Assembly (NCBI RefSeq): GCF_900230285.1
Contig: NZ_OCNK01000002.1
Span: forward strand, 744,001-808,000
DNA: 64,000 nucleotides
Origin: Blastococcus haudaquaticus
GTDB taxonomy: Bacteria > Actinomycetota > Actinomycetes > Mycobacteriales > Geodermatophilaceae
Direction of reading: 5' to 3'
Shown here piece after piece: positions 1 to 64,000 of this stretch; the first letter of the stretch is position 1, and every line of letters starts with the position of its first letter. Both the position numbers and the translations under genes were made by a program. The notes beneath the pieces were generated by a model, which worked only from the letters and a program-made list of their open reading frames with translations, searched no databases and was not told the origin of the DNA.

Positions 1-51
1 GAACTCGCTGACGACGCGGAAGCGCCCCTGCGTAGGCCGGAGATCCGTCAT
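1..51 (-). CDS. N-terminal fragment of a gene running off the window, possibly UvrB
   Basis: An ATG at 51 on the minus strand opens a frame that reaches the window edge after 17 codons (MTDLRPTQGRFRVVSEF). The FRVVSEF string resembles the start of excinuclease subunit UvrB, which often begins with a short leader and F-x-VVS-[ED]-[FY]. No Walker motif or other diagnostic part is inside the window, so this is a guess from seven residues. No strong ribosome binding site is visible ahead of the ATG. It would be transcribed away from glgX. Confidence 0.3.
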   Translation of the reverse strand, partial: MTDLRPTQGRFRVVSEF

Positions 52-559
52 GGTGGGCACGGGGAGAACGGTACGACGCGGGTGTGACAGAACGGGTCCG
101 AGCGGGCGAGCGGGCCGGCTGGTGAACCCGGGGAGAACGGGACGCATCCGCTACTTGTCCTCCACGCCGACGCCCCCCTAGCGTGCCTGGTCGCAGGAAC
201 GGTTCCGGACCGGGGACCAGCGCCACCCGGCGTCAGCCGGGCGAGGTCGGCCCCCGGAACGGCGGCGTCCGGCCTCCACCGGGGTCGTCCTCCGCGCGCC
301 GCCCCGGCACCGGGCAGCCGTCAGCGGCCCGTGCCGGGGCCTGCGCACGACGCCCTCCGCGGCCCTGCCACGGGGGGCGTCGTCGTGCCCGCCCACCCGG
401 CCGACCGGCAGCGGCGCGACTCACACAAGATGCAGGTGTGCGGGGGGCGTCGCAGGGGCACCCCGGCACGGTCGCAGCAGACGACTTCCTCCGCGAAGAT
501 CGCCGGAGATACATCCCCTGCCCCGGGGTTCGGGGCACAGCGCAGGAGGAAATCCCAGG
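52..559. other. 508-bp upstream region of glgX, no convincing gene
   Basis: No frame here has a start, ribosome binding site and protein-like composition together. It should hold the promoters of the leftward gene ending at base 1 and of glgX. A CACAC-9-GTGTG inverted repeat lies at 422-440 and could be an operator. An AGGAGG at 544-549 is the glgX ribosome binding site. One plus-strand frame stays open from 331 into treY, but that is a consequence of high G+C. Confidence 0.5.
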
Positions 560-2671
560 ATGACGCAGGTCTGGCCCGGCAGTGCCTACCCCCTCGGGGC
601 CACGTACGACGGCACCGGCACGAACTTCGCGATCTTCAGCGAGGTCGCCGAGAAGGTCGAGCTGTGCCTCTTCGACGACGCCGGCAACGAGGAGCGGATC
701 CGGCTCCCCGAGATGGACGGCTACGTCTGGCACGCCTTCCTGCCCGGGGTCCACCCCGGGCAGAAGTACGGCTTCCGGGTGCATGGGCCGTACGACCCGG
801 CCCAGGGGCTGCGGTGCAACCCGAACAAGCTGCTGCTCGACCCGTACGCAAAGGCCATCGACGGCCAGATCAACTGGGACCCGTCGGTCTTCGGCTACGA
901 CTTCGAGACCAAGGAGCGCAACGACGGCGACTCCGCGGCGCACATGCCGAAGTCCGTCGTCGTCAACCCGTTCTTCGACTGGGGCGTCGACCGCCCACCC
1001 AAGACGCCGTACAACAAGACGGTCATCTACGAGGCCCACGTCAAGGGCCTGACCATGACCAACCCGCGCATCCCCGAGGAGCTGCGCGGCACGTACGCCG
1101 GCGTCGCGCACCCGGCGACCATCGAGCACCTCACCGAGCTCGGCATCACCGCGATCGAGCTCCTCCCGGTGCACCAGTTCGTGCAGGACGACACCCTCCA
1201 GCAGAAGGGCCTGCGCAACTACTGGGGCTACAACACGATCGGCTTCTTCGCCCCGCACAACGAGTACGCCAGCGACACCGCCGCCGGGCAGCACGTGCAG
1301 GAGTTCAAGGGCATGGTCCGGGCCCTGCACGAGGCGGGCATCGAGGTCATCCTCGACGTCGTCTACAACCACACCGCCGAGGGCAACCACAACGGCCCGA
1401 CGCTGTCCTTCCGCGGCATCGACAACCGCACGTACTACAAGCTCGTCGAGGGCGACGAGCGGTACTACATGGACTTCACCGGCACCGGGAACACCCTGAA
1501 CGTCCGGACGCCGCAGTCGCTGCAGCTGATCATGGACTCACTGCGCTACTGGGTCACCGAGATGCACGTCGACGGCTTCCGCTTCGACCTCGCCTCCGCG
1601 CTGGCCCGCGAGCTGCACGCCGTCGACCGGCTGGCCACGTTCTTCGACCTGGTGCACCAGGACCCGGTCGTCAGCCAGGTGAAGCTGATCGCCGAGCCCT
1701 GGGACGTCGGCGAGGGCGGCTATCAGGTCGGCAACTTCCCGGCCCTGTGGACGGAGTGGAACGGCAAGTACCGCGACACCGTCCGCGACTTCTGGCGGGG
1801 CGAGGACGCCACCGTCGGCGAGTTCGCCAGCCGGATCACCGGCTCCGCCGACCTCTACCAGCACTCCGGCCGCCGCCCCTTCGCGAGCATCAACTTCGTG
1901 ACGGCGCACGACGGCTTCACCCTCAACGACCTCGTCTCCTACAACGAGAAGCACAACGAGGCCAACGGCGAGGGCAACAACGACGGGGAGAGCCACAACA
2001 GCAGCTGGAACTGCGGCGTCGAGGGCCCCACCGACGACCCGGAGATCCTGCAGCTGCGCGGCCAGCAGCGGCGCAACTTCATCGCCACGATGATGCTGAG
2101 CCAGGGCGTCCCGATGCTGCTGCACGGCGACGAGCTGGGCCGCAGCCAGGGCGGCAACAACAACGGCTACTGCCAGGACTCCGAGCTGACCTGGATCGAC
2201 TGGGAGAACGTCGACGAGGGCCTGCTGGAGTTCACGAAGAAGGTCACCCGGCTCCGCACCGACCACCCGACGTTCCGCCGTCGCCGGTTCTTCCACGGCC
2301 GCCCTGTCCGCCGCGGTCTGGGCGACCCGGTGCCGGACATCGACTGGCTGACCCCGGCCGGCGAGCAGATGACCGACGAGGACTGGGACGCCGCGTACGC
2401 CAAGTCGCTGGCCGTCTACCTCAACGGCGTCGGCATCCGCGAGACCGACGAGCGCGGCGAGTACCTCACCGACGACCACTTCTACCTGGCCTACAACGCC
2501 TCGCACGAGGCGATCGAGTTCACGCTGCCCAGCGACGACTACTCGCAGGTGTGGACGACGGTGCTCGACACCGCCGAGATGGACGAGGTCGAGCCGGTGG
2601 AGTTCAAGCCGGGCGACACCGTGACGGTGCAGGGACGGTCGATCGTCGTCCTCACCGGTCCCGCGCAGTGA
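560..2671 (+). CDS. glgX: Glycogen debranching enzyme GlgX (TreX)
   Basis: This is a 703-residue GH13 isoamylase-type debranching enzyme, which hydrolyses alpha-1,6 branches of limit-dextrinised glycogen in the cytoplasm. An N-terminal CBM48-like domain (MTQVWPGSAYPLGATYDG) is followed by the TIM barrel with the conserved regions in order: DVVYNHTAEG, GFRFDLA (nucleophile Asp), LIAEPWD (acid/base Glu) and NFVTAHDGFT. Length is normal for the family. The ATG is preceded by AGGAGG ten bases upstream. It overlaps treY by 4 bp (GTGA), so the two are co-translated: GlgX releases linear malto-oligosaccharides that TreY and TreZ turn into trehalose. Confidence 0.96.
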   Translation: MTQVWPGSAYPLGATYDGTGTNFAIFSEVAEKVELCLFDDAGNEERIRLPEMDGYVWHAFLPGVHPGQKYGFRVHGPYDPAQGLRCNPNKLLLDPYAKAIDGQINWDPSVFGYDFETKERNDGDSAAHMPKSVVVNPFFDWGVDRPPKTPYNKTVIYEAHVKGLTMTNPRIPEELRGTYAGVAHPATIEHLTELGITAIELLPVHQFVQDDTLQQKGLRNYWGYNTIGFFAPHNEYASDTAAGQHVQEFKGMVRALHEAGIEVILDVVYNHTAEGNHNGPTLSFRGIDNRTYYKLVEGDERYYMDFTGTGNTLNVRTPQSLQLIMDSLRYWVTEMHVDGFRFDLASALARELHAVDRLATFFDLVHQDPVVSQVKLIAEPWDVGEGGYQVGNFPALWTEWNGKYRDTVRDFWRGEDATVGEFASRITGSADLYQHSGRRPFASINFVTAHDGFTLNDLVSYNEKHNEANGEGNNDGESHNSSWNCGVEGPTDDPEILQLRGQQRRNFIATMMLSQGVPMLLHGDELGRSQGGNNNGYCQDSELTWIDWENVDEGLLEFTKKVTRLRTDHPTFRRRRFFHGRPVRRGLGDPVPDIDWLTPAGEQMTDEDWDAAYAKSLAVYLNGVGIRETDERGEYLTDDHFYLAYNASHEAIEFTLPSDDYSQVWTTVLDTAEMDEVEPVEFKPGDTVTVQGRSIVVLTGPAQ

Positions 2672-5010
2672 CCGAGAACGGCGAACGCCGCCGGTCGGTC
2701 CCGGCGGCCACCTACCGGCTGCAGGTGCACGCGGGGTTCCGGCTGCAGGACGCCGCGGACGTCGCCGGGTACCTGGCCGACCTGGGGGTCACGCACGCCT
2801 ACTCCTCTCCCCTGCTGCGCTCGGCCGAGGGCAGCAACCACGGATACGACACCGTCGACCACGCGCACATCGACGAGGCCCGGGGCGGTCGCGAGGGCTT
2901 CGACCGGTTCGTCGCCGCGCTGCACGAGCACGGCCTCGGCCTGGTGCTCGACCTGGTGCCGAACCACATGGGCGTCGACGACCCGGCGGCCGCGCCGTGG
3001 TGGTGGGACGTGCTGCAGCACGGTCGGCAGAGCGCCCACGCGGGAGCGTTCGACATCGACTGGGACTTCGGGGACGGCAAGGTCCGCATCCCGGTCCTGG
3101 GTTCGGCGGACGACGTCGAGAAGCTCGAGGTGGTCGGTCGGGAGGGTGGGGGTGACGGAGACGGCGAGCTGCGGTACTACGACAACCGCTTCCCGATCGC
3201 TCCCGGCACCGGGGACGGCACCCCGCAGGAGGTGCACGCCCGTCAGAACTACGAGCTGGTCGACTGGCGCCGCGCCGACGACGAGCTGAACTACCGGCGG
3301 TTCTTCGCGATCAACACCCTGGCCGGCCTGCGCGTCGAGGACCCGGCCATCTTCGACGCCACCCACGAGCTGGTCCTGCAGCTGGTGGGCGACGGCGCCG
3401 TCGACGGCCTGCGCATCGACCACCCGGACGGCCTCGCCGACCCCAAGGGCTACCTGGACCGCCTGGCCGACGCCTCCGGGAACCGGTGGACCGTCGTGGA
3501 GAAGATCCTGGAGCCCGGCGAGGACCTGCCGGAGTCGTGGCGGACGGCGGGGACGACGGGCTACGACGCGCTGACCGAGGTCGACCAGCTGCTCGTCGAC
3601 CCGTCCGGCGAGGGCGCGCTCACCGCGCTGGACACCGAGCTGACCGGCTCGGCCGTCGACTACGAGCGGCTGGTGCACGACTGCAAGCGCGAGGTCACCG
3701 ACGGCATGCTCGGGTCGGAGGTGGCGCGCCTGGTCCGGGTGATCGGCGAGCTGTCCGGCGTCGACGCCACGCAGCAGACCGAGGCGCTGGCCGAGCTGCT
3801 GGCCAGCTTCCCGGTGTACCGCAGCTACCTGCCCGACGGCCGCGAGCACCTGGACGCCACCGTGGCCGCCGTCCGCGGGCGACGGCCGGACCTGACCGCG
3901 GCGCTCGACGCGCTGCACTCGGTGCTGTCGTCCGCGGGTTCGGAGGCCGCGACGCGGTTCGAGCAGACCAGCGGGCCGGTCATGGCCAAGGGCGTCGAGG
4001 ACATGGCCTACTACCGGTGGGCGCGGTTCGTGTCGCTCAACGAGGTCGGCGGAGACCCGTCCCGCTTCGGCAGCACGGTCGAGGAGTTCCACGCCGCACA
4101 GCTGCGCCGGGCCGAGCGCTACCCGGAGTCGATGACGACGCTGTCGACGCACGACACCAAGCGCAGCGAGGACGTGCGCGCCCGGCTGGCCGTGCTCGCC
4201 GAGATGCCGGACGCGTGGGCGCAGCTGGTCCGTCAGCTGCTCCAGCGGCACCCGTTGACCGACCGGCCCCTCGCCCACCTGGTGTGGCAGAACCTGGTCG
4301 GCGCCTGGCCGCTGTCCCGCGAGCGGGCGCACGCCTACGCGGAGAAGGCCGCCCGCGAGGCCGGCACCTCAACGACGTGGACGGCGCCGGACGAGGAGTT
4401 CGAGGGGCAGCTGCACGCCCTGGTCGACGCCGCCTTCGACGACGAGCAGACGCACGGTGCGATCGAGGACTTCGTGGGCCGGATCGCTCCCCTCGGCTGG
4501 TCGAACTCGCTGACCCAGAAGCTGCTGCAGCTGACGATGCCCGGCGTCCCGGACGTCTACCAGGGCACCGAGCTCTGGGACTTCTCGCTGGTCGACCCGG
4601 ACAACCGCCGTCCGGTGGACTACGGGCAGCGGCGGCAGCTGCTGGCCTTCCTCGACGCCGGCGAGGTGCCGGCCGTCGACGCGACCGGTGCGGCGAAGCT
4701 GCTGGTCACGTCGCGCGTCCTGCGGGCCCGGCGCGACCACCCGGAGTGGTTCGCCGGGTACGAGCCGGTGGAGGTCACCGGCTCGGCGGCGGAGCACCTG
4801 GTCGCCTACGACCGCGGCGGGGTCGTAGTCGTTGCCACGCGGCTGCCGGCCGGGCTGGCCGCGAAGGGCTGGGGCGACACCGCGCTCCAGCTGCCCAACG
4901 GTGCCTGGCGAGACCTGCTCACCGGCGAGCGGATCGTCTCCGACGTCGCCGGTGTGGCCGCGGACGCCCTGCTGGCGAAGCTCCCCGTGGCGCTCCTGAC
5001 ACGCGACTGA
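2668..5010 (+). CDS. treY: Malto-oligosyltrehalose synthase TreY
   Basis: A 780-residue GH13 enzyme that rearranges the reducing-end alpha-1,4 bond of a maltodextrin into an alpha-1,1 bond. Visible signatures are PAATYRLQVHAGF at the N terminus, DLVPNHM, GLRIDHPDGLADP (nucleophile region), VVEKIL (Glu) and STHDTKRSEDVRARL near residue 490. The GTG start sits inside the glgX stop (GTGA overlap); the frame is open further upstream but those codons lie inside glgX and have no TreY similarity. Its partner treZ lies 3.2 kb downstream beyond an ABC operon of opposite orientation. Confidence 0.96.
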   Translation: MTENGERRRSVPAATYRLQVHAGFRLQDAADVAGYLADLGVTHAYSSPLLRSAEGSNHGYDTVDHAHIDEARGGREGFDRFVAALHEHGLGLVLDLVPNHMGVDDPAAAPWWWDVLQHGRQSAHAGAFDIDWDFGDGKVRIPVLGSADDVEKLEVVGREGGGDGDGELRYYDNRFPIAPGTGDGTPQEVHARQNYELVDWRRADDELNYRRFFAINTLAGLRVEDPAIFDATHELVLQLVGDGAVDGLRIDHPDGLADPKGYLDRLADASGNRWTVVEKILEPGEDLPESWRTAGTTGYDALTEVDQLLVDPSGEGALTALDTELTGSAVDYERLVHDCKREVTDGMLGSEVARLVRVIGELSGVDATQQTEALAELLASFPVYRSYLPDGREHLDATVAAVRGRRPDLTAALDALHSVLSSAGSEAATRFEQTSGPVMAKGVEDMAYYRWARFVSLNEVGGDPSRFGSTVEEFHAAQLRRAERYPESMTTLSTHDTKRSEDVRARLAVLAEMPDAWAQLVRQLLQRHPLTDRPLAHLVWQNLVGAWPLSRERAHAYAEKAAREAGTSTTWTAPDEEFEGQLHALVDAAFDDEQTHGAIEDFVGRIAPLGWSNSLTQKLLQLTMPGVPDVYQGTELWDFSLVDPDNRRPVDYGQRRQLLAFLDAGEVPAVDATGAAKLLVTSRVLRARRDHPEWFAGYEPVEVTGSAAEHLVAYDRGGVVVVATRLPAGLAAKGWGDTALQLPNGAWRDLLTGERIVSDVAGVAADALLAKLPVALLTRD

Positions 5011-5014
5011 ACCG

Positions 5015-5078
5015 CGGCGAGATCGGCGATCTCGCCCCCATCAGCGGCTTGATGGGGGCGAGATCGCCGATCTCGCCG
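5015..5078. terminator. Perfect 29-bp hairpin between convergent operons
   Basis: Bases 5015-5043 and 5050-5078 are exact reverse complements with a 6-base loop (gcggct). Each arm also contains a smaller odd palindrome, GAGATCG-g-CGATCTC. It lies 5 bases after the treY stop and 5 bases before the stop of the convergent permease gene, so it can act as a bidirectional terminator. There is no T-tract. Its internal symmetry and perfection are also what a dispersed palindromic repeat family would show; no second copy was seen in this window. Confidence 0.75.
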
Positions 5079-5082
5079 GACG

Positions 5083-6306
5083 TCAGAACCGGATGGCGTC
5101 GATCACCTTCGCGCGGACGGCGATGGTCGCGGGCAGCAACCCGGCCAGCGCCCCCACCGCGGTGGCGGCGATCAGACCCTCGACCGCGGCGGCCACCGGG
5201 AAGCCGGGCATGTCCGCGATCGGGATCCCGTCGTTCAGCAGCTGGTCCAGCGGCAGGTTCCGCACGAGCACGATCGCGGCCCCGACGGCGAGCAGCCCGG
5301 CCAGTGCGGTCGCGCAGACGCTCTCCAGCATCACCGCGGCGAAGATCCGGCCGGACGTCGCCCCGAAGCTGCGCCGCACGCCGATCTCCCGGATCCGTTG
5401 CCGCACGGTGACCAGGCCGATGTTGAGGACCCCCAGCCCGCCGAGTATCAGCACCACGGTGCCGGCACCCCGGATCGCCAGCCGGAGCATCGCGATGGTT
5501 TCCTCCGCGCCCTGGGGATCGGAGCGGTAGGTGTCGACCTGCAGGCCGGGCAGCGCGAGGGCGAGGTCGTGCCGCACCGTCTCCATCACCTGGTCGGTCT
5601 GGTCGGCCGGCACCCAGAGCTCGAGGGTGCTCGGTCCGGCGTACATCGCCGCCGCCGGGTCCAGCGCCGTCGTGGCGTCCCACGGCCCCGCCGACCGGTC
5701 GATGCGATAGGCCACCAGCTCGTCGCCGTAGCCCTCGCGCACGACCCCGACGACGGTCGCCCGCACCGGGTCCGCACCACCGATGACCACCGTCGGCCGG
5801 CTGGAGAGGTCCGGCACGCCCAGCGCCGTCATGAACGCCTCGTTGACGACGACCGACGGCGAGAGGCTCTCCCGGTCGCCCTCCCGGAGCCAGCGTCCCT
5901 CGATCGGCTCGATGCGGTGCAGGTCGCCGTAGTTCGGCGACACCCGGCGGGTCTGGACGGCCATCGTCCCCCCGGGCATCCGGAACCGCGTCTCGCCCCA
6001 CGCGATCGTGGCCGCCGTCGCGATGTCGTACCGCTCGACCAGGTCCGCGACCGCGGCGTCCCACTCCGCACCGTCGGGTGGCATCCCGGTGTTCGGGTCC
6101 CAGGCGCTGACGGCGACCGTCGCCGCCCGGCCGCCGGACCGCTCGCCGACCTCCTGCTGCACCTGGGCGACCATGAGCCCCAGCGCGGTCACGGTCGTCA
6201 TGGCGAAGACCGCCAGGAAGACGCCGACGAGCGACAGCAGCACGCGGGCCTTGTGCACGCGGACCTCGTCCCAGGCCTCCGCCAGCGTGCCGAGGATCCC
6301 GGTCAT
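5083..6306 (-). CDS. MacB/FtsX-type ABC transporter permease
   Basis: A 407-residue membrane protein with one N-terminal transmembrane helix (about residues 20-48), a long extracytoplasmic MacB-PCD-like domain (about 50-275) and three C-terminal helices with the FtsX motif region (GVLNIGLVTVRQRIREIGVRRSFGA is the cytoplasmic loop typical of the family; only part need be compared). It ends with the usual basic VIDAIRF tail. It is the last gene of a three-gene operon (adaptor, ATPase, permease) and its ATG overlaps the ATPase stop by 4 bp. Likely exports a small molecule or lipid-like substrate; the substrate cannot be told from sequence. Confidence 0.9.
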   Translation of the reverse strand: MTGILGTLAEAWDEVRVHKARVLLSLVGVFLAVFAMTTVTALGLMVAQVQQEVGERSGGRAATVAVSAWDPNTGMPPDGAEWDAAVADLVERYDIATAATIAWGETRFRMPGGTMAVQTRRVSPNYGDLHRIEPIEGRWLREGDRESLSPSVVVNEAFMTALGVPDLSSRPTVVIGGADPVRATVVGVVREGYGDELVAYRIDRSAGPWDATTALDPAAAMYAGPSTLELWVPADQTDQVMETVRHDLALALPGLQVDTYRSDPQGAEETIAMLRLAIRGAGTVVLILGGLGVLNIGLVTVRQRIREIGVRRSFGATSGRIFAAVMLESVCATALAGLLAVGAAIVLVRNLPLDQLLNDGIPIADMPGFPVAAAVEGLIAATAVGALAGLLPATIAVRAKVIDAIRF

Positions 6307-7031
6307 GCCGGGCCCCGGTCCGACGTGGCGGCACCGAGCGCTCCGGCCTCGAGCAGCGGCGAGAGGCGGCCACGGTCCAGCCGGAAGCGGCGGCCCGCCA
6401 GGGCGGCGACCGAGAGGTCGTGGGTGATGGTCACCAGCGCGGCGCCGTTCTCGGCCGTGGCCTGCGCGAGGAGGGCCATGACCTGCGCGCCGGTCTCGAC
6501 GTCGAGGGCGCCCGTGGGTTCGTCGGCCAGCACGACACGGGGGCTGCGCACCAGCGCGCGGGCGATCGCCACCCGCTGCTGCTCACCGCCCGACAGGCGC
6601 TCCGGCACCTGGTCCGCGCGGGCGCCCAGGCCGACCCGGTCGAGCATCTCCCGGGCCGTGCTCCGGCGGCGCAGGTAGTCCCGGCCCCGGGCGTAGAGCA
6701 GCGGCGCGGCGACGTTCTCCGCGGCGGTGCGCCGCGGCAGCAGGTTGAACTGCTGGAACACGAAGCCGAACACCTCACCGCGCAGGCGCGAGCGACGGCG
6801 GGCCGAGAGGCCGTCGGTCGGCTCACCGTCCAGGAGGTAGCTGCCCGAGGTGGGGGTGTCCAGCAGGCCGAGGAGGTTGAGCAGCGTCGACTTCCCCGAC
6901 CCGGAGCGGCCGACGATGGACACGTGCTCGCCCGGCGCGACGTCGAGGTCGACACCGGTCAGGATCGGCAGGACGCTCTCGTCCGGGAGCAGCACCTCCC
7001 GGCTGATCCCGCGCAGCTCGAGCAGGCTCAT
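6303..7031 (-). CDS. ABC transporter ATP-binding protein (MacB/LolD type)
   Basis: A 242-residue ATPase with Walker A GRSGSGKST (about residues 41-49), Q-loop FVFQQFNLLPRR, signature LSGGEQQRVAIARAL and Walker B VVLADEPTGALD. The FQQFNLLPR and DEPTGALD strings are typical of the MacB/LolD (o228) subfamily, which energises FtsX-type permeases like the next gene. The ATG at 7031 overlaps the stop of the adaptor gene by 4 bp and its own stop overlaps the permease start by 4 bp, so the three subunits are made together. Confidence 0.94.
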   Translation of the reverse strand: MSLLELRGISREVLLPDESVLPILTGVDLDVAPGEHVSIVGRSGSGKSTLLNLLGLLDTPTSGSYLLDGEPTDGLSARRRSRLRGEVFGFVFQQFNLLPRRTAAENVAAPLLYARGRDYLRRRSTAREMLDRVGLGARADQVPERLSGGEQQRVAIARALVRSPRVVLADEPTGALDVETGAQVMALLAQATAENGAALVTITHDLSVAALAGRRFRLDRGRLSPLLEAGALGAATSDRGPA

Positions 7032-8053
7032 CCGTACGGCCCGCCCATCATCGGGTCCTGCACCGGGGTGTCGTCGGGCACGGGCACGAACTGCAGCACC
7101 TGCTCGCCCTCGCTGAGCCCGTCGCGGATCTCGATCTGGTCGCCGTCGGTGAGCCCGAGGGTGACCGCGCGCTGCTCCTCGGCACCGTCGTCGCCGACCA
7201 CCCAGACGTTCCCGGTCTGCACCGAGCCCTGGACGGCGGTGATCGGCACGACGAGGACGTTCTCCGCCGTCCCCGCCTGCACGCCGACGGTGGCGCCCAT
7301 GCCGGGGAACACGGACACGCCGGCCGGTACCGCGCAGCGGGCCGTCGTCCCGCCGCCGGTCCCGCCCTGCACCGGCGGCGCCTCGCCCTCGGGCGCCGCC
7401 CCGCCCGAGGTCGGCGCCGCCCCGAGCGTGAGCCCGGTGCAGGTGAAGGGGGCCGGGCCGCCCTGCACCTCCACCTCCGCGGTGGCGGGCGGGGCGAGCA
7501 GCCGGAACTGCTCGGCCTGGGTGAGCGTCGCGGTGACCGAGAGGGTCCCGGGGCTCACGGAGCCGACCTCGTCCCCCACGGCGACGACCTGGTCGACGAG
7601 CACGTCGAGCTCGTCCAGCGTGCCGGCCGCGGGTGCCGGGACCGTCGCGGTCCGCACGCGCGGCGGCCGCGGGGTCGACGTCGGGTTGCCCTCGGGATCG
7701 GTGCCTACGACGGGCGCCAGCTCCTCCTCGAAGCGGATCTCCAGCAGCGCCTGACCCGCCGTCACCGTCGCGCCCTCGGCGACGAGCAGCCGGCGGACGG
7801 TGCCGGCCGCGGTGGCCTTCACCGGGACGGCGGGGTCGGCCACGACGGTGCCGGTGACCGACACGGTGTTGGTGACGGTCCCGCGGGTGACGGGGACGGC
7901 CGGCGAGCCCAGGTCGAGCGCCGGTGCGCCCGGTCCGGAGTCCGCGGAGTCGCCTGTTCCCCCGCGGAAGGCGAGCACGACGAGGGCGACGGCGATGACG
8001 GCCCAGACCAGGAGGCGGAGGGCCGGGAAGACGACGGTGCGGACGACGGACAT
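7028..8053 (-). CDS. Membrane-fusion (HlyD/MacA-like) adaptor of ABC exporter
   Basis: A 341-residue protein with an uncleaved-looking N-terminal membrane anchor (about residues 8-28), then a small biotinyl-lipoyl-like hairpin domain ([18 protein letters not shown] and the partner half about 130 residues on) and beta-barrel segments ending in a Gly/Pro/Met tail. It belongs with the periplasmic adaptor family of MacAB-like tripartite exporters; in a Gram-positive cell it would sit on the outer face of the membrane. First gene of the export operon. The ATG has GCAAGGAGCGTGC upstream, a good ribosome binding site. Confidence 0.85.
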
Positions 8054-8234
8054 GCACGCTCCTTGCGCGCTCGGGCACCGATCGGTACCGGTACGGCGAA
8101 ACGTAACGGCCCGGTCGCTCTACGTCGTCATCCTGCGGGCGGACCCGCCGGTACTACCAGGGGTTGACCTGCGGCGGGGCGGGCATGATCGGTCCGCCCC
8201 CTTCCGCACGACCGCCTTATCAGGAGGCCCCCGC

Positions 8235-9989
8235 ATGTCCGCTCCCGTCGAATTCGCCGTCTGGGCGCCCCTGCCCGAGCGGGTGCGGGTCCAGGTCGAC
8301 GGCGCCGTCCACGACATGACCCGGGACGACGGAGGCTGGTGGCGCGCCGAGGTCGAGGCCGCGCCGGAGGCCGACTACGGCTACCTCCTGGACGACAACG
8401 CGACGCCCCGCCCGGACCCGCGCTCCCGCCGTCAGCCCGAGGGCGTGCACGGGCTCTCCCGCCGGTTCGAGCCCGCGGCCCACGAGTGGGGCGACGGCGC
8501 CTGGACCGGGCGCCCGCTCGCCGGAGGCGTCGTCTACGAGCTGCACGTCGGCACGTTCACTCCCGAGGGCACCCTCGACGCGGCGATCGGACGGCTGGGT
8601 CACCTCGTCCGGCTGGGCGTGGACTTCGTCGAACTGCTCCCGGTGAACGGGTTCAACGGCACGCACAACTGGGGCTACGACGGCGTCCTCTGGTACGCGG
8701 TGCAGGAGGAGTACGGCGGCCCGGCCGCCTACCAGCGCTTCGTCGACGCCTGCCACCAGCAGGGTCTCGGCGTCATCCAGGACGTCGTCTACAACCACCT
8801 CGGCCCGTCGGGGAACTACCTGCCGGAGTTCTTCCCGATCTTCGCCGAGGGCGGCGCCAACACCTGGGGCAACTCCGTCAACCTCAGCGGCCCAGACTCC
8901 GACGAGGTCCGCCGCTACATCATCGACAACGCGCTCATGTGGCTGCGCGACATGCACGTCGACGGGTTGCGGCTGGACGCCGTGCACGCGCTGGTCGACG
9001 AGCGCGCCACCCACGTGCTCGAGGAGATGGCGCAGGAGGTCGACCGGTTGTCCGTCGCCGTCGGCCGGCCGCTGACCCTGATCGCCGAGTCCGACCTGAA
9101 CGACCCGCGCATGGTCACCCCGCGCGTGGCCGGCGGCCTCGGTCTGACCGCGCAGTGGAGCGACGACTTCCACCACTCGCTGCACGCCACCCTGACCGGC
9201 GAGGGCCAGGGCTACTACGCCGACTTCGCCGAAGCGGGGCTCGGCGGCCTGGCCAAGGTGCTCACCGGTGCCTACTTCCACGACGGCGCCTGGTCGAGCT
9301 TCCGGCGCCGGCACCACGGTCGCCCGGTCGACACCGCGACGCTGTCGGGCTGGAAGTTCCTCGGCTACCTGCAGGACCACGACCAGATCGGCAACCGCGC
9401 CGTCGGCGACCGGATCTCCGCCACCCTCTCCCCCGGCCTCCTCGCCGTGGGCGCGACCGTGACGCTGACCAGCCCCTTCACGCCGATGCTGTTCATGGGC
9501 GAGGAGTGGGGCGCGACCACGCCCTGGCAGTTCTTCACCAGCCACCCGGAGCCCGAACTCGGCAAGGCCACCGCCGAGGGCCGGATCGGCGAGTTCGCCG
9601 AGCACGGGTGGGACGCCGACGTCGTCCCCGACCCCCAGGACCCGGAGACCTTCACCCGGTCCAAGCTCGACTGGTCGGAGCTGTCGAAGGAGCCGCACGA
9701 GCGGCTGCTCGCCGTCCACCGCTCGCTCCTGGCCCTGCGCCGGGCGCACCCGGACTTGGTCGACCCCGACCTGGCCGCGGTGCAGGTGACCTGGGACGAC
9801 GCCGACCGGTGGCTGGTCGTGCACCGCGGCAGCCTCCGGGTGGCGGTCAACCTGGCCGGGGAGCCCCGGGAGGTCGACCTCGACCGCCCGGTCGCCGACG
9901 TCCTGTTCAGCACCGACGAGCTGCCCGCCGTGGACGGCGCCACCGTGACGCTGCCGGCCGAGAGCGCGGCCGTGCTCAGCACGCGCTGA
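8235..9989 (+). CDS. treZ: Malto-oligosyltrehalose trehalohydrolase TreZ
   Basis: A 584-residue GH13 enzyme that releases trehalose from malto-oligosyltrehalose made by TreY. An N-terminal CBM48-like domain ([19 protein letters not shown]) precedes the barrel with [38 protein letters not shown] (nucleophile Asp), [11 protein letters not shown] (acid Glu) and [11 protein letters not shown]. The ATG at 8235 has AGGAGG 7 bases upstream; the frame is open much further upstream but without homology. It completes the treX-treY-treZ route although separated from treY by the export operon. The next gene starts one base after its stop. Confidence 0.96.
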
Positions 9990-9990
9990 C

Positions 9991-10728
9991 GTGCGCCGGC
10001 TCCTCCCCGGGACCGGCGATGTCGACGACGCCGGCCTCGTCGAGGCCTACCGGCTGCCGGCGGGGCGGTCGCTGCGGGTCAACTTCGTCGTCTCCCTCGA
10101 CGGCGCCGTCACGGTCGGTGGCCGCAGCGAGGCGCTCGGCTCCCCGGCCGACCGGCGGGTCTTCGAGCTGCTGAGGGCGCTGTCCGACGGCGTCCTCGTC
10201 GGCCACGGGACGGCGGCCGCCGAGGGGTACCGGCCGATCATCGCGGACTCGCGCGTCGGCCGGCTGCGCAGCTCGCTGGGGAGGCCGGCGACCGCACCGG
10301 TGGTCGTCGTCTCCCGCCGGGCGTCCCTGGATCCGGGCAGCCGGCTCGTCGGCGGCGCCGTCTCGCCCACGCTCCTGGTGACCTGTGCCGCGGCCGACGC
10401 CGACCGCCGCTCCGCCCTCGCCGACGCCGGGGTCCAGGTGCTCGTCTGCGGGGACGACGACGTCGACCTCCCGCTGGCCCTGGACCGGCTGGCCGAGCGC
10501 GGGCTGGAGCAGGTGCTGTGCGAGGGCGGACCGCAGCTGCTGCGCGCCGCGCTCCGGGCCGGGGTGGTCGACGAGCTCGCGCTCACGGTGTCACCGACCC
10601 TGGTGGGGGCGGCCGGGACGCGGCTGCTCGGCGAGGAACTGGCCGACCGCATCCCGCTCGAGCTGCGCCAGGTGCTCCAGGAGGACGGGTTCCTCCTCAC
10701 CCGGTACGGCGTCCGGGCCGCCCGCTAG
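9991..10728 (+). CDS. RibD C-terminal-type pyrimidine reductase family protein
   Basis: A 245-residue protein with the dihydrofolate-reductase-like fold of RibD C-terminal domains. Diagnostic parts are NFVVSLDGAVTVGGRS near residue 28, GVLVGHGTAAAEGYRPI and, near the end, LCEGGPQLLRAALRAGVVDE with LTVSPTLVG. The deaminase half of RibD is absent, so it is the stand-alone 'pyrimidine reductase' type found in many actinobacteria; its role in riboflavin or other reduction is not settled. A GTG start lies one base after the treZ stop, implying co-transcription, without an obvious functional link to trehalose. Confidence 0.85.
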   Translation: MRRLLPGTGDVDDAGLVEAYRLPAGRSLRVNFVVSLDGAVTVGGRSEALGSPADRRVFELLRALSDGVLVGHGTAAAEGYRPIIADSRVGRLRSSLGRPATAPVVVVSRRASLDPGSRLVGGAVSPTLLVTCAAADADRRSALADAGVQVLVCGDDDVDLPLALDRLAERGLEQVLCEGGPQLLRAALRAGVVDELALTVSPTLVGAAGTRLLGEELADRIPLELRQVLQEDGFLLTRYGVRAAR

Positions 10729-11051
10729 GCCCCGGGGGCCCGGTAGCCGACGGACGAGGCGCGCTCCAACGCCTCCAGCGTCTCCTCCACGGTGAGCAGA
10801 ACCGTCGTCTCGATCGACGCGAGCGCACCGCCCCCGCCGATCGCGAGCGCCACGGCGGCCATCGCGACGTCGTCGGGTGCCTCCCAGAGGGTGACGCCGT
10901 CGTGCTCGCCGAAGGCGTACCAGAAGCCGTGCAGCTTCCCGCCGACCGACTCGATGTACGCGGTCGCCGCTCTGCGGCGGTCCTCGGGATGGGCGATGAG
11001 CATCGCCCAGGTCTCCGGGGTGTAACGGAAGAGGGTGAGGTACATGGGCAT
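10725..11051 (-). CDS. GYD-domain small protein
   Basis: A 108-residue protein beginning MPMYLTLFRYTPETWAMLI, with the pattern of the GYD family: a ferredoxin-like alpha/beta fold with FWYAFGEHDGVTLWEAPDD, where the motif is written GEHDGV instead of G-x-YD. The function of the family is unknown. Its stop codon shares four bases with the stop of the convergent RibD-like gene (10725-10728). An upstream GGAAGG supports the ATG at 11051. Confidence 0.75.
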   Translation of the reverse strand: MPMYLTLFRYTPETWAMLIAHPEDRRRAATAYIESVGGKLHGFWYAFGEHDGVTLWEAPDDVAMAAVALAIGGGGALASIETTVLLTVEETLEALERASSVGYRAPGA

Positions 11052-11139
11052 GGTCGTGCCTTCCGGTCGTCCCCCCGCGGGCCGACGCTAGGAGGCGGGC
11101 CGGACGGCGTCGAGACCCCCCGGCGTGACGCCGGAGGGG

Positions 11140-11703
11140 CTACCGGGCGACGGCGACGACGCCGCGGGCGGTGCTCCCGTCGGGACGCGTCCAGTCCACC
11201 TCGACCGCCCCGCGACCCGCGGTGGGCACGCCCGGCTCGGGCACCCGCACGAGCTCGACGGCGCGCGGCTGCCCGTCGCCGGTCCACGAGCGGCCGACCG
11301 TGGGGTCGAGGGTGTCGCTCTCGCTCTGGTGCTGCGCCTCGACCGCGCCGGCCACGAATGCGAGCAGCTGCGCCGACGCCACCGGGTCGTGTTCGGCGTC
11401 GTAGAGCCATCGGGTACCGAGGACACCGTGCTCGGAGGTCCCGACCAGCCCGGCGTCCGCTCCGTCGAGGGCCGCACCGCGGTAGGTGAGCGGCACGAAG
11501 TAGGTGGTCGCCCCCGCCCCGGTGCCGTCGCTGACCAGCATGAGCTCGATGCCGACCTCGCCGGCCGGGTCGTCCAGGCGGAAGCCCCCCGCCCGGGACA
11601 GCGCCGGCGTCCCGAACCCGCGGTACCAGGGCTGCCGGGGCAGCCAGCCGGTGAGGAGCTCGAGCTTGGTGGGAGCCATGGTCGTGGCGTGGACGGTGGC
11701 CAT
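11140..11703 (-). CDS. Maltokinase N-terminal cap-like protein, stand-alone
   Basis: A 187-residue soluble protein. The opening MATVHATTMAPTKLELLTGW and LPRQPWYRG resemble the N-terminal cap domain of mycobacterial maltokinase (Mak/Pep2), which is found as a separate protein in many actinobacteria. The kinase domain is absent. The family's function alone is unknown, but the cap domain is associated with trehalose-glycogen metabolism and treXYZ lie a few kilobases away. Start choice: ATG at 11703; an in-frame GTG at 11718 has a closer GGAGGAG and may be the true start. Confidence 0.7.
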   Translation of the reverse strand: MATVHATTMAPTKLELLTGWLPRQPWYRGFGTPALSRAGGFRLDDPAGEVGIELMLVSDGTGAGATTYFVPLTYRGAALDGADAGLVGTSEHGVLGTRWLYDAEHDPVASAQLLAFVAGAVEAQHQSESDTLDPTVGRSWTGDGQPRAVELVRVPEPGVPTAGRGAVEVDWTRPDGSTARGVVAVAR

Positions 11704-11832
11704 GCCCCACCCTGTCACGTCTCCTCCACGCCGCGGAGATGCCGGACGCGCGGTCCACCGCGAAGTGGGCGACCGCAGCGCGCGGTGGCTTCCCCGTCCA
11801 TCCGGTCGCTGCGTGCTGGTTGACTGACCTGC

Positions 11833-12924
11833 ATGGATCTCCCCGTGCAGCCGCCGGTGAAGCCGATGCTGGCCAAGGCCGCGACGAAGGTGCCGACCGG
11901 CGACGACATGTACTACGAGCCGAAGTGGGACGGCTTCCGGTGCATCGTCTTCCGCGACGGCGACGAGGTGGAGCTGGGCAGCCGCAACGAGCGCCCGCTC
12001 ACCCGCTACTTCCCCGAGGTGGTGGCCGCGGTGAAGGAGAACCTGCCCGAGCGGTGCGTCGTCGACGGCGAGATCGTCGTCCCCGCCGGCGACCGCCTGC
12101 ACTTCGAGGCGCTGCTGCAACGCATCCACCCGGCCGAGTCGCGGGTCACCCTGCTCGCCGAGCAGACCCCCGCGTCCTTCGTCGCCTTCGACCTGCTGGC
12201 CCTCGGTGACGAGTCGCTGCTCGAGACGCCGTTCGCCGAGCGTCGGGCGAGGCTCGAGACCGCGCTCGGCGCGGCCGAGCCACCGATCTACCTGACCAGC
12301 GTCACCCGGGACCCTGCCACGGCGGAGCGCTGGTTCGAGACGTTCGAGGGGGCGGGGCTGGACGGCGTCGTCGCCAAGTCCGCCGGCCTCCCCTACGGAC
12401 CCGACCAGCGGCTGATGACCAAGATCAAGCACGTGCGGACGGCGGACTGTGTGGTCGCCGGCTTCCGCTGGCACAAGAGCGGACCCATCGTCGGCTCACT
12501 GCTGCTGGGGCTCTACGACGAGGGGAAGCTGCAGCACATCGGCGTCGCCGCGTCCTTCCCGATGGCCCGCCGGGCCGAGCTGGTCGAGGAGCTCGCGCCC
12601 TACCGCGCCGAGGCGCTGGACGGGCACCCGTGGCAGGACTGGGCCAATGCACAGGTGCAGGAGGACGGCGAGAACCGCATGCCCGGTGCCGTGAGCCGGT
12701 GGAACGCGAAGAAGGACCTGTCGTGGGTGCCGCTGCGCCCGGAACTGGTCGTGGAGATCAAGTACGACCAGCTCGAGGGCCGTCGACTTCGTCACACCGG
12801 TCAGTTCCTCCGCTGGCGCCCCGACCGGGACGCGCTGAGCTGCACGTACGACCAACTCGAGGTGCCGGTGCGCTACGACCTCGGGGAGGTCCTGACGGGC
12901 GGTACGTCGCCCGATCGGGAGTGA
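11833..12924 (+). CDS. ligC: ATP-dependent DNA ligase, LigC type
   Basis: A 363-residue ATP-dependent ligase consisting of only the nucleotidyltransferase and OB-fold domains. Motif I is EPKWDGFR (adenylated Lys about residue 36), with SRNERPLTRYFPE following, VVDGEIV, FVAFDLLALG, GLDGVVAKS (motif IV) and KIKHVRTADCVV (motif V). Length and the lack of extra nuclease or polymerase domains match mycobacterial LigC, not LigB or LigD. LigC works with the stand-alone polymerase of the PolD/Prim-PolC type in excision repair, and such a polymerase is encoded two genes downstream on the same strand. Confidence 0.9.
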   Translation: MDLPVQPPVKPMLAKAATKVPTGDDMYYEPKWDGFRCIVFRDGDEVELGSRNERPLTRYFPEVVAAVKENLPERCVVDGEIVVPAGDRLHFEALLQRIHPAESRVTLLAEQTPASFVAFDLLALGDESLLETPFAERRARLETALGAAEPPIYLTSVTRDPATAERWFETFEGAGLDGVVAKSAGLPYGPDQRLMTKIKHVRTADCVVAGFRWHKSGPIVGSLLLGLYDEGKLQHIGVAASFPMARRAELVEELAPYRAEALDGHPWQDWANAQVQEDGENRMPGAVSRWNAKKDLSWVPLRPELVVEIKYDQLEGRRLRHTGQFLRWRPDRDALSCTYDQLEVPVRYDLGEVLTGGTSPDRE

Positions 12925-12964
12925 TCGCCTGCACGGGGCCCACACGGCTCCTAGGCTCGTGATC

Positions 12965-14533
12965 ATGCGTCTGCACAACGGCCGGCTGGCCGTCCCGACG
13001 ACCCTGCTCGCCCTGAGCATGGTCCTGGCCGGCTGCACCTCCTTCGCCGACTCGGTCGGCGAGGAGGCCGCCAGCACCCCGACGGCCCCGCCCGAGCCCG
13101 AGGCCGCCCCCATCGAGTGGACCGACTGCAACGAGGAGATCCAGGCCCTCGTCGCCGGTCAGCCCGGCAGCGAGCGCGACCTCGGCTTCGAGTGCGGCCG
13201 CACCGAGGTGCCGATCAGCTACGAGGAGCCCGACGGCGCGACGCTGCCGCTGTTCCTCGTCCGCGTGGTGAGCGGCACCCAGACCGACCGGATCGGCTCC
13301 CTCGTCGTCAACCCGGGCGGCCCCGGCGGCTCGGGCGCCGACGCCGCGATCGGCCTCGCGCTCTCCCTCCCCGAGGAGGTCGTCGGCCGGTTCGACATCG
13401 TCGGCTTCGACCCCCGGGGCGTGGGCCTCTCGACCCCGGTGGAGTGCATCCCGGACGAGCGCAAGGAGGAGATCCTCGCCGCCGAGCCGCGCCCGGTCAG
13501 CGACGAGGACCTGGACGCCGCGTTCGCGCTGGCCCAGGAGGTGGCCGACGACTGCGCCGAGGAGTACGGCGACGCGCTGGGCACCTTCAACACCGTCGAC
13601 ACCGCACGCGACATGGACCGGCTGCGCGAGGCGCTCGGTGACGAGCAGCTGACCTACCTCGGTTACTCCTACGGGACGACCCTCGGTTCCACCTACGCCG
13701 AGATGTTCCCGGACAAGGTGCGCGCCCTGGTCCTCGACGCCGCCGTCGACCCCGACGTCGCCGCGCAGGAGGACGCCGAGCAGAGCGCCGCCGCGTTCGA
13801 GGCCGGGTTCGACGCGTTCGCCACGAACTGCACCGGCCTGCTCGCCGGCTGCCCGCTCGGCGCCGAGCCGCGGCAGTTCGTCGAGCAGGTGCTGGCACAG
13901 GCCGACGCGACGCCGATCCCCAACAGCGAGCCCGACCCCGACGGCCAGGCACGGCTGGCCACGCCGGGCGTGGTGATGACCGCGATCCAGGCGGCCCTCT
14001 ACGACACCCAGTCCTGGCCGCAGCTGGCCCAGGCGCTGGCCGCGGCGCAGACCGGCGACTCCAAGGGTCTGTTCTCCCTCGCCGACAGCTACACCGGCCG
14101 GCTCGAGGACGGGACCTACTCCAACCTCCTCGACGCGAACCTGGCGATCAACTGCGCCGACCGCGAGGAACGGTTCGAGGCGAGCGAGGTCCGCCGGCTC
14201 GTCGGCGAGTGGAACGCGAAGTACCCGCTGTTCGGTGCCGGTTCCGCCGCAGGGCTGTACACCTGCTCGGTGTGGGACGCCGAGCGCACGCCGCTGCCGG
14301 AGCGCGACGCCGAGGGCAGCGCGCCCATCCTGGTGGTCGGCAACTCCGGGGACCCGGTCACCCCGCTGCCGGGCGCCGTCGACCTGGCGGAGGACCTGGA
14401 CTCGGGCGTCCTGCTGACGTGGCAGGGGCAGGGACACACCGCCTATCCCAAGACCGACTGCGTGACCGCCGCGGTGAACGCCTACCTCATCGACCTGACG
14501 GCGCCCATGGACGGACTCACCTGTCCGGCGTAG
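12965..14533 (+). CDS. Secreted TAP-like alpha/beta-hydrolase lipoprotein
   Basis: A 522-residue extracytoplasmic hydrolase. The N terminus has a signal peptide with lipobox VLAGC (lipidated Cys24), then the alpha/beta-hydrolase fold with oxyanion region VNPGGPGGSG, nucleophile Ser235 in YLGYSYGTTLG, and a C-terminal TAP-like domain (ILVVGNSGDPVTPL, ending with QGHTAYPKTDC carrying the catalytic His). This is the Streptomyces tripeptidyl aminopeptidase-like (SlpD/SlpE) family, probably cleaving peptides outside the cell. ATG at 12965 is chosen; a GTG two codons earlier is possible. It sits between ligC and polD with no known functional tie to either. Confidence 0.9.
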   Translation: MRLHNGRLAVPTTLLALSMVLAGCTSFADSVGEEAASTPTAPPEPEAAPIEWTDCNEEIQALVAGQPGSERDLGFECGRTEVPISYEEPDGATLPLFLVRVVSGTQTDRIGSLVVNPGGPGGSGADAAIGLALSLPEEVVGRFDIVGFDPRGVGLSTPVECIPDERKEEILAAEPRPVSDEDLDAAFALAQEVADDCAEEYGDALGTFNTVDTARDMDRLREALGDEQLTYLGYSYGTTLGSTYAEMFPDKVRALVLDAAVDPDVAAQEDAEQSAAAFEAGFDAFATNCTGLLAGCPLGAEPRQFVEQVLAQADATPIPNSEPDPDGQARLATPGVVMTAIQAALYDTQSWPQLAQALAAAQTGDSKGLFSLADSYTGRLEDGTYSNLLDANLAINCADREERFEASEVRRLVGEWNAKYPLFGAGSAAGLYTCSVWDAERTPLPERDAEGSAPILVVGNSGDPVTPLPGAVDLAEDLDSGVLLTWQGQGHTAYPKTDCVTAAVNAYLIDLTAPMDGLTCPA

Positions 14534-14574
14534 GGACGCCTCGCCGGAGGCCGGGCTGCGGTAGGAACTGAGCC

Positions 14575-15648
14575 ATGGCCAGCAGCAAGGACGCCGTCGT
14601 CCTGGACGTCGACGGGCTCGAGGTCCGCGTCTCCAACCCCGAGAAGCCGTACTTCGGCGACAAGGGGATCCGGAAGATCGACGTCGTCCAGTACTTCGTC
14701 TCCGTCGGCGAGGGCATCCTGTTCGCCCTCAAGGACCGCCCGACGACGCTGGAGCGCTGGCCCGGCGGCGTCTTCGAGGGCGCCCGCATCTCCACCCGCG
14801 TGGACAACACCGGCGACGCGTTCTACCAGAAGCGGGTGCCCAAGAACGCCCCGCCGTGGGTGCCGACGGCGCACATCACCTTCCCCAGCGGGCGGACGGC
14901 GGACGAGATCGCGCCGGACTCGGTCGCGGTGGTGGCGTGGTGCGCGAACCTGGGCACGCTGACGTTCCACCCCTGGCCGGTGGACAAGGCCGACGTCGAG
15001 TCGCCCAACCAGATCCGGATCGACCTCGACCCGCAGCCGGGCACCGACTTCTCCGACGCCGTCCGGGTCGCCCCGCACGTGCGCGAGCTGCTGCACGAGT
15101 TCGGGATGGAGGGCTGGCCGAAGACGTCCGGTGGGCGCGGGGTGCACATCTACGTGCCCATCCACCCGCGCTGGACGTTCACCGAGGTCCGGCACGCGGT
15201 CATCGCCTTCGGCCGGGAACTCGAACGCCGGCTGCCCGACCTGGTGACCATGTCGTGGTGGAAGGAGGAGCGCGGCGAGAAGATCTTCATCGACTACAAC
15301 CAGATGGCCCGGGACCGCACGATCGCCTCGGCGTACTCGATCCGGCCCAAGCCGCACGCGCCCGTGTCCGCACCCGTCGACTGGGACGAGCTGCCCGACG
15401 TCACGCCCTTCGACTTCGACGTCCTCACCATGCCCGGGCGCTTCCGGCAGGTCGGCGACAAGCACGCCGGGCTCGCCGGCCACGCCTACGGCATCGAGCC
15501 GCTGCTGGAGCTGTTCGAGAAGCAGGCCACCGACGCCGGGCTCGGCGACCTCCCCTATCCGCCGGACTACCCGAAGATGCCGGGCGAGCCGATGCGCGTG
15601 CAGCCCAGCCGGGCGAAGCGTCCCACCGGCGAAGATGCCGCCAACTAG
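14575..15648 (+). CDS. Stand-alone LigD-type polymerase (PolD/Prim-PolC)
   Basis: A 357-residue archaeo-eukaryotic primase-fold polymerase. Signature segments are VSNPEKPYFGDKG, LERWPGGVFEGA, VPTAHITFPSG, IRIDLDPQPG (metal-binding D-x-D), KTSGGRGVHIYVPI and the late IDYNQMARDRTIASAYS. It matches the POL domain of LigD and, as a separate protein near LigC, the mycobacterial PolD/Prim-PolC repair polymerases that fill short gaps preferring ribonucleotides. The extreme C terminus after PGEPMRVQPSR differs from an orphan copy of the same tail 21 kb away (36544), so the present last dozen codons may derive from an insertion event. Confidence 0.9.
   Translation: MASSKDAVVLDVDGLEVRVSNPEKPYFGDKGIRKIDVVQYFVSVGEGILFALKDRPTTLERWPGGVFEGARISTRVDNTGDAFYQKRVPKNAPPWVPTAHITFPSGRTADEIAPDSVAVVAWCANLGTLTFHPWPVDKADVESPNQIRIDLDPQPGTDFSDAVRVAPHVRELLHEFGMEGWPKTSGGRGVHIYVPIHPRWTFTEVRHAVIAFGRELERRLPDLVTMSWWKEERGEKIFIDYNQMARDRTIASAYSIRPKPHAPVSAPVDWDELPDVTPFDFDVLTMPGRFRQVGDKHAGLAGHAYGIEPLLELFEKQATDAGLGDLPYPPDYPKMPGEPMRVQPSRAKRPTGEDAAN
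15579..15618 (+). repeat. Left copy of 40-bp direct repeat at the polD 3' end
   Basis: Bases 15579-15613 (starting gccgggcgagcc, ending cagccggg) are identical to 36544-36578; with one mismatch the match extends to 15618/36583. It encodes the PGEPMRVQPSR segment near the PolD C terminus. It is the left boundary of the 21-kb catabolic island. The position at the 3' end of a conserved gene is typical of an integration site core. Confidence 0.85.
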
Positions 15649-15659
15649 CCTGTGGATGA

Positions 15660-15678
15660 AGTGAGCACAGCGCTCACT
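15660..15678. promoter_or_regulatory. AGTGAGC-5-GCTCACT palindrome
   Basis: A perfect inverted repeat with 7-bp arms and spacer acagc starts 12 bases after the polD stop. It could be a weak terminator (no T-tract) or an operator of the TetR style left behind by the island. No regulator of that family is encoded nearby. Confidence 0.35.
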
Positions 15679-15709
15679 CGCCCCGACGGCCCGCCCCGGT
15701 GGCCACCAA

Positions 15710-15796
15710 ATCGACGACCCGCTGGCGTCCTTCCGACGGCACCTGCGGGCCGCCGCCAGGGCACCGCGGACGAGGGAGCTGCACAGCCAGGGCTAC
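15710..15796 (+). pseudogene. Relic of a tyrosine recombinase N-terminal domain
   Basis: Translation of this stretch gives about 29 residues including ASFRRHLRAAARAPRTRE. That reads like the SAM-like core-binding domain start of phage-type tyrosine recombinases, where a hydrophobic-S-F-x-R-H-L-R-A segment leads into (S/A)PRT with an acidic residue and then an aromatic. No proper start codon with a ribosome binding site precedes it and no catalytic domain (R, H-x-x-R, Y) follows. If real it is a stub of the integrase that placed the island next to polD. The call rests on pattern recognition over a short segment. Confidence 0.45.
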
Positions 15797-16080
15797 GGTT
15801 CTTCTCGCGGTGACTGGCCGGTCGTGGGCCGTCGGTCGCGGCCACGCCCGACCGGCTGCCCGCGGGCAGGCGGCCGCTGGCATTCCGGAGGTAGCCGGGC
15901 CCCGGGCCCTGCGGGACCGTTCGCGACGACCGGCCAGGGGCCGTCACTGCTCGAGCCCCTGGCGAGGTCCCCGCCTCTTGTCATGACGCGCGGGTGCCGA
16001 CGACCCCGCCGCCGTCCTCCGACTGCAGCACCGCGCCCGACAGCTCCACATGCGTGCACTGTGCTGCCGAGGCCCAGGGG

Positions 16081-17091
16081 TCAGAGCTCCTTCCCGGGCC
16101 GAGCACTGTGGGCCGTCTCCGGTACGGGGGTGCGCGGACCCTCGCCGGCCAGCACTGCCCGGACGTTGTCGACGGCGAGCGCTCCCATCGCTTCGCGGGT
16201 GGCTCGCCCGGCGCTGGCGATGTGCGGCAGCAGCACGACGTTCTCCAGCGAGCGCAACCCCGGGTGCAGCTGGGGCTCGTTCTCGTAGACGTCGAGGCCG
16301 GCCGCGGCGATGACGCCGTTCTGCAGCGCCGCCACGAGTGCAGCCTCGTCCACGACGGAACCGCGGGCGGTGTTGACGAGGACAGCGGTCGGCTTCATGG
16401 CCGCCAACTTCTCGGCGTCGATCAAGTGGTGGGTATCGGGGGTGAGAGGGCAGTGCAGCGACACGACGTCGCTCTCGGCGAGCAGTCGCTGCAGACCCAC
16501 GGGCTCGACGCCGTACGCGGCCGCTTCCTCGCTCGACGCGCGGCTGCCCGTTGCGAGGATCCGCATGTCGAAGGCGGCGGCGCGCCGTGCGACGGCCATG
16601 CCGATCCGGCCGAGGCCGACGATGCCCAGCGTGGCTCCACCACTCACGTCGAGGCCGACGAAGGACTGGGGGCCCCAGATCCAGTCCTTGCCGGTGCGCA
16701 GGAATCGATCGGCCTCGACGATCCGCCGTGCCGTGGCCAGCAGCAGCGCGAAGGCACAATCGGCGCTCGCCTCGTCCAGGACTCCTGGCGTGTTGCTCAC
16801 TGCCACGCCCCGGGACCGGGCCGCGGCGACATCGATGTTGTCGTAGCCGACGGCGACGTTCGCGACGATCTTCAGGTCGGCGCCCGCGGCGTCGAGAACC
16901 TCGCCGTCCACCCGGTCGGTCAACAACGTGATGAGCGCGGAGGCGCCCGTGACCCCCGACAACAACTGCTCTCGCGAAGGAGGCCGATCAGGATCGTCGT
17001 GCACCACCAGCGGCACCCCGAGATCGTTGGCCGCCGCCATGGCGGCAGGCGTCAACTGGCGACTGAGGTAGACGTGCCCCATCACCCTCAC
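16081..17091 (-). CDS. D-2-hydroxyacid dehydrogenase (glyoxylate/hydroxypyruvate reductase-like)
   Basis: A 336-residue NAD(P)-dependent dehydrogenase. The nucleotide-binding motif is GIVGLGRIGMAVARRA; the catalytic set is the Arg in NTARGSVVDE, the Glu in DVYENEP and the His in LLPHIASAG. VAVGYDNIDVAAARSRGV and VSNTPGVLDEASAD are typical of GyaR/glyoxylate reductases. It would interconvert 2-oxo and D-2-hydroxy acids such as hydroxypyruvate and glycerate. Last gene of the leftward catabolic arm; its GTG overlaps the stop of the FAH gene by 4 bp (ATG at 17082 is an alternative). Confidence 0.88.
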   Translation of the reverse strand: MRVMGHVYLSRQLTPAAMAAANDLGVPLVVHDDPDRPPSREQLLSGVTGASALITLLTDRVDGEVLDAAGADLKIVANVAVGYDNIDVAAARSRGVAVSNTPGVLDEASADCAFALLLATARRIVEADRFLRTGKDWIWGPQSFVGLDVSGGATLGIVGLGRIGMAVARRAAAFDMRILATGSRASSEEAAAYGVEPVGLQRLLAESDVVSLHCPLTPDTHHLIDAEKLAAMKPTAVLVNTARGSVVDEAALVAALQNGVIAAAGLDVYENEPQLHPGLRSLENVVLLPHIASAGRATREAMGALAVDNVRAVLAGEGPRTPVPETAHSARPGKEL

Positions 17092-17864
17092 CCCGCGATG
17101 ATGCGAGTGGTCACCGTGCCGATGCCCTCGACGGTCACGGCCACCTCGTCACCCACCTGCAGCGACCCGACCCCGGCAGGCGTGCCGGTCAGCACGACGT
17201 CGCCCGGCAGCAGCGTGATCGTCTGACTCACCCACGACACGCAGCCCGCGACGTCGAGCAGCATGTCAGCCGTCGTGCCGTCCTGGCGCACCTCGCCGTT
17301 GACCGTGGTGCGCAGCGACAGCGACGACGGGTCGATGTCGGTCTCCACCCACGGCCCGAGGGGGCACGAGCCGTCGAACCCCTTGGCCCGGGTCCACTGC
17401 TTCTCGGCCCGCTGCATGTCGCGCAGGGTGAGATCGTTCGCCACGGTGTACCCCAGGATCACGTCCGCCGCCTTCTCGGGCGACACCTTGCTGCAGCGGC
17501 GACCGATCACGATGGCCAGTTCGCCCTCGAAATGCAGGTTCTCGGTGAGCGCCGGGTAAAGCAGGTCGCTGTCAGGACCGGTGACGGAGGTGGAGAACTT
17601 GGCGAACACGACGGGGATGTCCGGGACCTCGTTGCCCAGTTCCTTCGCGTGCTCGGCGTAGTTGCGCCCCATGCACAGCACCTTGCTCGGCTCCACCGGC
17701 GCCAAGAGCGTCACGTCGGCGAGGGCGGCGCGCTCGTCGGTCGGCTGGATGCCGTCGAACGGTGTGCCGTCGAGCCGGACGATCACCGCATCGGGCCCCT
17801 CCCCCTCGACGAGTCCGTAGGCGGGATCTCCGCCGGCGGCGGGGATGTAACGGGCGATGCGCAC
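17088..17864 (-). CDS. Fumarylacetoacetate hydrolase (FAH) family protein, copy 1
   Basis: A 258-residue FAH-fold protein. It shows VLCMGRNYAEHAKE, the metal-binding Glu pair in LHFEGELAIVIG, the Asp in GYTVANDLTLRDMQ and the closing LLPGDVVLTGTPAGVG. This family hydrolyses C-C bonds of 2,4-diketo acids, hydrates 2-oxopent-4-enoates or decarboxylates oxaloacetate. Next to an SDR it fits the final step of non-phosphorylating deoxy-sugar-acid pathways, where an SDR makes a 2,4-diketo-3-deoxy acid and the FAH enzyme splits it to pyruvate plus a hydroxyacid. That assignment is inference from context. Confidence 0.85.
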   Translation of the reverse strand: MRIARYIPAAGGDPAYGLVEGEGPDAVIVRLDGTPFDGIQPTDERAALADVTLLAPVEPSKVLCMGRNYAEHAKELGNEVPDIPVVFAKFSTSVTGPDSDLLYPALTENLHFEGELAIVIGRRCSKVSPEKAADVILGYTVANDLTLRDMQRAEKQWTRAKGFDGSCPLGPWVETDIDPSSLSLRTTVNGEVRQDGTTADMLLDVAGCVSWVSQTITLLPGDVVLTGTPAGVGSLQVGDEVAVTVEGIGTVTTRIIAG

Positions 17865-17915
17865 GTGTTGGCTCCTTGGGGTTTGTGGGAGGGGATGGGG
17901 ATGAGGGACGGCACG

Positions 17916-18707
17916 TCAGATGGCCCGCACCATGCCGCCATCGACCAGCAGGTTCTGGCCCGTGGTGTAGGTGTTCGCCCCCGAGACGAGGAACGCGGCC
18001 ACCCGTCCGAACTCCGCCGGGTCGCCGTAGCGGCCCATGGGGATGCCCTTCTCCGACGCGGCCCGCACCTGCTCGACCGACGCGCCGGTCTGCTCGGCCT
18101 TGTTGGCGTCGAGGGCGGCGACCCGATCGGTGGCGATCCGGCCGGGGCCGACGGTGTTGATCAGCACGCCGTCGGGCGCGAACTCGATCGCCAGGGACTT
18201 GGCCAGGCCGACGACCGCGACGCGGTAGGTGTTGGACAGCAGCAGGTTCTCGATCGGCTGCTTGATCGACGACGACGTGACGACGGCGATCCGGCCCCAC
18301 TTCTGCTCGCGCATGTGCGGGAGCACGCCGCGGATCAGCCGCACGGTGCTCATCAGGTTCAGCTCGTGCGCCAGATACCACTTGTCGTCGTCGTCCAGCG
18401 CGGTGAACCCGCCGGGCGGCGGACCACCGGCGTTGGCGACCAGCACGTCCACGGGGCCGAGCCGGCGCTGCGTCTCCTCGAGCAGCCGCGCCAGGTCGGC
18501 GGCGTCGGACACGTCGGCCGCGCAGTACTCCACCTGCGCGCCGGTGGCCTGGGCGATCTCCGCTGCGGTGCTGGCCAGCTCCTCCTCGCCCCGGCTGGAG
18601 ATCATCACCCGCGCCCCGTCCGCAGCGAGCTGGGTGGCGGTCGCCCGGCCGAGCCCTTTCGAGGCGGCGGTGACGAGGGCGACCCGTCCGGTCAGTTCGA
18701 GATCCAT
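17916..18707 (-). CDS. SDR-family protein with incomplete catalytic tetrad
   Basis: A 263-residue short-chain dehydrogenase fold protein. The cofactor loop is TAASKGLGRA, where the first Gly of TGxxxGxG is Ala, and NAG is kept in VANAGGPPPGG. The serine strand is VVTSSSIKQP, then the expected Y-x-x-x-K reads YRVAV: the Tyr is there but the Lys is Val. This matches the BKR-like SDR subgroup noted for lacking a perfect cofactor motif and tetrad. Such members occur beside FAH hydrolases in sugar-acid clusters. Six bases separate it from the upstream FAH gene, so they are co-transcribed. Confidence 0.85.
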   Translation of the reverse strand: MDLELTGRVALVTAASKGLGRATATQLAADGARVMISSRGEEELASTAAEIAQATGAQVEYCAADVSDAADLARLLEETQRRLGPVDVLVANAGGPPPGGFTALDDDDKWYLAHELNLMSTVRLIRGVLPHMREQKWGRIAVVTSSSIKQPIENLLLSNTYRVAVVGLAKSLAIEFAPDGVLINTVGPGRIATDRVAALDANKAEQTGASVEQVRAASEKGIPMGRYGDPAEFGRVAAFLVSGANTYTTGQNLLVDGGMVRAI

Positions 18708-18713
18708 GTCAGT

Positions 18714-19568
18714 TCACTCCACGGGGTTGACGAGGTCGCGGAAGCCGTCGATCGCGACGCCGGCGGTGTCGCCGGGCCGGATGTGCACGGCGCCGGGGGT
18801 GCCGGTCGAGATGATGTCGCCGGGCAGGAGGGTCATCACCTTCGAGTGGAAGGAGACCAGCCACCACGGCCGGAAGGTCATGTTGGACACGATGTTGCGC
18901 CGGTACACCGAGCCGTTGTGGAGGGTCGACACCTGCAGGGCATCGACGTCGGGCACCTCGTCGACGGTGACCAGCTCGGGCCCGAAGGAGAAGAAGGTGT
19001 CGAAGCTCTTGGACCGCGTCAGGTAACGCGGGTTCTTCTCCAGGATGTCCTCGGCCGTCATGTCCACGATCGTGGTGAAACCGGCCACGACCGACGGCGC
19101 GTCGGCCTCGGACACGTCCTTGCACTCCCGGCCGATGATCACCCCGAGCTCCCCCTCGGCCGTGGTGCGCTGCGACTGCGGCGGAATCCGGATCGGATCG
19201 CCCGGGCCGATGATTGCGGTGTCGGGCTTCATGAACGACGCCGGCTCTGTCGAGGGCGCCTTCTCCGACAGGTCGGCGGCGTGCTCGACGTAGTTCAGGC
19301 CGATACCCCAGACCTTGCGGGGCCGCCGGTACAGCGGCGCGTACGCGAGGTCGTCCTGCGGGATGGCCAGCCCGTCGAGGCGCGCGGCGTCGGCGCCGGC
19401 TACCCAGTTGCGCAGCGTCTCGACCTCACCGGCCTCGAGCAGGCCCTGGACGGTCGTCGCCCAGCCGGTGCCGAACGCGTCGTTGACCTGGCTCAGCAGC
19501 ACCGCGCCGCCGGGCCGCACGAGGGCGGCCGGCTCGGCGCCGTCGATGCGCAGGGATGTGAGTCGCAC
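18714..19568 (-). CDS. Fumarylacetoacetate hydrolase (FAH) family protein, copy 2
   Basis: A 284-residue FAH-fold protein that is only distantly like copy 1. It has VWGIGLNYVEHAADL, the metal site TTAEGELGVIIG with the Asp in FTTIVDMTAED, and MTLLPGDIISTGTPGAV. The extra N-terminal domain of about 85 residues is as in 2-oxo-3-deoxy acid hydrolases such as 2,4-diketo-3-deoxy-L-fuconate hydrolase. Two different FAH enzymes in one operon suggest either two substrates or a hydrolase and a tautomerase/decarboxylase acting in series. Confidence 0.85.
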   Translation of the reverse strand: MRLTSLRIDGAEPAALVRPGGAVLLSQVNDAFGTGWATTVQGLLEAGEVETLRNWVAGADAARLDGLAIPQDDLAYAPLYRRPRKVWGIGLNYVEHAADLSEKAPSTEPASFMKPDTAIIGPGDPIRIPPQSQRTTAEGELGVIIGRECKDVSEADAPSVVAGFTTIVDMTAEDILEKNPRYLTRSKSFDTFFSFGPELVTVDEVPDVDALQVSTLHNGSVYRRNIVSNMTFRPWWLVSFHSKVMTLLPGDIISTGTPGAVHIRPGDTAGVAIDGFRDLVNPVE

Positions 19569-19595
19569 AGTTCGTCCTTCCGAGAGGGCGCCGGC

Positions 19596-20483
19596 TCAGA
19601 GACCGAGCGCGCGGATGATGTCGTCGAGTTCGGCGAGGGTCCGCTGGTCGACCGGCGGCGCGGGGAAGCGGGCGTGCGGGGAGGCGATCACGCCGCGCCG
19701 GGCGAAGACGTGCTTCCGGATGGTCACCCCGCCGACCCCGAGCTGGGCCTCGTAACGGATGAGCGGCAGGTGGCGGAAGAAGAACTCCTGCGCCGCCCCG
19801 CGCTCGCCGGCCGTGAACAGCTCGTACGTGCGCACCAACACCGAGGGGAAGCCGAACCCGGTCATGATGCCGTCGGCTCCGCGGAGCAGCTCCTCGTAGA
19901 GGTACAGCCCACCGAGGCCACCGAAGATGCCCACCTGCGACTGCGCCCGCTCGCGGACCGCCGTGATCTTCGGGAGCGTCGGCGTCTCCTCGAGCTTCAG
20001 GTACCGGCAGCCCTCGATCTCGTCGAGCAGCCGAACCAGGAAGGGCGCTGGCATGGTCACGCCGGTGTTGACCGGCTCGTCCTGGACGACGACCGGGACC
20101 GAGACGGACTCGGCGACCCGGCGGAAGTGCTCGAAGACCAGCTCGAGGTTCTTCACGTTGTCCGGCGGCGCCAGCATCACCGCAGCGGCCCCGGCGTCCT
20201 CCGCCCGCCGCGCGTACTCCTGCGCCACCCGGGTGGCCCGCGCCGACACCCCGGCGACCACCGGCACCCGCGAGTCGACCGCCCGCAGGTATCGGCGGAG
20301 CACGGCATCCCGCTCGTCGTCGAGCAGACGCGCCGCCTCACCCATGATCCCCAGGATCGTCAGACCATGAGCACCCGCGGCGAGGTAGTCCTCGACCAAC
20401 GTGTCGATGCTGCTCTCGTCCACCGACCCGTCGTCGGTGAACGGCGTCAGCGTGATGGGAAGGACCCCCCGGAGGGCGGTCAT
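19596..20483 (-). CDS. DapA/NAL-superfamily aldolase or dehydratase
   Basis: A 295-residue TIM-barrel protein of the dihydrodipicolinate synthase/N-acetylneuraminate lyase superfamily. It has VLPITLTPFTDDGSVD, GLTILGIMGEAARL in place of the usual G-T-T-G-E, and the Schiff-base Lys in YLKLEETPT. The usual catalytic Tyr region (YNVP-x-R-TG) reads VVQDEPVNTG, so that Tyr is absent and it is not DapA itself. Relatives act on 2-keto-3-deoxy sugar acids or as 5-keto-4-deoxyglucarate dehydratases. Its ATG overlaps the stop of the Ldh-family gene by 4 bp. Confidence 0.82.
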   Translation of the reverse strand: MTALRGVLPITLTPFTDDGSVDESSIDTLVEDYLAAGAHGLTILGIMGEAARLLDDERDAVLRRYLRAVDSRVPVVAGVSARATRVAQEYARRAEDAGAAAVMLAPPDNVKNLELVFEHFRRVAESVSVPVVVQDEPVNTGVTMPAPFLVRLLDEIEGCRYLKLEETPTLPKITAVRERAQSQVGIFGGLGGLYLYEELLRGADGIMTGFGFPSVLVRTYELFTAGERGAAQEFFFRHLPLIRYEAQLGVGGVTIRKHVFARRGVIASPHARFPAPPVDQRTLAELDDIIRALGL

Positions 20484-21577
20484 CGACCGCTGCCCTGCGA
20501 GGGCTCCAGGAGGTACTCCGCGCCCGAGCGCTCGCAGACGCCTCGGATCTTCTCCCGCAGAGCCTGGCTGATCGGAATGCCGTCCCGCCGGCGCTCCTCC
20601 CGCATGGCCGCCTCCGGGTCACCCGGCACCAGCACGGGGAGCTCCGGGTCGATCGGCGGGGTCGCGTGCAGCATGTCGATGACGACGTCCACGTCGTCCT
20701 CGAACTCCCCCGGTGCCCGGAAGGCCTTCGGGTCGATCGCCAGGAAGAAGTGGCCGATGTTGTCCGGAGCGCCGGGCTGCTGCTCGCGCACCGGCGCGAA
20801 CGAACCGCCCGGAAGAGCGCCCGACAGGAACTGCACCATCAGTGCCAGCCCGTAACCCTTGTGGCTGCGCATCTCGGCCGTGCCACCCAGGGGGCTGATC
20901 CCGCCGTCGGGCCGCTCGAAGATGTATTTCATCGCCTCGGCGGCGTCGAGTACCGGCTGCCCCTTCGCGTCCAGCACCCACCCGGCCGGCAGGGGCTTGC
21001 CCTCGAACTCGTACACCTTCACCTTGTTGGCCGCCACGGTGCAGGTGGACATGTCCAGCAGGAACGGCCGGTTCCGCCGTGCGGGCGCGGCGAAGGCAAT
21101 GGGGTTGGTAGGCAGCATCGGCACCGTGCCGCGCGTGGGCAGTGCCGCCACGGTCCGCGCCGTGGTGGCCACCATGCCGGTCACCCCGCGCTCGGCCGCC
21201 ATGGAGGCGTAGTAGCCGAGGGCGCCGAAGTGGTGGGAGTTGACCACGGTCACCACGCCGACGCCGAAGGTCTCCGCCTTGTCCACGGCCAGCTGCATGC
21301 CCATGACGGCGGCCGGATGGCCCAGCCCAGCCTGTGCATCGATGAGCGCCGTCGCGCCGTGCTCCCGGACCACCACCGGAGCGATGTCGAGCACCAGCTC
21401 GCCCCGGTCGCGGATCCCCTCGTAGAACATCAGCATCGACAGACCGTGCGAGTCGATGCCCGCGAGGTCGGTGTCGACCATGACGTCCGCCGTCGTGTCG
21501 GCCAATTGCTCGTCCATCCCCCATGCGGAGAACACACTCAGGATCTGCTTCCTGACCTGCTCGGCCGGAACCCTCAT
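20480..21577 (-). CDS. Malate/L-lactate dehydrogenase-family (Ldh2/YlbC type) oxidoreductase
   Basis: A 365-residue member of the type-2 malate/lactate dehydrogenase family, unrelated to classical LDH. It shows DLAGIDSHGLSML, VVNSHHFGALGYYASMAAERG and MLPTNPIAFAAPA, all diagnostic. Family members reduce or oxidise 2-oxo/2-hydroxy acids with NAD(P)H (for example 2,3-diketo-L-gulonate, ureidoglycolate, sulfolactate). The ATG at 21577 is preceded by GAAAGG. It lies in the middle of the leftward catabolic arm, and would provide one of the hydroxyacid/oxoacid redox steps. Confidence 0.87.
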   Translation of the reverse strand: MRVPAEQVRKQILSVFSAWGMDEQLADTTADVMVDTDLAGIDSHGLSMLMFYEGIRDRGELVLDIAPVVVREHGATALIDAQAGLGHPAAVMGMQLAVDKAETFGVGVVTVVNSHHFGALGYYASMAAERGVTGMVATTARTVAALPTRGTVPMLPTNPIAFAAPARRNRPFLLDMSTCTVAANKVKVYEFEGKPLPAGWVLDAKGQPVLDAAEAMKYIFERPDGGISPLGGTAEMRSHKGYGLALMVQFLSGALPGGSFAPVREQQPGAPDNIGHFFLAIDPKAFRAPGEFEDDVDVVIDMLHATPPIDPELPVLVPGDPEAAMREERRRDGIPISQALREKIRGVCERSGAEYLLEPSQGSGR

Positions 21578-21624
21578 CGAAAACCTTTCGTCCGTCGCTG
21601 GTGAGCTGGGTGAGTGACGCCGTG

Positions 21625-22509
21625 TCAGTCGCGCCGGCGTCCGGAGAGCTGTTCCACCAGGAGCAGCAGGGCGGAGTGATCGAGTTCGCCGTGGCCGTCG
21701 GCTCGCAGGGCCCCCATCAGCTGTGCCACGAGAGCCCCCACCGGGATGGCGACGCCCACCTCCCGGGCCGCGGAGGTCACGATGCCGAGGTCCTTGTGGT
21801 GCAGATCGACGCGGAAGCCAGGGGCGAACTGGCGCGCGAGCATGCCGCCGCTCTTGCGGTCGAGGACCCGGCTGCCGGCCAGCCCACCCGCCAGCACCTC
21901 GACCGCCGCGTCGGTGTCGACCCCGTGGGCCTCCAGGAACACCAGCGCCTCGGCCACCAGCTGGATCGTGCCGGCGACGATGAGCTGGTTGGCGGCCTTG
22001 ACGATCTGGCCGGAGCCGGCGGGACCGACGTGGACGATGGTGGAGCCGACCGCCTCCAGGACCGGGCGGGCCGCCGCCACGTCGGCCACCTCGCCACCGA
22101 CCATGATCGACAGGGTCCCCTCGATCGCGCCGGCCTCCCCTCCGGATACCGGTGCATCCACCGCGCGGACGCCCGCGGCCCGGGCCGCTCCGGCCACGCG
22201 GACGGACACGTCGGGCCGGATGGTGCTGGAATCGATGAGCAGGGTGCCGGGCCGGGCCGATGCCAGGACACCCGCAGCCCCGAGCACGACCGCCTCCACG
22301 TCGGGAGAGTCGGGCAGCACGGTGAGGACGACGTCCGCCTGGGCCACCGCCTCGGCGACGGTCTCCGCGCCGCGACCCCCTCGGGAGATCAGCGCCTGCA
22401 CCTTGTGGGGGCTGCGGTTGCAGCCGATGACGTCGTGACCGGCCTCGAGGAGATTGGCGGCCATCGGGCCACCCATGATCCCGAGACCGATGACCGCGAT
22501 CGTGCTCAT
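21625..22509 (-). CDS. glxR: 2-hydroxy-3-oxopropionate (tartronate semialdehyde) reductase-like
   Basis: A 294-residue beta-hydroxyacid dehydrogenase. It has the Rossmann motif IAVIGLGIMGGPMAANL, substrate-binding DAPVSGGEAGAIEGTL and the catalytic Lys in IVKAANQLIVAG. Length and motifs match GlxR/GarR. The next gene upstream is Hyi-like and a glycerate kinase lies at the other end of the island, so the trio can carry hydroxypyruvate through tartronate semialdehyde and glycerate to 2-phosphoglycerate. L-threonate dehydrogenases belong to the same family and remain an alternative. Confidence 0.87.
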   Translation of the reverse strand: MSTIAVIGLGIMGGPMAANLLEAGHDVIGCNRSPHKVQALISRGGRGAETVAEAVAQADVVLTVLPDSPDVEAVVLGAAGVLASARPGTLLIDSSTIRPDVSVRVAGAARAAGVRAVDAPVSGGEAGAIEGTLSIMVGGEVADVAAARPVLEAVGSTIVHVGPAGSGQIVKAANQLIVAGTIQLVAEALVFLEAHGVDTDAAVEVLAGGLAGSRVLDRKSGGMLARQFAPGFRVDLHHKDLGIVTSAAREVGVAIPVGALVAQLMGALRADGHGELDHSALLLLVEQLSGRRRD

Positions 22510-22545
22510 GGGACTTCCTCTCCCGGAATGGTCCGGCCGGCCGGC

Positions 22546-23367
22546 TCAGGCGCTCGCACGTCGTTCCCGGGGCAGCCAGCGGAGACCGTCGGACGTGCTG
22601 CCGCTGGGGTGGTACTCGAGCGCCACCCACCCGGTGTAGCCACCGTCCTGCAGCGAGCGCAGGCACCCGTCCAGGTCGAGCGTCCCGGTCCCGGGCTCGT
22701 GACGTCCCGGCGCGTCGGCGATCTGCACGTGGGCGATGCGATCGGCGTGGGTGTCGATGACGCGGTCCAGGTCCTCCCCGTTGACCGCCAGGTGATAGAG
22801 GTCGGCGAGCAGACCGAGGTTGGTGACCCCGGTCGCCGTCCGGACGCGATCGAGGACGCCGACCGCCTCCGCCGCGGTTCGCAGCGGGTAGTGCGGCGCT
22901 CCGCTCACCGGCTCCACCAGGACGGTGCCGCCCATGCGAGCAGCGGCCTCGGCGGCACCCGCCAGGTTCTCCACCGCGGCCTCGTCCTGCGCGGCGTCGT
23001 CGCCACCCAGGCGGTTGCCGTACAGGGCGTTGAAGGCCCGGCAACCGAGTCGCTCCCCGATGCCCACCGCGACGTCGACGTTGTCCCGGAACTCGGCCGA
23101 GCGGCCGGGCACGGAGACGATGCCGCGGTCTCCGCCGGCCATGTCGCCGGCAAAGAAGTTCAGCCCCACGAGTTGCAGCCCGCTGTCGGCGACCGCCCGG
23201 ACGAATGCGTCCACGTCCCCGTCCGAGGGCACGGCCTCGCTGAACGGCCACCAGAACTCCGCCGCGTCGAATCCGGCATCCCGGGCGGCAGCGGGGCGCT
23301 CGCGCAGCGGGAGCTCGCGGAACAACAGGGACAGGTTCACGGCGTAGCGGAGCGAATGACCGGCCAC
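22546..23367 (-). CDS. hyi: Hydroxypyruvate isomerase-like TIM-barrel protein
   Basis: A 273-residue xylose-isomerase-like barrel. It has the opening LRYAVNLSLLFRELPLRERP, FWWPF, LNFFAGDMAGGDRG, NALYGNR, LVEPVSG (metal Glu), LLADLYHLAVNGED, HVQIADAPGRHEPGTG and ALEYHPSG. These are the hallmarks of Hyi, which interconverts hydroxypyruvate and tartronate semialdehyde. Close homologues include 2-oxo-tetronate isomerase (OtnI) and 3-oxo-isoapionate decarboxylase, so the exact substrate is open. It lies 36 bp ahead of glxR, the partner expected in the glyoxylate/hydroxypyruvate route. Confidence 0.85.
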   Translation of the reverse strand: MAGHSLRYAVNLSLLFRELPLRERPAAARDAGFDAAEFWWPFSEAVPSDGDVDAFVRAVADSGLQLVGLNFFAGDMAGGDRGIVSVPGRSAEFRDNVDVAVGIGERLGCRAFNALYGNRLGGDDAAQDEAAVENLAGAAEAAARMGGTVLVEPVSGAPHYPLRTAAEAVGVLDRVRTATGVTNLGLLADLYHLAVNGEDLDRVIDTHADRIAHVQIADAPGRHEPGTGTLDLDGCLRSLQDGGYTGWVALEYHPSGSTSDGLRWLPRERRASA

Positions 23368-23493
23368 AGAACTGCTCCTCCGAGGATGTCGAGGGTCAAC
23401 GGCGCGCCGGCTCGACCGGGCGCACCTGGGGAGTCGGCCGGAGGGACGGGGCCTTCGGCCCGCCGGGCTGCGACCGCCCGTGTCCGACCGGGG

Positions 23494-24261
23494 TCAGGAA
23501 GCCCCGGATCCGGCCGTCACGGCAGCGAGTTCAGCCGCGACGCCGTTCCGCAAGGTCACGAGGTCGTTCACCACGGTGACCATCCGGAAGCCCTGCTGCA
23601 GCCGTCGGGAGGCCATGGCGCCGCCGTCGCAGTGGATGCCGGCGATGACTCCGTGGCGGTCGCAGGCCTCGCGGATCCGTTCGATCGCCTGCTGGTGCGC
23701 CGGGTCGTCGTGCTCGTACGCGGGGGGCAGACCGAGAGCGAGGGCGAGGTCGGAAGGACCGACGTAGATGGCGCTCACGCCCTCCGTGCCGGCGATCTCG
23801 TCGACGCGGTCGAGGCCCTCCTCGGTCTCCACCATCACGGCGCACACGACCTGCTCGAGATCGGCCACCGCGCGTGACCCGAAGACCGTGGCGGCACGCA
23901 CGGGACCGTAGGAGCGCCTCCCGCGAGGCGGGTACCGGCATGCTGCGACCGCCCGCGCCGCCTCCTCCGCCGACCCCACCATGGGCACGACGACCCCGAG
24001 TGCGCCTGCGTCCAGCACCTTGCCGATCTCCGCGGGATCGTTCGCCCCGACCCGCACGATCGGCGTGGCGCCCCGGCCACTGACCGCCTGGAGCATCGGC
24101 ACGGCGTCGGCATAGCCGATGGCGCCGTGCTGCATGTCCAGGCAGACGTAGTCGTATCCCACCGATGCGACGGCCTCGGCGGTCACGGAGCTCGGTGCAG
24201 CGCACCAGGCCCCGCGAACGGCGCCGCCAGCATCCCAGAGCGCCTGAAGTGTATTCGTCAT
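23494..24261 (-). CDS. HpcH/HpaI-family class II aldolase
   Basis: A 255-residue aldolase. Diagnostic parts are YDYVCLDMQHGAIGYADAV, VRVGANDPAEIGKVLDAGA, MVETEEGLDRVDEIAGTEG (metal-binding Glu) and IYVGPSDLALALG (metal-binding Asp). The family splits 4-hydroxy-2-oxo acids, for example 2-keto-3-deoxy-L-rhamnonate to pyruvate and lactaldehyde, or 2-keto-3-deoxyglucarate to pyruvate and tartronate semialdehyde. The second reaction would feed the adjacent hyi/glxR pair directly. ATG at 24261 is chosen because GGAGG lies just before it; further upstream codons have no family similarity. Confidence 0.87.
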   Translation of the reverse strand: MTNTLQALWDAGGAVRGAWCAAPSSVTAEAVASVGYDYVCLDMQHGAIGYADAVPMLQAVSGRGATPIVRVGANDPAEIGKVLDAGALGVVVPMVGSAEEAARAVAACRYPPRGRRSYGPVRAATVFGSRAVADLEQVVCAVMVETEEGLDRVDEIAGTEGVSAIYVGPSDLALALGLPPAYEHDDPAHQQAIERIREACDRHGVIAGIHCDGGAMASRRLQQGFRMVTVVNDLVTLRNGVAAELAAVTAGSGAS

Positions 24262-24414
24262 GTCCTCCGCACACCTTTCCTGACCGTTCCGCGCCGGTCG
24301 GGCTCGCGGGACCGGCCTTCCACGAGCGTCCGGAGACGCTCTCCTCCGCTGCACTCGTCTGTTGCTCCGCGAGGGCGGGCGTCCTCGCGCGGGGCCGGTC
24401 CGCCGGCCGGGAGG

Positions 24415-25089
24415 TCAGGAGACCTCGCGCACCGCCAGCGCAGCGTCGATCCAGCTGCGGTCCCACGTGCCCTCGGCAATGGCACGGCGCTCCGCGGCCT
24501 CGCTGTCGAACTTCGCCTCCGCTGCGCTGGTGATCTCCTCGGCGCGATGACGGGGGATGACGGCGACCCCGTCCTCGTCGCAGACGAGGAGGTCCCCGTC
24601 GCGGATCACCACCCCGCCGACCGAGACCGGACCGCGGAGCTCCCCCGGTCCGTTCTTGTAGGGCCCGAGATGGGTGAGGCCGGTCGCGAAGACGGGCGGC
24701 GACACCCGGTCCAGGTCGCTCCGATCACGCACGGCACCGTCGACGACGAGCGCCACGATCCCCTTCGTCGCGGCGTACTGACCCATGAGCCCGCCCAGCA
24801 GCGCTCGGTCCGTGTGGCCACCCGCCGCCACCACGAGGACCTCACCGGGGCGGGCGATGTCCATCGCCTTGTGGACCACGAGGTTGTCGCCCGGGCGGGT
24901 GCGGACGGTGAAGGCCGGGCCGACCACGACCTGGCCGGGCTTGAGCCCCGCGATGGGCCCCAGCCCGGTGGCGCCTGCCCAGCGGCCGGAGCCGTCCGAG
25001 ACCAGGGCACTGGCCAGGCGCTCGAGACGACCGACGAGTTCGGCGGGCGGAAGCGGGCTCGCGGGGTACATCAGGCAGTCGGCGGGCAT
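24415..25089 (-). CDS. RraA-family aldolase/regulator-like protein
   Basis: A 224-residue RraA-fold protein. The key stretches are LGPIAGLKPGQVVVGPAFTV, GGHTDRALLGGLMGQYAA and ALVVDGAVRDRSDL, which contains the Arg-Asp pair that binds substrate and metal in 4-hydroxy-4-methyl-2-oxoglutarate/4-carboxy-4-hydroxy-2-oxoadipate aldolases. Because those residues are kept, an aldolase or decarboxylase role is likelier than RNase E inhibition. AGGAG lies 6 bases before the ATG. It is a second pyruvate-aldolase candidate beside the HpaI-type gene. Confidence 0.84.
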   Translation of the reverse strand: MPADCLMYPASPLPPAELVGRLERLASALVSDGSGRWAGATGLGPIAGLKPGQVVVGPAFTVRTRPGDNLVVHKAMDIARPGEVLVVAAGGHTDRALLGGLMGQYAATKGIVALVVDGAVRDRSDLDRVSPPVFATGLTHLGPYKNGPGELRGPVSVGGVVIRDGDLLVCDEDGVAVIPRHRAEEITSAAEAKFDSEAAERRAIAEGTWDRSWIDAALAVREVS

Positions 25090-25326
25090 GGGTGCTCCTG
25101 TTCGGGTGGTGGACGGTGGCGAACGATGGCGAGGGGTCGACCGGCGGCAGGCGGACAGGGATGACCGTCGAGACCCCGAGGGGGTGGCCGGCGACGGAGG
25201 CGCGGACGCGCCGGGCATCGCCGCGGGCAGAACGGTGGACCGGGACGGCGCGACGGCCGCAGGAGAGGCCACGAGGCGCCATGGAGTTCCGGCTGGACGC
25301 CACTGGCCGGCAGGACGTGCAGCCGC

Positions 25327-26079
25327 TCAGGCGCCTGCGGCCCGCGAGCGCAGGTGTTTGATCATCAACTCCTCGCCGGTGTCCAGGTGCCTCAGCAGAG
25401 CGGTCCGCGCGCGCTGGAAGTCCCCGTCCGCGACGGCGCGCGTGACGGCCACGTGCTCATCGAGGGTCTCGTCAGCTCGGCCGTTCGCCGGCGAGAGGAA
25501 GTGGCGCCCGCGGTCGATCTGCTTCTCCAGCACCGCGTAGAAGCGCTCCAGCCGGGTGTTGCCGGTGCAATGCACGATGAGGAGGTGGAAGTCGTTGTCC
25601 CGCCGGAAGTAGGACGGGAACACCGAGGGCTCGACGGGATGGGAATACCCGTCGAAGAACGAGCTCAGCCGGGCGACGGCGGGGTGGTCCGGGTTCTTCG
25701 CCAGCTGGTCAAGGCCCAGGGGCTCGATGAGCCTGCGAATCTGGAACAGCTCGTGGACGTCCTGTTCGGTGAAGGCGGCCACCTCCCACCCGGTACGCCC
25801 CCGCGGCTGCACCAGGCCGGCCGCTTCCAGCTTGTGCAGGGCCTCGCGGACCGGCGTGCGGCTCACTCCGAGGGCCTCGGCGAGCTGGCGGTCGCGCAGG
25901 GGCTCCCCGGAAGGGAGTTCTCCGCTGATGATCGCCCGGCGGATGGCGTCGAGCGTCCGGTCACCCAGTGCGACCGTCTCGACCGGCTGTAAACCGTGGA
26001 CCGGTGACCTGACGGGCGTCGCCGACCCGCCCCCGTCCGACGGGCCGGCGTCACGGCGTCCGGGAACGTCCTCGGTCAA
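25327..26079 (-). CDS. GntR/FadR-type (FCD) transcriptional regulator
   Basis: A 250-residue regulator with an N-terminal winged helix (about residues 40-105: LDAIRRAIISGELPSGEPL, LAEALGVSRTPVREAL, GLVQPRGRTGWEV) and a C-terminal all-helical FCD ligand domain with metal-type residues (DNDFHLLIVHCTGN, DEHVAVTRAVADGD). FCD regulators usually sense organic acids made by the pathway they control. It is the gene nearest the 586-bp divergent control region, so it probably regulates both catabolic arms. The start is a TTG at 26079; no ATG or GTG is available before the helix-turn-helix, and the first 35 residues look disordered. Confidence 0.9.
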   Translation of the reverse strand: MTEDVPGRRDAGPSDGGGSATPVRSPVHGLQPVETVALGDRTLDAIRRAIISGELPSGEPLRDRQLAEALGVSRTPVREALHKLEAAGLVQPRGRTGWEVAAFTEQDVHELFQIRRLIEPLGLDQLAKNPDHPAVARLSSFFDGYSHPVEPSVFPSYFRRDNDFHLLIVHCTGNTRLERFYAVLEKQIDRGRHFLSPANGRADETLDEHVAVTRAVADGDFQRARTALLRHLDTGEELMIKHLRSRAAGA

Positions 26080-26238
26080 CGGGGACCGACCAGGACGCCG
26101 GAGAACGCAGCGGTGGAGGCGCCCGCCGGGGCGCCCCTGCGGACAGGGATCGCTGGTTCCACGTCTCCCTCACTCACTCGCTCGGACACACTGCGCCTCC
26201 GTCACGGACCGACTGCATCGCCCGTAGCCGACGCCCCT

Positions 26239-26257
26239 GTTGGTATACATAACACCA
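26239..26257. promoter_or_regulatory. Candidate GntR operator 1, TGGTAT-5-ACACCA
   Basis: An imperfect inverted repeat TGGTAT-acata-ACACCA (half-site TGGTRT) lies 160 bp upstream of the regulator start. The same half-site spacing (N5) recurs at 34411-34427 (TGGTGT-N5-ATACCG) before the SDR gene. FCD-type GntR regulators bind short repeats of this kind with a GTATAC core. Assignment to the local regulator is inferred. Confidence 0.5.
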
Positions 26258-26520
26258 TCGGCCGCGCCGGCGCCAGCATTGAATGGGACCGTCGCACGGG
26301 GCAGCGCGACGGCTCGACGCTCCGCACCGGAGCGGGCTCCGGCGCCCTCTCGGTGCCACCGAGCTCGCGCCATATGCGGTGCACGTCACATGTTCGCGAA
26401 CAGCACCGCCGAGCGCCCCGCCGAGAGCCGCGCCCACCGATGCCGCCGGCGGCCTACTGGCCGAGATGCGAGTGCCCGCTCGTCCCGCGGAAACTCGGCC
26501 CCCGCACGAGTCCACTTACA

Positions 26521-26544
26521 TTGGTATTCCGTATGTGATACACA
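26521..26544. promoter_or_regulatory. Candidate GntR operator 2 upstream of tctC
   Basis: The segment starts with TTGGTAT, the same left half-site as operators 1 and 3, followed by the small palindrome GTAT-gtg-ATAC. The right half fits the N5 pattern poorly. It lies about 120 bp before the tctC start, a sensible distance for transporter promoter control. Confidence 0.35.
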
Positions 26545-26665
26545 GCACGCCACGTGATGTGCAGCACCCAGAAGGGCTGGGTTCGCCGCGCTCAGCCAGC
26601 ACGTGTGACCAGGGCGCTGGCGCCGCAAGGGCCCTGACAACCACCCCCATGGAAGGACCAGTTCA

Positions 26666-27724
26666 TTGCGAAAGCTCCAGACATCCCTCGGTCACCGTCC
26701 TGGGAAGCGCTTCCTGCGCGTCGGCGGCGGCGCTCTCGCGCTCACGCTCCTGGCGGCGTGCGGCGGCAACGGCGGTGGCGGTGGCGGCAACTCCGCGAGC
26801 GCGGACGGCTGCCCGGAGGGGTACCCCGAACGGCCCATCGAACTGATCGTCCCCTTCGCCGCCGGCGGCGGCACCGACGTGGGCGTCCGCCTCCTGGCGC
26901 CCTACATCGAGGAGGAGCTGGGCGGGGCCACGATCAACGTCGTCAACCGCGAGGGCGGTGGCGGCTGGATCGGCTGGAACGCGTTGCGCGCCGCCGAGCC
27001 CGACGGCTACACGCTCGCCAGCCTCAACACCCCCAACCTGATCAGCGGATACCTGAACCCGGAGCAGGGCATCGAAAGCTCGCTGGACGACTTCACGCTG
27101 ATCGGCAACGTGGTCACGGACTACGGCGCGATAGCCGTCCGTCCCGACGACGACCGGTTCGGGACGATCGAGGAGCTCATCGAGTACGCGCAGGAGAACC
27201 GGCTCACCGCCACCAGCACCGGCGTCGGCAGCGACGACCAGCTGGCATCGCTGAGTCTCAACGACGCGCTCGGCACCCAGTTCGAGGGCATCCACGGCGG
27301 CGGCGCGGCTGACAGCCTCACCGCGGTCGTCGGCGGCAACGTCGACGTGATGTTCGCCAACGTCGGCGAGGTGGCGACCCCGCACGAGAACGGCCAGCTG
27401 AAGGTGCTGGCGGTGCTCGGCGACCCGGAGAACCGCGGAGAACTCCTGTCCGACGTCCCGACCCTGGCCGAGACCGGCCTGGAGGGGGTCGAGGACATCC
27501 GGTCCTGGTCGGCCCGCGGCCTCGGGGGTCCCGGCGGCATGGACGAGGGCCTGCAGCAGTGCATCGCCGACGCCGCTGCCGCCGCCATCCAGAACGAGGA
27601 GTTCGTCGCCGCGATGGCGGAGCAGTCCCTGCTCGTGGACTACCGGGACCCGGAGGAGTACCGGCAGATGCTCGAGGAGGAGGAGGCGATGGTCGAGGAC
27701 CTCGGAGGGCAGTTCATCTGGTAG
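26666..27724 (+). CDS. tctC: Tripartite tricarboxylate transporter substrate-binding lipoprotein TctC
   Basis: A 352-residue periplasmic-type binding protein. The signal peptide ends in lipobox LLAAC (Cys32) followed by a Gly/Ser linker. The Bug/TctC fold is shown by YPERPIELIVPFAAGGGTDVGVRLLA (split by ligand-binding turns), VVNREGGGGWIGWNAL, and GGNVDVMFANVGEVA. It captures an organic acid for TctAB. The start is a TTG at 26666 with GGAAGG 9 bases upstream; no better start keeps the whole signal peptide. First gene of the rightward arm, followed by a strong intercistronic hairpin. Confidence 0.93.
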   Translation: MRKLQTSLGHRPGKRFLRVGGGALALTLLAACGGNGGGGGGNSASADGCPEGYPERPIELIVPFAAGGGTDVGVRLLAPYIEEELGGATINVVNREGGGGWIGWNALRAAEPDGYTLASLNTPNLISGYLNPEQGIESSLDDFTLIGNVVTDYGAIAVRPDDDRFGTIEELIEYAQENRLTATSTGVGSDDQLASLSLNDALGTQFEGIHGGGAADSLTAVVGGNVDVMFANVGEVATPHENGQLKVLAVLGDPENRGELLSDVPTLAETGLEGVEDIRSWSARGLGGPGGMDEGLQQCIADAAAAAIQNEEFVAAMAEQSLLVDYRDPEEYRQMLEEEEAMVEDLGGQFIW

Positions 27725-27838
27725 GAGCAGCCGCCACGCGGTTCGCGCCCTGACCCGGTGAACGGCTGAACGCCTGGACGGGTCCACCACCTGCCCCGGC
27801 CGAGACGCGGCCCTCGCACCGCAACCCCCACGAGTTCC

Positions 27839-27874
27839 CGGGCTCGGTCACCGTCTCGACGGTGACCGAGCCCG
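27839..27874 (+). terminator. Intercistronic 17-bp hairpin between tctC and tctA
   Basis: Bases 27839-27855 pair perfectly with 27858-27874 (arm begins cgggctcggtcacc). There is no T-tract, and tctA follows in the same direction 32 bases on. It resembles the structures placed after binding-protein genes in transport operons, which protect the upstream mRNA and reduce readthrough so that the binding protein is in excess. Confidence 0.7.
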
Positions 27875-27905
27875 CGAACCGCCACCCAACCCGGGAAGGG
27901 TAGTA

Positions 27906-29429
27906 GTGGAAACACTGGATTCGATCGTCTCGGGCTTCTCCGTCGTCCTTACCCCCGAGAACCTCCTGTACGTCTTCATCGGCGTCTTCGTCGGGATGAT
28001 CATCGGCGTACTGCCCGGCCTGGGTTCGTCGGCGACCATGGCCCTCGTCCTGCCGTTCTCCTTCCAGCTCCCCGCCGAGGGAGCTCTCATCATGCTGGCG
28101 GGCATCTACTACGGGTCCATGTACGGCGGCACGATCACCTCGGTGCTGCTGCGTCTGCCCGGCGAGGCCGCCTCGGTCGTCACCACCTTCGACGGCTACC
28201 AGATGGCCAGGCAGGGACGCGCCGGCTCCGCGCTGGGCATCGCCGCCGTCGGTTCCTTCGTCGGCGGGACGGTGGGGATCATCGGCCTGTCGTTCCTCGC
28301 GCCACCGCTCGCGGACTTCGCGATCGGTTTCGGCGCACCGGAGTACACCGCTCTGGCGATCTTCGGCATCCTGATGGTGTCGTTCCTGGGCACGAAGTCC
28401 CTGACGAAGAGCCTCGTGGCAGCCGGCCTCGGCCTGTTGCTGGCCACGATCGGCCAGGACCCGGTCACCGGGTCGCCGCGGTTCACCATGGGCAGCCTCG
28501 AACTGCTGGGCGGCCTGGACTTCCTGGTGCTGGCGGTCGGCCTGTTCGGCATCGCGGACGTGCTCTACCACCTCGAGGAGGAAGTGCGGAGCAATCCGCT
28601 CGCCACCAAGCTCAAGCGCGTCTGGCCCTCAAGAAAGGAGGTCTCCCAGTCGAAGGGCGCGATCGCGCGCGGATCGGTCATCGGCTTCTTCGTCGGGATC
28701 CTCCCCGGTGGCGGCGGCGTCCTCTCGTCACTGGCCTCCTACGGGGTGGAGAAGCGCATCGCGAAGGACCCGACGCGGTTCGGCCGCGGGGCGATCGAGG
28801 GGGTCGCCGGGCCGGAGACGGCGAACAACGCGGGGGCGACGTCTGCATTCATCCCGCTGCTGACCCTCGGCATCCCGGCCAACAGCGCGACGGCGATCCT
28901 CTTCGGCGCCCTGCTGCTCCAGGGGATCACCCCCGGCCCGTTCCTGATCAGCGAAGAACCAGACGTGTTCTGGGGCGTCATCGACTCGATGTACATCGGC
29001 AACCTGATGCTGCTCGTGCTCAGCGTGCCGCTGGTCGGGATCTTCATCCAGATCCTGCGGATCCGGCTGACGATCCTGGGGCCGATCGCGATCATCGTCA
29101 CCATGCTGGGGACGTTCAGCATCAACAACAACGTCTTCGACATGTGGATCGCCCTCGCCGCCGGGATCGTCGGCTACTTCATGATGAAGGGCGGATTCGA
29201 GCCGGGACCCCTCGTGCTCGCCTTCCTCCTGGGATCTCTCCTGGAGAACTCGTTCCGGACGTCCCTCGCGATCTCCGACGGGGACCTCAGCGTGTTCGTG
29301 ACGCGCCCGGTGTCGGGAACGCTGTTCGCGCTGATCGTCCTCGCAGTCGCCGCCGCGGTGTTCGGCCACGTCCGCAGCCGCCGGCGGCGCGCCGCCGCAT
29401 CCGCCGCCCAGACCGCTCCCGTGGAATAG
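27906..29429 (+). CDS. tctA: Tripartite tricarboxylate transporter large permease TctA
   Basis: A 507-residue integral membrane protein with about 11-12 helices. It carries the two conserved TctA repeats, GVLPGLGSSATMALVLPF near residue 38 and GILPGGGGVLSSLASYGVEK near residue 263, and YGGTITSVLLRLPGEAASV. It forms the transport channel with TctB, driven by an ion gradient, taking substrate from TctC. The GTG start follows GGGAAGGG by 6 bases. TctB begins ten bases after its stop. Confidence 0.94.
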   Translation: METLDSIVSGFSVVLTPENLLYVFIGVFVGMIIGVLPGLGSSATMALVLPFSFQLPAEGALIMLAGIYYGSMYGGTITSVLLRLPGEAASVVTTFDGYQMARQGRAGSALGIAAVGSFVGGTVGIIGLSFLAPPLADFAIGFGAPEYTALAIFGILMVSFLGTKSLTKSLVAAGLGLLLATIGQDPVTGSPRFTMGSLELLGGLDFLVLAVGLFGIADVLYHLEEEVRSNPLATKLKRVWPSRKEVSQSKGAIARGSVIGFFVGILPGGGGVLSSLASYGVEKRIAKDPTRFGRGAIEGVAGPETANNAGATSAFIPLLTLGIPANSATAILFGALLLQGITPGPFLISEEPDVFWGVIDSMYIGNLMLLVLSVPLVGIFIQILRIRLTILGPIAIIVTMLGTFSINNNVFDMWIALAAGIVGYFMMKGGFEPGPLVLAFLLGSLLENSFRTSLAISDGDLSVFVTRPVSGTLFALIVLAVAAAVFGHVRSRRRRAAASAAQTAPVE

Positions 29430-29438
29430 GTGCACCCC

Positions 29439-29972
29439 ATGGACACATCGAAGCCGTCGGACACCACTCCCCCCGCCGCCGCCCGAGGCCCGGTGGACGA
29501 CGAGGACCTCCCGCCGATCATCGAGCGCGTTCCGCGGCAGGGGCCGGCCCACCACGTCGGCGCCCTGCTGCCCCTCCTCCTCGGGCTGCTCTGGGTCTAC
29601 TTCGCCTACTCCTCCTTCCCGCTGGGGGACCTGCGGGAGCCTGGGCCCGCGCTGTGGCCGGTGATCGTCGGCATCTTCACCGCGTTGATCTCGCTGAACC
29701 TGTGGCTCACGGAACGGGACGACACCGAGTACGAACCGTTCACGAGCAGATCGAAGCTGGTGCCGCTCGGAGCCATCGCCACCGCGATCTTCATCGTGAT
29801 CTACACGTATGTCGGTTTCCTCGTCGCCGGCTTCCTCCTCATGGCCTTCTGGGTCCGGTTCCTGGGAAGGGAGACCTGGCGCCTCTCCCTCGTCGTCGCG
29901 GCAGCGACGTCGCTCCTGGGCTACCTGATCTTCGGTGAGCTGCTCGGGGTGCCGCTCCCCGGTCCGTTCTGA
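29439..29972 (+). CDS. tctB: Tripartite tricarboxylate transporter small subunit TctB
   Basis: A 177-residue membrane protein with four predicted helices (about residues 42-62, 73-92, 108-140 in two turns and 150-172) after a polar N-terminal tail rich in Pro, Asp and Glu. Size, topology and position directly after tctA identify it as TctB, which is poorly conserved in sequence. ATG at 29439 is favoured by GGAATAGG eight bases upstream; a GTG at 29430 is possible. Confidence 0.88.
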   Translation: MDTSKPSDTTPPAAARGPVDDEDLPPIIERVPRQGPAHHVGALLPLLLGLLWVYFAYSSFPLGDLREPGPALWPVIVGIFTALISLNLWLTERDDTEYEPFTSRSKLVPLGAIATAIFIVIYTYVGFLVAGFLLMAFWVRFLGRETWRLSLVVAAATSLLGYLIFGELLGVPLPGPF

Positions 29973-30042
29973 CCGGCACCCGTCCAGCCATGTCCCGACC
30001 CCGTGCCGACCCGCGAACGGTTGAGAGAAGCGGACCCCCCAG

Positions 30043-31062
30043 GTGATCCACGACAGCACCGCACGACCCCTCGCCAGACGCGTCATGAGAGCGGCCCACA
30101 TGCCGGCCCCCGGCCGGATCGAGGTGAGCGATTTCCCGCTCCCGGAGATCGCCGACGGACAGGTCCTCGTGCAGATGCAGTACGCGTCGATCTGCGGATC
30201 GGACGTGCACATCGTCCACGACGGCTTCCACAACCCCGACTCGATCGGCATCCCGGGATATCCGGGCCACGAGGGCGTGGGGGTGGTGGTGGAGAGCCGA
30301 TCCGAGCTGTTCGCCCCGGGCACACCGGTCCTCACCGTGCCCCACGGGCACGAGGGTGGATGCTTCGCGGAGTACCAGGCGGTGGCGGAGCAGCAGGTCA
30401 TCCCACTGCCTCCGGACGGAGACCCCCTTCGCCTCCTCATGGCGCAGCAGCTGGGAACGGCCGTGTTTGCCATGAAGAAGTTCTGGCAGCCGGACGCGGA
30501 GACGGCCGCGGTCGTCGGCGTCGGCTCGGCCGGCCTCTTCTTCGTGCAGCTCCTGCTCGCGAAGGGCTGCACGCAGGTCGTCGTCTCCGACGTGAACGAG
30601 ACGCGGCTGCGAGCCGCGCAGGCGCTCGGCGCCACGGGTGTGCTCGCGCCGGACGCCTCCCTGGCCGAGGAGGTGCTCCGGGCGACTGGCGGGAAGGGCG
30701 CCGACCTGGTCATCGAGACGTCCGGTCTGGACATCGGCCGGGCCGAGGCCGTCGCAGCGGTGCGAACTCACGGGTACGTCGGTTGCTTCGGCTACGCGGA
30801 GCGCACCGGCCTCTCGCCGTTCCCCGTGCACATGGCGTTCCGCAAGGCGGCGACCGTCGCATGGGTCCGCGACACCCAGTCCGAACCCGGCCTGCAGTCC
30901 TTCCGCGAAGGACTCAGGCTCATCCGGTCCGGCGAGATCGACATCGACCACCACCTCGGGCACGTGATCCCCCTCGAGGACACCGCGTCCGGCGTCGAGA
31001 CCGCGCATTCCGGGCTGGACGTCGTCAAGGTCATCATCTCCATGCCCTCGTCCGCGGGCTGA
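30043..31062 (+). CDS. Zinc-type alcohol dehydrogenase family (MDR) protein
   Basis: A 339-residue medium-chain dehydrogenase. It has ICGSDVHIV (catalytic zinc Cys), GYPGHEGVGVVVE (His-Glu) and cofactor loop VVGVGSAGLFFVQLLLAKG. The four-Cys structural zinc lobe is absent, as in several polyol and threonine dehydrogenase relatives. It probably oxidises an alcohol or sugar acid brought in by the upstream transporter. GTG at 30043 is used; ATG at 30085 (MRAAHMPAPG) fits the usual start of the family and is a real alternative. Confidence 0.87.
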   Translation: MIHDSTARPLARRVMRAAHMPAPGRIEVSDFPLPEIADGQVLVQMQYASICGSDVHIVHDGFHNPDSIGIPGYPGHEGVGVVVESRSELFAPGTPVLTVPHGHEGGCFAEYQAVAEQQVIPLPPDGDPLRLLMAQQLGTAVFAMKKFWQPDAETAAVVGVGSAGLFFVQLLLAKGCTQVVVSDVNETRLRAAQALGATGVLAPDASLAEEVLRATGGKGADLVIETSGLDIGRAEAVAAVRTHGYVGCFGYAERTGLSPFPVHMAFRKAATVAWVRDTQSEPGLQSFREGLRLIRSGEIDIDHHLGHVIPLEDTASGVETAHSGLDVVKVIISMPSSAG

Positions 31063-31189
31063 CGCGAGCGCCGCGGACGACCACCGCGGACGACCACGTC
31101 CGCCCGACCTCCACGTCCACTACACCCCGTTCCGCGCGGCGGCAGCTCGTCGTTCCCCGCCACGCGAGTCGCATTCCTGAGGAGCTCCC

Positions 31190-31579
31190 ATGACGGTCCT
31201 TGTCGGCTACATCCCCACCCCGGAAGGCGAAGCCGCCTACGCAGCAGGCCTTGCAGAGGCCCGCCGTCGCGGGGAGGCGCTCGTGGTGATCAACTCGCCC
31301 CGGGAGAACACCCCCATGCACGCTGCCATGGCTGCCGACTCCGCGATCGACCGGTTGAGGTCCGAGGCCTCCACCGCCGGCGTCGACCTCGAGGTGCGCC
31401 AGGAGCCCTACACCGGCGAACTGGCGGACACCGTGGTGCGCGTCGCGCAGGAGACCGACGCCTCGGTCATCGTGATCGGCCTCCGCCACCGGTCCCCCGT
31501 CGGCAAGCTGATCATGGGGAGCACGGCGCAGCGCATCCTGCTCGAGGCCGATCGCCCGGTCCTGGCAGTCAAGGCCTGA
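31190..31579 (+). CDS. Universal stress protein UspA family
   Basis: A 129-residue single-domain Usp. The start is TVLVGYIPTPEGEAAY, and the ATP-binding signature G-2x-G-9x-G-S/T appears as GLRHRSPVGKLIMGSTAQRIL near the C terminus. Ligand binding by such proteins is often coupled to transporters, and small Usp genes frequently accompany TRAP or TTT transporters. GAGGAG lies 7 bases before the ATG. Confidence 0.92.
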   Translation: MTVLVGYIPTPEGEAAYAAGLAEARRRGEALVVINSPRENTPMHAAMAADSAIDRLRSEASTAGVDLEVRQEPYTGELADTVVRVAQETDASVIVIGLRHRSPVGKLIMGSTAQRILLEADRPVLAVKA

Positions 31580-31661
31580 CCGCATGCACGAACCCCGCGT
31601 GGACCCGCTGCCACATCGAGCCGGACGACGCTCGTCCGGACAGCCCGACGATCGGAGGACC

Positions 31662-32885
31662 ATGTCCGGAACCCGCTATGCCGTGGTCGGTGGAGGAATC
31701 ATCGGCGCCGCGGTGGCCCGCCGGTTGCTGGAGCTGCGGCCCGACGCGCAGGTCACCGTCCTGGAGAAGGAGGACCGGCTCGCCGCGCACCAGACCGGGC
31801 GCAACAGCGGCGTCGTGCACGCCGGCCTCTACTACGAGCCCGGCTCGCTCAAGGCCCTGCTCTGCCGCCGCGGCGTCGGCCTGCTCAAGGACTTCTGCGC
31901 CGAGCAAGGTCTGGCCTACAACGAGATCGGCAAGGTCCTGGTGGCGCTGGACCACGCCGAGGAGCAGCGCCTCCAGGCCATCGCCGACCGCGCTCGGGCC
32001 AACGGCGTCCCCGGCATCCGAATCCTGGACCAGGCCCAGCTGCGCGAGATCGAGCCCAACGTCTCGGGCATCGCCGGGCTGCACTCCCCCACCACCGCGA
32101 TCGTCGACTACGCCGAGATCACCCGCCGGCTCGCGGCCGACGCCGAGTCGCGCGGCGCCACCATCCGCACGGGCTTCACCGTCGCCGGCCTCCAGCACAC
32201 CACCGGGACCGCCGCCGAAGAGGTCGTCATCCGCAGCGCCGCCGGCGAGGAGGTCGTCGTCGACCAGGTGATCCTCTGCGCCGGCCTGCACGTCGACCGG
32301 CTCGCCGAGCTCGCCGGCGACGTCCACGCCCCGCGCATCGTCCCGTTCCGCGGCGAGTACTTCGCCTTGATCCCGGAGAAGCGCTCGCTGGTCAACGGGC
32401 TGGTCTATCCCGTCCCCGACCCGCGCTACCCCTTCCTCGGTGTCCACCTGACCCCACGGTTCGACGGTGAGGTCCTCGTCGGCCCCAACGCCGTCCTCGC
32501 CCTGGCCCGCGAGGGCTACCGGCGCCGGGACTTCTCCGCCAGGGAACTCGCCGAGATCGTCCGCTACACCGGTTTCCGCCGCTTCGCCCGCCAGCACTGG
32601 AAGACCGGCATCAACGAGATGCGGGGCTCGCTGAGCAAGCGCGCCTTCACCGCCGCCGCCCAGCGCTACGTCCCCCAGCTCACCACCCGCGACCTCGTCC
32701 CCGCTGCTGCCGGCATCCGCGCCCAGGCACTGGAAGCCGACGGCAGCCTCGTCGACGACTTCCGCATCACCCAGACGGGAGCGGTCATCGCCGTCCGCAA
32801 CGCCCCCTCCCCCGCTGCCACCTCCTCCCTGGCCATCGCCGAGCACATCGTCGACACCCTGCTCGGTCGCACCCCGCGGTCGTGA
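31662..32885 (+). CDS. lhgO: L-2-hydroxyglutarate oxidase-like FAD enzyme (LhgO family)
   Basis: A 407-residue FAD-dependent oxidase of the DAO family. It has the dinucleotide motif VVGGGIIGAAVARRL, then HQTGRNSGVVHAGLYYEPGS, which is the signature of LhgO, and later FRGEYFALIPEKRSLVNGLV with YPVPDPRYPFLGVHLT. LhgO oxidises L-2-hydroxyglutarate to 2-oxoglutarate at the membrane. In this cluster it may act on another L-2-hydroxyacid. CGGAGGACC precedes the ATG at 31662. Its stop overlaps a 32-codon ORF by 4 bp. Confidence 0.9.
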   Translation: MSGTRYAVVGGGIIGAAVARRLLELRPDAQVTVLEKEDRLAAHQTGRNSGVVHAGLYYEPGSLKALLCRRGVGLLKDFCAEQGLAYNEIGKVLVALDHAEEQRLQAIADRARANGVPGIRILDQAQLREIEPNVSGIAGLHSPTTAIVDYAEITRRLAADAESRGATIRTGFTVAGLQHTTGTAAEEVVIRSAAGEEVVVDQVILCAGLHVDRLAELAGDVHAPRIVPFRGEYFALIPEKRSLVNGLVYPVPDPRYPFLGVHLTPRFDGEVLVGPNAVLALAREGYRRRDFSARELAEIVRYTGFRRFARQHWKTGINEMRGSLSKRAFTAAAQRYVPQLTTRDLVPAAAGIRAQALEADGSLVDDFRITQTGAVIAVRNAPSPAATSSLAIAEHIVDTLLGRTPRS

Positions 32886-32980
32886 CCACGGTCGTCCGGA
32901 TCGGGTCGCTCGCCGAGCGCCGCGCCGCCGTCCTAGCCGCGGAGCAGGTGCTGGCCGTCCCGGGCGCCCTGACCGCATGA
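32882..32980 (+). CDS. Candidate 32-residue translationally coupled ORF
   Basis: A GTG that overlaps the lhgO stop (GTGA) opens 32 codons that end in a TGA overlapping the MFS ATG (ATGA). The product would begin MTTVVRIGSLAERRAAVLAA. Two perfect 4-bp couplings would allow ribosomes to pass from lhgO to the MFS gene. It may be a real microprotein, a coupling device, or the remnant of a larger gene. No family is recognised. Confidence 0.45.
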   Translation: MTTVVRIGSLAERRAAVLAAEQVLAVPGALTA

Positions 32981-34206
32981 CGCGTCCGCGCCGGCCCCGG
33001 CCGCCCACGGGCTCGACCAGGGCCGGCGCGGCCGCGGTGACCGTCACGACGGTCGGCGTGCTGCCCGTCTACATGGTCGGCGTGCTGTGGGTCCAGCTGC
33101 AGGAGGACCTCGGCTTCGGCCCCCAGCTGCTCGGCACCCTGGTCGCGTCGTTCTTCCTGACCTCGGCGGTCTCCGCTCTCACCGCGGGCGCCATCGTGGG
33201 CCGGTTCGGGACGTCGCCGATCGTGCGGCTGTCGGCGCTGGTCGGAGCCGCCTCGATGCTGGTCATCGCCCTGGCAGCGCAGCACACGGCCGTCCTGGTG
33301 GCCGCGCTGGTGTTCGCCGGCTGGGGCAACGGCATCGGGCAGCCGGCCAGCAACGACCTCATCGCCCGCGCGGTGGCACCGTCCCGGCACGGTCTGGCGT
33401 ACGGGACCAAGCAGGCGGCGATCCCGTTGTCCACGATGATCGCCGGCGTCGCGGTCCCGGCCCTGGCCATCCCGCTGGGCTGGCGGACCGCCTTCGCCGT
33501 CGGTGCCGCGCTGGCCCTGCTCGTCGTGCTGACCGTGCCGGGAGCCGGACAGCTCCGGGCTCCTGGATCCGAGGAACGGTCCGAGGCGGCAGGACCGTTC
33601 CGCAGGGGGCCGTTGCTCGTCCTGTCGCTGGGGCTGATGCTGGGCGCGGCGACGGGGAACGCGCTCGGGTCCTTCTTCGTCGCCACGGCCGTCGAGGGCG
33701 GCATCGCGCCGGCCACGGCCGGCGTGCTCGCCGCCGTGGCGAGCGGGCTGGGTGCGGCGGCCCGGATCGGGTTCGGCTGGCTGGCCGACCGGTTCCGGAC
33801 CAGGTGGCTGCTGGTCGTCGCCGCCCAGATGGCCATCGGCGGTCTCTCCTACGCACTGCTCGGCACCGGGATCGAGCTGCTCATCGCCGTCGGGGCGCTG
33901 ATCGGTTACTGCACCGGGTGGGCGTGGGCCGGCCTCACCAACTTCTCGGTCGCCAGGATGCATCCGGGCATGGCCGCGCGCGCCACCTCGATCACCCAGG
34001 TCGGGACCGGGGCGGGCGCGGCACTGGGGCCCCTCCTGTTCGGCATCGTCGTCTCTGCGACGTCCTACTCGGTCGCCTGGTACGCGACCGCCGCCCTGTC
34101 GGCGGCGGGCGGGGCGGTCGTCGTCCAGGGCCGCCGGATGCTCATGCGCACGCGACCCCAGCTCGCGGCCGCGCGCCGGCAGCGCCGGAAGGCGCGCCAC
34201 ACCTGA
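32977..34206 (+). CDS. Major facilitator superfamily permease
   Basis: A 409-residue transporter with 12 predicted helices. It carries an MFS-A-like loop between helices 2 and 3 (AGAIVGRFGTSPIVRLSAL), a second in the C-terminal half (FGWLADRFRTRWLLVV) and a basic cytoplasmic tail. It probably transports an organic acid or exports a pathway intermediate. It starts inside the stop of the 32-codon ORF. This is a second transporter besides TctABC in the same arm. Confidence 0.9.
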   Translation: MTRPRRPRPPTGSTRAGAAAVTVTTVGVLPVYMVGVLWVQLQEDLGFGPQLLGTLVASFFLTSAVSALTAGAIVGRFGTSPIVRLSALVGAASMLVIALAAQHTAVLVAALVFAGWGNGIGQPASNDLIARAVAPSRHGLAYGTKQAAIPLSTMIAGVAVPALAIPLGWRTAFAVGAALALLVVLTVPGAGQLRAPGSEERSEAAGPFRRGPLLVLSLGLMLGAATGNALGSFFVATAVEGGIAPATAGVLAAVASGLGAAARIGFGWLADRFRTRWLLVVAAQMAIGGLSYALLGTGIELLIAVGALIGYCTGWAWAGLTNFSVARMHPGMAARATSITQVGTGAGAALGPLLFGIVVSATSYSVAWYATAALSAAGGAVVVQGRRMLMRTRPQLAAARRQRRKARHT

Positions 34207-34537
34207 GCCCCCTCGACGGGCCAGGCGACCCTCACCTGGGCAGATCGGCCGCGGTCGGTCGTCGGCGGCTGCGGTCGCGTCCACCGCCTGGAGCGCCCAC
34301 GGCTGCCCGATGAGCCCTCCGAGAATCACCGTGGGCCTCTCGCGAAGGCGTTCGGGGCCCGTCGTCCGGCATCGGTCAGCGGACCGCATCAGCGCCTCCA
34401 CGGCCGGAGTTGGTGTACGGTATACCGATACGAATCGGCGGGCGCTGGTGGACGTCACCGTCCGCTCCACCGGCGCTACGGCGGTGTTCCCGCCCACGGC
34501 TGGCAGCGGCCACGAGCAGCACGAGAGACGAGGACGC
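34207..34537. promoter_or_regulatory. 331-bp promoter region before the SDR/glycerate kinase pair
   Basis: No gene with protein-like composition is seen. It contains an AT-rich patch with a third candidate operator at 34410-34434, consistent with a separate promoter for the two genes that follow. Confidence 0.5.
34410..34434. promoter_or_regulatory. Candidate GntR operator 3, TGGTGT-5-ATACCG
   Basis: The segment reads TTGGTGTACGGTATACCGA, with half-sites TGGTGT and ATACCG separated by five bases and a CGGTATACCG palindrome in the middle. It shares half-site and spacing with operator 1 in the divergent control region 8 kb away, so both may answer to the local GntR regulator. Confidence 0.5.
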
Positions 34538-35296
34538 ATGACCACCCTTCCGGTAGTGCTGGTCACCGGTGCATCGAGCGGCATCGGACGCGCGTGCGTC
34601 GACGCTTTCCTTGCTCAGGGTGCCCGGGTCATCGCGGCGGCTCGTCGCGTCGACCGGCTCGAGCTGCTCCATGACGAGAACCCGAACACCGTGCTGCCCG
34701 TCGCCATGGACGTCCGCGACCGCGCCGGCGTGACGGCCGCTCTGGCCGCCCTTCCCGAGGCGTGGAACACGATCGACATCCTGGTCAACAACGCCGGGCT
34801 TGCCGCCGGCCGCGGACCGGTCCACACCGATGATCCCGACAACTGGGACCGGATGCTCGACACCAACGTCCGCGGCCTGCTCAACGTCTCCTCCTGCGTC
34901 CTCCCCCGCATGGTCGAGCGCGGCTCCGGGCACGTCATCAACATCGGGTCGAACGCCGGGCGGGAGGTCTATCCCGGCGGCACCGTGTACTGCGCGACGA
35001 AGGCAGCGGTCGAACGGATCACCCGCGGGATGCGCATGGACGTGCTGGGCAGCGGCGTCCGGATCAGCCAGGTGGACCCCGGCATGGTGCAGACGGAGTT
35101 CTCGCTCGTCCGGTTCGACGGGGACTCGTCTGCCGCCGACGCCGTCTACGACGGCGTGACGCCACTGCTGCCCAGCGACATCGCCGAGGTCGTGACCTGG
35201 ATCGCGAGCCGGCCGCCGCACGTCGTGATCGCCGACGTCCTCGTGTACCCCACCGATCAGGCGGGGTCGGGGAAGCTCGCCCGCCGGAAGAGCTGA
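34538..35296 (+). CDS. Short-chain dehydrogenase/reductase (YdfG-like)
   Basis: A 252-residue classical SDR with complete catalytic set: TGASSGIGRA, NNAG in ILVNNAGLAAGRGP, the Ser in INIGSNAGRE and Tyr-Lys in YCATKAAV. The segment NNAGLA and the C-terminal IAEVVTWIASRPPHVVI resemble YdfG-type 3-hydroxy acid dehydrogenases, which oxidise L-serine, 3-hydroxyisobutyrate and similar compounds. ATG at 34538 with an AGGA upstream; longer upstream reading has no similarity. It is likely co-transcribed with the glycerate kinase 45 bp downstream. Confidence 0.88.
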   Translation: MTTLPVVLVTGASSGIGRACVDAFLAQGARVIAAARRVDRLELLHDENPNTVLPVAMDVRDRAGVTAALAALPEAWNTIDILVNNAGLAAGRGPVHTDDPDNWDRMLDTNVRGLLNVSSCVLPRMVERGSGHVINIGSNAGREVYPGGTVYCATKAAVERITRGMRMDVLGSGVRISQVDPGMVQTEFSLVRFDGDSSAADAVYDGVTPLLPSDIAEVVTWIASRPPHVVIADVLVYPTDQAGSGKLARRKS

Positions 35297-35341
35297 GACC
35301 CCGCTCCCCTGACCTCAGCCGGCTCCGCGGAGGCCCACGCC

Positions 35342-36373
35342 ATGCCCGACTCGACACCCGCCGGCGGCGACGACGACCCGTCGCCCCGGATCCTCGTCTG
35401 CCCCGACTCCTTTAAGGGGACCTTCTCCGCCCAGGAGGTCGCCACGGCCGTGGCCGACGGTGTCCAGGCGGCCGGTGGCCGCCCGACGGTCCTCCCCCTC
35501 GCCGACGGCGGAGAGGGCACGGCGGAAACGCTGCTGGACGCCGTCGGCGGACGGTGGATCGGGCTGACCGTCCGCGGGCCCCTGGGCGCTCCGGTGCAGG
35601 CGCGGCTGGCGTTGCTGGCCGGCGGGGACACGGCCGTGGTCGATGTCGCCGCCGCGAGCGGGCTCCCCCTGGTGGCCGAGCAGGATCGCGACGCCGAGAG
35701 GGCCAGCAGCTACGGCACGGGACAGCTGATCGCGGCTGCCGTCGCCGAGGGTGCCCGCACGGTGTACGTCGCCTGCGGCGGGAGCGCCACCACGGACGGC
35801 GGGGAGGGTGCCGTCCGGGCGATCGCGGACGCCGGCGGGCTCCGAGGAGCACACCTCCTGGTGCTCAGCGACGTCACGACCGTCTTCGAGGAGGCGGCCG
35901 TCGTCTTCGGGCCGCAGAAGGGCGCAAGCCCTGCCGCCGTCGATCGGCTCACCCACCGCCTGCACCAGCTCGCCGGTAGCTATCCCCGGGATCCGCGCGG
36001 CCATGCCCGAACCGGTGCGGCCGGCGGACTCGCCGGTGCCCTGTGGGCGTTCTTCGACGCGAACCTCACGTCCGGGATCGACACCGTCATGGACGCCGTG
36101 CAGTTCGACGCCGCCGTCGGCGAGGTCGACGCCGTCATCACGGGTGAGGGACGCTTGGACGACCAGAGCACTCAGGGCAAGGTCGTGTCAGGGGTTCTGC
36201 GTCGGGCTCAGGGTCGCCCCGTCTACATCTGCGCCGGGCAGGTCGCTCTGCCGTCCGATGCCGTCCGGGCGGTCGGCATATGCGCCGCCCTGGTCGCGAG
36301 CACGATCGAGGAGCTGTGCCAGGCGGGTGCTGGTATCGCCCGGATCAGCGCAGTCGAACAGCGGCCCTGGTAG
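35342..36373 (+). CDS. glxK: Glycerate kinase (GlxK/GarK family)
   Basis: A 343-residue glycerate kinase type 1. It has ILVCPDSFKGTFSAQEVA, VLPLADGGEGTAETLL, VACGGSATTDGGEGAV and the late ITGEGRLDDQSTQGKV. Members make 2-phosphoglycerate (some 3-phosphoglycerate) from D-glycerate and ATP. It ends the Hyi-GlxR-kinase sequence that delivers carbon from the island to glycolysis. It is slightly shorter than the usual 370-380 residues. It is the last intact island gene before the right repeat. Confidence 0.9.
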   Translation: MPDSTPAGGDDDPSPRILVCPDSFKGTFSAQEVATAVADGVQAAGGRPTVLPLADGGEGTAETLLDAVGGRWIGLTVRGPLGAPVQARLALLAGGDTAVVDVAAASGLPLVAEQDRDAERASSYGTGQLIAAAVAEGARTVYVACGGSATTDGGEGAVRAIADAGGLRGAHLLVLSDVTTVFEEAAVVFGPQKGASPAAVDRLTHRLHQLAGSYPRDPRGHARTGAAGGLAGALWAFFDANLTSGIDTVMDAVQFDAAVGEVDAVITGEGRLDDQSTQGKVVSGVLRRAQGRPVYICAGQVALPSDAVRAVGICAALVASTIEELCQAGAGIARISAVEQRPW

Positions 36374-36543
36374 TCCGCCCGGCTCGCCGTAGTCGGTAGT
36401 CACATCCGTCGAGGACATGCGCCGCCGGACTGCCGAGGTGGGTCCGGCGCGCACCGCGGCCAGGCCGCTCGCAACTGGTCGTACCGTCCCGGCGTCATCC
36501 GACGAGCGGCCGCTACGCCCCTGCCGGCAGTGCGTCCGACCAC
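36374..36543. other. Gene-free right edge of the island
   Basis: About 170 bp without a convincing gene in either strand separates glycerate kinase from the right copy of the polD-tail repeat. Confidence 0.4.
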
Positions 36544-36583
36544 GCCGGGCGAGCCGATGCGCGTGCAGCCCAGCCGGGAGAAG
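36544..36583 (+). repeat. Right copy of 40-bp direct repeat (polD tail)
   Basis: Identical to 15579-15613 over 35 bases, then one mismatch and four further matches. It lies 20,965 bp from the left copy and in the same orientation. Sequence before it shows no polD similarity, so only the 3' tail was duplicated, as expected for an attachment-site or target duplication. Confidence 0.85.
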
Positions 36584-36667
36584 GAGTCGGCCGAGGACCG
36601 ATCGCTCACCCGGAGGGGTGAGCCGCGGTCCAGCATTGCGTCGCCGCGGACGATCCGGGACGGGTGA
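36545..36667 (+). pseudogene. Orphan polD C-terminal tail
   Basis: In the polD reading frame the right repeat gives PGEPMRVQPSR, then continues for 29 further codons to a TGA at 36665-36667. That TGA overlaps the GTG start of the next gene by 4 bp (GTGA). It therefore looks like the original end of polD, still joined to its former downstream neighbour, while the polD body received a new end (AKRPTGEDAAN) at the left boundary. It has no start of its own. Confidence 0.65.
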
Positions 36668-37062
36668 GGGTCTCGTTCCTGGTGTACGGCGTACTGTACG
36701 TCGTCGTCGAGATGGTCGGATACCACCTCGAGCAGGTCGGGTGGGCCGACATCTCGCCGCTGGACGTGGCCACCGCGGTGACCGACGCGCTCCTCACGGT
36801 GGCCGTCTGCGCCGCCGTCCTCCTCGCGCTCGACCTCGGCCGCAAGCGCTGGGGGACGTCGGTCGCGGCGTGGCACTCCGAGCGGGGCGAGCACCAGGCA
36901 GAGATCTGGGACGAGCCGATCGAGGTCCGATCGTGGCGGCCGGCACCGCTGGCGATCACCGCCGAGCGCGTCGACGAACCGCCGCAGCAGCCCCGGTACC
37001 GGGGCAATCCGTACTCGTTCGCCGGCCACCGGTTCCCGAGGGATCGCGGCAGGCTCCTGTAG
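36664..37062 (+). CDS. Small membrane protein of unknown function
   Basis: A 132-residue protein with two predicted helices (about residues 3-20 and 36-57) and a long polar C-terminal tail rich in Arg, Pro and Glu. No family is recognised. Its GTG is embedded in the stop of the orphan polD tail, so before the island arrived it was probably translated together with polD. It ends two bases before the convergent stop of the next small gene. Confidence 0.65.
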   Translation: MRVSFLVYGVLYVVVEMVGYHLEQVGWADISPLDVATAVTDALLTVAVCAAVLLALDLGRKRWGTSVAAWHSERGEHQAEIWDEPIEVRSWRPAPLAITAERVDEPPQQPRYRGNPYSFAGHRFPRDRGRLL

Positions 37063-37063
37063 G

Positions 37064-37282
37064 TCAGAACACCGCGAGGAGCAGGACGTGTGCCCGCAGC
37101 GCATGGGCCGACAGGGCGTCCGCGCCACGCCGGGCCACCAGCTCGGTCAGCTCGCCGACGGACCCGACGGCCTCGTCCAGCTGCTCCGCGAGCACGGCGT
37201 CCCGGTCGGCGTCGTGCAGATCGTCCAGGTCCACCATCGGCAGCAGGGCGGGAACGGTGCGGGGGGCGACGGCGGTCTCCAT
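37064..37282 (-). CDS. 72-residue protein of unknown function
   Basis: A short acidic protein beginning METAVAPRTVPALLPMVDLD. It has a good ribosome binding site (AGGAG, 8 bases before the ATG) and lies convergent to the preceding membrane protein. The Val/Leu/Ala/Asp-rich composition predicts helices without a membrane segment. No family is recognised. Confidence 0.55.
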   Translation of the reverse strand: METAVAPRTVPALLPMVDLDDLHDADRDAVLAEQLDEAVGSVGELTELVARRGADALSAHALRAHVLLLAVF

Positions 37283-37456
37283 GACGGCATCTCCTGGCTC
37301 GGTCGGGCGCCGGGTTCTCCCGGCTGGGAACGACTCTGCGGGCCGCGCCGCAGGCGCTCCCCGAGGGAGCCGCAGGAATTCCGCAAGACCCGGTCCGATG
37401 CCCGGTGCTTCGATGGGTGCCGACGGGATCACCGGGATCCCCGCGAGAGGAGCACG

Positions 37457-38128
37457 GTGCTGCGCCCGTTCTCGCTGACCGGCCGGCACGTCCGGCTGGA
37501 GCCCCTGAGCACCGAGCACGTGCCCGGCCTGGCCGCGGCCGCTGCCGAGGACCGGAGCAGCTACGCCTTCACCCGGGTCCCCGACGGCCTCGTCGAGGCA
37601 GCCGAGTACGTCCGGGCGGCGCTCACCGAGCAGGCCGGCGGGCAGGTCCTCCCCTTCGCCGTCGTCCGTTCCTCCGACGACGTCGTCGTGGGCTCCACCC
37701 GCTTCCTCGACCTGGAGGTGCTCGGCCGGCCGGGGGTGATCCTGCCGTCCGACGCGGTACCGCCGGACGGCGTCGAGATCGGCAGCACCTGGTACGCCGC
37801 CTCGGCGCAGCGGACGGCCGTCAACACCGAGGTGAAGCTGCTCCTGCTCGCCCATGCCTTCGAGGTCTGGCAGGCCCTCCGCGTGACGCTGAAGACCGAC
37901 GCCCGCAACCGGCGGTCGCGCGCCGCGATCGAGCGGCTCGGCGCCCGCTCGGAGGGCATCCGCCGCGCGCACACCACCGCGAGCGACGGCACCGTCCGCG
38001 ACAGCGCCTACTACTCGATCCTCGCCGCGGAGTGGCCCACGGTCCGGGACGGCCTCCGGAGGCGGCTGGCCGCGGCCGGACGCGCACCCGGTCCGGTCAC
38101 CGTGCCGACGAACCGCAGGTCACATTGA
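37457..38128 (+). CDS. GNAT-family N-acetyltransferase (RimJ/RimL type)
   Basis: A 223-residue acetyltransferase. It opens LTGRHVRLEPLSTEHVPGLA and has the acetyl-CoA fold with VEIGSTWYAASAQRTAVNTE, LLLLAHAFE and LKTDARNRRSRAAIERLGA, which match the RimJ/RimL-like group that acetylates protein N termini or small molecules. GTG at 37457, with GAGAGGAGC just before it. Confidence 0.85.
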   Translation: MLRPFSLTGRHVRLEPLSTEHVPGLAAAAAEDRSSYAFTRVPDGLVEAAEYVRAALTEQAGGQVLPFAVVRSSDDVVVGSTRFLDLEVLGRPGVILPSDAVPPDGVEIGSTWYAASAQRTAVNTEVKLLLLAHAFEVWQALRVTLKTDARNRRSRAAIERLGARSEGIRRAHTTASDGTVRDSAYYSILAAEWPTVRDGLRRRLAAAGRAPGPVTVPTNRRSH

Positions 38129-38234
38129 TGCCTCCACCTGTTCCCATCCGGTGATCTACGACTAGTGTTGGCGAATCGGGAAGGCCCTGCGCTATGGCAG
38201 GACCCCGATGCACCACCTCAGCTAGGAGCGAGCA

Positions 38235-38438
38235 ATGCCCGAAGGAACAGTGAAGTGGTTCAACGCTGAGAAGGGGTTCGGCTTCGCCACCCCCGACGGT
38301 GGCGGACCGGACGTCTTCGTCCACTACTCGGCCATCCAGTCCAGCGGGTACCGCTCGCTCGATGAAGGCCAGCGGATCGCGTTCGACATCGAGCAGGGCC
38401 AGAAGGGCCCGCAGGCTGCGAACGTCACCCCGCTCTGA
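38235..38438 (+). CDS. cspA: Cold shock protein CspA family
   Basis: A 67-residue OB-fold RNA chaperone with both RNA-binding motifs, [18 protein letters not shown] (RNP1, KGFGF) and DVFVHYSAI (RNP2). AGGAGCGAGCA precedes the ATG. An approximately 75-base leader with a small CCTGC-6-GCAGG hairpin lies upstream, and a GC-rich terminator follows 14 bases after the stop, so it is a single-gene unit. One of the most abundant small proteins in such bacteria. Confidence 0.97.
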
Positions 38439-38452
38439 TCACCTGATCAGCA

Positions 38453-38488
38453 CAGCGCCCCCGTCCGGTCCTCCGGGCGGGGGCGCTG
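38453..38488. terminator. Hairpin terminator after cspA
   Basis: CAGCGCCCCCG at 38453-38463 pairs with CGGGGGCGCTG at 38478-38488; four more inner pairs close on the loop tcct. It lies between convergent genes (cspA and the minus-strand gene ending at 38508) and can serve both. No marked T-tract. Confidence 0.75.
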
Positions 38489-38507
38489 TCGTTCGTGCGG
38501 TGGGTCC

Positions 38508-38987
38508 TCAGCGGTTGCGCGGCACGTACCCGCCGATCAGCGCGGACATCAGCAGCGCGCCGTCGTGCTCCCCGACGGCGGCCGCTGCGTCGGCGAAGGC
38601 CCGCCAGCGCTGCCGCTCGACGTCGGTGGGCGCATGCTCGGCCCGCGCGGCCAGCTGCTCGGTCAGCCGCTGCCACTCGCTCTGCGGGGTCGGCCACAGG
38701 CCGGTCAGCCGCCGGGCCTCGGCGGAGATCCCGGTGACGCGGACGATCTCCCCGGCGTGGTTGGTCAGCGGCTCGATGTAGCCGGTGTCCGCCAGCGCCT
38801 TGGCCGCGGCGATCACCTCGCCCTTCGGCAGACCGCTGGCGGGGACCACCGCGCCCAGCAGGTAGGGCGAGCTGCCGTGGTCGGAGGAGTCGACGAGCCG
38901 GGCGATGGCCCGCAGGACCGGCAGGTCGCGGGTGAACCAGACGTCGGGCAGCAGGTCGCCCGGCGCGGCGGGATCGGGGGAGGTCAC
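38508..38987 (-). CDS. Protein of unknown function with possible winged helix
   Basis: A 159-residue soluble protein. The stretch SGLPKGEVIAAAKALADTGY followed by VRVTGISAEARRLTGLWP looks like a helix-turn-helix and wing, so it may bind DNA. The rest is helical (WQRLTEQLAARAE). No family is recognised with confidence. GTG start with GGAGGAG upstream. It lies 21 bp after the membrane-protein gene at 39009 on the same strand, so they probably form an operon. Confidence 0.7.
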   Translation of the reverse strand: MTSPDPAAPGDLLPDVWFTRDLPVLRAIARLVDSSDHGSSPYLLGAVVPASGLPKGEVIAAAKALADTGYIEPLTNHAGEIVRVTGISAEARRLTGLWPTPQSEWQRLTEQLAARAEHAPTDVERQRWRAFADAAAAVGEHDGALLMSALIGGYVPRNR

Positions 38988-39008
38988 TCCCCCAGTCTCC
39001 TCCCCCGG

Positions 39009-39647
39009 TCAGCGGCGGGCGGCGGTCAGGTCGGGCCGGACGGCCAGGATCAGACCGAGCGTCGTGTAGCCGAGGAACAGGTGGCCGGCCGAGATGTAGG
39101 CGGTCGCCTGCTCGCCCACCAGCGCCATGGCCGGGAACATCACCAGCGCCCACGTCTCCGCGATGGCCGGCCAGACCCGCGCGGCGCCGCGCCACCGGCC
39201 GGCGATCGCGATCCGGATGCCGATGGCTGCCATGCCGAGCATGGACAGCGGCCAGAAGAAGTCCAGCGCGAGGAAGAAAGCGTTCTCCGACAGGTCGGGG
39301 GCCAGTAGCCACTGCAGCGACGAGGCGATCGCCAGGGCCAGCATCCCGTGCTCGACGTGCAGGAAGCCTCGAGCCAGCCGGCCGGTCCCGGTGGCCCGGG
39401 TCCGCAACTGGACGGCGACCAGCGCGACCAGGCCGAGCTGGAACAGCAGCGAGCTCAGCTTGTAGACCCAGGAGAAGTCGTCGGTGACCGGGTCGAGGTC
39501 GTAGACCAGCGTGCCGGCCGCCCACGCCGCCGCACCGGCCGCCATGGCCAGACCCCCGGCCCGGACGAGCGTCGTCGGCGGGGCCGCCACGGTCCCGGGG
39601 GGCGGCGCGTCCGTGCGGGCGGGAGCGGGGGTGGCGTTCAGGGACAT
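39009..39647 (-). CDS. Multi-pass membrane protein of unknown function
   Basis: A 212-residue protein with a Pro/Ala-rich N-terminal tail and six predicted helices (about residues 28-48, 58-80, 95-115, 120-145, 155-178, 182-202). It contains two Trp-rich helices (FSWVYKLSSLLFQLG; FFLALDFFWPLSM) and His residues in the loops. The family is not recognised. ATG with GGAGGACCG upstream. Divergent from the sensor kinase gene at 39822. Confidence 0.72.
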   Translation of the reverse strand: MSLNATPAPARTDAPPPGTVAAPPTTLVRAGGLAMAAGAAAWAAGTLVYDLDPVTDDFSWVYKLSSLLFQLGLVALVAVQLRTRATGTGRLARGFLHVEHGMLALAIASSLQWLLAPDLSENAFFLALDFFWPLSMLGMAAIGIRIAIAGRWRGAARVWPAIAETWALVMFPAMALVGEQATAYISAGHLFLGYTTLGLILAVRPDLTAARR

Positions 39648-39821
39648 CGGTCCTCCGGAAGGCGTCGTGCGGCGCCCCGTGGCACCGCTGGACCCACCGT
39701 GCAGAGACCGCGTCCCGGGCGGCCAGGGCCGCTGCGGTCGATCTCCCCCGGGGTCCGTCCCGCCCCGGACGGGACACCGTGCCCCTGTCGGGCGGGACGT
39801 CTGGACCGGCATGATCCGCGC

Positions 39822-41945
39822 GTGCAGGTCGAGGAGCGGGGCATCGGGACGGCGGCGGCGCCGCCTCCGGCGCCCGTCCCCGCCGGTCGGGTCGTCCCGG
39901 CCCTGGGCTGGGTCGCGGCGGTCGTCACCGTCGTCGCCGTGGCCCTCACGGCGGTGCTCGACGCCGTCACACCGGAGGCCGCGCGGGTCGCCGCCGTGTC
40001 CGGCCCGGGATGGGAGATCGGCCTGCCGGGGCTGCTGCTGGCGCTCCCCGGCGCCCTGCTGATGCAGCGGGCTCCCCGGAACGCCGTGTCCTGGGTGGTG
40101 GCCGGCACGGCCGTGTTCTGGGCCGTCGACGGGCTGGCCTCCTCCTGGCTGACCTACGCCGTGCAGGAGGACCCGGCGCTGCCCGGCGCGTCGGCCGCGT
40201 TCTGGTTCGTCTCGCGGTTCGGTGCCTGGCTGCTGCTCGGCCTGCCGTTGCTCCTGCTGCTCTACCCCGACGGCCGGCTGCCCGGCGGCCGCTGGCGCAC
40301 GGTGTCCATCGCCAGCCTCGCCTGCACCGCCACGCTGCCGGTGCTGCTCCTGTTCACGCCCTCGGACATCGCCGACAGCCGGACCGGGGTCCCGGTGCCC
40401 GAGGTCTACCGGGGTCTCGACCTCGACCCGACCAGCCTGCCGCTGCCGGAGGGCCTCCTCCTCCCGCTGCTGCACCTGGCCTTCCCGCTCGGGGCGGTGG
40501 GCATCCTGGGCCCCCTGGCGGTGGTCGTGCACCGGCTGCGCCGGTCGACGGGCGAGGACCGGCGGCGGATGCGCTGGCTGCTCTGGGCCGGCGTCGTCGA
40601 CGCGCTGGTCATGGTGGGCGCGCTGCTCTTCCCCACGACCGCGGTCAGCCTCGACCTGGCCGTCGCCGTCGGGCTCACCGGTCTGGCCGTGACCCTGGGC
40701 ATCCTGCGCCCGCGTGCCGTCGACATCGACCGGCTGCTCGGCGGCACCCTCGTCTACGGCGGCCTCGCGGTGGGCATCGTCGTCCTCGACCTGGCCGTCC
40801 TGGCCGCAGCCAACGCGCTGCTCGGCGAGGGCTTCGGCGAGGAGAACGCCACCCTGCTGACCCTGCTGCTCGTCGCCGGCGTCTACGCGCCCCTGCGCGC
40901 GCCGCTGTGGCGGCTGGTCCGCCGCTGGGTGCTGGGCGAGCGGGAAGACCCCTACCGCGTCGTCTCCGGCCTGGCCGAGCGACTGGAACGCTCCGACGGC
41001 GCCGACGAGCAACTGGAGGCAGTGGCCGCGGCCGTCGCCGAGGCGTTCCGCTCCCCCTACGTCGGCGTGGAGGTGGCGTCGGGAGGCGGCCGCCGGCTGC
41101 TCGCCGAGCACGGGCGCCGCCCGACCGCCGTCCAGTCGCTGCCGATCGCCTACCGCGGCGAGCCGGTCGGCCGGCTGCTCCTCCCCCGGGACGGCGTCCG
41201 CGCCCAGCTGGTCAGCCGCGACGAGCGGCTGCTGGCCGACGTCGTCCGGCAGGCCGCGGCGGCCGCGCACGCCGGCTCGCTGGCCGCCCAGCTGCAGCAG
41301 AGCCGCGAGGAGCTGGTCGCCGCCCGCGAGGAGGAGCGCCGGCGGCTGCGGCGCGACCTGCACGACGGCCTCGGCCCCAGCCTCGGCGCGGTCGTCCTGC
41401 GCATCGACACCGCCCGCAACCTCACCGCCGCCGGACGGTCCGACGACGCCGACTCCGTGCTGCGCCAGGCCCGGGACGACGTCGCCGCCGCCCTGGCCGA
41501 CGTCCGGCGGCTCGTGCACGACCTCCGCCCGCCGGCCCTGGACGACCTCGGGCTGGCCGGGGCGGTGCGGCAGCAGGCCGAGCGGCTGCTCCCCCGGGGG
41601 ACCGCCGTCGCCGTGACCGCCGGGGCAGGCGCCGACGACCTGCCGGCCGCGGTCGAGGTCGCCGCCTACCGGATCGCCTCCGAGGCGCTGGCCAACGTGG
41701 CCCGACACGCCCGTGCGACGACCTGCCGCGTGGACCTGCAGCGCGACGACGAGCGGGCCCTGGTCGTCACGGTGACCGACGACGGCGCGGGCATCGCCCC
41801 GGACGCCCCCGCGGGCGTCGGCCTGGTGTCCCTGCGCGAGCGCGCGGCCGAACTCGGTGGCCGCTGCACGGTGGAGTGCCCGCCCGACGGCGGGACGGTG
41901 GTGCGGGCCGTCCTCCCCGCGGAGGGAGGGTCGGCCCGTGGCTGA
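39822..41945 (+). CDS. NarL/DesK-type sensor histidine kinase with large membrane domain
   Basis: A 707-residue kinase. About 8-10 helices fill residues 20-345. A GAF-like segment follows (about 385-470). The HisKA_3 dimerisation helix has the phosphorylated His514 in RRDLHDGLGP, and the HATPase domain shows the N-box SEALANVARHARA and VTDDGAGI, ending with GLVSLRERAAELGG. It would sense a membrane or small-molecule signal and phosphorylate the response regulator that starts 8 bp before its stop. GTG at 39822 is the only suitable start ahead of the first helix. Confidence 0.92.
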   Translation: MQVEERGIGTAAAPPPAPVPAGRVVPALGWVAAVVTVVAVALTAVLDAVTPEAARVAAVSGPGWEIGLPGLLLALPGALLMQRAPRNAVSWVVAGTAVFWAVDGLASSWLTYAVQEDPALPGASAAFWFVSRFGAWLLLGLPLLLLLYPDGRLPGGRWRTVSIASLACTATLPVLLLFTPSDIADSRTGVPVPEVYRGLDLDPTSLPLPEGLLLPLLHLAFPLGAVGILGPLAVVVHRLRRSTGEDRRRMRWLLWAGVVDALVMVGALLFPTTAVSLDLAVAVGLTGLAVTLGILRPRAVDIDRLLGGTLVYGGLAVGIVVLDLAVLAAANALLGEGFGEENATLLTLLLVAGVYAPLRAPLWRLVRRWVLGEREDPYRVVSGLAERLERSDGADEQLEAVAAAVAEAFRSPYVGVEVASGGGRRLLAEHGRRPTAVQSLPIAYRGEPVGRLLLPRDGVRAQLVSRDERLLADVVRQAAAAAHAGSLAAQLQQSREELVAAREEERRRLRRDLHDGLGPSLGAVVLRIDTARNLTAAGRSDDADSVLRQARDDVAAALADVRRLVHDLRPPALDDLGLAGAVRQQAERLLPRGTAVAVTAGAGADDLPAAVEVAAYRIASEALANVARHARATTCRVDLQRDDERALVVTVTDDGAGIAPDAPAGVGLVSLRERAAELGGRCTVECPPDGGTVVRAVLPAEGGSARG

Positions 41946-42594
41946 TCCGGGCGAGCCGCTGCGCGTCGTCGTCGCCGACGACCACCCGGTCTACCGGGAC
42001 GGGCTGGCGATGCTGCTGGGGTCGGTCCCGGGGCTCGCCGTCGTCGGCACCGCGGCCGACGGGGAGGCCGCCGTCGCCGTGGCGCTCGAGGAGCAGCCCG
42101 ACGTCGTCGTGATGGACGTGCAGATGCCGGGCATCGACGGCATCGAGGCGACCCGGCGGGTCACCTCCGCCTCCCCGTCGGTCGGCGTCGTCGTCCTGAC
42201 CATGTCGGAGGACGACGGCACCGTCTTCGCCGCCATCCGCGCCGGCGCCCGCGGCTACCTGCTGAAGGGCGCCGACCAGGAGGAGGTGGTCCGCGCGATC
42301 ACCACGGTGGCCGCCGGTGGCGCGGTGTTCGGGGCGGCGCTGGCCCGGCGGATCACGGAGTTCTTCGCGGCGGCGCCGACCGGACCTGAGACGGCCTTCC
42401 CGCAGCTGACCGCCCGCGAGCGGGAGGTGCTCGACCTGGTGGCGGCCGGCCGCTCGAACGCCCAGATCGCCGCAGCCCTCTACCTGTCGCCGAAGACCGT
42501 CCGCAACAACGTGTCCAACGTGCTGACCAAGCTGCAGGTGACCGACCGCGCGCAGGCGATCATCCGCGCACGTGAGGCCGGGCTGGGCCGCTGA
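41938..42594 (+). CDS. NarL/FixJ-type response regulator
   Basis: A 218-residue regulator with an N-terminal receiver (acidic pair Asp14-Asp15, phospho-acceptor Asp60 in VVVMDVQMPG, Lys in LLKGAD) and a C-terminal LuxR-type HTH (LTAREREVLDLVAAGRSNAQ, then IAAALYLSPKTVRNNVSNVL). GTG start inside the end of the kinase gene (8-bp overlap), so the pair is co-translated. Target genes are unknown. Confidence 0.96.
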   Translation: MADPGEPLRVVVADDHPVYRDGLAMLLGSVPGLAVVGTAADGEAAVAVALEEQPDVVVMDVQMPGIDGIEATRRVTSASPSVGVVVLTMSEDDGTVFAAIRAGARGYLLKGADQEEVVRAITTVAAGGAVFGAALARRITEFFAAAPTGPETAFPQLTAREREVLDLVAAGRSNAQIAAALYLSPKTVRNNVSNVLTKLQVTDRAQAIIRAREAGLGR

Positions 42595-42634
42595 GGCGGG
42601 GAATCCTGGCCCTCCCCGGCTCGTTGCCCCTGGC

Positions 42635-43054
42635 ATGACGACCTCCTCCCACCAGCCCCAGGTGACGAAGACCGACGAGGAGTGGCGCGCGCAGCTGTCC
42701 CCCGAGGAGTACGCGGTGCTCCGTCAGGCGGGCACGGAGCGCCCCTGGACCGGCGAGTACGTCGACACGAAGACCGTCGGCGTCTACGAGTGCCGCGCCT
42801 GTGGCGCCGAGCTGTTCCGCTCCGAGACCAAGTTCGACTCCCACTGCGGCTGGCCGTCCTTCTACGAGGCGGCCGCCGAGGACAACGTGGTCCTGCGCGA
42901 GGACCGCAGCCACGGGATGGTCCGCACCGAGGTGCTGTGCGGCACCTGCCACAGCCACCTCGGGCACCTCTTCGACGACGCCCCGCAGACGCCGACCGGC
43001 GACCGCTACTGCATCAACTCCGTGAGCATCCGGCTCCAGCCCGCCGAGGGCTGA
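42635..43054 (+). CDS. msrB: Peptide-methionine (R)-S-oxide reductase MsrB
   Basis: A 139-residue MsrB that reduces methionine R-sulfoxide in proteins. The zinc site is formed by CRACG and CGTCHSHLG, the fold by GWPSFYEA and HLGHLFDD, and the catalytic Cys lies in RYCINSVSI. Normal size. It opens a stretch rich in sulfur-metabolism genes (flavoprotein, mtn operon). Confidence 0.96.
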   Translation: MTTSSHQPQVTKTDEEWRAQLSPEEYAVLRQAGTERPWTGEYVDTKTVGVYECRACGAELFRSETKFDSHCGWPSFYEAAAEDNVVLREDRSHGMVRTEVLCGTCHSHLGHLFDDAPQTPTGDRYCINSVSIRLQPAEG

Positions 43055-43110
43055 GCCCGTCGTCCGCCCCCGTCGTCCATGGGGGCGGACGACTTGCCAG
43101 ACTCACCGGT

Positions 43111-44307
43111 ATGTCGAACCCGCAGGTGTCGGTCGTGCACGACGAGGCCCTGGCCCGCGCGCGAGCAGTCACGCAGACGCTGGCCGCCGACGTGGTCGAG
43201 CGCGAGGCCGCCGGCAAGGCCCCGCTCCGCGAGGTGGAGCTGCTGCGGGAGTCCGGCCTCCTCCCCCTGCTGCTCCCGGCCGAGCACGGCGGCAGCGGCG
43301 CGGGCTGGCCGACCGCGTGGGCCGTCGTCCGGACCATCACCGCCGTCGACCCGTCCATCGGGCAGCTCCTCGGCTACCACTACCTGCACTCCTGGCGGAT
43401 CCGGCTCAACCGCCGTGCCGACGCGGTCGCCCGGCTGGACGCGGCCGGCGCCGCCGGTGCCTGGTTCTGGGGCGGCGCGGGCAACCCCCGGGACGCCGGC
43501 CTGCAGCTCGAGCCGGTCCGCGGCGGGTTCCTGCTGAGCGGCACCAAGCACTTCGCCACCGGCGCCGAGGTGGCCGACCGGATCAACGCCAGCGGGACCC
43601 GGACCGGCACCGGGGAGAAGCTCGCGCTGGCCGTCGACGCGCACCAGGACGGCGTCCGGCACGGTGGCGACTGGGACGCGCTCGGCCAGCGGCTCTCGGC
43701 GTCGGGCTCGGTCACCTTCGACGGTGCCTTCGTCTCCGAGGACGACGTCCTGGGGCCGAACGAGCAGGCCGACCCGGGCGCGCCGGCGTTCGCCACGCTG
43801 CACGTTCTGAGCTTCCAGGCGATGCTCGCCCAGCTCTACGTCGGCATCGCCGAGGGGGCCCTGGCCGCCGGCGCGGAGTACACCCGCACGAAGTCCCGCG
43901 CCTGGGCCACCTCGGGCGTCGAGGAGGCGGTCGACGACCCGCTCGTGCGGCAGCGCTACGGCCAGCTCGACGCACGGCTGCGGGCCGCCGCCGCCCTCGC
44001 CGACCGGGCGGCCGCATCGCTGACCAGGGCCGCGGAGCGGGGCTGGGACCTCGAGGCGCAGGAGCGGGCCGACGTCGCCGTCGAGCTGGCCGCCGCCAAG
44101 GTCGTGACCACCGAGGCCGCCCTCGAGGTCACCTCGACGGTGTTCGAGCTGACCGGCGCCCGGGCCACGAAGACCGGCACGGGACTGGACCGCTACTGGC
44201 GGGACGCCCGCACGCTCACGCTGCACGACCCGGCGGCGCACAAGGCCGTCGAGGTCGGTGACCGCCTCCTCAGCGGGACCGCGCCGGTGCCCAGCGCCTA
44301 CAGCTGA
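43111..44307 (+). CDS. Acyl-CoA dehydrogenase-fold flavoprotein, SfnB/DszC-like
   Basis: A 398-residue protein of the acyl-CoA dehydrogenase superfamily. It has LLLPAEHGGSGAGW, GYHYLHSWRIRLNR, LSGTKHFATGAEVAD and DRYWRDARTLTLHDP. The GYHYLHSWRI and arginine-rich end resemble the flavin monooxygenases DszC and SfnB, which oxidise dibenzothiophene and dimethylsulfone, more than true fatty acyl dehydrogenases. Proximity to msrB and mtn genes supports a role in organosulfur use. Substrate not known. It may be co-transcribed with msrB (56-bp gap). Confidence 0.8.
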   Translation: MSNPQVSVVHDEALARARAVTQTLAADVVEREAAGKAPLREVELLRESGLLPLLLPAEHGGSGAGWPTAWAVVRTITAVDPSIGQLLGYHYLHSWRIRLNRRADAVARLDAAGAAGAWFWGGAGNPRDAGLQLEPVRGGFLLSGTKHFATGAEVADRINASGTRTGTGEKLALAVDAHQDGVRHGGDWDALGQRLSASGSVTFDGAFVSEDDVLGPNEQADPGAPAFATLHVLSFQAMLAQLYVGIAEGALAAGAEYTRTKSRAWATSGVEEAVDDPLVRQRYGQLDARLRAAAALADRAAASLTRAAERGWDLEAQERADVAVELAAAKVVTTEAALEVTSTVFELTGARATKTGTGLDRYWRDARTLTLHDPAAHKAVEVGDRLLSGTAPVPSAYS

Positions 44308-44313
44308 GCCGGG

Positions 44314-44886
44314 TCAGCGCCCGGCGGCCAGCTGGTCGTACGTGGGGAACGAGCGGGAGATGCCACTGCCGGTGAAATTGCCGACCCAGCCGTCGTCGTC
44401 GTGGAAGAACCGCACGGAGACGTAGTCGGGGGCGGTGCCCATGTCGAACCAGTGGGTGGTGCCGCCGGGCACGGAGAGCAGGTCGCCGGCCTCGCAGAAC
44501 ACGGCGTGCACCTTGCCGTCGACGTGCAGGTAGAAGACGCCGGAGCCCTTCGCGAAAAAGCGGTCCTCGTCGTCGTCGTGGGTGTGCTCGTCGAGGAACT
44601 TCTCCCGGCTGGCCCGCACCGTCTCCGGCCACGACGGGTCGTCGCTGGGCTGCATCTGCACGACGTCGACCAGGACGTAGCCCTCGGAGGAGGAGACGGC
44701 GTCGATGCGCTCGCGGTAGGCATCAAGGACCTCGTCCTGGGTCACCTTGTCCGGGAGGTCCCGCAGCGGCCACTGCTCGAAGCGGACCCCGAGCTCCTTG
44801 AGGACGACGGCGATCTCCTCGGCGTCCTCCGTGCGGAGGGCGGGGGTCTCCGGAGCGTCCTCGCGCCAGACGGTCAGCAGCGTCAT
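44314..44886 (-). CDS. mtnD: Acireductone dioxygenase MtnD
   Basis: A 190-residue cupin that converts acireductone to 4-methylthio-2-oxobutanoate and formate in methionine salvage (or off-pathway with nickel). The metal ligands are in HTHDDDEDRFFAKGSGVF (His, His, Glu) and GGTTHWFDMG (His). Normal length. It is the last gene of the mtn operon and lies convergent to the flavoprotein gene with a 6-bp gap. A 69-bp gap separates it from mtnB. Confidence 0.95.
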   Translation of the reverse strand: MTLLTVWREDAPETPALRTEDAEEIAVVLKELGVRFEQWPLRDLPDKVTQDEVLDAYRERIDAVSSSEGYVLVDVVQMQPSDDPSWPETVRASREKFLDEHTHDDDEDRFFAKGSGVFYLHVDGKVHAVFCEAGDLLSVPGGTTHWFDMGTAPDYVSVRFFHDDDGWVGNFTGSGISRSFPTYDQLAAGR

Positions 44887-44955
44887 GTCGCACCTCGTTC
44901 TCTGATGGGGTCTACCTGGGGCAGCGCGGGGCAGCTCCCCACTATTCCGCAGGGA

Positions 44956-45603
44956 TCAGCGGAGGGCGCGGGTCTCCGTGGCGAAGGTCAGCAGGAACTC
45001 GAGGATCTCGGTGTGGTGACGGGCCTGGGCCAGGTCCTGTCCCCAGGCGTACATCCCGTGCCGCGCGACGACGAACCCCGGCGTCCGCCCGTCCCACTGC
45101 GGCTCGAACGCGCCTGCGATCTCGTCCATGTCCTGGCTGTTCGGGACGACGGGGACGACCACCGTCTCGTCGTGCGCGGCCCGCCCGATGCCCTTGAGCA
45201 TCTCCAGGTCCCGCAGCGGGACGCCGTCCGGGAACCAGTGCCCGGCGAGGACCGCTGCCATGGCGTGCACGTGGACGACGGCGTCGGCCCCGGTGACCTC
45301 GGCGATGCGCGCGTGGAGGGCGGCCTCGGCCGACGGCACGAGGTCCGGGCGCGGCTGGTCGGTGACCGCGGCACCGCGCCCGTCGACGACGACGACGTCC
45401 GAGCTGGTGAGCTCGCCCTTGTCCAGGCCGCTGACGGTGACGGCGAGCCGCAGGGGGTCGCGGTCGAGGACGACGGAGAGGTTGCCCGAGGTGCCGCGCA
45501 TCCAGCCCATGCCGGCGAAGCGGGCCGCCTCCGCGGCGAGCGCGCGGCCGGCCGCCTCGAGCTCTCCGGTGCCGATGCGCCGGCCTGCGGACGTCCCGCT
45601 CAC
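44956..45603 (-). CDS. mtnB: Methylthioribulose-1-phosphate dehydratase MtnB
   Basis: A 215-residue class II aldolase-fold enzyme that dehydrates methylthioribulose 1-phosphate. It has GWMRGTSGNLSVVL, SGLDKGELTSSDVVVV, the zinc motif VVHVHAMAAV and the third His in RHGMYAWGQDL. GTG start overlaps the mtnC stop by 4 bp. Normal length for MtnB. Confidence 0.94.
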   Translation of the reverse strand: MSGTSAGRRIGTGELEAAGRALAAEAARFAGMGWMRGTSGNLSVVLDRDPLRLAVTVSGLDKGELTSSDVVVVDGRGAAVTDQPRPDLVPSAEAALHARIAEVTGADAVVHVHAMAAVLAGHWFPDGVPLRDLEMLKGIGRAAHDETVVVPVVPNSQDMDEIAGAFEPQWDGRTPGFVVARHGMYAWGQDLAQARHHTEILEFLLTFATETRALR

Positions 45604-46313
45604 GAGTCGACCTCGACCCCGTCGAAGGACTCGATGATCGGCAGGTCGCCGAAGTCGGCGCCGGCGTTGGGCTCGCCCGCGCGGCGCACACCCACCACCT
45701 GCCAGCCGGCCTCCCGGGCGGCGTGCAGCTCGGCCGGCAGGTCGGACAGGAAGAGCAGCTCGCCCGGCGCGCGGCCGAGGGCGGCGGCGATGGTGTCGTA
45801 GGAGCCCGCGTCGCGCTTCGGCCCGGCGTTGACCGTGTCGAAGTAGGCGTCGATCAGCGGCGTGAGATCGCCGGCGGGGGCGTGCCGGAACCACGGCACC
45901 TGGCTGGCCACCGAGCCGGACGAGAACACCGCCAGGTGGACGCCGCGACCGTGCCACGCCCGCAGCTGCGGGACGACGTCGTCGAAGAAGTGGGACGACA
46001 GCTCCCCTGCGGCGTAGCCGGCCGCCCAGATCTGCCCCTGCAGGGTCTTCAACGGGGTCGCCTTGACGTCGCCGTCCATCCAGGCGTGCAGCAGTGCGAC
46101 GACCTCGGCGGTGCCGGCGTCGTCGGCGAGGCCGGCGTCGGCCTTGGTCTGGGCGACGGCGCCGGCGACGTCGGTGTCGTCGGGGTGGGCGTCGATCCAC
46201 GGGCCGAGCCGGGGGCGGGCGTAGTCGTAGAGCTCGCCGTGGACGTAGCCGGCCGCTCCGGTCGTGCCCTCGATGTCGAGGACCACCGTCCGGGCCGTGA
46301 GGTGCAGGGTCAC
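45600..46313 (-). CDS. mtnC: Acireductone synthase (enolase-phosphatase E1) MtnC
   Basis: A 237-residue HAD-superfamily enzyme that enolises and dephosphorylates the diketo intermediate. The HAD motif I is VVLDIEGTTG, diagnostic of MtnC, then VHGELYDYARPRL, motif II VFSSGSVASQ, DTVNAGPKRDAGSY (motif III Lys) and LFLSDLPAELHAAREAGW (motif IV). It lies 11 bp after mtnA and overlaps mtnB. Confidence 0.95.
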   Translation of the reverse strand: MTLHLTARTVVLDIEGTTGAAGYVHGELYDYARPRLGPWIDAHPDDTDVAGAVAQTKADAGLADDAGTAEVVALLHAWMDGDVKATPLKTLQGQIWAAGYAAGELSSHFFDDVVPQLRAWHGRGVHLAVFSSGSVASQVPWFRHAPAGDLTPLIDAYFDTVNAGPKRDAGSYDTIAAALGRAPGELLFLSDLPAELHAAREAGWQVVGVRRAGEPNAGADFGDLPIIESFDGVEVDS

Positions 46314-46324
46314 GGGCGGTCAGC

Positions 46325-47392
46325 CTACCGAGAGCTCCGGTGGGCCTCGTCCTGGTGGTACTGGGCCACGCGGTCAGGTGCGAACGGGCCCCGGTCGGTG
46401 ACGATGGTGGTCACCCAGCGCGGCGGGGTGACGTCGAACGCCGGGTACCAGCCCCGCTCGACCAGCGGCGACGCCGACCGGGCGCCGAGCACCGAGAGCA
46501 CCTCCAGGCCGTCGCGCTCCTCGACCACCACGTCGGCAACGGTCGCGGCCTGCGGGTCGGGTGCCTGGACCAGCGCCAGGAACGGGACGTCGAAGGCCGC
46601 GGCCGCGACGGCGTGGCCGAGGGTGCCGACCTTGTTGATGACGTGGCCGTCCATGGTCACGCGGTCGGCGGCCGTCACGAGGGCGTCGACCGGTCCGAGC
46701 GAGGAGCCGGGTGCGAGCGCGGCGGCCACCATGCCGTCGGTCACCAGGGTGACGTCCTGGCCCATCTCGGCCAGCGTGTGGGCGGTCAGCCGGGCGCCCT
46801 GGAGGTAGGGACGGGTCTCGGTCGCGATCCAGGTGTACTGCCGGCCGGCTGCGGCCGCGGCGCGCACCAACTCGACGAGATAGGTGTCCATCCAGCAGTG
46901 GGTCAGGACCCGGGCGCCCTCGGGCAGCAGCTCGACCGTCGCGGCGCCCAGTGCCGCGCTGCGGGCCCGGTAGTCCGCGGCGACGGCGGCGGCGGCGGCT
47001 TCGACCGCCTCGGCGAGCTGCGCGGACGACGCAGCGCGGACGACGTCGGGAGCGGTGAGCACCGCGGTCACGGCGTCGCGGACGTGGTTGTTCGTGGGGC
47101 GGGCGATGGTCAGGGCGGTGCCGGCGGACGCCAGGGTGGCGCGGGCGTCGTCGACCCGCCGGTCGGCGATCTGGCGGCCGGTCAGGGCCAGGCCGGCGGC
47201 GGCGGCGAACAGTGGGCCGGAGCTCTGCGTCACCATCGCGCGGATCGCCTCGGCGACCTCTTGCGCGTCGCGGGCCAGCACCCACTCCTCACGGGCCGGA
47301 AAGGTCCGCCGGTCGAGGATCGCGACGCCGTCGTCGGTGAGCCGGACGCTGTCGTCCAGCACGGGCCGGGGCAGGCCGGTGGTCACTGTCAT
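46325..47392 (-). CDS. mtnA: Divergent methylthioribose-1-phosphate isomerase (MtnA/eIF2B family)
   Basis: A 355-residue eIF2B-alpha-like isomerase that turns methylthioribose 1-phosphate into the ribulose form. The C-terminal half is canonical: ETRPYLQGARLTAHTLAEMG, the Asp in VTAADRVTMDG, NKVGTLG and YPAFDVTP. The catalytic Cys is kept in THCWMDTY, but the usual HCN-x-G is altered, and the N-terminal V-R-G-A-P-A-I-G motif reads TQSSGPLFAAA. The three following mtn genes support MtnA function; a changed phosphosugar preference is possible. First gene of the operon. Confidence 0.85.
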   Translation of the reverse strand: MTVTTGLPRPVLDDSVRLTDDGVAILDRRTFPAREEWVLARDAQEVAEAIRAMVTQSSGPLFAAAAGLALTGRQIADRRVDDARATLASAGTALTIARPTNNHVRDAVTAVLTAPDVVRAASSAQLAEAVEAAAAAVAADYRARSAALGAATVELLPEGARVLTHCWMDTYLVELVRAAAAAGRQYTWIATETRPYLQGARLTAHTLAEMGQDVTLVTDGMVAAALAPGSSLGPVDALVTAADRVTMDGHVINKVGTLGHAVAAAAFDVPFLALVQAPDPQAATVADVVVEERDGLEVLSVLGARSASPLVERGWYPAFDVTPPRWVTTIVTDRGPFAPDRVAQYHQDEAHRSSR

Positions 47393-47560
47393 GCCGCCAT
47401 CATCCTCCGTCGTCGGTGCTCCCCGGGTCCGGCCGACGAGGATCACGTCCGGCTGGGTAGAGCGACGACGTCGCCGTGAAGGCAGCTTTAGGGACAAGCG
47501 GTCCACGCCGATACAGCAGTGGAGAACGCTGCGAGATGAGCCACCGAAAGGAGGACCCGG

Positions 47561-47893
47561 ATGCCGTCGTCGCGTCACGGCCGCGTGCTGGCGGTCGTAT
47601 ACCTCCTTGCTGTCGCCGGATCAGTCACGACGTGGATGGTTCAGGGCGCGTATTCGACGGCCCTGATCATCACTCTGCTTCTGACCCTGCCGTGGAGTCT
47701 TGCCGCCTACTCACTTCTCATGGTGGCAGCCCTCGCCGTGCTCGCTGGGCCGGGAGCGGACAGCGGACCAGGGCAGGTGGCCCTGACGATGCTCGCAGTC
47801 CTGCTATTCCTGTCTGCAGCAGCTGCGAACGTGCTGATGACCGGCCCCCTCCTCCTCCGCTGGCGCAAAGGACGGCCCGACGCAACCTCCTGA
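47561..47893 (+). CDS. Small membrane protein of unknown function
   Basis: A 110-residue protein with three to four predicted helices (about residues 8-28, 33-60, 70-92) and a basic C-terminal end (RWRKGRP). AAAGGAGGACCC precedes the ATG. No family is recognised with certainty; similar short Streptomyces membrane proteins exist. It is divergent from mtnA and begins the accessory pocket that splits the two methionine-salvage operons. Confidence 0.65.
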   Translation: MPSSRHGRVLAVVYLLAVAGSVTTWMVQGAYSTALIITLLLTLPWSLAAYSLLMVAALAVLAGPGADSGPGQVALTMLAVLLFLSAAAANVLMTGPLLLRWRKGRPDATS

Positions 47894-48011
47894 GGTGTCC
47901 CATAGTGGGCCGCTCAGGGACAGCCGGCCGGCTCGCCCGATGGGCGATCAGGGACACGCCACCCCTGACAAGCGGCACGACGTCAGGCCTTGCCCGACCT
48001 ACCCTTCAGCG

Positions 48012-48452
48012 ATGCAGCGCGATATCGAGCGCCTGCGCCGGATGGCGCAGCTCGTGGAGGACGACCTGCGGGCGACCATGCCGGGCACCTGGAAGTGCGA
48101 CTTGCGGTCGGATTACGTCCTCGTCATCGGCTCCGAACAGGGAGTGGCCGAGCTCGCCATCGCCGAGGACGTCGACCGGGACAACTGGCCTGAGGAGGCC
48201 TGGACAGCGGAGTACCACGACTTCACCATCGACGAAGACGCAAACGAGGCAATCGCCGAGGCCGTTCAAGACGCGTTGGGCACCTGGGGCCTGCGCTGGC
48301 CGATCTGCCGGGAGCACAGTGCCCCACTTTCGCCCTGCAGCGGGGTTTGGGCCTGCTCGAGCGCCATCGCTCACGACCTCGCCGACGTCGGGGCGCTGTC
48401 GCCACAGCAGGCCACAGCCACTCACGAGACAGCTCCTCTGCAAGCGCCCTGA
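48012..48452 (+). CDS. Acidic cytoplasmic protein of unknown function
   Basis: A 146-residue acidic protein. The N-terminal part is helical (IERLRRMAQLVEDDL), and the C-terminal WPICREHSAPLSPCSGVWAC has a Cys/His pattern (C-x2-H...C...C) that may bind a metal. No family is recognised. The ATG at 48012 has no strong ribosome binding site. The 13-base string tgggccgctcagg occurs on both sides of the gene (47906 and 48476). Confidence 0.55.
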   Translation: MQRDIERLRRMAQLVEDDLRATMPGTWKCDLRSDYVLVIGSEQGVAELAIAEDVDRDNWPEEAWTAEYHDFTIDEDANEAIAEAVQDALGTWGLRWPICREHSAPLSPCSGVWACSSAIAHDLADVGALSPQQATATHETAPLQAP

Positions 48453-48644
48453 CCGCATTCGGCCGTGACTCTGAATGGGCCGCTCAGGAACCAAGGGCGG
48501 CATCCGGCACGTCTCGGTCCGCGCGGGTCTCTCGAGCTCGAGACATCGCAAGACGCGTTCCTGCGGTGGTCCTGGCACTACCAGTCATTCAACGAGGCCC
48601 GCGCGTGCTCGCATCAGGTCCGGCCGCACCGAGGCGGCTGTGAT

Positions 48645-49859
48645 TTAGGGCCCGGCGCGGGTGAGGATCTCGGTGCCGTCGGGGCGGTAGGTGTGCCATC
48701 GGTCGGTGCCGGGATCCCGCCGGATGCCGAACCGCCCTTCGTGCACAGAGGTGTGGTGGCGTTCGCAGAGCAGCGCACCGTTGTCGCAGTTCGTCGGGCC
48801 ACCGTGTGCCCAGTGGACGACATGGTGGAAATCGCACCACTCGGGCAGGGCGTCGCAGCCGGCGAACACGCAGTGCTCGTCGCGGACCTCGACCGCCCGC
48901 CGGATCCCTGCGCTGGGTGCGCGCTGCTCACGGCCGGAGTCCAGCGGCAGGCCGCTCGGGCCGGTGATGATGCGCGAGACGCCGGCATCGCACGCCAGCC
49001 GCCGCGCCGTCTCCGGGTTGATCGGACCGGCCCATCCCAGGGACCCGCCCCAGAACCCGGCCGCGCCACGCTCCGCGCACAGCGCCATCAGGTCGATGGT
49101 GACCCGCACGTGCGGGCGTTCCCCGCGGACGGTCGGCAGCCCGCCGGCGTCCAGGGCGCCGCGGGCGAGCGCCACCAGCGCCTCACCCTGTCGTTCGGCG
49201 TGCGAGCGCAGGTCGCCGGCCGGGCGGTCGCCGTTCATCAGCGCCCCGAGGGCGGTGTGCAGGTACTCCCCACCGGCGGCGTCGAGTTCGCCGCGCAGGT
49301 GCACCCGACCGTCCAGGCCGGTCGCCATGGTGAAGCGGCGGCGGGTGTCGGCGGCGTCGTCCAGCGTCCCGTCGGGATCCACCCCGGCGACCCAGGCCTT
49401 CACCCCGCGGGCGGTCTCGTGCGGCGCCGTCGCCCGGGCCAGGTCGGCCAGGATGCCGTCGGTCTCGGCCAGGTCGATGCCGGCGTCGGCGGCCTTCGCC
49501 AACCGGTCGGGCGTCATGGCCCGTGTGATCACCCGGGCGTGCGCGGCGCCGATCTCACCGGCGGCGAACGCCGCCGACGTCGCCGGCAGCTGCTCCAGCC
49601 GCCGACCGGTGGACACCGTCGCCGTCGCCACCTCCGGGGCCATCCGGCAGCTGCCGCGCAGCCAGGCCTTCATCGACACGGCCCCGTCCCGCTGATAGGC
49701 CTCCCGCGTGTCGGCCGCCCGGACCACGGACGTCAGCGCCGCGGCGATCCGGTTGCTCGCCGTGACCAGCTCAGCCGTCAGGTCCAGCAGCGCCTCGGCG
49801 GACAGTTCAGCGAGGTCGATCCCGGCCAGCTCATCCAGGGCCGAACGCAACTCCGACAC
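48645..49859 (-). CDS. DUF222-HNH endonuclease domain protein (13E12-like)
   Basis: A 404-residue protein with an N-terminal DUF222 helical domain (residues about 1-290) and a C-terminal HNH nuclease: HCVFAGCDALPEWCDFHHVV then NGALLCERHHTSVHEG, with both zinc-type Cys pairs and catalytic His intact. Such genes are present in many copies in actinobacterial genomes, share features with mycobacterial REP13E12 elements and are thought to be selfish or mobile. It sits between the mtnABCD operon and the mtnK operon. GTG start behind GGGGAGAGGGGG. Confidence 0.92.
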   Translation of the reverse strand: MSELRSALDELAGIDLAELSAEALLDLTAELVTASNRIAAALTSVVRAADTREAYQRDGAVSMKAWLRGSCRMAPEVATATVSTGRRLEQLPATSAAFAAGEIGAAHARVITRAMTPDRLAKAADAGIDLAETDGILADLARATAPHETARGVKAWVAGVDPDGTLDDAADTRRRFTMATGLDGRVHLRGELDAAGGEYLHTALGALMNGDRPAGDLRSHAERQGEALVALARGALDAGGLPTVRGERPHVRVTIDLMALCAERGAAGFWGGSLGWAGPINPETARRLACDAGVSRIITGPSGLPLDSGREQRAPSAGIRRAVEVRDEHCVFAGCDALPEWCDFHHVVHWAHGGPTNCDNGALLCERHHTSVHEGRFGIRRDPGTDRWHTYRPDGTEILTRAGP

Positions 49860-49963
49860 GTCCGACCCCCTCTCCCCACGGCTCCTACCGACACCCCGAC
49901 AGTAGGCAGGGGGTACGACAGAAACCGCAGGTCAGAGGCGGAAAGGACCCGCAAAGTCGAAAG

Positions 49964-51163
49964 TCAGCGGCCGGTCACCAGCGCCGCAACCACCGCGGGA
50001 TCGGGCTCGCCGCCCGGGCCGCGGAACGCCCCCCGGTCCAGCAGCAGCGCCCGCGCGGCCCGCAGCACGACCGCGCTCGCCGGGCCAGGGTCGGGCAGCG
50101 TCTCCAGGTCCTCGGCGTGCGAGTAGCCGGCGACCCGGCGGACCAGTTCCACGGCGGCGAACCCCAGGGTGTCGTCCCACACCGACGCGAGGTGGCGACG
50201 CAGCCAGCCCTCGTCGAGGAAGCCGTCGACCCGGTCGGGCCAGCCCGCGTGCCAGGCGGCGGTGAACGCCGTCCAGAGGACGCGGGCCTGCCCGGCGTGC
50301 TCGGCGGCCAACTCCCCGTCATCGAGCGCGGAGGCCCGGGCGGCCGCGATCAGCGCGTTGGCCAGGTACAGGCCCAGGTCGAGCCCGATCGGCCCGACGA
50401 CGGCGAACTCGGGGTCGATGACCCGGACCACCGCGACGCCGTCCCGCTCCCCCACCATCACGCTGCCGGAGTGCAGGTCGCCGTGCACCAAGGCCTCCGC
50501 GCGGGTGGCGAACGCCGCGCGCAGCGCCGAGACCTCGGTGCGCACCGCGCGATCCGCCCGCAGCGCCGCCACGTCGTCGGTCAACGACGGGTGCGCGCTG
50601 TTGTGCTCGTGCTCGAGGAAGGGCTCCGACAGCAAGTACTGCTCGGTGACCTCGGCCAGCACCGGGTTCACCGACGCGGCGAGCAGGGCGGCCCGGTCGG
50701 CGGCCGACGCCCCGGCCACGCTGGTCGCGAAGGTGACCCGCCCGATCAGGTCGCCCACCTGCGTGGAGGTGTCGCCGAAGCGGGCGCCCCGGGTGAGGGC
50801 GCCGCGCAGCACGACGAGGTCGGAGAGGTCCTCCATCGTGAACGCGAAGCGCTCCGGGTCGACGTCGACGACCACGGGCGTCTGCTCCGGCGCGAAGCGG
50901 GCGAACGTGGCCAGCGCCCGCGCCTCCACCATCGCTCGCTCGGGGCTCATCGGCGCGGACGGTCCGAGCACGCGGATCCACGGGGGCGCCTGCTTGACCG
51001 CCAGACCGGTACCGCCGTCGTCGGGGACGGCGACGAAGACCCGGTTCATGTTGCCGTCGCCGACCTCGCGCACGGTGCCGCTGCTGCCGGGGGCGACCAG
51101 CCCCCGGGACAGCAGGTACTCCCAGACGTCGGCGGCCTCGAGCACCACCCCGGCGTCAGCCAC
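49964..51163 (-). CDS. mtnK: S-methyl-5-thioribose kinase MtnK
   Basis: A 399-residue choline/aminoglycoside-kinase-fold enzyme that phosphorylates methylthioribose at C1. It has the Gly-rich loop EVGDGNMNRVFVAV, the catalytic loop LVHGDLHSGSVMV and the metal segment VIDPEFAVVGPIGLDLG, all MtnK-specific. Its product is the substrate of MtnA encoded 2.6 kb away. The GTG at 51163 overlaps the nucleoside hydrolase stop by 8 bp, making MtnK the last gene of the SAM-IV-led transporter operon. Normal length. Confidence 0.93.
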   Translation of the reverse strand: MADAGVVLEAADVWEYLLSRGLVAPGSSGTVREVGDGNMNRVFVAVPDDGGTGLAVKQAPPWIRVLGPSAPMSPERAMVEARALATFARFAPEQTPVVVDVDPERFAFTMEDLSDLVVLRGALTRGARFGDTSTQVGDLIGRVTFATSVAGASAADRAALLAASVNPVLAEVTEQYLLSEPFLEHEHNSAHPSLTDDVAALRADRAVRTEVSALRAAFATRAEALVHGDLHSGSVMVGERDGVAVVRVIDPEFAVVGPIGLDLGLYLANALIAAARASALDDGELAAEHAGQARVLWTAFTAAWHAGWPDRVDGFLDEGWLRRHLASVWDDTLGFAAVELVRRVAGYSHAEDLETLPDPGPASAVVLRAARALLLDRGAFRGPGGEPDPAVVAALVTGR

Positions 51164-52145
51164 GGGTGCCCGCCAGGACGGCGAGGAAGTCGCCCAGGAA
51201 GCCGGCGGCGTCCACCCCGGTCACCACGGTCGTCCGCGGCGCGGTGCGGGCCTCTTCCTGCGCGAAGGGCACCGGCAGTCCTTCGGCGGTGCGCAGCAGG
51301 TGCGCCCGCGACAGCCGGCCGTCGGGGACCACCGCTACCGGCCCCTCGAGGAAGGAGGTGATCCACCGCGGCTCGACCAGCAGGCCGGCGGCGAGTCCGT
51401 CCCAGGCCGGCGAGACCCGCCGTCCCCACGCGTACTGGTAGAAGTCCATGTAGGACTCCAGCACCGCCGCGGTGAACTCCCCGCCCGGCGTCCCGCTGCG
51501 GTGCAGCAGCTGCACGGCGGCCTCGTCGACGACCGTCGTGACGCCCACGTTGACCCCAACCATGACCAGCCGGCTGCGGGGCGCGGCGAACACCGCGCGC
51601 GCCGCCTCGGGATCGTTGCTCACGTTCGCGTCCACGATCTGCGCCACGCCCAGCGGCGGGAACGGCCCGGAGCCGCCCATGAGCACGGTCGAGCGGAACT
51701 TGGTCAGCACCAGCGGGTCCAGCTCCAGCGCCAGCGCGACGTTGGTCAGCGGACCCAGCGGCAGAAGGTCGTACCGTCCGGGCGCGGAGTTCGCCAGCTC
51801 GACGAGGTACTCGGCCGACGAGCGGTCCACCACGGCCGGCGACGGACGCTCCAGTCCGAGGTCGCCGAGCCCGTCCGCGCCGTGGACGTAGGGCGCCAGG
51901 CTGGCCGGACGCCCGTCGACCGGGCCGGCCGCGCCCGCCGCCACCGGCACGTCCTCGAGACCGGCCAGGCGCATGACCAGCCCGATGTTGAGCAGGGCGT
52001 CGTCCACGCTGCAGTTGCCGAAGACCGAGGTGACCGCGGCGACCTCCACGTCGGGCCGTCCGGCCAGGTAGAGCAGCGCCAGGGCGTCGTCGATCCCGGT
52101 GTCGGTGTCGACGACCACCTGCAGCGGTGCGGTAGAGCCGGTCAA
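51156..52145 (-). CDS. Inosine/uridine-preferring nucleoside hydrolase family protein
   Basis: A 329-residue IUNH. The calcium-binding signature is VVVDTDTGIDDALALLYLA and later residues include LLPLGPLTNVALAL, MGGSG and NVSNDPEAA. It cleaves the N-glycosidic bond of nucleosides to ribose and base. Placed directly between an importer and MtnK it probably supplies the nucleosidase step (methylthioadenosine to methylthioribose plus adenine), in place of MtnN; that substrate is inferred. TTG start at 52145 overlaps the permease stop by 4 bp and has GAGGAG upstream. Confidence 0.88.
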   Translation of the reverse strand: MTGSTAPLQVVVDTDTGIDDALALLYLAGRPDVEVAAVTSVFGNCSVDDALLNIGLVMRLAGLEDVPVAAGAAGPVDGRPASLAPYVHGADGLGDLGLERPSPAVVDRSSAEYLVELANSAPGRYDLLPLGPLTNVALALELDPLVLTKFRSTVLMGGSGPFPPLGVAQIVDANVSNDPEAARAVFAAPRSRLVMVGVNVGVTTVVDEAAVQLLHRSGTPGGEFTAAVLESYMDFYQYAWGRRVSPAWDGLAAGLLVEPRWITSFLEGPVAVVPDGRLSRAHLLRTAEGLPVPFAQEEARTAPRTTVVTGVDAAGFLGDFLAVLAGTRG

Positions 52146-53101
52146 CGAGTCTCCTCGGGGTGGACCACGGCTTCGGGATGGGCGGCGCTGACGGCCGCCA
52201 CGGGATCGACGTCGCGGAGCCGGCGGCGCACGCGCAGCCGGGAGGCGACCAGGACGATCAGCGTGACCAGGTACGGCGCGGCGTCGGTGAGCTGCTGCGG
52301 CAGGCCGACTCCCTGCAGCCGGAAGCCCCACGCCTCCGCGGCGCCGAACAGCAGGCACGCCCCCAGCACGAGCAGCGGCCGGTTCGCGGCGAGCATGACG
52401 GCGGCGACGGCGACCCAGCCGCGCCCGGCGGTCATGTTCTCGGTGAAGGCCGTGACGTTGCCCAGCGACAGCTGCGCGCCGCCCAGCCCGCACAGCGCAC
52501 CGGCCAGCAGCACGGTGACGTGCTGGTAGCGGGTCACCGAGACACCGAGGCTGGCGGCGGCCTCGGGGTGCTCCCCCACCCCGCGCAGCCGCAGCCCGGT
52601 CGAGGTGCGGTTGAGCCACAGGGACGCCGCGACGGCGAGGAGCAGTGCCAGTGGCACGAGGAGTGTCTGCCCACCCAGCAACGCGCCGAGCACCGGGATG
52701 CCGTCGAACACGTCGAGGTCGGGCAGCCCCGCCAGACCGGTCGGCGCGAAGGTGCCGGTCGCGTCCAGGAGCTCGCGGAGCAGGAAGCCGGTCAGGCCCA
52801 GAGCCAGCAGGTTCATGCCGACGGCGACGATGATCGGGTCGGCCCGCCAGCTGACAGCGCCGAGCGCCAGCACGCCGCTGAACACGGTCGTGGTGACGAC
52901 GGCCGCCGCGACCCCGGCCCAGGCGCTGCCGGTCCACCAGCTGACCGCCACCGCGGTGAACGCGCCGCAGAGCAGCTGCCCCTCCAACGCGATGTTGAAG
53001 ACGCCGGCCCGCCCGCACAGGGCACTGCCCAGCGCGGCGAACAGCACGGGCGCGGACGACGTCAGGACGGCGGCGACGAACGCGAGGGTGAAGACGTCCA
53101 T
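52142..53101 (-). CDS. Nucleoside-type ABC transporter permease 2 (NupQ-like)
   Basis: A 319-residue permease of the branched-chain/RbsC-like BPD_transp_2 family with about 8-9 helices. FNIALEGQLLCGAFTAVAV and VGMNLLALGLTGFLLRELL are typical of the second permease of BMP-linked nucleoside importers, as is YQHVTVLLAGALCGLGGAQL. It begins 3 bp after the stop of permease 1 and overlaps the hydrolase start. Confidence 0.92.
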   Translation of the reverse strand: MDVFTLAFVAAVLTSSAPVLFAALGSALCGRAGVFNIALEGQLLCGAFTAVAVSWWTGSAWAGVAAAVVTTTVFSGVLALGAVSWRADPIIVAVGMNLLALGLTGFLLRELLDATGTFAPTGLAGLPDLDVFDGIPVLGALLGGQTLLVPLALLLAVAASLWLNRTSTGLRLRGVGEHPEAAASLGVSVTRYQHVTVLLAGALCGLGGAQLSLGNVTAFTENMTAGRGWVAVAAVMLAANRPLLVLGACLLFGAAEAWGFRLQGVGLPQQLTDAAPYLVTLIVLVASRLRVRRRLRDVDPVAAVSAAHPEAVVHPEETR

Positions 53102-53104
53102 GGG

Positions 53105-54175
53105 TCAGACCTTTCCGCCGACGGCGTCGCGTGCGCGCCGGGCGACCCAGCGGGCGGCGAGCACCCGCAGCGCGAGCACGAGGATGACCACCGCCTGCAG
53201 GACCTGGCCGAGCTGCCGGGGCACGTCGACGTCGCGTTCCATGCCGGCCGAACCGACGGTCAGCACGGTGAACAGCGCCGCGGTCAGCGGCAGCAGCGCC
53301 GGCCGCCCGCCGGCCAGCAGCGCGGCCGCGATCCCGGCGAAGGTGTAGCCGGGTGCGGTGAGCGCGTCGTCGATGAACCGGAACGGCTGGCTCATCACGA
53401 TGATCGCCCCGGCGAGGCCGGCGACGGCCCCGGCGGCGACGAGCGTGCCCAGGGTCAGCCGCGGCACCGACAGGCCGCCGTACGCGGCGAACCCGCGGTT
53501 GGCGCCCGCCACCCGGATCTCGTAGCCGACCGGGGTGCGGGAGTCGACGCGCACCGCCAGCAGGAGCACCAGGACCACGACCACGAGGCCCGCGTTCGTG
53601 TAGCTCGTCCCCGGAAAGGACGGCAGGTGCGCGGCATCGGGGAGTCGGGACGTCTGCGGCACCGCCGAGCCGCGCTCGGCCAGCGGGAAGCGGACGAGGT
53701 AGGAGGTCAGGGCCACCGCCGGCGCGCTCAGCAGCAGCGTCGAGATGATCACCGGCACGCCCGCGCGGGTGGACAGCGGCGCGGAGACCGAGGCGAGCGC
53801 GGCACCGCCCAGTGCACCGGCGACCAGGCAGACCGGGAGCAGCACGATCGCCGGGGCCGGCAGGTAGAGCGCGACGACGGCGGCGGAGATGCCGCCCAGT
53901 GCGAGCTGCCCGTCCCCGCCGAGGTTGTACTCGCCCATGCGCGCGGGGACGGCGAAGGCGAGGGACATCGCGAGGATGGCCGTGAACGAGGCGACGGCGA
54001 AGTCGATGTTGCTGACGCTCAGGGCGCCGCGGACCATCGCGTCGTAGCCGCGCAGCGGGTCCACCCCCGCCACGGCCATGACGACGGCGCCGACCAGCAG
54101 CGCCACCACCACCGCACCCAGCGGGACCAGCGCCGCCGGTGCGGCCAGCCGGAGCCGGGCGACGAGCCCGCTCAC
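53105..54175 (-). CDS. Nucleoside-type ABC transporter permease 1 (NupP-like)
   Basis: A 356-residue permease with about 9-10 helices. MGEYNLGGDGQLALGGISAA and VAGANRGFAAYGGLSVPRLT are family signatures of the first permease of nucleoside importers (YufP/NupP). GTG start overlaps the ATPase gene stop by 4 bp. It forms a heterodimer with permease 2. Confidence 0.92.
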   Translation of the reverse strand: MSGLVARLRLAAPAALVPLGAVVVALLVGAVVMAVAGVDPLRGYDAMVRGALSVSNIDFAVASFTAILAMSLAFAVPARMGEYNLGGDGQLALGGISAAVVALYLPAPAIVLLPVCLVAGALGGAALASVSAPLSTRAGVPVIISTLLLSAPAVALTSYLVRFPLAERGSAVPQTSRLPDAAHLPSFPGTSYTNAGLVVVVLVLLLAVRVDSRTPVGYEIRVAGANRGFAAYGGLSVPRLTLGTLVAAGAVAGLAGAIIVMSQPFRFIDDALTAPGYTFAGIAAALLAGGRPALLPLTAALFTVLTVGSAGMERDVDVPRQLGQVLQAVVILVLALRVLAARWVARRARDAVGGKV

Positions 54176-55755
54176 GAGCCCGCCCGGGAAGAGCCGTCGT
54201 CGGGCCGGGTCGCGTGCACCATCGCCGCGCCCAGCACCTCCTCGGTCGCGTCGGCCGCGTCGAGGTCCGCGGTCACCACGCCGTCCAGCATGACGAGCAC
54301 GCGGTCGGCCAGCGCGCGCAGCTCGCTGATCTCGTAGGAGACCAGGAGCACCGCGCCGCCGCGGGCGCGGTAGTCCAGAAGCAGCCGGTGGATCTCCTCC
54401 CCCGCGCCGACATCGACACCCTGCGTCGGCTGCTCGACCACCAGGAGCGGCGCCTCGTGGTGCAGCTCGCGGGCCAGGACCACCTTCTGCGCGTTGCCGC
54501 CCGACAGCGACGCGAGCGGCGCGTTCACCCCGGCCGTCTTCACCCCGAGCCGGCGGACCAGCTCACCGGCCTGGGCGCGCACCGCGCGGGGCGAGAGCCG
54601 CGCCCGGCTCCCGAGCGGAGGGGTGCGGTGGTGGCCCAGCGCCAGGTTGTCGGCGACGGAGAGGCTCGCCGCGGTACCCATCCCGGGCCGGTCCTCCGGC
54701 ACGTAGGCGATCCCCCGCCCGCGGCGCTCGCGCACCCCGAGGCCGGCGAGGTCCTGCCCGTGCAGCAGCACGCTGCCGCCGTCCGGGGAGCGCAGCCCGA
54801 GCACGGACTCGACCACCTCGCGCTGCCCGTTGCCGGAGACACCCGCGATGCCGACGACCTCGCCGGGTCGCACCTGCAGCGACACCCCGTGCACCCCGGC
54901 CGCACCCGGCGCCGCCGCCAGGCGGAGGTCGCTCACCTCGAGCACCGGTTCCCCGCTGACGGCGCCGCGCGGGTTGACGGCGGGCTTCAGGCCGCGGCCG
55001 ATCATCGCCTCGACGATCTCGCCGGCCGTCGTCCGGGCCGTCTCCAGCCGGGCGGACACCACGCCGTCGCGGAGCACCGTCACGCGGTCGGTCGCCTCGA
55101 GCACCTCGCGGACCTTGTGGGTGACCAGCGCGACGGTGGTCCCCTGGGCTGCCATCGACCGCACGACCGCGAAGAGGGAGTCCACCTCGCCCGGGGTCAG
55201 GACGGCGGTCGGCTCGTCGAGGATGAGCACCTCCGCCTGCCGGTGCAGCGCCTTGAGGATCTCCACGCGCTGGCGCACCCCGAGCGGCAGCGTGTCCACC
55301 CGCGCCGACGGGTCGACGTCCAGGCCGAAGCGCCCGGCGAGCTCGGTGACCCGCTGCTCGGCCGCCCGGCGGTCGTACACGCCCCACCGGCCGGGCTCCG
55401 CTCGGTAGACGACGTTCTCGGCCACGGTCAGCGAGCCGAACAGCCGGAAGTGCTGGTGGACCATGCCGAGGCCGGCGTCGATCGCGTCCAGCGGGGAACG
55501 CAGCCGCAGCTCGCGCCCGTTCCGCAGGACCGCACCGGCGTCGGGACGCTGCAGCCCGTAGAGGACCGACATCAGGGTCGACTTGCCGGCGCCGTTCTCG
55601 CCGACGACGGCGTGGACGGTCCCCCGCTCGAGGACGAGATCCACGCCGTCGACGGCGAGCACCGGACCGAACCGCTTGGTGATGCCACGCAGCTCGGCCG
55701 CGGGGGTGTCCGCCCCCGCGGCCGGGCGCGCGTCGTCCGGGTGCAGGTCGGTCAT
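54172..55755 (-). CDS. Nucleoside-type ABC transporter double ATPase (NupO-like)
   Basis: A 527-residue protein with two ABC cassettes in one chain. The first has VVGENGAGKSTLMSVLYG, the signature-like LPLGVRQRVEILKAL and LILDEPTAVLTPGE. The second has GIAGVSGNGQREVVESVLG (degenerate Walker A), LSGGNAQKVVLARELHHEAP and VVEQPTQGVDVGA. This layout is typical of sugar and nucleoside importers in the RbsA/YufO family. ATG at 55755 overlaps the stop of the lipoprotein gene by 4 bp. Confidence 0.94.
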   Translation of the reverse strand: MTDLHPDDARPAAGADTPAAELRGITKRFGPVLAVDGVDLVLERGTVHAVVGENGAGKSTLMSVLYGLQRPDAGAVLRNGRELRLRSPLDAIDAGLGMVHQHFRLFGSLTVAENVVYRAEPGRWGVYDRRAAEQRVTELAGRFGLDVDPSARVDTLPLGVRQRVEILKALHRQAEVLILDEPTAVLTPGEVDSLFAVVRSMAAQGTTVALVTHKVREVLEATDRVTVLRDGVVSARLETARTTAGEIVEAMIGRGLKPAVNPRGAVSGEPVLEVSDLRLAAAPGAAGVHGVSLQVRPGEVVGIAGVSGNGQREVVESVLGLRSPDGGSVLLHGQDLAGLGVRERRGRGIAYVPEDRPGMGTAASLSVADNLALGHHRTPPLGSRARLSPRAVRAQAGELVRRLGVKTAGVNAPLASLSGGNAQKVVLARELHHEAPLLVVEQPTQGVDVGAGEEIHRLLLDYRARGGAVLLVSYEISELRALADRVLVMLDGVVTADLDAADATEEVLGAAMVHATRPDDGSSRAGS

Positions 55756-56813
55756 CCAGCGGCCGGGTCGTCCACGGTCACGGTGCCGTCGATGATCTGC
55801 TCCTGGACCTCGCGGACCTGCTCGATGACGTCCGGGCGGTCGGCGATGAGGCAGCCGGAGGAGTCCACGTCGTCCTCCAGGGCGGTGAGGCCCACGCCGT
55901 CCTCGGCGAGGCCGTAGACCTGGAAGCCGCCGGTGTTGCCGTCGAGGATCTCGGTCACCGCGCCGGCGAGCGCGACGTCCACGTTCTTCAGCACGTTGTC
56001 CACGACCTGCCCGGGCGCGGATGCGCACTCGTTGACGTCGACGCCGTACGCCTGGAAGCCGCCGGCCGTGGCGACCTCGAAGGCGCCCACGTTGCTGCCG
56101 GACGCCGCGAGCAGCACCTGGTCCGCCCCCTGGTCGGCGAGCACCTGGGCCTGCGCCTTGCCGCGCGCCGGGTCGCCGAAGGGGTTGTCACCGCCGACGA
56201 ACAGCGGGGTGGAGGTGACCGTCGCGTCGACGCTGGCCGCGCCGGCGGCGAATGGGTCGACCCAGCGGCGGATGAAGGGCGTGTCCAGCGCGGCGACGAC
56301 GCCGATCTGCTTGGTCTCGCTGAGCAGGCCGGCCTCGACCCCGGCGAGGTAGGCGGCCTCGTGCTCACGGAAGGCGGCGCAGGTGACGTTCTCCGGCTGC
56401 GGATCGGGGCAGCCGTCGACGAGCAGGAACTGCTGGTCGGGGTTGTCCAGCGGCACGGTCGCGAAGGCGTCCTGCAGGGAGAACGACAGACCCACGACGA
56501 TGTCCGGCTTCTCGCGGACCGCGGCCTCGACGTTCTGCTGGATCGAGGTGGGGTCGGTGCTCTCGAACACGTCCAGCTCGAGGCCCTTCTCCTCCGCCAC
56601 GTCCTCCGCGCCCTGGACGGCGAGCTCGAGGAAGTTGTTGCCGCCGACGGGGTTCGGCGTGATGACGATGATCGAGCCGGCGCTCTCCTCGCCACCCTCA
56701 CCGCCCCCGGAGGAGCCGGAGTCGGCGCAGGCCGTCAGCCCCAGCACCGTCGCGAGCAGGGCTGCGGCAACCGGTCCGGAACGGCGGACGGTGCGGCGGG
56801 GGACGTCGTTCAT
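55752..56813 (-). CDS. BMP-family nucleoside-binding lipoprotein
   Basis: A 353-residue substrate-binding lipoprotein of the basic membrane protein/PnrA family. The lipobox is GLTAC (Cys29), then a Gly/Ser linker and the two-lobed fold with IIVITPNPVGGNNFLELAVQ, PDIVVGLSFSLQDA, FREHEAAYLAGVEAGL and VLLAASGSNVGAFEVA. Family members bind purine nucleosides. AAGGAGAGCTC precedes the ATG. It is the first gene behind the SAM-IV riboswitch, which suggests a ligand linked to SAM metabolism such as methylthioadenosine. Confidence 0.92.
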   Translation of the reverse strand: MNDVPRRTVRRSGPVAAALLATVLGLTACADSGSSGGGEGGEESAGSIIVITPNPVGGNNFLELAVQGAEDVAEEKGLELDVFESTDPTSIQQNVEAAVREKPDIVVGLSFSLQDAFATVPLDNPDQQFLLVDGCPDPQPENVTCAAFREHEAAYLAGVEAGLLSETKQIGVVAALDTPFIRRWVDPFAAGAASVDATVTSTPLFVGGDNPFGDPARGKAQAQVLADQGADQVLLAASGSNVGAFEVATAGGFQAYGVDVNECASAPGQVVDNVLKNVDVALAGAVTEILDGNTGGFQVYGLAEDGVGLTALEDDVDSSGCLIADRPDVIEQVREVQEQIIDGTVTVDDPAAG

Positions 56814-56924
56814 GAGCTCTCCTTGACGGCGTGCGCCACGAGGTCCGCGGCACGAGGAACGGACACCCGGGCGGCACGCGCTGGAGAGGACGGGCGGGAC
56901 GGTGCTGGTTCCACCGGGCTTCCC
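56814..56924 (-). promoter_or_regulatory. Expression platform between SAM-IV and the lipoprotein gene
   Basis: The last 110 bases of the leader can form a long-range stem (GCGTGC with GCACGC) enclosing a GTCCG...CGGAC hairpin just before the ribosome binding site AAGGAGAGCTC. No U-rich terminator is visible, so control of translation initiation or Rho-type termination is likelier than intrinsic termination. Confidence 0.45.
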
Positions 56925-57045
56925 TCCGCTTCGTCCTTACCGGGACACGTCTCGTCCAGGTCAGGTCATCACCCGGGAGCACCCCGCGACGGAGAGGGTT
57001 GCCGGCCAGCGAGCCGGGGCTTGACGCTGGCACTCGAGACCGTCG
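56925..57045 (-). ncRNA. SAM-IV riboswitch leading the nucleoside importer/mtnK operon
   Basis: Read on the minus strand from 57041, the leader contains GAGTGCCAGCGTCAAGCCC, then GGCTCGCTGGCCGGCAACC, CTC, a GC-rich stem ending GGGGTGC, and CCCGGGTGATGACC (56964). These are the conserved core positions of the actinobacterial SAM-IV class in the right order: P1 closed by GGTC/GACC, P2 GCCAGCG/CGCTGGC with a C-rich loop, the GGCAACC junction and P3. A further hairpin (GGAC...GTCC) and GAAGCGGAGGG follow to about 56925. SAM-IV binds S-adenosylmethionine and lowers expression downstream. The match is from memory of the family consensus, not a covariance search. Confidence 0.9.
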
Positions 57046-57048
57046 GCG

Positions 57049-57103
57049 AAGCTAGCACGCGGCCCCGGCACCGCCGTCAGGAGGGCCGCGCCGTCAGGAG
57101 GGC
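57049..57103 (-). promoter_or_regulatory. Promoter candidate of the SAM-IV operon with 17-bp tandem repeat
   Basis: On the minus strand a TAGCTT -10-like hexamer (57054-57049) lies 7 bases before the predicted riboswitch start, with TGACGG (57079-57074) 19 bases further upstream as -35. The 13-base string ccgtcaggagggc is repeated at 57074 and 57091, a 17-bp period, just after the hemQ stop. The duplicated -35-like element may give tandem promoters or bind a regulator. Confidence 0.4.
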
Positions 57104-57107
57104 GCCG

Positions 57108-57848
57108 CTACGCGAGGTCGCGGACGAGCTCCGCGATCGGCTTGCGGACGCCGGTGTAGAAGGGGATCTCCTCGCGGACGTGCCGGCGGGCCCGGCTGGC
57201 CCGCAGGTCGCGCATCAGGTCGACGATGCGGTGCAGCTCGTCGGCCTCGAAGGCCAGCATCCACTCGTAGTCCCCGAGACCGAACGAGGCGACGGTGTTC
57301 GCCCGCACGTCCGGGTAGGGGCGGGCCTGCATGCCGTGCTCCTTGAGCATGTCCCGCCGCTCCTCGTCGGGCAGCAGGTACCACTCGTAGGACCGCACGA
57401 AGGGGTAGACGCAGACGTAGCGCCGCGGCTCCTCGTCGGCGAGGAACGCGGGGATGTGGCTGCGGTTGAACTCCGCCGGACGGTGCAGCGCCATCTGCGA
57501 CCAGACGGGGTCCAGGTGCCGGCCGACCGTGGTGCGACGCAGGCGCGTGTAGGCCTCCTGCAGCGCGTCCGGGGTCTCGGCGTGCCACCACACCATGACG
57601 TCGGCGTCGGCGCGCAGGCCCGCGACGTCGTAGGTGCCGCGGACGACGACGCCCTTGCCGGCGAGCTCCTCGACCAGGGCGACGGCCTCGTCGGCGGCGG
57701 CGGACCGCTGCTCGTCGGCGAGCGGGCGGGCCAGCCGGAACACCGACCACATCGTGTAGCGGATGCTGGCGTTCAGCTCGTTGGCCCGCTTGCCGATGCT
57801 GCGTTCCTCGGTCTGCTCACCGGTCGGATCGGTCCCCTGCTCACTCAT
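57108..57848 (-). CDS. hemQ: Coproheme decarboxylase HemQ (chlorite dismutase family)
   Basis: A 246-residue enzyme that decarboxylates coproheme to haem b, the last step of the Gram-positive coproporphyrin-dependent route. It has [35 protein letters not shown], the catalytic Tyr in [20 protein letters not shown], and [19 protein letters not shown] with [23 protein letters not shown] at 57848 after an acidic leader region typical of actinobacterial HemQ. It is in the same orientation as hemY and hemE but separated from them by about 4.4 kb. Confidence 0.94.
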
Positions 57849-57900
57849 GGGGCCATTGTCCCCCGCCGCCCGGCCGTTCCCGGTGTGCGGGGTGGGGATC

Positions 57901-57935
57901 CCGCCCCGATGGTCAACGGTGACCATGCGGGGCGG
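57901..57935 (-). terminator. Hairpin upstream of hemQ
   Basis: 57901-57915 (ccgccccgatggtca) pairs with 57920-57935 apart from one bulged G, with loop acgg. It lies between the end of the minus-strand small ORF at 57956 and the hemQ start, so it may terminate transcription entering hemQ or structure its leader. Confidence 0.5.
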
Positions 57936-57955
57936 GGTTCATCGGACGACGAGCG

Positions 57956-58114
57956 TCAGCGCGCCGTCCGGCTCAGCTCCTTCTCCCGCTCGAGACGAGC
58001 GGTCCGCGCATCGCGGCAGCCCTCACAGGCAGCCATCGACACGTGGTGCCGCAGGCATCGGACGGGAGATGAGGACTCGATCGGGTGGGAATGGAACTCG
58101 TGCTGGGAACTCAC
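57956..58114 (-). CDS. Candidate 52-residue Cys/His-rich protein
   Basis: A GTG at 58114 opens 52 codons with a cluster RCLRHHVSMAACEGC, followed by a charged helix (RDARTARLEREKELSRT). The C-x3-H...C-x2-C spacing could bind zinc. CAGGTGGGT upstream is a weak ribosome binding site. No family is recognised; it could also be a chance frame, though its composition is less Ala/Gly/Pro/Arg-biased than typical shadow frames. Confidence 0.4.
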   Translation of the reverse strand: MSSQHEFHSHPIESSSPVRCLRHHVSMAACEGCRDARTARLEREKELSRTAR

Positions 58115-58194
58115 ACCCACCTGAACACCGGACGGGCCGCCGCGATGCCCCGGCGGGTGGTGGGCTGCACCACCCGCCGGGCCGTGCCCTCGGC

Positions 58195-58722
58195 TCACCC
58201 GGGGCAGGGGCAGCTCAGCCAGGCGTCGACGTCGATCTCCACCGTGCTCCCGATGAGGAACCGCGGGGCGCGGATGCCCACCGACCTGCGGTCGAGCGCC
58301 GCGGTGGCCCGGACCCGGACCCACCCGTCGGGCAGGACCTCCGCCACCCCCGTCACAGCCAGCGGCGCGGAGGTCCCCCGCACGTGCAGGACACCCTCCG
58401 CCGTCCACCGGCCGTCGTCGTGCCGGGTGAACCGGTCGGCGCCCCAGGTCATCGTCGGGTGCCGCTCGATGTCGAGCAGCCACGGCTTCCGCAGGTCGGC
58501 GTCCCGCTTCGCGATGCCCGTGTCGACGGTTCCCAGGTCCAGCTCCCCCACGACCCGCACGGGCGCGCCGGTCCCGTCCGTCTCCAGCTCGCCCCACCGG
58601 CAGGTCACCGAGCCGTGCACCGGCCGGCCGAGGTTGCGGACGGCGAAGGCGACCTGCGTCCGGCTGTCGGAGACCGTCCACACACCGGCCGTCGGGGCGG
58701 GCGCCCGCACGGTGGCGGTCAC
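58195..58722 (-). CDS. YceI-family lipid-binding-like protein
   Basis: A 175-residue beta-barrel protein. It opens with GVWTVSDSRTQVAFAVRNLG and contains VVGELDLGTVDTGIAKRDAD, LDIERHPTMTWGADRF and VEIDVDAWLSC, characteristic of YceI proteins, which bind isoprenoid chains. There is no signal peptide. GTG start with GGAGG 7 bases upstream and a 4-bp overlap with the preceding gene, so the two form an operon. Confidence 0.88.
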   Translation of the reverse strand: MTATVRAPAPTAGVWTVSDSRTQVAFAVRNLGRPVHGSVTCRWGELETDGTGAPVRVVGELDLGTVDTGIAKRDADLRKPWLLDIERHPTMTWGADRFTRHDDGRWTAEGVLHVRGTSAPLAVTGVAEVLPDGWVRVRATAALDRRSVGIRAPRFLIGSTVEIDVDAWLSCPCPG

Positions 58723-59279
58723 GACGGCACCTCCGCCGGGATGTCGGCCCGCAGGATGCGACCGAGTTCCACCCGGTCGGGGCCGGGCAGCAGGGTGGGG
58801 TCCTCGCCGGGCAGCAGCGGCGCGCGCATGATCCGGGCCTGGACCTCGGTGTGGGTCTCCATGCCGGTCGCCAGCCCGACGACCAGGATGCGGTCGTCGG
58901 CCGACCGGAACACCAGCACGCCGACCAGGCCGTCGACGTCGCGGACGGCCGGGTGGATCCGCTCGCGCCCGCCGCGCTCCGCGGCCCGCGCGACGGCCGG
59001 GTCCCCGGCCGAGTTGACCCAGGTCAGCATGGCGAACAGCGGGGTGCGACCGGCGGCGACGCCGTCGAGGCGGTCGACCATTCCGTAGGTGCGGGTGCCG
59101 GTCGGCGCCTGCGCCTCGTCTCGCCACAGCGCGACGAGGGTGCCCTCGTCGCCGTCCCGGTGGTCGACGACGATCGCACCGGCCGGCTCCGGGCTCCCGG
59201 CGAGCGCGGTGCGGACGACGTCCTGCGGATCGGTCCCGGCGTCCGACGGACGTCGGTAGGGATGGACGGTGGCGTGCAC
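58719..59279 (-). CDS. Protein of unknown function co-transcribed with the YceI gene
   Basis: A 186-residue soluble protein. The C-terminal half (VGVLVFRSADDRILVVGLAT then ETHTEVQARIM) has the alternating pattern of a ferredoxin-like alpha/beta domain such as ABM monooxygenases, but no family is firmly recognised. GTG start with AGGAGG 7 bases upstream. Its stop overlaps the YceI start by 4 bp. Confidence 0.65.
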   Translation of the reverse strand: MHATVHPYRRPSDAGTDPQDVVRTALAGSPEPAGAIVVDHRDGDEGTLVALWRDEAQAPTGTRTYGMVDRLDGVAAGRTPLFAMLTWVNSAGDPAVARAAERGGRERIHPAVRDVDGLVGVLVFRSADDRILVVGLATGMETHTEVQARIMRAPLLPGEDPTLLPGPDRVELGRILRADIPAEVPS

Positions 59280-59441
59280 GGGATGCCTCCTCGATCGGGG
59301 ACCGGCGGTCCCGGTCCCGGCACGGGAGACGATCCGGCGGCGGCGACGCACGGACATCCGTACGACCACGGGTCGCTGCTACTGAGGTGCGGTACTGAAA
59401 GGCGGTACGCAGGACGCCCGTGCGCGTGGATACTCCGCGCC

Positions 59442-62288
59442 GTGGCCACCGCCACCCCGCCCGCCGACGGCGATGCCTTCGTCGGCCGTGCAGCCGAGCT
59501 CGGGCAGCTGTCGGCCTGCATCGTCGCGGCCTCGGCCGGCCGGGGCGGCCTCCTGCTGCTCTCCGGCCCCGCCGGGATCGGCAAGACCCGCACGGTCGAG
59601 GAGGCGACGGCCGCCCTGCCCGCCGTCGCGTGGGGGCGCTGCGTCGACGATCCCGGGGCCCCGCCGCTGTGGCCCTGGCGCCGGGTCGCCCGCATGCTCC
59701 CCGAGGTCCGGTCCGCCGTGGCGCACGCGCTGTCGGGCATCGACCTGCTCGGCGAGGGGTCGGCCGACCCCGAGGCCGCCCGCTTCGCGCTGGTGGCGAC
59801 CGCGACCGAGGCGCTGCTGGACGCCGCCGAGCCGGACGGCCTGGTCGTCGTCCTGGAGGACCTGCACTGGGCCGACGAGACCTCGTTGCGGCTGCTGCGG
59901 CACCTGGCCGGTGACCTGCAGCGCTCCCGGTTGCTGGTCGTCGGCACCTATCGCGATCCGTCGGGCGGGCCCGGCGCCCGCCCGCTGGACCGGATCCTGC
60001 CGGAGCTGTTGCGCTCGCCCGGCACCGTTGCCGTGCCCCTGGCGCCGCTCACCGAGGACGACGTCCGGCGGTACCTCCCTCGGGCGCCGGCCGAGGCGGT
60101 ACGGGTCGCCCACCGGCGCAGCGGCGGCAACCCGCTCTACCTGCGGGCGGTCGCGCGGGCGCCCGCGGCGGCGTCCGGGGAGGGCGCCGCGGAGCAGGGC
60201 TCGACGGAGCTGCGGCACCTCGTCCGGACGACGCTCACGGCCCTGCCGCCCGGCGTCCTCGACCTGCTCGACATCGCCGCGGTCCTCGGCGAGGAGGTCG
60301 ACGCCGGCCGGGTGGCGGCCGTGACCGGCCGGCCGGCGGGCGAGGTGCGCGCGGGGCTGGACGCCGCGGTGCGGGCCGGCGTCCTGACGGCGGTGCCGGA
60401 CGCTCCCGGCCGGCGCAGGTTCGCCCACGCGGTGGTGCGGGACGCGATCTACGCCGATCTCTCCCCGAGCGCCCGTGAGGAGTGGCACCGCAGGGCCGCC
60501 GAGGCGCTGGAGCAGGTGGCCGGCGACGACCCGACGGCGGCAGGGCGCGTGGCCGGGCACTGGCTGCGGGCCGCCTCGGAGCGGGCCACCCTGCTGCGGG
60601 CGGCCCGGTGGGCGCGCCGTGCCGGCGAGTGGGCCACCCGCTCGCTGGCGTTCGACGAGGCCGCGCGCTTCCTCGCCATGGCGCTGGACGCCGCCGACCG
60701 TGCCGGCCCCGACCCCGGCGAGCGGGCCGAGCTGTTGCTGCAACTGGCGACGGCGGAGTTCCGGGCGGGCCGGTCCGGCGAGAGCCTCGAGCACGCCTCG
60801 GCTGCGTCCGAGGCCGCAGCCGCCTGCGGCCGGCCCGACCTGCTCGCGCCGGCCGCGCTCACCGTGCAGGACGTCGCCGCGCCCGGGTTCCCCCCGGCGG
60901 TCCTGCGCATGTGCGAGCGGGCGCTGGCGGACCCGGACACGGCGGCGCGACCGGCGCTGCGGGCCCGGCTCCTCGCCCAGTCGGCCTCGGTGCTGGCCGA
61001 CGCGGGGCGGGTCGGCGCCTCGACGGCGCACGCCGCGGAGGCGCTGGCCCTCGCCGAGGAGAGCGGCGACCCGCTGGCGGTCATCGACGCGGTCCGTGCC
61101 CGCATGAAGGCCCATCCGACGGCGCTGCCGCGGGAGGAACGGCTCCGGCTCGGCCGCCTGGCGATCGACCACGCGGCCGCCACCGGGCAGCCGCTGGCCG
61201 AGCTGTGGGGCGCCAAGTGGCGGATCGACGCGGCGCTGGAGGGCGGCGACACGGCGACGGCCGAGGACGAGCTCGCCCGCATCACCGCCCTGGCGCGGCG
61301 CACCCGGCTGCCGCTGGTGCGGTGGCACGACCTGCGGCTGCGGGCGTCGGTCGCCGCCCTCTACGGCCGGTTCGAGGAGGCGCTCGCACTCAACGAGCAG
61401 GCCCGGGTCGTCGGGGCCACCGAGCTCGCCCAGGACCTGTCCGCCGCAGGCATGTCCGGTGCGTTCCTCTACCAGTACGCGCTGGTCACGGGGCGAGCGC
61501 TGGACCTGGACGGCGAGGCGGTCCTCCTGATGGACCTCGCCGACGACGTACCGATCGTCCAGGCGAGCCGCGCGGTCGTCGCCCTGGTCGGCGGCCGCCG
61601 CGAGGAGGCATCGGTCCGGTACGCGCAGCTGCGCCCGCGGATGACCGAGCCGGACTTCGTGGAGTCGGCCGGGGTGGCCGAGACGCTCGTGCCGCTGGTC
61701 GAGGAGTTCGGCGACGCGGAGGCGGCCGGAGCACTGACGCGGATCGTCGCCACCCTCGCCATGGACGCCGGCGGTGCGGGCGTCTACTGCTGCGGCTCGT
61801 TGGAGGTCCTGCTCGGCCGGCTGGCCGCCGTCCGCGGTGACTGGACCGAGGCGGTCGGGCACTTCGAGGAGGCGCTGCGGGTCGACACACGGACCGGTGC
61901 GCGGCCGGCTGCCGTCAACGACTCCGTCGGGCTGGCGGCCGCGCTGGTGGAGCGCGGCCGCACCGCCGACCTGCCGCGGGCGGTCGAGCTGGCGCGCTCG
62001 GCGCAGGCCGAGGCCCGCCGGCTCGGGATGCCCGGCCCCGCACGGCGGGCGGCCCTCCTGATCGAGGGGGCCGGCCGGGCGGCGCGTGCGGCCGACCCGC
62101 TGACCGTCCGCGAGCGCGAGATCGCGTCGCTGGTGGCCGCCGGGCTCACCAACCGCGAGATCGCCGGGCGGCTGTTCCTCTCGGCGCGCACCGTGGAGAC
62201 CCACGTGCGGAACATCCTGACGAAGCTCGGGCTGGCCAACCGCACCCAGATCGCCACGCGCACGGTCGCGTCCGGGCCGCCGGGCTAG
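59442..62288 (+). CDS. Large AAA-ATPase/LuxR-family (LAL/MalT-like) transcriptional regulator
   Basis: A 948-residue regulator. An N-terminal NTPase domain has Walker A GPAGIGKT (residues 42-49) and Walker B LVVVLEDLHWADETSLRLL. A long helical TPR-like middle region spans about residues 290-870, and the C-terminal LuxR HTH is LTVREREIASLVAAGLTNRE, then IAGRLFLSARTVETHVRNIL. This is the LAL architecture that activates catabolic or secondary-metabolite genes on ligand and ATP binding. GTG at 59442 is chosen because FVGRAAEL follows closely. Its stop overlaps the convergent hemY stop by 4 bp. Target genes are unknown. Confidence 0.92.
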   Translation: MATATPPADGDAFVGRAAELGQLSACIVAASAGRGGLLLLSGPAGIGKTRTVEEATAALPAVAWGRCVDDPGAPPLWPWRRVARMLPEVRSAVAHALSGIDLLGEGSADPEAARFALVATATEALLDAAEPDGLVVVLEDLHWADETSLRLLRHLAGDLQRSRLLVVGTYRDPSGGPGARPLDRILPELLRSPGTVAVPLAPLTEDDVRRYLPRAPAEAVRVAHRRSGGNPLYLRAVARAPAAASGEGAAEQGSTELRHLVRTTLTALPPGVLDLLDIAAVLGEEVDAGRVAAVTGRPAGEVRAGLDAAVRAGVLTAVPDAPGRRRFAHAVVRDAIYADLSPSAREEWHRRAAEALEQVAGDDPTAAGRVAGHWLRAASERATLLRAARWARRAGEWATRSLAFDEAARFLAMALDAADRAGPDPGERAELLLQLATAEFRAGRSGESLEHASAASEAAAACGRPDLLAPAALTVQDVAAPGFPPAVLRMCERALADPDTAARPALRARLLAQSASVLADAGRVGASTAHAAEALALAEESGDPLAVIDAVRARMKAHPTALPREERLRLGRLAIDHAAATGQPLAELWGAKWRIDAALEGGDTATAEDELARITALARRTRLPLVRWHDLRLRASVAALYGRFEEALALNEQARVVGATELAQDLSAAGMSGAFLYQYALVTGRALDLDGEAVLLMDLADDVPIVQASRAVVALVGGRREEASVRYAQLRPRMTEPDFVESAGVAETLVPLVEEFGDAEAAGALTRIVATLAMDAGGAGVYCCGSLEVLLGRLAAVRGDWTEAVGHFEEALRVDTRTGARPAAVNDSVGLAAALVERGRTADLPRAVELARSAQAEARRLGMPGPARRAALLIEGAGRAARAADPLTVREREIASLVAAGLTNREIAGRLFLSARTVETHVRNILTKLGLANRTQIATRTVASGPPG

Positions 62289-63664
62289 AGCAGGGATTCG
62301 ACCGCGTGCTGCGCGTCGCGGATGCAGGCGGGCACGCCGACACCGCGGAAGGCCGCACCGGCGATCGCCAGCCCGGGGACCTCGCTGACGGCGGCGCGGA
62401 CGGCGTCGACCCGGCCCTGGTGCCCCACCAGGTACTGCGGCAGCCCGCCGCCCCAGCGCACCAGCCGGGTCTGCAGCGGCTCGGGCCGGTCCAGCCCGAG
62501 CAGCTCGGCGACGTCGGCGACGACGGCCGCGGTGAGGTCGTCGTCGGAGCGCTGGAGCTCGGACTCGTCCCGGAACCGGCCGACCGACGAGCGCACCAGC
62601 ACGGGGCCGCCCTCGGCGGCCAGGTGCGGCCACTTGGCCGACGAGACGGTCACCCCCTTCACCAGCCGCCCGGCGACCGGCGGCACGAGCAGCCCGGAGC
62701 CCGCGTCGACGTCCTGGGCCGGGAAGGCCATGGCCACCACGGCCATCGACGCGTACGGGATGCCCTGCAACGGCTCGACGGCGCCGGGCGCCGCGTCGGT
62801 CAGCAGCCGGGCGGCCTTCTGCGCCGGGGCGGTCACCAGGACGGCGTCCGCGGTCAGCAGCTCAGGGTCCGCCGCCGGTCCGATCGAGAGCTCGAAGCCC
62901 GCCGCCGTGCGCCGCAGCCCGTGCGCCGGGGTCCGCAGCCGGACGGTTGCGCCCGACGCGACGACCAGCGCCTCGGGCAGGGAGCCGATCCCGTCGGCCA
63001 CCGTCGCGAACACCGGCCCGTCGGCGTCCCCCCGGCTGCGCGCGCCCGCGTCGCGGGACGCGGCCGCGGCGGCGAGGACCGAGCGGGCGGCGGGCAGGGC
63101 GGCGGCGAGGGCCGGCATCGTCGCCTGGAGGCTCAGCTCGTCCGCCCGGCCCGCGTAGACCCCACCCAGCAGCGGTTCCACCAGCCGGTCCACGATCTCG
63201 TCGCCGAGCCGCTCGCGGAGCAGGGTGCCCACCGCGACGTCGCCGTGCAGGACCAGCGGCGGCAGATCGGCCTCGGCCCGGACGCGGGCCACCCCCGCGG
63301 GCGAGAGGAAGCCCTCCAGGCCGTCGGCCGCGGCGGGCACCCCGAGGACCGTCCCGGCGGGCAGCCGGTGTCGGCCGTCGGCGAGCACCACCGACGCCTG
63401 CGTGGTCGCCGGCGCGACCAGTCGGTCGGCGAGCCCGAGGTCCTCGACCAGCCGGACGGCCTCGGGCACCCGGGCCAGGACCGCCTCGGGACCGGTGTCG
63501 TACCAGTGCCCGGCCAGCTCGACCCGGTGCAGCTTGCCGCCGATCCGGTCGCCGGCCTCCAGGACGACGATCTCGTCGTCGGGTCGACGGCGCCGCCACT
63601 CGAAGGCGGCGGCCAGACCGGTGATCCCGGCACCGACGAGGACCAGCCGACGGGGGCGGCTCAT
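62285..63664 (-). CDS. hemY: Coproporphyrinogen/protoporphyrinogen oxidase HemY (CgoX)
   Basis: A 459-residue FAD oxidase. The FAD motif is [17 protein letters not shown], followed by [55 protein letters not shown] and the C-terminal [17 protein letters not shown]. In actinobacteria it oxidises coproporphyrinogen III to coproporphyrin III for HemH and HemQ. Its ATG overlaps the hemE stop by 4 bp, so hemE-hemY are co-translated. Confidence 0.94.
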
Positions 63665-64000
63665 CGAGCCGAGAGCTCGTGCACCAGCTCCACGACGTGG
63701 GTCAGCACGCCCGGGTCGGTGTCGGGCAGCACGCCGTGGCCGAGGTTGAAGACGTGCCCGCGGGCGGCACGACCCTGCTCCACGACGCGGCGCACCTCGC
63801 GGTCGACGGTCGCCCGGTCGGCCAGCAGGACGGCGGGGTCGAGGTTGCCCTGCAGCGAGCGGCCGGGGCCGACCCGGCGGGCCGCCTCGTCCAGCGGGAT
63901 CCGCCAGTCGACCCCGACGACGTCGGCGCCGGCGTCCCCGATCAGGGGCAGGAGCTCGCCGGTGCCGACACCGAAGTGGATGCGGGGCACGTCCCGGAAG
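63661..64000 (-). CDS. hemE: Uroporphyrinogen decarboxylase HemE, C-terminal part
   Basis: The last 112 codons of HemE are in the window; the rest lies beyond 64000. Recognisable parts are [50 protein letters not shown] and [16 protein letters not shown], the highly conserved end of the enzyme that decarboxylates uroporphyrinogen III to coproporphyrinogen III. It is the upstream partner of hemY. Confidence 0.95.

Follow-up and report, generated by a model that had tools for sequence, protein, structure and literature searches.

The locus described here raises the question of which compound is taken up by an ABC importer of the nucleoside type whose genes lie, behind a SAM-sensing RNA, next to those of methionine salvage. 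Methionine salvage is generally presented as recycling within the cell; 5'-methylthioadenosine (MTA) is made by polyamine-producing cells, and some bacteria excrete MTA or its sugar. ABC uptake in methionine salvage has been named for methylthioribose, according to excerpts of PMC4239095. In the 64-kb window, i.e. the whole stretch of DNA that was analysed, from a soil actinobacterium, the gene cluster probably encodes what looks like a dedicated MTA pump together with the enzymes of methionine return. A probability of about 0.72 is assigned to the reading of the operon as one for MTA scavenging, in which SAM-IV control, a BMP-type importer, a nucleoside hydrolase, MtnK and MtnA-C-B-D are combined in a path toward methionine. 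With this assignment, low SAM would permit operon expression through the SAM-IV leader, the BMP lipoprotein would catch extracellular MTA for import by the ATPase/permease complex, the hydrolase would cleave it to adenine and methylthioribose, and MtnK would phosphorylate the latter, with MtnA-C-B-D then leading toward methionine.

The importer, the hydrolase and the kinase are encoded by a run of six genes on the (-) strand: a BMP-family substrate-binding lipoprotein, the proposed MTA receptor (55752..56813; PF02608, 136.7 bits, gathering score 24.1), with an LTAC lipobox read by eye; a double-ATPase subunit (54172..55755; two PF00005 (ABC_tran) stretches); permease A (53105..54175; PF02653, 93.4 bits); permease B (52142..53101; PF02653, 116.1 bits); an IU-type nucleoside hydrolase, the proposed MTA hydrolase (51156..52145; PF01156, 202.8 bits, cut-off 34.2); and mtnK for methylthioribose kinase (49964..51163; TIGR01767 equivalog, 313.6 bits, cut-off 275), the closest solved structure being that of methylthioribose kinase 2olc (E 1.2e-57). 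These profile matches bear out the families assigned in the original prediction, and the junctions read from the sequence (ATGA, GTGA and TTGA overlaps, a 3-bp gap and an 8-bp overlap) agree with its description of genes joined by overlaps or a 3-bp gap. Downstream of mtnK, and on the same strand, mtnA-C-B-D together span 47392-44314: mtnC for acireductone synthase (enolase-phosphatase; 45600..46313; TIGR01691, 209 bits, cut-off 128.1), mtnB for methylthioribulose-1-phosphate dehydratase (44956..45603; TIGR03328, 170.1 bits, cut-off 137.05), mtnD for acireductone dioxygenase (44314..44886; PF03079, 90.4 bits, cut-off 27; without an NCBIfam match) and, leading them, a diverged mtnA for methylthioribose-1-phosphate isomerase (46325..47392; PF01008, 156.3 bits). 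The window MtnA falls under both MtnA cut-offs (PRK05720, 239.1 of 271; TIGR00512, 186.5 of 279), a point that counts against the MTA reading; the MtnA of the Streptomyces-type locus L019 passes both, with TIGR00512 and PRK05720 scores of 411.6 and 381.2.

The mtnA-C-B-D genes had been taken as a separate operon 2.6 kb away. The distance stands, but three close relatives (L016, L017 and L020) share the order SAM-IV, BMP, ATP, PermA, PermB, NH, MtnK, MtnA, MtnC, MtnB, with mtnK and mtnA spaced within approximately 100 nt, MtnD further downstream and a double ATPase 86-87% identical to that of the window. The stretch between mtnK and mtnA (47393..49963), which carries a DUF222/HNH ORF (48645-49859, (-); PF02720, 125.6 bits; PF01844, 21.6 bits) and small ORFs, is absent in these relatives. 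Thus, the 2.6-kb spacing corresponds to an insertion, and the genes form one salvage operon that is interrupted in the window. The linkage is kept, in another order, in two other families, where three genomes (G199, G267 and G350) encode the same proteins, 44-71% identical, as BMP-ATP-PermA-PermB-MtnA-NH, followed by MtnK-MtnC-MtnB in two of them and by MtnC-MtnB, with MtnK on the opposite strand, in G350. Matches to the importer profile were obtained in 5/394 genomes of the class and in 30/295 genomes of one genus taken as Streptomyces. The importer BMP proteins form a single clade (support 95/99), and all 39 loci examined have mtnA, mtnB and mtnC next to it, in at least three gene arrangements; in the Streptomyces-type genus mtnA, B, C and D are all within 10 kb of the importer (30/30 loci). 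The cleaving step consists of hydrolase and MtnK in 7 of the 39.

The leader was predicted to carry a SAM-IV riboswitch, and a covariance search identified the aptamer at 56928..57041 (RF00634 at 57041-56928, (-); 86.7 bits against a gathering score of 38, E 3.9e-14, full length over model positions 1-116), the only Rfam match above the gathering score within the window. The BMP start codon lies 114 nt past the aptamer end; simple scans of the leader revealed neither terminator-like nor sigma-70-like sites, and its folding is no better than that of shuffled sequences (z −0.54). SAM-IV is also found up to approximately 230 nt upstream of the BMP match in the three close relatives, giving 4/4 Geodermatophilaceae loci, against 0/3 loci from the two other families and 0/17 Streptomyces-type genomes scanned at the importer. 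The association of the riboswitch with the importer is lineage-specific, so that the argument on the substrate should rest on the linked enzymes, and SAM-IV was set aside as an identifier of the substrate, not being found at the importer outside Geodermatophilaceae among the loci scanned. Its absence there is a further observation that counts against the MTA reading. Where the original prediction took the riboswitch and MtnK together as pointers to a sulfur-salvage specialist, the argument is now carried by the linked enzymes. A SAM-IV riboswitch of metXY genes was reportedly described by Weinberg in 2008. The window copy resembles the metXY SAM-IV riboswitches, as presented in excerpts of PMC4239095, in its full aptamer match, but is followed by an operon for nucleoside import and salvage instead.

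The receptor belongs to the same Pfam family, with the same importer make-up, as PnrA/TmpC, BmpA and BmpD and the BMP-type ABC importers, and the two stacking Phe and the ribose-binding Asp/Asp/Lys of these proteins align with the window BMP (by alignment rather than structure; excerpts of PMC13325309 and PMC7093131). Phe61, Phe212, Asp133, Asp259 and Lys276 are invariant in alignment A2; with all the ribose-binding residues kept, sequence alone shows no selectivity at the 5' position. The importer clade differs from these systems in its linkage to methionine-salvage genes, and the GDxSFN stretch reads GxNxFL in it. Identity to the remaining BMPs encoded in the same genomes is 22-32% (19 aligned). 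The naming 'putative B6 ABC transporter' of NCBIfam models NF047927-NF047930 was rejected, all four subunits being below cut-off (66.8 of 400, 434.1 of 670, 140.3 of 400 and 135.4 of 465 bits, respectively). Judged by the linked enzymes, MTA or a closely related 5'-modified purine nucleoside is the likeliest substrate.

The hydrolase retains the Ca-binding DxDxxxDD motif, with Asp13, Asp15, Asp19, Asp20 and Asp249 kept. Two residues of the ribose pocket, at the Asn/Glu positions, are those that presumably contact the 5'-OH of the substrate. In LreRihC these Asn and Glu (N162 and E168) line the ribose pocket (PMC10778931); in the window enzyme the aligned residues are Gly166 and Asp172, and Asn174 is kept. 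The two alpha-8 Tyr that excerpts of PMC8910321 tie to purine hydrolysis are also kept. The Gly/Asp pair occurs in nine hydrolases, seven of them mtn-linked, and Asn/Glu in 16/16 typical relatives aligned. The signature also occurs outside the operon, which counts against the MTA reading: G292 has it without an importer or a strong MtnK match (Pfam gave no match for the five ORFs flanking its hydrolase), G396 carries it away from its own mtn genes, and Asp172 is also present in 4/6 intermediate hydrolases without importer. Characterised nucleoside hydrolases require the 5'-OH, and 5'-deoxyinosine is no substrate of the Crithidia enzyme (excerpts of PMC12648331 and PMC8910321); thus MTA hydrolysis would be new for the fold, and this requirement, too, counts against the MTA reading.

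Neither MtnN nor an MTA phosphorylase of the PF01048 type was found in the genome. Its single PF01048 gene was rejected for both roles, being a PNP by TIGR01698 (307.6, cut-off 302.6) and far under the cut-off of the MTAP model (74.1 of 274.85). This, with the changed ribose pocket, argues for the predicted replacement of MtnN by the hydrolase. Bacillus-type MtnN-MtnK-MtnABCD salvage likewise proceeds by hydrolysis to methylthioribose, then MtnK and MtnA onward (excerpts of PMC6302742), but in the window the nucleosidase would be of the IU type (PF01156) rather than PF01048, and a nucleoside importer is part of the operon.

A route through MTA deaminase and methylthioinosine phosphorylase occurs in Pseudomonas and Plasmodium. 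This route, as given in excerpts of PMC3885546, is the probable counterpart of the Streptomyces-type importer branch and was not seen in the window cluster, which has hydrolase and MtnK instead. A PNP-type phosphorylase is encoded in 31/32 Streptomyces-type loci (29/30 in the 295-genome set) and an MTA-deaminase-like amidohydrolase in 30/32 (28/30); close solved relatives of the latter include MTA/SAH deaminase 4f0r. Neither protein passes the cut-off of any named enzyme, the best model for the amidohydrolase being that of a general TRZ/ATZ hydrolase (403.5 of 540). MtnK is present in 19/30 loci, always alongside a second ABC importer. In 2 of the remaining 11 loci the contig stops on the side in question; the other 9 extend far enough for a verdict, so that MtnK is missing in 9/28 loci of judgeable length, as expected if phosphorolysis makes MtnK dispensable. 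As judged from these family assignments, the nucleoside-cleaving step is swapped between locus types, hydrolase plus MtnK for phosphorylase plus amidohydrolase. Together with the continuous operon of the three relatives and the linkage in two other families, this alternative supports the predicted MTA-type importer, with the hydrolase acting for MtnN and MtnK feeding MtnA-C-B-D.

Import and salvage of several 5'-deoxynucleosides derived from SAM, among which 5'-deoxyadenosine would matter as much as MTA, with MtnK/MtnA handling 5-deoxyribose in the style of a DHAP shunt, is considered unlikely. E. coli MtnK, MtnA and Ald2 serve both MTA and 5'-deoxyadenosine (excerpts of PMC12632272), the change in the hydrolase pocket would suit any 5'-deoxy substrate, the window MtnA is diverged, and the Streptomyces-type amidohydrolase reaches 346.7 bits with the model of 5'-deoxyadenosine deaminase and 235 with that of MTA/SAH deaminase, both below cut-off. 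However, the window cluster includes the methylthio-branch genes mtnC and mtnD, mtnA-D are found in all 30 Streptomyces-type loci, and the window's class II aldolase-fold gene exceeds the MtnB cut-off. A nonspecialised system, with an importer and hydrolase of ordinary, broad purine-nucleoside range placed near the salvage genes by chance or for a general supply of adenine and ribose, would agree with the conserved ribose and sandwich residues and with the common nucleosides bound by BMP receptors of known ligand (excerpts of PMC7093131 and PMC13325309). This is quite improbable given the adjacency of mtnA, B and C across arrangements in all 39 loci examined, the separate generic BMP of the genome (G000:C2:473119, 206.7 bits) and its two further PF01156 matches elsewhere; moreover, none of 21 other BMP matches in 14 genomes is within 20 kb of the MtnK matches obtained.

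Uptake of methylthioribose rather than MTA, with a hydrolase that clears endogenous MTA, would account for MtnK adjoining the hydrolase and for the nucleosidase that MTA from polyamine synthesis needs where MtnN was not found. It is nevertheless judged very improbable, since in L017 and L020 a second MtnK comes with its own sugar-type ABC importer, the 19 Streptomyces-type loci with MtnK have a second ABC beside it, and nine further Streptomyces-type loci have the BMP importer with MtnK absent from the examined stretch. The sugar-type binding protein matches PF13407 in L020 and L019 and is RbsB-like in L020; by comparison with mtnXYZ (excerpts of PMC4239095), this ABC beside MtnK is a more natural methylthioribose system than the BMP importer. 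Furthermore, BmpA and BmpD have nucleosides, not ribose, as ligands (excerpts of PMC7093131 and PMC13325309). The mtnXYZ uptake (Leyn et al. 2014; excerpts of PMC4239095) shares with the window the tie to mtn genes and methionine control, but is named for the sugar, whereas the window importer is of the nucleoside type and the sugar-type ABC is separate in relatives.

Returning to MTA scavenging, the comparison tends to favour a family of dedicated BMP-type MTA importers in actinobacteria, paired in evolution with two unrelated ways of cleaving one and the same nucleoside, and what would be the first IU-fold hydrolase dedicated to a substrate lacking the 5'-OH, through replacement of the pocket Asn and Glu. 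Among the open-licence PMC matches listed, titles and abstract openings name no bacterial MTA importer or IU-type hydrolase acting on MTA. The E. coli mtnK-mtnA-ald2 DHAP shunt operon uses exogenous MTA and 5'-deoxyadenosine and includes a putative transporter gene, but for carbon use, not methionine salvage, and with a single putative permease; excerpts of PMC12632272 describe no BMP-type ABC, IU-type hydrolase or SAM-IV there. With a dedicated importer, if this reading is true, MTA would become a sulfur source that is traded in soil, a substrate would be assigned to a clade that the best NCBIfam models label 'putative B6 transporter', and a nucleoside hydrolase would be available for direct study of the role of the 5'-OH in catalysis by the family. 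A SAM-IV at 15370-15514 of L149, 1.4 kb before mtnD with one gene intervening (by eye), was left out of the count, and the other SAM-IV of the genome lies ahead of a metY-like gene, as named by eye.

On the minus strand, a SAM-IV riboswitch (57041-56928) is followed by six genes encoding a BMP lipoprotein, a double ATPase, two permeases (PermA and PermB), an IU-type nucleoside hydrolase (NH) and MtnK, with adjacent ends either overlapping or 3 bp apart, as the original prediction had read them. The predicted SAM-IV leader ahead of the importer genes was confirmed by a covariance match over the full model length (Rfam, 86.7 bits; cut-off, 38; E, 3.9e-14), the sole RNA family over its gathering score in the window. 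The family matches also agreed with the proposed gene identities, and MtnK scores above the equivalog cut-off for methylthioribose kinase (313.6 bits versus 275). The mtnA-mtnC-mtnB-mtnD genes, placed 2.6 kb away, do begin 2.57 kb beyond MtnK; mtnC and mtnB exceed their model cut-offs and mtnD is a PF03079 match, but mtnA scores under the cut-offs of its models. This MtnA (46325-47392) is diverged, and the canonical MtnA of the Streptomyces-type clusters discussed below is approximately 34% identical to it.

A search for MtnK led to five loci in named genomes. The loci of Blastococcus endophyticus (L016), Trujillonella endophytica (L017) and Blastococcus sp. CPCC 205250 (L020) share one gene order, namely SAM-IV, BMP, ATPase, PermA, PermB, NH, MtnK, MtnA, MtnC and MtnB, with MtnD further on, so that the conservation sought in related genomes is present. 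Their operon proteins are 75-87% identical to those of the window, and mtnK and mtnA are separated by approximately 100 nt at most. Judged from sequence, the salvage genes are one operon, interrupted in the window, where the 2.6-kb stretch contains a DUF222/HNH gene (48645-49859); this stretch is missing from that site in the three relatives. L017 and L020 also carry an extra MtnK between mtnB and mtnD (43% identical; TIGR01767, 332.1 and 315 bits), accompanied by a second ABC importer, of the sugar type in L020; these units (L017 11366-15257, L020 13896-18763) are probably for methylthioribose uptake.

MtnK over the cut-off is uncommon, being found in 2 of 76 genomes of the family and 13 of 394 of the class (the window's genome is counted in both). 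Twelve loci were fetched from the remaining 12 class genomes, and three of them (G350, G199 and G267, from two other families) combine the same importer and NH with mtnA, mtnC, mtnB and MtnK, and in two cases mtnD, in a gene order unlike that of the window. Neither importer nor NH was found in the fetched stretches of the other nine, and some of these stretches stop at a contig end. When the 394 class genomes were searched with an importer-BMP profile of nine rows (threshold, E up to 1e-60), five matched, i.e. the window's, the same three and G453. Overall, mtnA, mtnB and mtnC lie beside the importer in all 39 loci examined (seven with NH, 32 Streptomyces-type), which come from related genomes and are not independent; 34 were found or refound by the importer profile alone and five via MtnK. 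The three mtn genes lie no more than 9 kb away in the relatives that were fetched, and no more than 12 kb away in the window. In the BMP tree, the importer proteins form a clade of 17 rows with one origin (support, 95/99; with a long-branch warning among other BMPs), within which the Streptomyces-type rows are one branch.

The cluster of G453 consists of mtnD-C-B, mtnA, BMP-ATPase-PermA-PermB, a PNP-superfamily phosphorylase and an amidohydrolase, with no NH, and this genome is not in the set of 13 with MtnK over the cut-off. Its genus is taken to be Streptomyces because it resembles L018 and L019, two loci from named genomes. The profile detected the importer in 30 of 295 genomes of this genus, and all 30 loci (G453 and 29 others) were fetched. 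In every one of them mtnA, B, C and D lie close to the BMP gene, and none shows an NH; the phosphorylase is present in 29 and the amidohydrolase in 28 (L164 ends with the contig; L161 is without amidohydrolase). Two further loci of named Streptomyces (L018/L073 and L019/L072) agree. The phosphorylase and amidohydrolase stand at the operon end, replacing NH, at L072 6286-8321, L073 4737-6790 and L129 12839-14898. The close solved relatives of the amidohydrolase include an MTA/SAH deaminase (4f0r, E 7.9e-80); its top score is to the general TRZ/ATZ model and it scores lower with the models for MTA/SAH deaminase and 5'-deoxyadenosine deaminase, without reaching the cut-off of any of the three. 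No cut-off is reached by the phosphorylase either, which falls in the uridine phosphorylase/PNP group.

MtnK is present in all seven NH loci. It is found in 19 of the 30 Streptomyces-type loci, always together with another ABC importer (of the sugar type in L019, where typed), a pair that adjoins the mtn genes and is comparable to that of L017 and L020. Of the 11 fetched loci in which it was not found, L136 and L150 are cut by the contig end on that side and nine reach far enough, G453 only just; the search outside the locus covered G453 alone. In our reading, deaminase and phosphorylase would give methylthioribose 1-phosphate directly, making the kinase unneeded, while the hydrolase route would need MtnK. 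With one importer and one downstream pathway joined to two unrelated nucleoside-cleaving routes, the shared substrate of the importer family would most simply be 5'-methylthioadenosine (MTA).

From the behaviour of the SAM-IV class, repression of the operon by SAM is to be expected. SAM-IV precedes the operon in all four Geodermatophilaceae loci, in none of the three remaining NH loci (two other families), and is absent from the importer in the 17 Streptomyces-type genomes scanned, from 32 in total. A second SAM-IV in the B. haudaquaticus genome precedes a metY-like gene (named by eye). In the Streptomyces-type locus L149, a SAM-IV (15370-15514, 67.3 bits) lies 1.4 kb ahead of mtnD with one gene intervening, and Streptomyces-metH RNA (RF03076) occurs within approximately 6 kb of mtnK at L018 16912-17032, L019 17190-17286 and L040 3246-3376.

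The mtn-linked NHs of other loci are 57-86% identical to that of the window, and the remaining NHs of the 16 genomes searched at most 46%. The Ca-site Asp and Asn174 are conserved. In the alignment, position 166 is Gly in 7/7 mtn-linked NHs versus Asn in 11/15 others, and position 172 is Asp in 7/7 versus Glu in 13/15. A larger alignment, from which two rows were dropped, has Gly/Asp in nine NHs (the seven mtn-linked ones and those of genomes G292 and G396) and Asn/Glu in 16/16 typical NHs; in six intermediate proteins position 166 is Gly or a gap, and position 172 is Asp in four of them. The spacing of 166, 172 and 174 equals that of N162, E168 and N170 in LreRihC, the first two of which contact the 5'-OH. 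All three line the ribose pocket (PMC10778931). Crithidia NH does not accept 5'-deoxyinosine and the 5'-OH is worth 5.4 kcal/mol in T. vivax NH (PMC12648331; PMC8910321); 5'-fluoro-5'-deoxyadenosine is a substrate of the latter (PMC7408626), and 5' tolerance therefore has precedent. Tyr232 and Tyr236, invariant in the seven mtn-linked NHs, align with a pair of tyrosines on helix 8 that PMC8910321 connects with purine hydrolysis. The residue before the last Ca Asp is His in three of the seven and Trp in the four Geodermatophilaceae NHs, as in IAG-NH (Trp260, Asp261; PMC4660014).

The class-wide search also revealed NH relatives in G292 (62%) and in four genomes of its genus (50-57% over protein parts), all without the importer. 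The G292 protein (L130 231-1172) has the same pocket signature; its genome is without a strong MtnK match, and Pfam matched none of five neighbouring ORFs.

No other known MTA-cleaving enzyme was found in the B. haudaquaticus genome (completeness, 99.97%) by a PF01048 search, the only match being a PNP (TIGR01698, 307.6, cut-off 302.6; MTAP, 74.1 of 274.85). PF01156 and PF02608 each have two more matches in this genome, none near the cluster.

The two stacking Phe of BMP receptors and the Asp/Asp/Lys set that binds ribose in them (PMC13325309, PMC7093131) are conserved in the importer BMP. In BmpD, the Asn of the generic stretch GDxSFN takes part in a water network that reaches the base; in the importer proteins this stretch reads GxNxFL. 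These residues support a nucleoside ligand with an altered base side, short of proving MTA. The original prediction knew of no such sulfur-salvage importer, and among the matches listed in open-licence literature there was no description of an importer of the nucleoside type that serves methionine salvage specifically, the role proposed here. The parts are ordinary and their assembly is apparently undescribed.

Running toward mtnD from the opposite side, the window also encodes (42572-44307) MsrB, which exceeds its cut-off (176.2 bits versus 113.05), and an oxidoreductase closest to the models for DszC and SfnB, where it stays below cut-off (270.4 and 252.2 bits, respectively); these are possibly further sulfur genes.
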